NCBI GenBank assembly: GCA_016946835.1
Contig: JACVTC010000515.1
Span: 1 to 21,125 of the forward strand
DNA from: Neocallimastix lanati (nom. inval.)
Taxonomy: Eukaryota; Neocallimastigomycota; Neocallimastigomycetes; Neocallimastigales; Neocallimastigaceae
Reading direction: 5' to 3'
Length of the DNA: 21,125 nucleotides
Shown here: positions 1 through 21,125 of the stretch, one piece after another
How positions within the stretch are numbered: position 1 is the stretch's first letter
How the letters are laid out: every line of letters begins with the position of its first letter
Made by a program: the position numbers and the translations under genes
Notes under the pieces: model-generated
What the model was told of the DNA's origin: nothing
Databases searched by the model: none
What the model saw: only the letters and a program-made list of their open reading frames with translations

Positions 1-299
1 TCAGGGTATTTATTTTGAGGCTGTGGCTTATACATTTGACATTTCTTACAACATTTTATAAATATTTTTATATCTTTATTCATTCCTTTCCAAAAGTAAT
101 CTCTTTTTAATCTATGATAGGTTTTATAACAACCTTCATGTCCTACGTTATGTGCTAAATTAATTAATTTCCATTTTTCTTTTTCATCAAAAATTACTCT
201 TCTTAAATTATTATTTTGTTTATAATAAATAATCCCATCTATTTCTACAAATTTTTGTTTTATATAATTATCAATAAAATCATTTAAAAATTTTTCATC
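1..299 (-). pseudogene. E1 integrase N-terminal HHCC zinc-binding domain (partial)
   Basis: Minus-strand translation from about 299 to the window edge is open and reads as a retroviral-type integrase N-terminal domain: A-H-N-V-G-H-E-G, then Y-H-R-L-K-R and the C-C-K-K-C pair at about 25-40. It aligns residue for residue with the same domain in E2 (A-H-N-I-G-H-E-G ... N-C-E-K-C). The domain binds zinc and helps integrase multimerise and bind the LTR ends. Upstream, this frame meets a stop at about 306-308 while the Asn-rich frame ends nearby, so a single-base frameshift lies at about 285-308. The catalytic core is outside the window. Confidence 0.85.
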
Positions 300-326
300 A
301 TTATATTATTTTCATTATTATTTATT

Positions 327-403
<77 letters not shown>

Positions 404-1479
404 GTAATCATTATTATTAGGTGTAACATTTATTACGAAATTTGTATCTAGATATACATTATTGTTAGATAAAATATTTCTTGAGTAATTTTTATTTATA
501 TCATTATTTAACATTTCATTATTATCATCCTTTTGAAAGTTATTATTTGTAAAATTATTATTAATTTTATCAATTTTTAAAATATTATTATATTTCTTTT
601 TCCTATAGTTATACTTCTATGATCTTCTTGTTCATTTTTATTAAGAGATTTTTTGTTAATATTTTTATCAATATTCAAAATTTTATTGAATTTATTATTA
701 ATGCTTATTTTATTTTGATTTACAATATTATTTTTTCATTTTCATTTTCTTTTGAATTTCATTTGTTGTACTCTCATTTTTTATATCTCTAAATAATACA
801 TTATTTTGAATTACATTATTATTTAATATTTCGGTTTTAAAGCTTGTTTCCTTTGTTAAATAATTATTATTTTTATATGGATCATGTATATTATTATATT
901 TTGTATTATAATTTTCTTTGTTTTCATTTGAATAGTTATTTTGAATAATGTTACAATTTTTTAATTTTTCATCTAAGTAATTAATTTTATTATAATTATT
1001 ATTTTCATTGAGATTATTATTTTTATTCCTATTATTATTTCGAACAAAATTATTTTCATTAGGATTATTGCCTTTATCATAATTGCTTTTTATTACAATT
1101 GCTATTTTCATTATGATTATTGTTTTTATTATAATTGTTATTTTTAATATAATTATTATTAGTATTAAAGTTATTATTTTTATTAAACCCATTAATTTCT
1201 ATTTTTTATCAGAGATATTATTTTTATTATAATTATTATTGTTTTCATTCTCATATAATTTATGATTGTTTGTGATATTATTTATTTTATTTTTTTAGAT
1301 AAATTGCTATTTTTAATAGTATTTTTATTGTCTATTTTTATAAATAAATTGTCATTAGTATTTTCCCTACTGATTTTATTTCTTGATTTATTAATTTCAT
1401 TAGAATTATTATTTCTTATATTCTCTTTTAAAATAATATTTTTAATTGAATTATTATCTTTATTAAAATTGTTTTCCAA
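284..1479 (-). pseudogene. E1 Asn-rich spacer between RNase H and integrase (frame-broken)
   Basis: On the minus strand this stretch encodes mostly asparagine with Lys, Ile and Glu, in open pieces of different frames (1282-1479, 728-1192, 284-514). It sits exactly where E2 has only about 50 residues between the RNase H end (A-D-A-L-S-R) and the integrase zinc domain, so about 1.2 kb (roughly 400 codons) is extra. The sequence is dominated by ATT/AAT triplets. I recognise no folded domain. It was probably one continuous low-complexity linker before frameshifts accumulated. An insertion of non-coding AT-rich DNA is the alternative, but the persistent Asn codon bias in the expected direction argues for coding expansion. 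Confidence 0.6.
329..403. repeat. (ATT)n microsatellite, about 25 units
   Basis: An uninterrupted ATT triplet run. On the minus strand it is AAT repeated in frame and encodes a poly-Asn block of the E1 spacer. Confidence 0.95.
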
Positions 1480-1742
1480 AATAATATTTTATTTTCTTCT
1501 ACATTCTTATTTTGTATATCTTCACCAGAATTTAATCTTGAAAGTGCATCTGCAATTACATTTCTCCTCCCCTCTTCATATAAAACTTTAACTTTTAAAA
1601 TACTGAATTCCGTAATCCATTTAATATGACGGCTAGAAGTAGGTTCTTTACTATTGAAAATATAAACTAAGGGTTTATGATCAGTGTACAAAATAGTTTC
1701 AAAATTATTACCTGTTAAAAATGGTCTAAATTCATAACACAA
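1428..1742 (-). pseudogene. E1 RNase H, C-terminal part
   Basis: The frame reads E-F-R-P-F-L-T-G, then Y-T-D-H-K-P-L (containing a catalytic-type Asp), then N-V-I-A-D-A-L-S-R-L, the typical end of Ty3/gypsy RNase H. It matches the E2 segment Y-T-D-H-K-P-L ... N-V-L-A-D-A-L-S-R. The domain degrades the RNA strand of the RNA/DNA hybrid during reverse transcription. The first residues join the upstream RNase H sequence only through a one-base frameshift at about 1742. The last 25 or so residues (after E-E-N-K) are off-frame: the Asn-rich continuation is in another frame from about 1479. Confidence 0.8.
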
Positions 1743-2190
1743 TAGTAAGCAGCTAATCCTTCCAAATCCGTAATACTATAGTTTAATTCTGCATTTATTA
1801 AGGTACGACTTTCAAAATAAATAGGCTTTTCATCATTATTCTCATCTAACTGAATAGAACTCCACCAATACCATATTTAGAGGCGTCCGTACGAATAATA
1901 AATGGTTTTTCAAAAACAGGAGGTGATAAAATAGGTGCAGAAATTATTTTATTTTTTAATTCAACAAAAGCCTTATTAGTAGTATCAGTCCATACAAAAG
2001 GAACATTTTTTTTTGTAAGTTCATATAATGGTTTAGCAATTTGAGCAAAATTATAAATGAATTTCCTATAATAGCCAATAGCACCTAAAAAAGAACGTAG
2101 TTGCTTAATATTTTAGGAGGTAACCAATTCATAATAACATTCACTTTTGAATCAATAGGACTAATTCCTTTAGTAGATAATTGTGTCCTA
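1743..2190 (-). pseudogene. E1 RT connection and N-terminal RNase H region, multiply frameshifted
   Basis: Not covered by a long ORF, but piecewise translation of the minus strand gives recognisable Ty3 sequence: a stretch like G-H-K-L-S-T-K-G-I-S-P at about 2165, R-S-F-L-G-A-I-G-Y-Y-R-K-F at about 2055-2095, K-P-F-I-I-R-T-D-A-S (RNase H first Asp) at about 1885, and S-I-T-D-L-E-G-L-A-A-Y-Y at about 1760. Frames change at about 2183, 2110, 1858 and 1742, each by one base. I saw no in-frame stop within the matching pieces. This indel-only decay could be a sequence-error signature rather than old pseudogenisation. Confidence 0.7.
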
Positions 2191-3226
2191 ATAATTCTAC
2201 TTCTTCTTTAAAAAAATGACATTTCTCTAAATTAATTTTTAATCCATTATTATGTAGAATTTTGAAAACCTTTTCAAGATCTTTAATATGCTGATCCATT
2301 GAGGGAGAATACACAACAAGATCATCGATATAGACAAAGACACAAACACCAATCAAGTCGAAGAATATTCGGTTCATCTCCCTTTGAAAAGTTGCGGGAG
2401 CATTACACAACCCAAAAGGCATAACTTGAAAATTAAAATTACCATAAATAGTAGTAAAACACGTAATATCTCTATCATCAGGATGCATAGGAATTTGATG
2501 GTATCCTGAAAATAAATCAATTGTTGAAAGAACTGCGGTGTTTCCTACATAATAAAGAATATCATCGATAATAGGAAGGGCATAGGCATCTTTCTTCGTA
2601 CAGTTATTTACTACTCTATAATCAACGCACATTCTTACTTGACCATTTTTTTTTAACACAAGAACAACTGGTGAAGACCAAGGAGAATTTGAAGGAACAA
2701 TTAATTTATTGTTAATGAGTTTAATTATTTCTTTTTTTAGAGCATCTGCTTGTACTTTAGAGAGTCTATATGCTCTCTGTTTAACAGGGTGAGTACCAGG
2801 AACTAAATTAATTCTATGAGGAAATAATTTAGAATTACCTAAATCGTCTGTTTTAACAGCTAAAATATCCGTGTATGATAAAAATAAAATTTTAATTGAA
2901 TCTCTAATAGAAGAAGGTACTTCAGATAATATGTCGTGTACAAGCGAAATTTTCTTATCATTTTGCAGAGATTTTAAATCAACAAAAGATGAATTATCAT
3001 CAGAAGTTATTAAAAGAATAGCGGGACAAATTTTTGAATCATTATTAAGAAATAACACATTATTATCAATAGAAAATAAATCATTATTATTAAGAACTTC
3101 ATCATTAGATAATATTAAATTATCAAAATCACTAATATTTATATTAGAAGTATCATTACACAAAAATTTGACACGCACAATAATTGATAATACCATCACA
3201 ACGCGTAACATAATTTTCAGAATCAT
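2141..3226 (-). pseudogene. E1 reverse transcriptase
   Basis: Open frame holding the Ty3/gypsy RT: a P-V-K-Q-R-A-Y-R-L-S lead-in, W-S-S-P-V-V-L-V-L-K-K, R-M-C-V-D-Y-R, L-S-T-I-D-L-F-S-G-Y-H-Q-I (first catalytic Asp), M-P-F-G-L-C-N-A-P-A-T-F-Q and the active site F-V-Y-I-D-D. All three catalytic aspartates are present, so the domain itself looks sound. The N-terminal 30 or so residues of this ORF overlap another frame (3156-3347), and the last dozen residues after L-L-G-H are off-frame because of a base change at about 2183. RT copies element RNA to DNA in cytoplasmic particles. It would have been made as part of a Gag-Pol fusion. Confidence 0.9.
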
Positions 3227-3347
3227 TTTTATTAATATTTAAATCATTAACATTAGAAAAATTTACATTATACATTAAATTAGAAAGTTCAATAAAATCA
3301 CCATTATCATTTTTACGTAATAAAGTATCATCAACTAAATCTAGCAC
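3156..3347 (-). pseudogene. E1 protease-RT linker fragment
   Basis: A 63-codon open frame that continues the Gag-protease frame after a -1 step at about 3350-3360: the zero frame ends ...K-K-T-D-L-C-stop, whereas the -1 frame reads on through F-V-L-D-L-V-D-D-T-L-L. It ends at 3156 and RT resumes in a further frame. This is the low-complexity linker between protease and RT. The first step could be a programmed -1 shift, but the local AAGAAAAC is not a canonical slippery heptamer. Confidence 0.55.
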
Positions 3348-5167
3348 AAATCTGTTTTCTTAAGCGTGTCAATACCAATTAACACGTCGAAAATATCATC
3401 TTTTTCTATTTTTCTGAAATAGTCTTTGAAAGTGTAGCCGCCTATTTCAATTTCTAATTCGTATACATCCGAAGAAATATAATTATTAGAATAAGCCTGG
3501 AATATTCTTTCCGAAATAGTTCCAACGGCCGTTTTATTTATTTTATACTTCTCGAATGCAGCAGCAGTAATTAAATTAACACTTGCACAAGAATCTAAGA
3601 ATATTTCTGCGTAGGATCCTTCAATAGTACCATTTACTTTTATAACTTTATAGTCGCTTAACAATGATAAAGCATTTATTAAAAATTCTTTACTGGTACT
3701 TTTAATTAATTTTTGTTCTTTGTTAAACCCGGTACGAAATTTAGGACATAAGTCCAATAAGTGTGCCAATTTAAGTTTGACTTCTATATTGGCAACATCT
3801 TTAACCAGGTCATTTATATCATAATTATCGACCAAATTGATCATTTTAATATGTTTCTCTAATTTTGACGTCTTAGTATTACCTCCATTTTCATTTTCGT
3901 TTGTAGTATTGGATATTATCTCTTTAATTCTATTTAATTTGTTAATTTTTTTTGCGTTTGAAATATTTGGTTGGTTTATATATGATATATCCAAATGTTC
4001 CAATTTTTCTGTGTTATTATTACTATCATTATTAGTATTAATATTATCATTAATGTTATTATTATTATTATTGCTACTATTAATATTACTGTTATAGAAA
4101 TTATTAAAATTATTATTGTTATTATAATTACTGTTATAATTATTATTACCATATAGAGTATTATAATTATTATTATTATTATTATTAATATTATAATTAT
4201 TTCCATTATTTCCGTTATTAAACATTCTATTTCCATTATTATTATAATTATTTTCATTATAAAATCCAGAATTAAATTTTCCGAAGGTCATTAATTGATT
4301 CTGATCCTGACTATAATTAAGAGATTTATTTTTATTTCTTAAATTTCTTTTGTTACATTCTCTTGCTTTGTGACCTGGTTCGCCACAGAGGTAGCAAGTA
4401 AAATTTCTAAATTGATTATTATTATTGTTGTTATTATTATTCCTTGAATTAAATCTTTCTTGACGATATCGACCAGTAGAAAACAGATCAGCGTTGCCCA
4501 CATAATACGCATTTTGTATAGAATTATCTAAATCCCTATTTCCTTCGGTCAATCCTCTATATAATGGATGTTCTAATAAAGAATTTTGACAATTAGAATT
4601 ATTTTGGAAGACCATAGAAGTGTTGAGAAATTCATTATTTCCTATGGTCCTTTTTTCGGCTTTCTCGGCTCTTACAGCCACTTCAAAAGCATCCGACAAG
4701 GTATCACATTCGGCTAAGAGAATTTGAGAATGAACATATATTCTTGATTTTATTGAATTTAAATAATCATCGACTGATATAATCTTCTGATAATCTCTAT
4801 CTAATCGATGATACAAGGTTAAATAACGGTAGTTAAAATTCTTTATATTTTCATTTGGTTTTATTTTCAGATTTTTTAAAACTGAGCATTTATCAGCTGG
4901 TTTTATATCCATATACTTTTCAATAGCTGATTGCACTTCTTTATAGTTTGGATACCTTGTGATATTATTCCGAGTGGTTACTAATGATTTCAAAACGTTC
5001 CTCAAGTCAGCCTCCACGGCTATTTTTAGCCATACAAAAATTCTAGATGAATCTTGGATGTCATGCATTTCCATGACACCCTTAAAATCTTCTATCCATG
5101 TGTCTATGTCTTTACCATAGTCACATAGATATGGTAGATCACGTTTTACTTTGGAAGCGTCAACCAT
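3341..5167 (-). CDS. E1 Gag with fused aspartic protease
   Basis: A 608-residue intact frame. Residues 1-190 are a Ty3-like Gag core (W-I-E-D-F near 24, the N-E-N-I-K-N-F-N-Y-R-Y segment near 105-115), homologous to the E2 Gag. A zinc knuckle C-x2-C-x4-H-x4-C lies at 258-271, preceded and followed by poly-Asn (about 243-251 and 305-390). A conserved L-L-D-L-C-P-K-F-R segment (about 470-478) precedes the protease, with F-L-D-S-C-A-S at 523-529 and D-V-L-I-G-I-D near 594-600. The catalytic triplet is D-S-C instead of D-T/S-G. Gag packages the RNA; the protease matures the particle. In E2 the protease is instead in the pol frame. The ATG at 5167 is the first in frame, about 200 bp from the LTR. 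Confidence 0.88.
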   Translation of the reverse strand: MVDASKVKRDLPYLCDYGKDIDTWIEDFKGVMEMHDIQDSSRIFVWLKIAVEADLRNVLKSLVTTRNNITRYPNYKEVQSAIEKYMDIKPADKCSVLKNLKIKPNENIKNFNYRYLTLYHRLDRDYQKIISVDDYLNSIKSRIYVHSQILLAECDTLSDAFEVAVRAEKAEKRTIGNNEFLNTSMVFQNNSNCQNSLLEHPLYRGLTEGNRDLDNSIQNAYYVGNADLFSTGRYRQERFNSRNNNNNNNNNQFRNFTCYLCGEPGHKARECNKRNLRNKNKSLNYSQDQNQLMTFGKFNSGFYNENNYNNNGNRMFNNGNNGNNYNINNNNNNNYNTLYGNNNYNSNYNNNNNFNNFYNSNINSSNNNNNNINDNINTNNDSNNNTEKLEHLDISYINQPNISNAKKINKLNRIKEIISNTTNENENGGNTKTSKLEKHIKMINLVDNYDINDLVKDVANIEVKLKLAHLLDLCPKFRTGFNKEQKLIKSTSKEFLINALSLLSDYKVIKVNGTIEGSYAEIFLDSCASVNLITAAAFEKYKINKTAVGTISERIFQAYSNNYISSDVYELEIEIGGYTFKDYFRKIEKDDIFDVLIGIDTLKKTDLC

Positions 5168-5375
5168 TATTAATTAACTACTAAAAAAGGAAAAAAAAAT
5201 GAAACAAAACTTATATTTAATACGTAATTTATTTTCTTATTTAATTCGACTTATCTCTAATATTATTTATTTATTTTTACTATTATATATATATATATTT
5301 TAATAAAAAAAAAATAATTTTTTTTTTTTTTATAATATTATTATTATTTTCATATAATTTAATAGTGCAGCGCCC
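5168..5375 (-). other. E1 5' leader
   Basis: Non-coding, very AT-rich leader between PBS and gag, with homopolymer A and T runs near 5306-5332. Its end next to the PBS (5364-5375, minus strand GGGCGCTGCACT) is the only GC-rich part and can pair with U5. Confidence 0.6.
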
Positions 5376-5448
5376 GGATTCTCCACCAAAAAATATGATA
5401 CGATATATTTTAAATATTCGTATTTACAATAGTTTTGGGCGCTACACT
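5364..5448 (-). other. E1 U5-leader stem flanking the PBS
   Basis: Minus-strand AGTGTAGCGCCC in U5 (5437-5448) and GGGCGCTGCACT directly after the PBS (5364-5375) can form 12 base pairs with one G-U. A TATA-like AT stretch (5462-5473) lies just upstream, so the U5 arm may be close to the RNA 5' end. E2 has an analogous stem with a different sequence. Confidence 0.7.
5376..5388 (-). promoter_or_regulatory. E1 primer-binding site
   Basis: Minus strand reads TGGTGGAGAATCC, seven bases inside the LTR end. TGG complements a tRNA CCA end. The first nine bases TGGTGGAGA are shared with E2 at the equivalent place. I cannot name the primer tRNA: its 3' end would have to be TCTCCACCA. Confidence 0.75.
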
Positions 5449-6035
5449 GGGGAATTGTACTAAATTATATATTCTAATAATAATATTAATTATTTTATTT
5501 AATTATTTAAAATTTTTATTTTAGGATATTTGTTTTGTAATATTTTATTTTTATTTTATTTTATTTTATTTTATTTTATTTTATTTTATTTTATTTTATT
5601 TTTATCATATTAATTAACTATTAATAATTATAATTTAATTATAATATTCTATAATTAATTACTTAAACAACTAATTTTATTAAAACTAATAACTAAACTA
5701 CTATCTTAACTAATTAAAACATTTTTCTTATATTAAATCAACTATTACTAATTAACATATATCAATAATTTTTTTTAACAAAAACATTTTTTTTTTTATA
5801 ATATTTTTTATATATTTTTTTTTATAATTATTATCTCTATATTAAATCATAATTGTTATATTTTATATAAACATTAATATAAAAGTTTATATTATAATAA
5901 TTAAATTTTATACTATAATAATATCATTTTTATATAATTAATTTTATAATAATATATATTTTACAAACTTTATATAATTAATATAATTTAATAATAATTT
6001 TAAAATATTATTATTTTTCTTTTCATCTTGTATCA
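5396..6035 (-). repeat. E1 5' LTR (640 bp)
   Basis: Bounded by TGATAC at 5396 and GTATCA at 6035, a 6-bp terminal inverted repeat with canonical TG...CA. The left end lies 7 bp from the PBS, as in E2 (6 bp). The right end is fixed because the sequence to its right (from AGAG) is repeated at 20570 while the sequence to its left is not. The partner LTR is outside the window, so the ends rest on these arguments. Confidence 0.75.
5541..5603. repeat. (ATTTT)n microsatellite in the E1 LTR
   Basis: About ten ATTTT units with occasional length changes, inside the LTR. Confidence 0.9.
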
Positions 6036-6039
6036 AGAG
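6036..6039. repeat. Probable target-site duplication of E1 (AGAG)
   Basis: AGAG directly follows the E1 right end. The partner copy would be left of the window. The same four bases flank E2 on both sides. Confidence 0.55.
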
Positions 6040-6050
6040 TTAGTAAAATT

Positions 6051-6121
6051 GTTGTTGTAGTCTGGAGGTAATACACCATGACAATGAAGCCGAACTTATT
6101 AGGTTCAACTCACACCCTTTC
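6051..6121 (+). other. tRNA-like sequence with A and B boxes inside the E3 LTR
   Basis: TAGTCTGGAGGTA (6058-6070) resembles a Pol III A box of the kind seen in tRNA-Glu genes, and GGTTCAACTC (6102-6111) resembles a B box, 44 bp apart start to start. The other LTR copy has the better boxes TAGTCTGGTGGTA and GGTTCGACTC. The T arm and acceptor do not fold, so it is not a working tRNA. It is more likely a degenerate tRNA or a tRNA-derived promoter module. Confidence 0.45.
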
Positions 6122-6333
6122 CCAATCTAAATTATTTTTAGTTAATTAATTAAATTATTGTAGAAAGTTCTAGAGTTTCTTTGGTTAATATTATATAACT
6201 AAATGAAACTAGAAAGTTCTATTTTAATAATTATTTTATCATTTTTCTATAAGATTCATTTTCTAGAAAGAAAACTTAATTTTTCGAACCTTCGTTAATC
6301 TTAACTTTTTCCGAAACTGTTTTTCCGAAAAAG

Positions 6334-6340
6334 TATAAAT
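6334..6340 (+). promoter_or_regulatory. TATA box of the E3 5' LTR
   Basis: TATAAAT, conserved in the other LTR copy (20858-20864), 43 bp upstream of the presumed RNA start at 6377. Confidence 0.65.
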
Positions 6341-6539
6341 AAGCGTGAATTTCTCAATAAAAAATAATTTTTCTTTGTGCTTTTATTAACTAGTTAAAAG
6401 TAATTCGAAATATTACAATAACTAATTAATAATAAAAAATAATAATAAATTTTATATTTTAATAAAAATATTAATAAAACAAATTTTTTAAGAAAACGAA
6501 TTACTTATTAGTGTAGACCTATTGGGTGTAAACCGTTAC

Positions 6540-6550
6540 AATAAAAGCAC
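6540..6550 (+). promoter_or_regulatory. E3 self-priming-type primer-binding site
   Basis: AATAAAAGCAC, at the LTR edge, is perfectly complementary over 11 bases to GTGCTTTTATT at 6377-6387 in the same LTR, downstream of its TATA box. This is the arrangement of Tf1/sushi-type chromoviruses, whose mRNA 5' end folds onto the PBS and primes reverse transcription in place of a tRNA. No TGG (tRNA CCA complement) is present here. Confidence 0.7.
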
Positions 6551-6593
6551 CCAAAGAAAAGAAGCCCAGTACCCCTGCACTAAGGACTAGCCA

Positions 6594-6730
6594 AGGAAAT
6601 CAAGGAAATCAAGGATATCTACCAACTCAAGAAATCAAGGAAATCAAGGAAATCTACCAACTCAAGAAATCAAGGAAATCAAGGATATCTACCAACTCAA
6701 GAAATCAAGGAAATCTACCGAATCAAGAAG
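6594..6730 (+). repeat. Minisatellite in the E3 leader (35-bp unit, about 4 copies)
   Basis: Units start AAATCAAGG, usually given twice, followed by a 17-bp tail ending CAACTCAAG. The last unit is shorter and diverged. It begins about 40 bp after the PBS. Confidence 0.9.
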
Positions 6731-7245
6731 ATTTATTATAAGGCGAATAAAATAAAATAAATTAAATTACAGATACTATTCTAAACAACATCTCGCATTA
6801 AATAGTACTCTACTCTCCGAATAAATATTTATTTTAATTATAATTAATTTTAAATTTCTTACGTTATATATAAAGGCTTGCCTGGCTCCCAAAGCGACGA
6901 TAGTTGAGCATCGTTACCATAATACTTTGTCGTTCAGATTCTGTTGATAACTGGGGAAGATAATTTGTTGTACTTTTTCATGCTAACAAAGGTTAGATAC
7001 AAACAAAAATACAATTACATTACTTCCTTCTACCATTAATTGGTACTAACAATCGACTTAATCTGCGTTTATCGATAAAGAGCTAAAGAGACTTACCACG
7101 CAAGGCTTTAACAAATTATATATTTCCTGGCTCAATACTATATGATTTGGTTTATAACAATTCAATAAGAAATAAAGATTAATCAAATAAAATAAATATT
7201 TAATTACTCCTATATCTTCCAAAATAATTATATATTACTTTATCA

Positions 7246-7247
<2 letters not shown>

Positions 7248-7288
<41 letters not shown>
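7248..7288 (+). repeat. A(41) homopolymer
   Basis: Uninterrupted run of about 41 A in the E3 leader, in the sense orientation. Confidence 0.95.
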
Positions 7289-7293
<5 letters not shown>

Positions 7294-7709
7294 ATCACGG
7301 AATATATCAAAAAAATCAACTCTGAAAATATCCAATCTCAAATCACTCTCAAAATCAATCTGAAATTTTATATCAACTTAATGCAATAAATTTTAAATCT
7401 CAATAATCTTTTCTAAATTATTTCCAGCTCTCTATAACTATTAAATTACTATAATAATATATATACAAATCTACTATACCTAATTTAGTATATTATATAA
7501 ATTTAAAATTTCAATACCAAACCTTATTTAACTCTAAATAATTCCAGTGGGATCAATTATTACTATTTATATATTCAAATCCTCCTTAATCAAAAGTATA
7601 TTATAATTCAATTCCTCTCTATTATACTGAAAAAATCGTTCTTAAATATATCTTATTCCAACTTATTCAATAATCAACTATAAAAATAACAGTGAAACTT
7701 ATATTCAAA

Positions 7710-9860
7710 ATGGAAGAAAACAATTTTGCCAACGCAACCTATAAGGATGGTTTTGCCGGAGATAGACGCTACCTTAAGGGATTCTTAGCTAAAATGAATT
7801 TAATCTTCATGATTCACCCTGATCGATTCAATAATGATGAAACAAAAGTAATCTACGTTATTTCTAGGTTATATGGTAATGCTATGAATTGGGCAGCATC
7901 ACTTATGGAGAATCAGGACCCTTGCTTGTTAAATTACGAAGCCTTCGTTGAAAGAATGAAATCTGTATATGGGAGTTATGACTCAACATTCATTGCAAAT
8001 CAGAAACTCAGAACTATAAGACAAAAACGGTTAGGCGACATTAGAAGCTATATACTCGAATTCAACTCTTATGCCGACGAGTCATCTTGGAACGAAGAAG
8101 CGAAAATGGACGCATTTCTTGTTGGTTTAAATGATCAAATCGCTACAAGAATTCTGGAAATGTTCCCTGGTCCAAGATCTCTTACTGCTATGCAAACTAT
8201 AGCTTCCAGAATAGATGGCCGTCTATCAGCCCATAGGCAATTTACAAATAATCAAAATCGATCAAACAATAACCTTAATAACAACAATTCTAATAAGAAA
8301 AGATGGAATTTTTATAAGAAAGGTTCGAATTCTAAACATTATGGACCCCTATCCGACGAAGAGAAAGAAAGAAGAAAAAGAGAAAACCTCTGTTTATATT
8401 GTGGATCCTCAAATCATACTCTAGGAAATTGTTCACTCAAAAATAAGAAAAAATCACCCTCAAGCACTTCTCATATTACTAATCCTGAACCAAAGGCCAA
8501 AGAAAGAACAAGAATCTCAGATCAACAAAATTTGAGTCTTCCTATATTTGAATTCACTCTCAATGTTTTAAAATCATCAGTCAAAACTAAGATTCTTCTA
8601 GATTCAGGTTCTCAACTTAATCTTATGGATGTCTACTTTGCCAATGAAAATAACATTCCTTATTCATCCGAAACCATTCATCCTGAAGTAGGAGGAATTG
8701 GTGGTACTCAGAAAATTCTCGGGGAAACTTTGCCAATTTCGATCCGCTATAAAAATCACAATTGTAAAACTAAGTTTTATATCGTCGATTTACCTTCTTA
8801 TTGTGCTCTTCTTGGCGCTGAATGGCTCTCTACTCATAATCCAACAATAGATTTCTCTTCTAAAACACTTCATTTTAATTCAAAATATTGTATTAATAAT
8901 TGTCTCGTTATTCCAAATACTTATACAACCTTCATTCCTTCATGCAATTTAATAAACGAAATTCCAAAAAATTCCGATAATTCGGACAGCCAAAAAATTG
9001 AAGAAATTAACAATTCAGAAGAAAAAATATCTAATGAAATAATTAATAATACTAAGAACCAACACAAGGAACCCAACGAAGACAATAAAAATGTTATCTA
9101 TTTTTTACCAACTAAATTATCCTCATTTATGGATGTTTTTAGTGAAATCGCTGCGAACATGCTACACCCTCATCGACAATATGATTGTGAAATTAATTTG
9201 AAACCAAACACTAATTTATATTACGGCCCAATATATCCATTTCATCACCAAATAAATGGTTTAACGGAGAGGGTGAACTCCGTTATCGAACAATACTTAA
9301 GATGCTATACAAATTTCAAAGGATCTAATTGGAATGACTTCCTTTACTTAGCAGAATTTAGCTATAATAACACCATTCAAGAATCCACTAATCATTCACC
9401 TTTCTTCGCTAATTATGGATTCAATCCCAGACATTCTCCCGAAGTCCCCACAAATGTTGAAGTACCTAGAGCAGAAGAACTTGTTAAAAACCTTGCAGAA
9501 TTAACCAAGGAATTAAAAGAAAATATTAAAATAGCAATTGAAAAACAAGAGAAATATGCCAATAAGCATCGTATGGAACCACCTGAATTCAAGAAAAATG
9601 ACAAAGTTTGGATCAATAGTTCTCTAATTATAAAGAATGGTAACAAAAAGCTTAAACCAAGAAAATTAGGACCTTTTAAAATCCTAAGCAAAATATCTCC
9701 TGTTTCGTATAAACTTGACTTGCCAAAAAATCTTAGGATTCATCCAATCATGCATGTCTCTGACCTTGAACCGTACTTTGAAGATAAGTTTGGAAGAAAC
9801 CAAGAACCACCACCAATTATCATTAACAACGAAGAAGAGTGGAAGTTGAACAAATATTAG
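7710..9860 (+). CDS. E3 Gag-protease joined in frame to the integrase end (RT deleted)
   Basis: The open frame begins with GTG at 7692, but the first ATG is at 7710 (residue 7, M-E-E-N-N), taken as start. In residues counted from 7692: Gag core 17-180 (W-A-A-S-L-M near 67); Asn-rich stretch 186-201; zinc knuckle C-x2-C-x4-H-x4-C at 234-247; protease L-L-D-S-G-S at 302-307 with L-L-G-A-E-W-L near 373-379; the RT start (H-P-H-R-Q-Y-D-C-E to Y-G-P-I-Y-P) at 492-516. At 516/517 the sequence jumps to [13 protein letters not shown], the end of the integrase core, and continues to the integrase C-terminal G-P-F-K-I-L and [13 protein letters not shown] catalytic motifs, RNase H, the integrase zinc domain and the first two Asp are missing, yet the frame stays open. 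Gag and protease could still work. Mobility would need enzymes in trans. Confidence 0.9.
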
Positions 9861-9994
9861 ACAAACGAACTCATTATGGGAAAATCCAATACTTGATAAA
9901 ATGGAAAGGATATCCGCTTTCAGAAGCTTCTTGGGAACCTGAGGAAAATCTTAATTGCCCCAAACTCTTGAAAAAATTCAATAAAAATAATTAA
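9839..9994 (+). pseudogene. E3 chromodomain, shifted -1 from the main frame
   Basis: Just before the stop at 9858-9860 the -1 frame carries [19 protein letters not shown] and A-S-W-E-P-E-E-N-L, then ends at TAA 9992-9994. This is the classic chromodomain at the integrase C terminus of chromoviruses, which binds methylated histone H3 and steers insertion to heterochromatin. One missing G in a short G run at about 9841 (TGGAAG instead of TGGGAAG) would explain the break. A true mutation or a base-calling error is equally possible. Confidence 0.88.
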
Positions 9995-10145
9995 AATAAC
10001 TTAAACTAGAAAATGAATCTCTATTAAACTTTAAATTTTATAGTATATTATATAATTATATGATTAAATTATATTCTTAAATTATTAATATTAAACTTAT
10101 TATTATTGTTAAAACCTAATTTTTCCTTTATATTATTTTATAATT

Positions 10146-10189
<44 letters not shown>

Positions 10190-10389
10190 ATAATAACTAT
10201 AAACTTTATTAATATCATGTAACAAAAATAATTATTAAATATGTTATTTCATGTAATTAATTATTAATATCATGTATTATTATTTTTATTATTTCATACT
10301 ATTAAGCAAAAAAGAAATTCACACTTAAATATTTTATTTATTCATTGTAGTCTAGTTTAACTTTAAGATTCGTCTGGTATCCGAATCCT
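9995..10389 (+). other. E3 3' untranslated region
   Basis: AT-rich, no coding. It holds a 35-base A run (10152-10186). Near the end (10345-10387) is another TTGTAGTCTAG A-box-like start, followed by a perfect 6-bp hairpin GATTCG...CGAATC with a 9-base loop. Confidence 0.5.
10152..10186 (+). repeat. A(35) homopolymer
   Basis: Uninterrupted A run in the E3 3' untranslated region. Confidence 0.95.
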
Positions 10390-10398
10390 GGAGGAGGA
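10390..10398 (+). promoter_or_regulatory. Likely E3 polypurine tract
   Basis: GGAGGAGGA followed by CCA and TGTTG. It is a purine run of the kind that primes plus-strand DNA immediately before a 3' LTR, about 400 bp after the chromodomain. TGT...ACA would then bound the LTR. Confidence 0.5.
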
Positions 10399-10566
10399 CC
10401 ATGTTGTAAAATAAAATACTTATCAAGTCTAGGTTTGTGGCTATTCTAAACTAACTTTACTACACTAATAACACTATATCTTAAACCTCTATTATTTAAT
10501 TAATTATTTTCTTTTTTAATTTCTTTTATTTATTTATTTTATTTATTAACTAATTTTCAACAACCA

Positions 10567-10616
10567 CTTAACTGGGTAACGCAGGGTCCTTTCCGGAGTT
10601 CCCACTAGCAGTTAAG
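10567..10616. other. Hairpin with structured loop
   Basis: Perfect 8-bp arms CTTAACTG (10567-10574) and CAGTTAAG (10609-10616) enclose 34 bases of much higher GC than the surroundings, with further short complementary pieces (GGG/CCC, TCC/GGA). Confidence 0.5.
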
Positions 10617-11384
10617 ATTTTACAAACTATAATATAATTGATTTATAAGAAAGTAACTATTCTAATAATAGTTACGAAACTAATAATAAAATTTAAATTT
10701 TCCTATTCTATACGATTTTCCAACTATCGTTCAATAGTTGAAAAATTAACTCTTTTTATACTTTTTCAAAATAAAGTTTTAAATCAAAATAAATTTTAAT
10801 AAATTACATAAACATATTATTTTATATTATCAATTACATTATTTAATAAATTACATGAAATGTTATGAATTATTTTAATATAAATCCTATTTAAAACTAT
10901 CTAATTTTTTCTAAAATTTTCTATGAAGAAAATTTAGAGTTTAATTCATTAATTATATGATTAAATATATTCTATCCATATATTTAATTTAAATTTTGCC
11001 AAGTTGTGAAAACCAATTTACTAAACCACAACTTGCTATTTTTATTTTTAGAATTTCTATAATTTAAAAGACAAGTAAACAAAACGGCAAGTTTTTGTAA
11101 ACAAACGGAAAAGGCAATATTCCTTTAATTATTTTAATTTAACTAATTAATGACTAATTATTTTTTAATTTATGAAGTTTCGTGATTCAACTGAGTAATT
11201 GTTACGTAAATTCTCCAAATAATTTAGTCATACATTTTTGAGAAAATTATTTAAATTAATAATTTGGAATACATTTAAATTTATATTAAAAATTTGGAAA
11301 ACATTTTTATCCACAATAATTTACATTACATTACATTTAAATACGTATTCAAATTATTAAATATTTTACACATGTAACGAATCG

Positions 11385-11467
11385 TAGAGTGGTAGACTCG
11401 GGGTTGACACTTAGATATTTAAAATCAAGCAGGGGGGGACGGGTATTACCCTGCTTTGATTTTAAAT
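11385..11467 (+). other. D-arm-like A box followed by a long hairpin
   Basis: TAGAGTGGTAGACTC (11385-11399) has a 4-bp stem GAGT/ACTC around GGTAG, like a tRNA D arm. It is followed by an inverted repeat: 11417-11434 pairs with 11449-11467 over about 18 bp with one bulged A, closing a 14-base G-rich loop. I see no good B box. Confidence 0.45.
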
Positions 11468-12405
11468 AAAAAAATTATTTCTTTATTAAAAGTTATTTAT
11501 ATTTTTTTTTATTAATATAAAACTTTTTATTTAAAGTACACACATTTAATTTTTAAGAAATTGTTACAATATTTATATTTTTTTATAAATTTAAAGTATA
11601 ATTAATTGTTTATAATTTAAGTAATTTTATAGAATTATTGAATTAATTTTATATCAATAATTCATTTTTGTTTTAATTTTTATAAATATAATAATATAAT
11701 ATTCAAATATAATTTAATTAAAAATAATTATAAAATAAATATATAGAAAATAGTTTTTACTATTTTCTTTGATATTTTTAAGTTAAATAAATTGTTTTTA
11801 AAGATTAATATAATAAATTTAATAATCTTTAATTATTTTAAATAATACTTGTAATTATTTTCAAAATAAAATAAAATTTTTATAATATTTAATTAATAAA
11901 TTTGATAATATTTAAATAATAATTTTTATAATAAGTAAAAATTTTTAATAATAATTTTTAATAATAAATTTAATTAATAATCTTAATAATTTTATAATAA
12001 TATTTAATAGTTATAATAAATAAATTTTTATAATAATATTTAATAATTTTAATAATTTTATAATATTAATAATTTATAATAATTTTTAGAATAATATTTA
12101 ATTAATAATTTTAATAATTTTATAATAATTTTTATAATAATATTTAATTAATATTTTTAATAATTTAGTATCTTAAAAGTATAATTTTAATATTTACAAT
12201 TGTATTTTAATATATACATATATTTAATAATATAACAATAAAGTGATTAATTAAAATTTATTTACATTATTTACAAATTAAAATTAATTTATATCAAAAT
12301 AAATTAAATTTACAATGAGGTTTAGGTTATGAAGAATATAGGAAAGTACAATTTAGTAAAGAATTATTAATAATAAAATAAAGGTTATTAATTCATTCTT
12401 TACCA

Positions 12406-12409
12406 AGAG
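12406..12409. repeat. E2 target-site duplication, left copy (AGAG)
   Basis: AGAG before TG of the left LTR equals AGAG after CA of the right LTR (20570-20573). Confidence 0.8.
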
Positions 12410-12707
12410 TGTTAAGGTTTTAGAGAATTAAATAAAAATAAAGTAAGGAAACACAAATTTTATTTATTTATTTATTATTTTTATTTATAAATTTATTTGA
12501 TTTTATTTGATGATATTTAAAAATTAGTAGCAAAATTTACAACTATTTATACTTTTTTTCAAGGCATAAAAGTTGTTCTTGCCACTAAATTACATTTTAT
12601 TTATTTTTTTTTTTAAAAACTATTAAATTTAAATTGATTTTTATAATTAATTATATAAAATTTAATTATAACAATATAAATAAAATACATTTATAATATT
12701 AATAAAA

Positions 12708-12804
<97 letters not shown>

Positions 12805-13300
12805 TTATTTATTTAAAAATATCTAAAATATTACTAATAAGAATTTATTTAATTGGCTATAATTTTTATTACAATCTGTTAAAATATTCAAATAAAAATA
12901 AAAATACTATTCTAATATAAAGGTTTTTAATAAAATAAAATATTTTTCAATATAAAATAAAACATTTCGATATAAAATTTTATAATAAAAAGTTAAAATA
13001 TAATATATAAATTTTTAATTATCAATATATAAAAATATTATTAATATAAATTTTCATTATTAATATAAAAAAAATAAGATTTATTATTAATATTGCTAAT
13101 ATAAGTTTTAAATATATAAAAATATTACTATTAATATAAGATTTAATATAAAAATATAAAGTTTAATATAATTTTTGATTTAATTTTTGATCTTTGGATT
13201 TAAAAATTTATTAAAGTACAAAAATAATAATGTACACATAATGTATTAGAAATAAATCGTAGATTTAATTAAGAATGCATTATTTAGTACATTCTTATCA
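12410..13300 (-). repeat. E2 3' LTR (left copy, 891 bp)
   Basis: TGTTAAGG...TTATCA on the plus strand, matching 19685-20569. It contains a T run of 93 (12710-12802) and TATAAATA on the minus strand (12544-12551). Confidence 0.95.
12710..12802 (-). repeat. T(93) run (sense A tract) in the E2 3' LTR
   Basis: Uninterrupted; poly(A) in the element's own direction. The other LTR has 83. Confidence 0.95.
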
Positions 13301-13318
13301 AGATGCCCCGACGAAGAC

Positions 13319-14026
13319 TCAAGCTTCTCTGTAAGCGGAGTTAAACTTTACTAAATTTTTAAAGTGAACATTCCTATCGAGTTGCTTTCCAGTCTTCTGA
13401 TCGATTAGGGTTGCCGTGTTGAATTGAATTTTTAAAATTTTAAATGGTCCATTGTAATATGGTTCTAGCTTAGTGCGGCTAAAGTTTCTAACAAGAACAA
13501 GATCACCAGCCTTTAATTCTTTTCCTTTTTTCATACTTATTTGTTCTTCTCGTCTTGTTGCCCAATACTTGTTAGCATTCTTCACATTTTCGCATGCTTC
13601 TCTAGTCCATTGATAATGACGAACAAATTTTTCCATTAAGATTTCATCATATGATTTACCTGCATTTTCAATTGTTCTTATGGCTATATCATAAGGCTGT
13701 TGGTCTTCTCTTCCATATACTAATTCAAAACTAGAATGTCCAGTAGCTGTATTTTTGGTAGTTCGAAGTGCCCATAAAGCAGAAGGTAAAACTTCATCCC
13801 AATCTTGATTTTTCCTTCCTAATAAACGGAGTAATTTTCCAATTTCTTTATTTCGATTTTCAGTAAGGCCATTTGATTCAGGGTGGTAAGTAGCTACAAA
13901 TTTAACATATACATCATAAAGATCAAGAAAGATTTTAGTCATATCAGAAGTGAATTGGACTCCATTATCAGTAGTAATAACTTGAGGTACACCATGTCTT
14001 GCAAAAACGTTTATTAAAAATTTAAT
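13319..14026 (-). pseudogene. E2 integrase core and C-terminal part (after one frameshift)
   Basis: Open from about 14026: R-H-G-V-P, T-T-D-N-G (second catalytic Asp), H-P-E-S-N-G-L-T-E-N-R-N (catalytic Glu region), W-A-L-R-T-T, F-E-L-V-Y-G-R, then the C-terminal segment L-K-A-G-D-L-V-L-V and Y-N-G-P-F-K-I-L. It ends A-Y-R-E-A-stop 18 bp before the LTR. No chromodomain follows, unlike E3. The upstream pol frame ends at 14022-14024 in the middle of the core, so one base has been lost or gained at about 14022-14030. With that single exception the D-D-E set is complete (the first Asp is in the pol frame). Integrase inserts the cDNA into the genome. Confidence 0.88.
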
Positions 14027-17000
14027 TATATGTTATGTTTTCAGTGGGTTCGGCTTCAACCCATTTGGTAAAGTAATCAACAGTTACTATAATATATTGA
14101 TTATTATTTCTTGTTTTTGGTAACGGTCCTATAATATCTAATCCTAAATGCACAAAGGGACCCTCCACTTTAGTTGGATGGTTTTCGGTTGGTTCTGGAT
14201 ATGGTTGAGGACGATTTAATTGGCATTTTTCACAATTACTAACAATTCTTTTGATATCTTTAATCATATGATTCCAATAAAAGTTTTTCTTAAGTCTTTG
14301 ATATGTTTTGTAATATCCTTCGTGGCCAATATTATGAGCTTCTAAAATTAATTTAAACCTTTCATTTTCGTCCGTTATTAATTTTCTATAATTTCCATTG
14401 TCGATAAAGTAATCTTCACCATCAATAACAGTAAACTTTTCATTAATAAATTCCTTTATAACCTTAGATAATAATTCTTCATTATTTCCATTAGTAATTT
14501 TTGTTAATAATATCTTTCTCTCTTCCTTACTTTTCATTCTTGAAAGAGCATCAGCTAACACATTCTTTTTGCCTGATTCATATTTTATATTAATTCCAAG
14601 CATACTAGCGGTTAGACACCATCTTGTTTGCCTTGCATTCAAAGGTTCTTTATTCTTAAATAAACCAACTAATGGTTTATGATCTGTGTAAATAGTTGTA
14701 GGTAATGGATTTCCTTCAATATAAGATTTAAATTTAGTCATACAGTAAAATAAAGCTGTTCCTTCCAAATCTGTGATACCATAATTCTTTTCAGTTTTCT
14801 TCAAACTTCTACTTATAAAGTGTATTGGATGCTCCTTACCGGTTTCTTCTTCTTTTTGTAAAAGAACTCCACCAATTCCATTATACGAAGCATCAGTTCT
14901 AATGATAAAAGGTTTGTCAAATGACGGAAATTTTAGAATAGGTGCATTGATTAATTTTTCTTTTAGGAGTTCAAAGCTTTCTTGTTGTTCTTTATTCCAT
15001 TCATATTTAGTATTCTTTTTCAATAATTTACATAAAGGTGAGGTAATTTGAGCATATTTAGGGATAAAGTCACGATAATACCCTATTGCTCCTAGAAATG
15101 ATCTTAATTCATGAATTGATGAAGGGGCTTCCCACTTCTTAATAGCTGTTATTTTACTTTCCATGGGACTTAATCCTTTAGTAGTAAGTTTGTGACCTAA
15201 TACATCAACTTCAGTTTGAAGAAAATGGCACTTTTCAATATTAATTTTTAACTTGTTTTCTTTAAATACTTCTAATACTTGTTTAATATGAATTAAATGT
15301 TCTTCGATACTTTTTGAATAGATCAAAACATCATCAATAAATACATAAACAAATTCACCAATAAAAGGGAATAAAATTTTATTCATTTCTCTTTGGAAGG
15401 TTGAGGGAGCTCCAGTAAGTCCAAAAGGCATAACCTTAAATTGATAATTTCCAAACTTAGTAGTGAAAGTGGTTACTTCAACGCTTTCTTCATCCATTAA
15501 GATTTGGTGAAAACCAGAAAATAAATCAAGAGTTGTAAATATTTTAGATCCTCCGAGACTATCAAAAATTTCATCTATATATGGAACTGAATAAGAATCT
15601 TTTTCTGTCATATCATTGACTTTTCGGTAGTCAATACACAAGCGCCACTTTCCATTGTGTTTTAGAATGAGTACTACTGGAGATGACCATTCTGAACAGG
15701 ATGGTTCTATCAATCCTTTCTTAATAAGCTTTGTAAGTTCTTCTTTTAAGATATCTGATTTTAATTTAGTTAACCTATAACTTCTTAATTTTACTGGCTT
15801 TGCATTTGCTTTCAAACGGATCTTATGTGGTGAAAGTTTAGAAGGAGTTAGTTCTTCTGTTGAAGTGGCAACTATGTCAATCATTTCTTTGAGAATTTTA
15901 ATAATTTGTTCTTTATAATCTTTATTTAAGGTACTTAAAAATTCATCACTCTCAATAAATTCCATTGGAGTTAATTCCTTTATAATTTCCTTTTCATTAT
16001 TCGTTTCTTTAACTTTTCTAATAGTGCAAATTATACTTTCTTCATCATAATATTGATTATTTATTTTAGCTATTTCTTCGTATTCACTTTCTGACAAAAG
16101 TTTACATAAACTGTTTAAGGTCGGATGAATAAATAAACAATGATCGATTTGAGTTTTAAAGTTTATTAACATATCATAAAATGAGTCTTCTTTCTCAATA
16201 ATTCTAAAGTCCGCATTAAATTCATAATTATTAATTTTTACTGGTAATTGAACAATAATTCCTTCCGAGTATTCTTCATCTTGTGTTGCTAGTTGGATTC
16301 TTCCACGACTTTTTCCAACTGTTTCATATTCACCAGGTAATTTATCAAAATACTGCTTAGTAACGATGCTTAGGTTACTACAAGAATCAATTAAAAGTTT
16401 TCCTAGTACTCCGTCAACACTTGCATCAACCATTGCTAAGTCTTCTTCGGCTACTTCATTACTTTTACTTATGTAGCTATGATCATAGTTATTCACTAAT
16501 AAAGTTCGTGCTATTACATTGTCTACAGTTCCAATTATTTTAGATTTTTCTAACTTTAAACCTTGAGTTAATTGTGAACGAATTTTCGGACATGCATTCA
16601 AGAGTTGACCTATCGTAATACTGGATTTAAGATTATTTAAATCATCCATAATATTGTAAGGTTCTTTATTATTCATCATTTTGATATTCCTTTTTACTAA
16701 CTGAGTATTTTCATTATTAGTTTCTTTAGTTTTTGTTGAAATTAATTTTTCCAAAGTATTAGTTTTATTTTGTTGATTATCTTTATTCATTTCTATATCT
16801 TCTATTTCATTATCGATTACAAGTATATCTTCAGATTCAACTTTTTTCTTTCCTTTTGATGAATAATTGTTGTTTTCTTCTTTACTTTCTCTTACTCTTG
16901 TTATATTTCTTAATTCCTTTTCTTTTTGTTTTTCTTTGTTAATATTTGGTTGAGTTAAAATTGAAGGAAGTATTTGATTTTTATAAACTTTATTTGGTTT

Positions 17001-17320
17001 ATTATGTAGCTCATTTTCTTTCTTCTTTCTTAAAGCAGGAGTTGCGAAAGGACGTGGATTATCTTTTAAACTTTTATGTACTTTCTTGGAATTATTTTCT
17101 TCCTTTTCGCTGTTATTATCATTCATTTTTCTTTTTATAGCATTTATAATGATATTATCCTCACTTTCAGTTGTGTCACTAAAATCAGATTCTTCAGATT
17201 CTTTATTAAAGGAATTATTATCAATTGGGGTATTCTTGGTAAAAGTATTATTTTGTAAATTATTTAATGAAGCTATTGTTTTGTCATTGGGAGTGCTTCT
17301 GCTCCCATTTAGAAGTTTAA
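14022..17320 (-). CDS. E2 Pol: protease, RT, RNase H, integrase N-terminal part
   Basis: Residues counted from the ATG at 17126, a 1034-codon frame. A charged Lys/Glu/Asn-rich linker spans 1-150; I-G-Q-L-L-N-A-C-P-K-I-R 172-183; protease L-I-D-S-C-S 245-250 (D-S-C in place of D-S-G); RT about 440-645 with L-D-L-F-S-G-F-H-Q-I 533-542 and active site F-I-D-D 596-599; RNase H about 740-862 (R-T-D-A-S, Y-T-D-H-K-P-L, A-D-A-L-S); integrase zinc domain H931, H935, C965, C968; first core Asp 997. The frame is open upstream of that ATG to about 17346, overlapping the end of gag, and is -1 to gag, so translation most likely enters by frameshifting at 17315-17321 rather than at the ATG. It stops at 14022 because of a single indel. 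Confidence 0.92.
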
Positions 17321-17321
17321 A
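17269..17321 (-). promoter_or_regulatory. E2 gag-pol -1 frameshift signal: UUUAAAC plus pseudoknot
   Basis: Minus strand TTTAAAC (17315-17321) is phased T-TTA-AAC in the gag frame, one codon before the gag stop (17309-17311). After a 7-base spacer, stem 1 is TGGGAG/CTCCCA (17302-17307 with 17288-17293). Its 8-base loop contains GAAGC (17295-17299), which can pair with GCTTC at 17269-17273 to form an H-type pseudoknot. Heptamer, spacing and knot match well-studied -1 frameshift elements. Confidence 0.8.
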
Positions 17322-18214
17322 GACTTTTTGGAATATATTTCTTTTTTATTTTTTTCCATAATCTTATTTAATTGAGGGCAATAGTATGAGTAATGACCTT
17401 CTTCCTTACAGAAGAAGCAAGTTTTAACAGATAAATTTCTCATTTTCTGGGTTGATTCTTCTATAATATCTTGAGGTTTCAGTTTATTATTTGTTTGACT
17501 TGTTTGGAAAGTTTCGTTTCTTCTTTTAGGATAAAGTCTTGAAGTAGTACTGTTTTGATTATTTTGATTATGCTGGGAATTATTAACATTATAGGTATTA
17601 ATATTATTGTTCCTTACAGAAAGTCTATCTACTTTCTCGGCAATTTTGAAAGCTTTCTCCATACTTATATCATCTTTAAGGGATAATTTCTTCCAGGCTT
17701 CATAATTATTTTGAATAGAATCAATATAATCTAGTACACCAATGCGCTTTCTTCTCTTTTTATCAAGTTTAGTGTACAAAGTTCTATATCTTACATTAAA
17801 GTCTTTAATCTTTTCGTTTCTTTTAATTCGCATTGCACGAAGTTCTTTAAGAAGTAAATTTTGGTCTTCTTTAATACCGTAAAAATTTTCAAGACTTGAA
17901 ATAATTTTTTCAAGAGAAGGAAATTTATCATCATCAACATTTTCTTCTTCATCATCTTCTTCTTCATCTGATGAATCATCACTTTCATCATCACTATCTT
18001 CTCCCAAATCTTCAATAACGCGTTGTACTTCACCAGAGCTGGTAAGTAAACAAGCATTAAATATTGTTTCCGGATCTGTGATACCTTGTATCTTGATCCA
18101 AAGTTTTAATTCAGTAGCCCAGGACTTTATATCTAAATTGTCCTTGCTAAGCTTCACTATGTCTCGTAATTCTTTCTTTAATTCTTTAAAACTTAAAGTA
18201 CTTTTAGTAGACAT
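17309..18214 (-). CDS. E2 Gag
   Basis: The frame opens with an ATG at 18286, but M-S-T-K-S-T at 18214 is preferred because the distance to the conserved Trp (K-S-W-A-T-E-L) then resembles E1 Gag. Residues counted from 18214: Gag core 1-205, with a strongly acidic insert at about 72-95 (Asp/Glu/Ser only for most of it); the core R-N-E-K-I-K-D-F-N-V-R-Y-R-T-L-Y is shared with E1; Asn/Gln-rich stretch at about 205-225; zinc knuckle C-x2-C-x4-H-x4-C (C-F-F-C-K-E-E-G-H, Y-Y-C) near the C terminus. It ends at 17309, just after the slippery site. Gag forms the particle and packages RNA. Confidence 0.88.
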   Translation of the reverse strand: MSTKSTLSFKELKKELRDIVKLSKDNLDIKSWATELKLWIKIQGITDPETIFNACLLTSSGEVQRVIEDLGEDSDDESDDSSDEEEDDEEENVDDDKFPSLEKIISSLENFYGIKEDQNLLLKELRAMRIKRNEKIKDFNVRYRTLYTKLDKKRRKRIGVLDYIDSIQNNYEAWKKLSLKDDISMEKAFKIAEKVDRLSVRNNNINTYNVNNSQHNQNNQNSTTSRLYPKRRNETFQTSQTNNKLKPQDIIEESTQKMRNLSVKTCFFCKEEGHYSYYCPQLNKIMEKNKKEIYSKKSLNF

Positions 18215-19652
18215 TTCGTTTTTAGTTAATAATTTTTTATTGTAAATTAACGAGGTTATTAAATACGAATAAATTTGAAAGTCCAACTTTAAAAATATAA
18301 TTTAACAAGTAATTTAATATCGAATCAAATTTTAAAACAATATATCTTAGTAATTTTTGAAAATAATAATTTTATTTGCTTTCTTTAGTAAGTATAAGCT
18401 CGAAATCCTTATCGACAACTTAGTAGAAATTATAAAGCACGAGGTTCTTTTCGACTACTTTTTTTAGAATAATTTTAAGTTCGAAATCTTTATCGACAAT
18501 TTAATAGAATAATTTTAAGTTCGAAATCTTTATCGACAATTCAATGAAATAATTTTAAGTTCGAAATCTTTATCGACAACTTAATAGAATAATTTTAAGT
18601 TCGAAATCTTTATCGACAACTTAATAGAATATTTTTCAAGCTCGAAATCTTTATTGACCACTTGAATTTTGTAATTTAGTATATTTGTAGTAATAAATTT
18701 AGAAGCAAAGTTTTATTTATTATTTTCACCTTTCAAAAATTTTTCTTTTTAAACGATAAATATTGTATTGTTATAGCTAATAAAATTATTAATTAATTAT
18801 AATTATTAAACACAAAAAATAATCTTTATTGTCGTACAATCTGATAGTACACACTGTCTGACGTGCAGCTTACCTAATGGTGTCATGCCACGCGTGTGCC
18901 ACGATTACTATATTCAATATAAAATATAGCAGTTCAGAGCCCACTAGCCCAATTACTATGTAGGATAAACTTAATCCGATAATCTATGTACGGAATAAAA
19001 AAAATTTTAAAAGTATTCAATAATATTTTTATTAACTAATAAAAATTAACTAAAAACACAATATTTTCAAAGTAAATTAAGATTCTATTACAGGAATTAT
19101 ATAACAAATAAAGTACCAGTAATAAAAAAAAATAAAAAAAATTTAAATGGCGAAGTTAGCCAAAGTCTGATACTTTATATAATAAAGTGCCTTATAACTA
19201 GCACAAAGAAAAGTAAAAAAAATTATATAAAAAAAACAATCTTACGCCTTCGGTGACGTAAGCTCCTTATTCGCCAGTGCTTGGAAAGTACCCGCACCTT
19301 CGTGTGTTGAAACGTTGAAGGTTGAACTATTATTACCGGGTCGGTAACCAAATACCTTCGTCTACTTTCCAATTAATCTCCAAATTAACTACTATTCAAT
19401 AACCTACTATGAATAGAGTTAATTTGTTGCTATCTGAGAATACACTGTGTATGAGCTCTATCCGCTCCTTGTTATAATTTTACAAAATTTGTTTTTTTAG
19501 AATCTTAATTTTACTTATTTAAAAAAAATTTTTTTTATATATATATATCAAACAAGCGCCATGGGTTAATCAAAGGATTAACGACTTACTTGTTTATCAA
19601 TATAAAATAAAAAAAAAATTAAAAAAAAATCTATGTTATTTACTATTATTTC
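18215..19652 (-). other. E2 5' leader
   Basis: About 1.45 kb without coding. It holds 40-bp tandem repeats (18391-18665), a GC-richer island at 18831-18930 including the palindrome CACGCGTG (18889-18896), and a second island at 19230-19460 with small hairpins: CTTACG/CGTAAG around a TTCG-type loop (19241-19262) and TTACC/GGTAA (19333-19347). Packaging or dimerisation structures are plausible but unproven. Confidence 0.55.
18391..18665 (-). repeat. 40-bp tandem repeats in the E2 leader
   Basis: TCGAAATCTTTATCGACAA recurs with period 40 at 18481, 18521, 18561 and 18601, with diverged copies at each side (18399 and 18641). Confidence 0.9.
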
Positions 19653-19709
19653 TATTTAATTCCCCGATATCTCCACCATATAAATGTTAAGGTTTTAGAG
19701 AATTAAATA
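19653..19709 (-). other. E2 U5-leader stem flanking the PBS
   Basis: Minus-strand U5 TATTTAATTCTC (19698-19709) can pair with GGGAATTAAATA (19653-19664), one base beyond the PBS: 12 bp with one G-U. It has the same length and position as in E1 but a different sequence. Confidence 0.65.
19666..19678 (-). promoter_or_regulatory. E2 primer-binding site
   Basis: Minus strand TGGTGGAGATATC, six bases inside the LTR. The first nine bases are identical to the E1 PBS. Confidence 0.78.
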
Positions 19710-19818
19710 AAAATAAAGTAAGGAAACACAAATTTTATTTATTTATTTATTATTTTTATTTATAAATTTATTTGATTTTATTTGATGATATTTAAAAATT
19801 AGTAGCAAAATTTACAAC

Positions 19819-19826
19819 TATTTATA
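19819..19826 (-). promoter_or_regulatory. TATA box of the E2 promoter LTR
   Basis: TATAAATA on the minus strand, about 135 bp from the U5 end. It is conserved in the other LTR. Confidence 0.5.
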
Positions 19827-19983
19827 CTTTTTTTCAAGGCATAAAAGTTGTTCTTGCCACTAAATTACATTTTATTTATTTTTTTTTTTTAAAAACTATT
19901 AAATTTAAATTGATTTTTATAATTAATTATATAAAATTTAATTATAACAATATAAATAAAATACATTTATAATATTAATAAAA

Positions 19984-19985
<2 letters not shown>

Positions 19986-20068
<83 letters not shown>
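19986..20068 (-). repeat. T(83) run (sense A tract) in the E2 5' LTR
   Basis: Uninterrupted T run, ten bases shorter than in the other LTR. Confidence 0.95.
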
Positions 20069-20070
<2 letters not shown>

Positions 20071-20569
20071 TTATTTATTTATTTAAAAATATCTAAAATA
20101 TTACTAATAAGAATTTATTTAATTGGCTATAATTTTTATTACAATCTGTTAAAATATTCAAATAAAAATAAAAATACTATTCTAATATAAAGGTTTTTAA
20201 TAAAATAAAATATTTTTCAATATAAAATAAAACATTTCGATATAAAATTTTATAATAAAAAGTTAAAATATAATATATAAATTTTTAATTATCAATATAT
20301 AAAAATATTATTAATATAAATTTTCATTATTAATTATAAAAAAAATAAGATTTATTATTAATATTGCTAATATAAGTTTTAAATATATAAAAATATTACT
20401 ATTAATATAAGATTTAATATAAAATATAAAGTTTAATATAATTTTTGATTTAATTTTTGATCTTTGGATTTAAAAATTTATTAAGTACAAAAATAATAAT
20501 GTACACATAATGTATTAGAAATAAATCGTAGATTTAATTAAGAATGCATTATTTAGTACATTCTTATCA

Positions 20570-20573
20570 AGAG
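20570..20573. repeat. E2 target-site duplication, right copy (AGAG)
   Basis: Matches 12406-12409. Confidence 0.8.
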
Positions 20574-20584
20574 TTAGTAAAATT

Positions 20585-20652
20585 GTTGTTGTAGTCTGGT
20601 GGTAATACACATGACAATGAAGCCGAACTTCTAGGTTCGACTCACACCTTTC
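20585..20652 (+). other. tRNA-like A/B-box sequence, second copy
   Basis: A box TAGTCTGGTGGTA (20592-20604) and B box GGTTCGACTC (20634-20643), 42 bp apart. This copy is closer to tRNA consensus than the one at 6051. The D arm half-pairs (GTCT/ACAC); the acceptor and T stems do not. E2 ends 18 bp before the A box. Confidence 0.5.
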
Positions 20653-21059
20653 CCAATCTAAATTATTTTTAGTTAATTAATTAAATTATTGTAGAAAGTT
20701 CTAGAGTTTCTTTGGTTAATATTATATAACTAAATGAAACTAGAAATTCTATTTTAATAATTATTTTATCATTTTTCTAAAGATTCATTTTCTAGAAAGA
20801 AAACTTAATTTTTCGAACTTTCGTTAATCTTAACTTTTAAACTGTTTTTCCGAAAAGTATAAATAAGCGTGAATTCTCAATAAAAAATAATTTTCTTTGT
20901 GCTTTTATTAACTAGTTAAAAAGTAATTCGAAATATTACAATAACTAATTAATAATAAAAATAATAATAAATTTTATATTAATAAAAATATTAATAAAAC
21001 AAATTTTTTAAGAAAACGAATTACTTATTAGGTAGACCTATTGGGTGTAAACCGTTACA

Positions 21060-21125
21060 ATTAATAATATTACTTTAATTTTATTAATAATCTAATATTA
21101 TTAAGTTTAGTTTTAGTTATAATTT
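21060..21125. other. Right flank, nothing recognised
   Basis: 66 bp of AT-rich DNA after the E3 LTR end. No match to the E1 or E2 flanks seen. Confidence 0.5.

Follow-up and report, generated by a model that had tools for sequence, protein, structure and literature searches.

Integration beside tRNA genes is regarded as a harmless way for retrotransposons to multiply, with tRNA gene number as the limit. The yeast element Ty3 uses TFIIIB (passages in PMC5911963 and PMC8632968), and passages in the former describe a narrow insertion window for Ty3, Tj1 and DGLT-A, that of Ty1 spanning roughly 1 kb, while Tj1 is described as constrained in orientation in part of PMC4600332. Helenus elements (TRIMp3; Kojima 2024), which also occur in fungi (Pucciniales), are described in sections of PMC10886601 as non-autonomous, 311-1263 bp long and devoid of a coding region, and it is proposed there for TRIMp3 that Pol III processivity limits element length, so that elements with coding capacity are unexpected. 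Targeting of tRNA genes and tRNA-like LTRs are each already known; our literature search found no report combining the two, with tRNA-like LTRs as the target.

The window analysed here is a whole contig of Neocallimastix lanati of 21,125 nucleotides, and for this reason the left end of the first Ty3-like element, E1 (1..6035, minus strand), lies outside it. On the same strand E1 carries an RT ORF (2141-3238), a gag/protease ORF (3341-5173) and an LTR (5396-6035) ending in GTATCA at the target; Pfam reported RVT_1, zf-CCHC and protease domains, the parts of E1 detected being limited to capsid/protease and RT. A second Ty3-like element, E2 (12410..20569), likewise on the minus strand, has AGAG on both sides and two minus-strand LTRs (12410-13300 and 19685-20569) equal at 882/883 aligned bases with 10 gap columns. 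Both right ends adjoin the same bases of an E3 LTR: E1 ends ..GTATCA at 6035 and is followed by AGAGTTAG at 6036, and E2 ends ..TTATCA at 20569 and is followed by AGAGTTAG at 20570. The distance from junction to A box is 22 bp in both E3 LTR copies, and that to the B box 66 bp at the E1 site (6102) or 64 bp at the E2 site (20634). Right of the junction the two copies are identical at 485/489 aligned bases (18 gap columns), while a forced alignment of the left flanks scored 0.746, within the range of shuffled sequences (mean 0.693, maximum 0.785), and thus there is no homology left of the junction. The initial annotation had claimed one shared insertion base, a common orientation, E3 LTR copies alike only right of the junction and an AGAG duplication at E2, all of which were borne out.

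E3 enters the window with the portion of its 5' LTR right of the insertion point (6036..6540, plus strand), which starts with AGAGTTAG, ends with CCGTTACA and holds a tRNA-like module with its A box at 6058..6071 and B box at 6102..6111, both on the plus strand. An ORF on the same strand (7710..9860) encodes a Ty3-type capsid and the C-terminal part of integrase, and a chromodomain lies in a different frame (9839..9991, plus strand; Pfam PF00385, E=2.2e-19); RT, RNase H and most of the integrase are missing from E3. The polypurine tract (10390-10401) is followed by TGT, the first bases of the 3' LTR (together 10390..10404, plus strand), a junction also present at intact 3' LTRs. In the 3' LTR the order is then E5, a solo LTR TGTAAAAT..ATTTTACA with CATGT on both sides (10405..11370, no strand assigned); the piece AACGAATCGTAGAG (11376..11389, plus strand), a left fragment of the E3 LTR that reaches the insertion point; E4, a solo LTR TGGTAGAC..TTTACCA (11390..12405, no strand assigned) with AGAG at 11386-11389 and 12406-12409; and E2. 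The portion right of the insertion point follows (20570..21059), with its A box at 20592..20605 and its B box, GGTTCGACTC, at 20634..20643, all on the plus strand. E4 sits at the same base of the E3 LTR as E1 and E2 and is the third element there, the 4-bp AGAG duplication flanking all three alike. Two elements in the E3 LTRs, as first described, were correctly recognised, but the description was incomplete, since the 3' LTR also carries E5 and E4. A reading in which the stretch 12309-12405, left of E2, would be the left portion of the E3 LTR was rejected, since this stretch is the end of the E4 LTR. Intact E3 LTRs begin with TGTAACGAATC(G/C)TA(G/A)AGTTAG, which places the target at about LTR position 12-16.

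The missing side of E1 was found in contigs C436 and C39, which share the E1-E3 junction of the window and in which AGAG precedes E1, so that the E1 duplication is confirmed. Upstream of this AGAG lies a different LTR end (..CTTACA); thus the duplication predicted left of E1 is present, but the predicted left portion of the E3 LTR is absent, its place being taken by another, stacked LTR. Of the refuting condition named in the initial annotation, a left flank of E1 with neither feature, one half therefore applies and the other does not. The E1-E3 junction was found in five contigs, which indicates a duplicated region or an unmerged assembly and could suggest that such junctions arose by LTR recombination or misassembly instead of integration. 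We consider this very improbable, as 4-bp duplications accompany E4, E1 and each of the 17 true E2 far ends, and many of the loci are embedded in contigs spanning hundreds of kilobases or more.

The 199-Mb genome was searched for E2 ends, with the reversed pattern as control. The search yielded 158 E2 ends that are followed by a B box at a distance of 50-80 bp, and none for the control. Among 100 listed sites the spacing from E2 end to B box was 63-67 bp in 92, providing the tabulated insertion-to-box distance suggested at the outset; the 100 targets were classified by eye, 37 as tRNA genes and 61 as tRNA-like modules, with 2 unclear. The targeted modules were assigned by eye to seven families, of which six lie in LTRs that can be recognised as such. 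On sampled outer E2 flanks ARAGORN called 10 tRNA genes, nine of which begin at base 14-17 past the E2 end and the tenth, a tRNA-Met (L129), at base 5. Among 55 usable outer flanks two (L109, L134) fit no explanation, and an Rfam run on unexplained flanks brought no explanation. Insertion in the opposite orientation is rare (14 places). Insertions at genuine tRNA genes keep this spacing, and therefore the site is linked with promoters of Pol III rather than with the sequence of E3, in agreement with the likeness to tRNA-gene targeters proposed in the initial annotation.

For the far ends of E2, 19 were fetched and 2 that were not true ends were left out. All 17 remaining ends have 4-bp duplications without a common motif (CAAA, TTTT, TTAC, TCAC, AATA, TTGA and others), 16 of exactly 4 bp and one matching over 5 bp within an A run. 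By eye, another LTR end lies directly ahead of the duplication in 13 of the 17 copies and two bases off in 3 more. E3-type LTR heads were also counted, as the initial annotation had suggested: 44 of 68 are cut near the target base, more than expected by chance, and 24 are intact, the cut heads being interrupted by at least 12 LTR families (family count by eye). The 38 cut heads that were fetched gave 31 distinct 40-base junctions, so a single event accounts for more than one cut copy in some cases. Repeated use of the same few bases within E3 LTRs would also be expected if the integrases read a short sequence common to E3-lineage LTRs (AGAGTTAG or a neighbour) with no Pol III role. Yet the same families target many tRNA genes with unrelated upstream bases, and the E2 duplications lack a shared motif while the B-box distance is fixed; sequence-specific integration was rejected on the duplications, and we regard it as highly unlikely.

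The targeters (E1, E2) and the lineage of E3 type, the proposed landing pad, are two distinct Ty3/gypsy lineages, both with TG..CA LTR ends and with the pol order of Ty3/gypsy, as seen in E2 and in family b of the pad lineage. E2 has RVT_1, RNase H and integrase zinc finger in this order, with the integrase core in the next ORF (Pfam), and its nearest pol in PDB is that of Ty3 (7q5b, 1.6e-88); in a copy of family b, RT, RNase H and integrase are likewise encoded in that order. In total, 365 intact LTR starts bear a tRNA-like module. The modules match tRNA genes in a box-for-box alignment, although ARAGORN and Rfam scans of the window did not call them as tRNAs, and a scan of viral contigs with one module gave 0 hits. 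For families a, b, c, e, f, g and h the right flank was inspected by eye; g was doubtful and the other six were LTR-like. The LTRs of E3, a, b and c start with TGTAACGAA, and the pad lineage has a TATA-like box in its LTR and LTR pairs several kilobases apart. Free SINEs were considered as the source of the modules and rejected, in view of the TATA-like box or LTR features that these six families have in common with E3 and of the TGTAACGAA start of E3, a, b and c.

We think it likely that these insertions result from Ty3-like, TFIIIB-guided integration for which Pol III-type promoters within LTRs serve as landing pads, and the interpretation first proposed is supported overall. E1, E2, E4 and at least nine further LTR families (by end sequence) would integrate in the manner of Ty3 upstream of Pol III promoters, at a fixed distance and with the 4-bp duplications seen for E1, E2 and E4. 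E3, families a, b, c and others form the second Ty3/gypsy lineage, whose LTRs have at their 5' edge a tRNA-like promoter made up of A box and B box. From their sequence the LTR modules are predicted to bind TFIIIC/TFIIIB, and the integration complexes of the targeters, their integrase presumably tethered by TFIIIB, would dock on the pad LTRs as they do on tRNA genes, with insertion at roughly LTR position 12-16. Each insertion would spare the promoter, with the newest element adjoining it; the promoter being unharmed, the site could be reused, and elements are indeed seen to pile up there. One mechanism is probably common to the different targeting families. Guidance by Pol III itself (as for Ty1), by TFIIIC or by open chromatin instead of TFIIIB would leave the same picture at the level of sequence, and Pfam found no chromodomain in E2; a divergent one could escape it, and that of Ty3 is itself divergent. 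However, the insertion window is narrow as described for Ty3, Tj1 and DGLT-A in passages of PMC5911963, against about 1 kb for Ty1, and we regard guidance by a factor other than TFIIIB as rather unlikely.

The target in this genome is mobile and multiplying, and modules outnumber tRNA genes 61 to 37 among the 100 listed E2 targets, in keeping with the original proposal that one element breeds targets for others. There is an even chance, in our view, that a dozen LTR families that target tRNA genes form a guild and find most of their Pol III targets in a full-size Ty3/gypsy lineage whose LTRs combine a Pol III-type module with a Pol II-type TATA box; this lineage would breed landing sites, absorb insertions otherwise crowding tRNA genes and free the targeters from the limit of tRNA gene number. 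If true, this would be a retrotransposon ecosystem within a single genome. Moreover, since module variants, both hit and spared, occur in one genome, the Pol III promoter features required by the integrase become testable.

Compared with Helenus, as described in parts of PMC10886601, the pad-lineage LTRs likewise hold a tRNA-like stretch in which A and B boxes are conserved, but the lineage encodes capsid and chromodomain (E3) and RT, RNase H and integrase (family b), and its LTRs lie in pairs several kilobases apart and include a TATA-like box; those parts make no mention of Helenus LTRs as integration targets. Because of its coding ORFs we do not class the pad lineage as Helenus, and tRNA-like LTR modules are now seen in elements with coding capacity. 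Cassandra LTRs also carry a Pol III promoter, but in the partial sources available this is 5S-derived, the element is non-autonomous and no landing-site role was found. Constrained orientation is common to E2 and Tj1 (part of PMC4600332). Like Ty3, and also Tj1 and DGLT-A, E2 has a nearly fixed insertion point upstream of tRNA genes that varies by a few bp. In contrast to Ty3, with its 5-bp target duplication, the duplications here are 4 bp long, many families share and stack at one site, and most of the listed E2 targets are retrotransposon modules.

The contig is complete at 21,125 bp, in a genome of 199 Mb and 762 contigs, and is built around E3, a plus-strand Ty3/gypsy-type element whose LTRs carry a tRNA-like module of A box and B box near the 5' edge. 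The minus-strand Ty3-like element E1 (1-6035, LTR 5396-6035) is followed by the remainder of the E3 5' LTR, which starts with AGAGTTAG and runs up to 6540. The E3 purine tract (10390-10401) precedes the 3' LTR, which opens with TGT and is broken by the solo LTR E5 (10405-11370, CATGT on both sides). Next come AACGAATCGTAGAG, belonging to the E3 3' LTR, the solo LTR E4 (11390-12405), the minus-strand Ty3-like element E2 (12410-20569), the latter two each with AGAG on both sides, and the remainder of the 3' LTR up to 21059. A single LTR base was the insertion point of E4 and E2 in the 3' LTR and of E1 in the 5' LTR; the claim of the initial annotation that E1 and E2 terminate at an identical base in the two E3 LTRs, just before a tRNA-like A box, was borne out as real and genome-wide. 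The two E2 LTRs are near-identical (882 of 883 aligned bases equal, 10 gap columns) and E2 is therefore young. E3 encodes a Ty3-type capsid, the C-terminal part of integrase and a chromodomain, while the copy in the window lacks RT, RNase H and most of integrase. Its ORF 7674-9860 stays open from the capsid across the missing RT/integrase stretch, as in a frame-keeping non-autonomous derivative. Beside the E1 LTR, CCCGGATTCTCCACCA (5365-5395) resembles a tRNA 3' end and thus a primer-binding site.

The exact E2 end, the terminus abutting the target, occurs 733 times in the genome, internal copies included (none with the reversed pattern). Outer flanks were sampled from 30 loci and 40 listed ends judged outer or single, E2-internal flanks having been removed beforehand. 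Among 55 usable flanks, a B box lies 63-76 bp downstream in 25, and in 24 a loose test detects TG, as at the start of an LTR, 3-5 bp on. Six fall in neither class: one is a family-a module whose B box is broken (L116), in another a tRNA-Met gene begins at base 5 after the E2 end, where the usual gap is 13-16 bases (L129), and two precede copies of a GC-rich repeat that includes an A-box-like stretch and has no Rfam match (L122, L137). The last two of the 55 (L109, L134) match none of these and count against the targeting reading. ARAGORN found tRNA genes in 10 outer flanks, starting at base 14-17 in nine. Genome-wide, GGTTCRA lies 50-80 bp downstream of 158 E2 ends (control 0); among the 100 of these matches listed, the spacing is 63-67 bp in 92 and 69-80 in eight. 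Classed by reading, and including a few copies of one another, these 100 places comprise 37 tRNA genes, 2 unclear targets and 61 modules (family a 29, c 14, E3 6, b 5, f 5, g 1, h 1). The opposite orientation was seen at 14 places, a tRNA gene or module being present at 13 of these; the orientation bias is approximate. At L115 (C3:694187-694387) two E2 5' ends lie face to face with 4 bp (TTTA) between them.

The intact E3 LTR start reads TGTAACGAATC(G/C)TA(G/A)AGTTAGTAAAATTG. Allowing up to three mismatches, the genome has 68 E3 LTR heads (reversed control 0) and 28 intact starts, 24 of which belong to the 68 heads; in all, 44 heads are cut and 24 intact, the uncut ones counting against Pol III-type targeting. 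We inspected 57 heads (56 of the 68 and L107), of which 38 are cut, with 31 distinct 40-base junctions as duplicates are present, and 19 intact. Of the remaining 12, two lie in the window, five are cut copies (one each in C564, C436 and C39, two in C278) and five were scored intact by the start search. Five of the 44 cut heads represent the single E1-E3 event of the window and, merged into one, give 40 of 64. The cutting elements belong to at least 12 families when end sequences are classed by reading, two ends being doubtful (L150, L154). E5 sits at CATGT|AACG, LTR position 3-4, in the E3 3' LTR (window 10400-11375), and likewise in a family-b LTR (L034); it is perhaps a precise targeter too, with an insertion point some 13 bp upstream of the other one and duplications of 5 bp.

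Four more contigs (C436, C39, C564, C278) contain the window's E1-E3 junction, a 375-base query matching at 100% in three and nearly 100% in C278; these are duplicated segments or unmerged haplotypes. In C436 and C39, ..CTTACACAGAG precedes E1. The left flank has the expected AGAG. Ahead of it lies the end of a different LTR, and hence one more stacked element, and no beginning of the E3 5' LTR was found. Among 30 E1 loci, by reading, 15 are internal ends, 5 the one E3 event, 8 at an LTR-like start and 2 at tRNA genes (L043, L046), and the insertion behaviour of E1 is like that of E2. E1 LTRs are also spaced at about 8.94 kb in C330 (at least four places) and C388 (at least three), resembling a tandem array. 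On the far side of 19 E2 copies, 17 of them usable since L181 and L190 are not true far ends, a 4-bp duplication was found in 16 and one of 5 bp, in an A run, in one; the 17 share no common motif. By reading, an LTR end adjoins the duplication in 13 of 17, lies two bases off in 3 and is lacking in one (L187), and the stacked neighbours include E1 (L183), E4 (L184, L188) and E2 itself (L195). Newcomers therefore enter between the older element and the promoter, and the site outlasts each hit.

In module families a, b, c, e, f and h the right flanks look like LTRs and contain a TATA-like box as E3 does; family g is doubtful as an LTR and family d lay outside this reading. Nine module types align with tRNA genes at equal box distance, the fixed columns lying mostly in or beside the boxes. 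TGTAACG LTR starts with GGTTCGA 55-85 bp on number 365 genome-wide (control 2), are often paired several kb apart and, among the 100 listed, include E3, a, b and c. The 2,501 bp inside one family-b pair (L196) form a single open frame with RT, RNase H and integrase zinc finger and core. This pol is 33% identical to that of E2 and 38% to E1 RT, versus 48% between E1 and E2, which places targeters and pad carriers in separate lineages. Among 120 listed relatives of E2 pol, five at 48-73% identity are Orpsp1_1 records, presumably the code of the anaerobic fungus Orpinomyces, and the host is thus likely to be an anaerobic gut fungus. ARAGORN found no tRNA gene within about 300 bases of seven intact E3 LTRs with non-E3-internal flanks, and E3 itself therefore seems not to seek tRNA genes. 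Neither ARAGORN nor Rfam called the LTR modules tRNAs, which counts against a Pol III-type reading; Rfam also misses L015, read as a tRNA gene from its likeness to the Rfam-called L136.

The distance from insertion to box is equal at tRNA genes and LTR modules, which supports the earlier proposal of Ty3-like targeting of a promoter module borne by another retrotransposon. TFIIIC and TFIIIB would place a complex giving one insertion distance at both, and the sequence pattern suggests that Pol III factors may act at the LTR modules. According to PMC5911963 and PMC8632968, Ty3 insertion works through TFIIIB, falls 1-4 bp ahead of the tRNA start site and yields 5-bp duplications. E2 resembles Ty3 in its insertion mode, although its duplication is 4 bp; no chromodomain was found in E2, which counts against Ty3-like targeting. 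Gypsy elements targeting tRNA genes are described for yeasts and Dictyostelium (PMC5911963, PMC5006619, PMC4600332). In open-licence literature, by title and start of abstract, we found neither tRNA-like LTRs as integration targets nor tRNA targeting in anaerobic fungi. Insertion at LTR-borne modules is genuine and holds generally across this genome, and it joins Ty3-like targeting and tRNA-like LTRs, both known, in a combination we did not find in print. The Helenus elements, as portrayed in PMC10886601, are short and have tRNA-like LTRs, their author proposing that Pol III processivity limits element length, whereas the tRNA-like LTRs here belong to elements with coding capacity.
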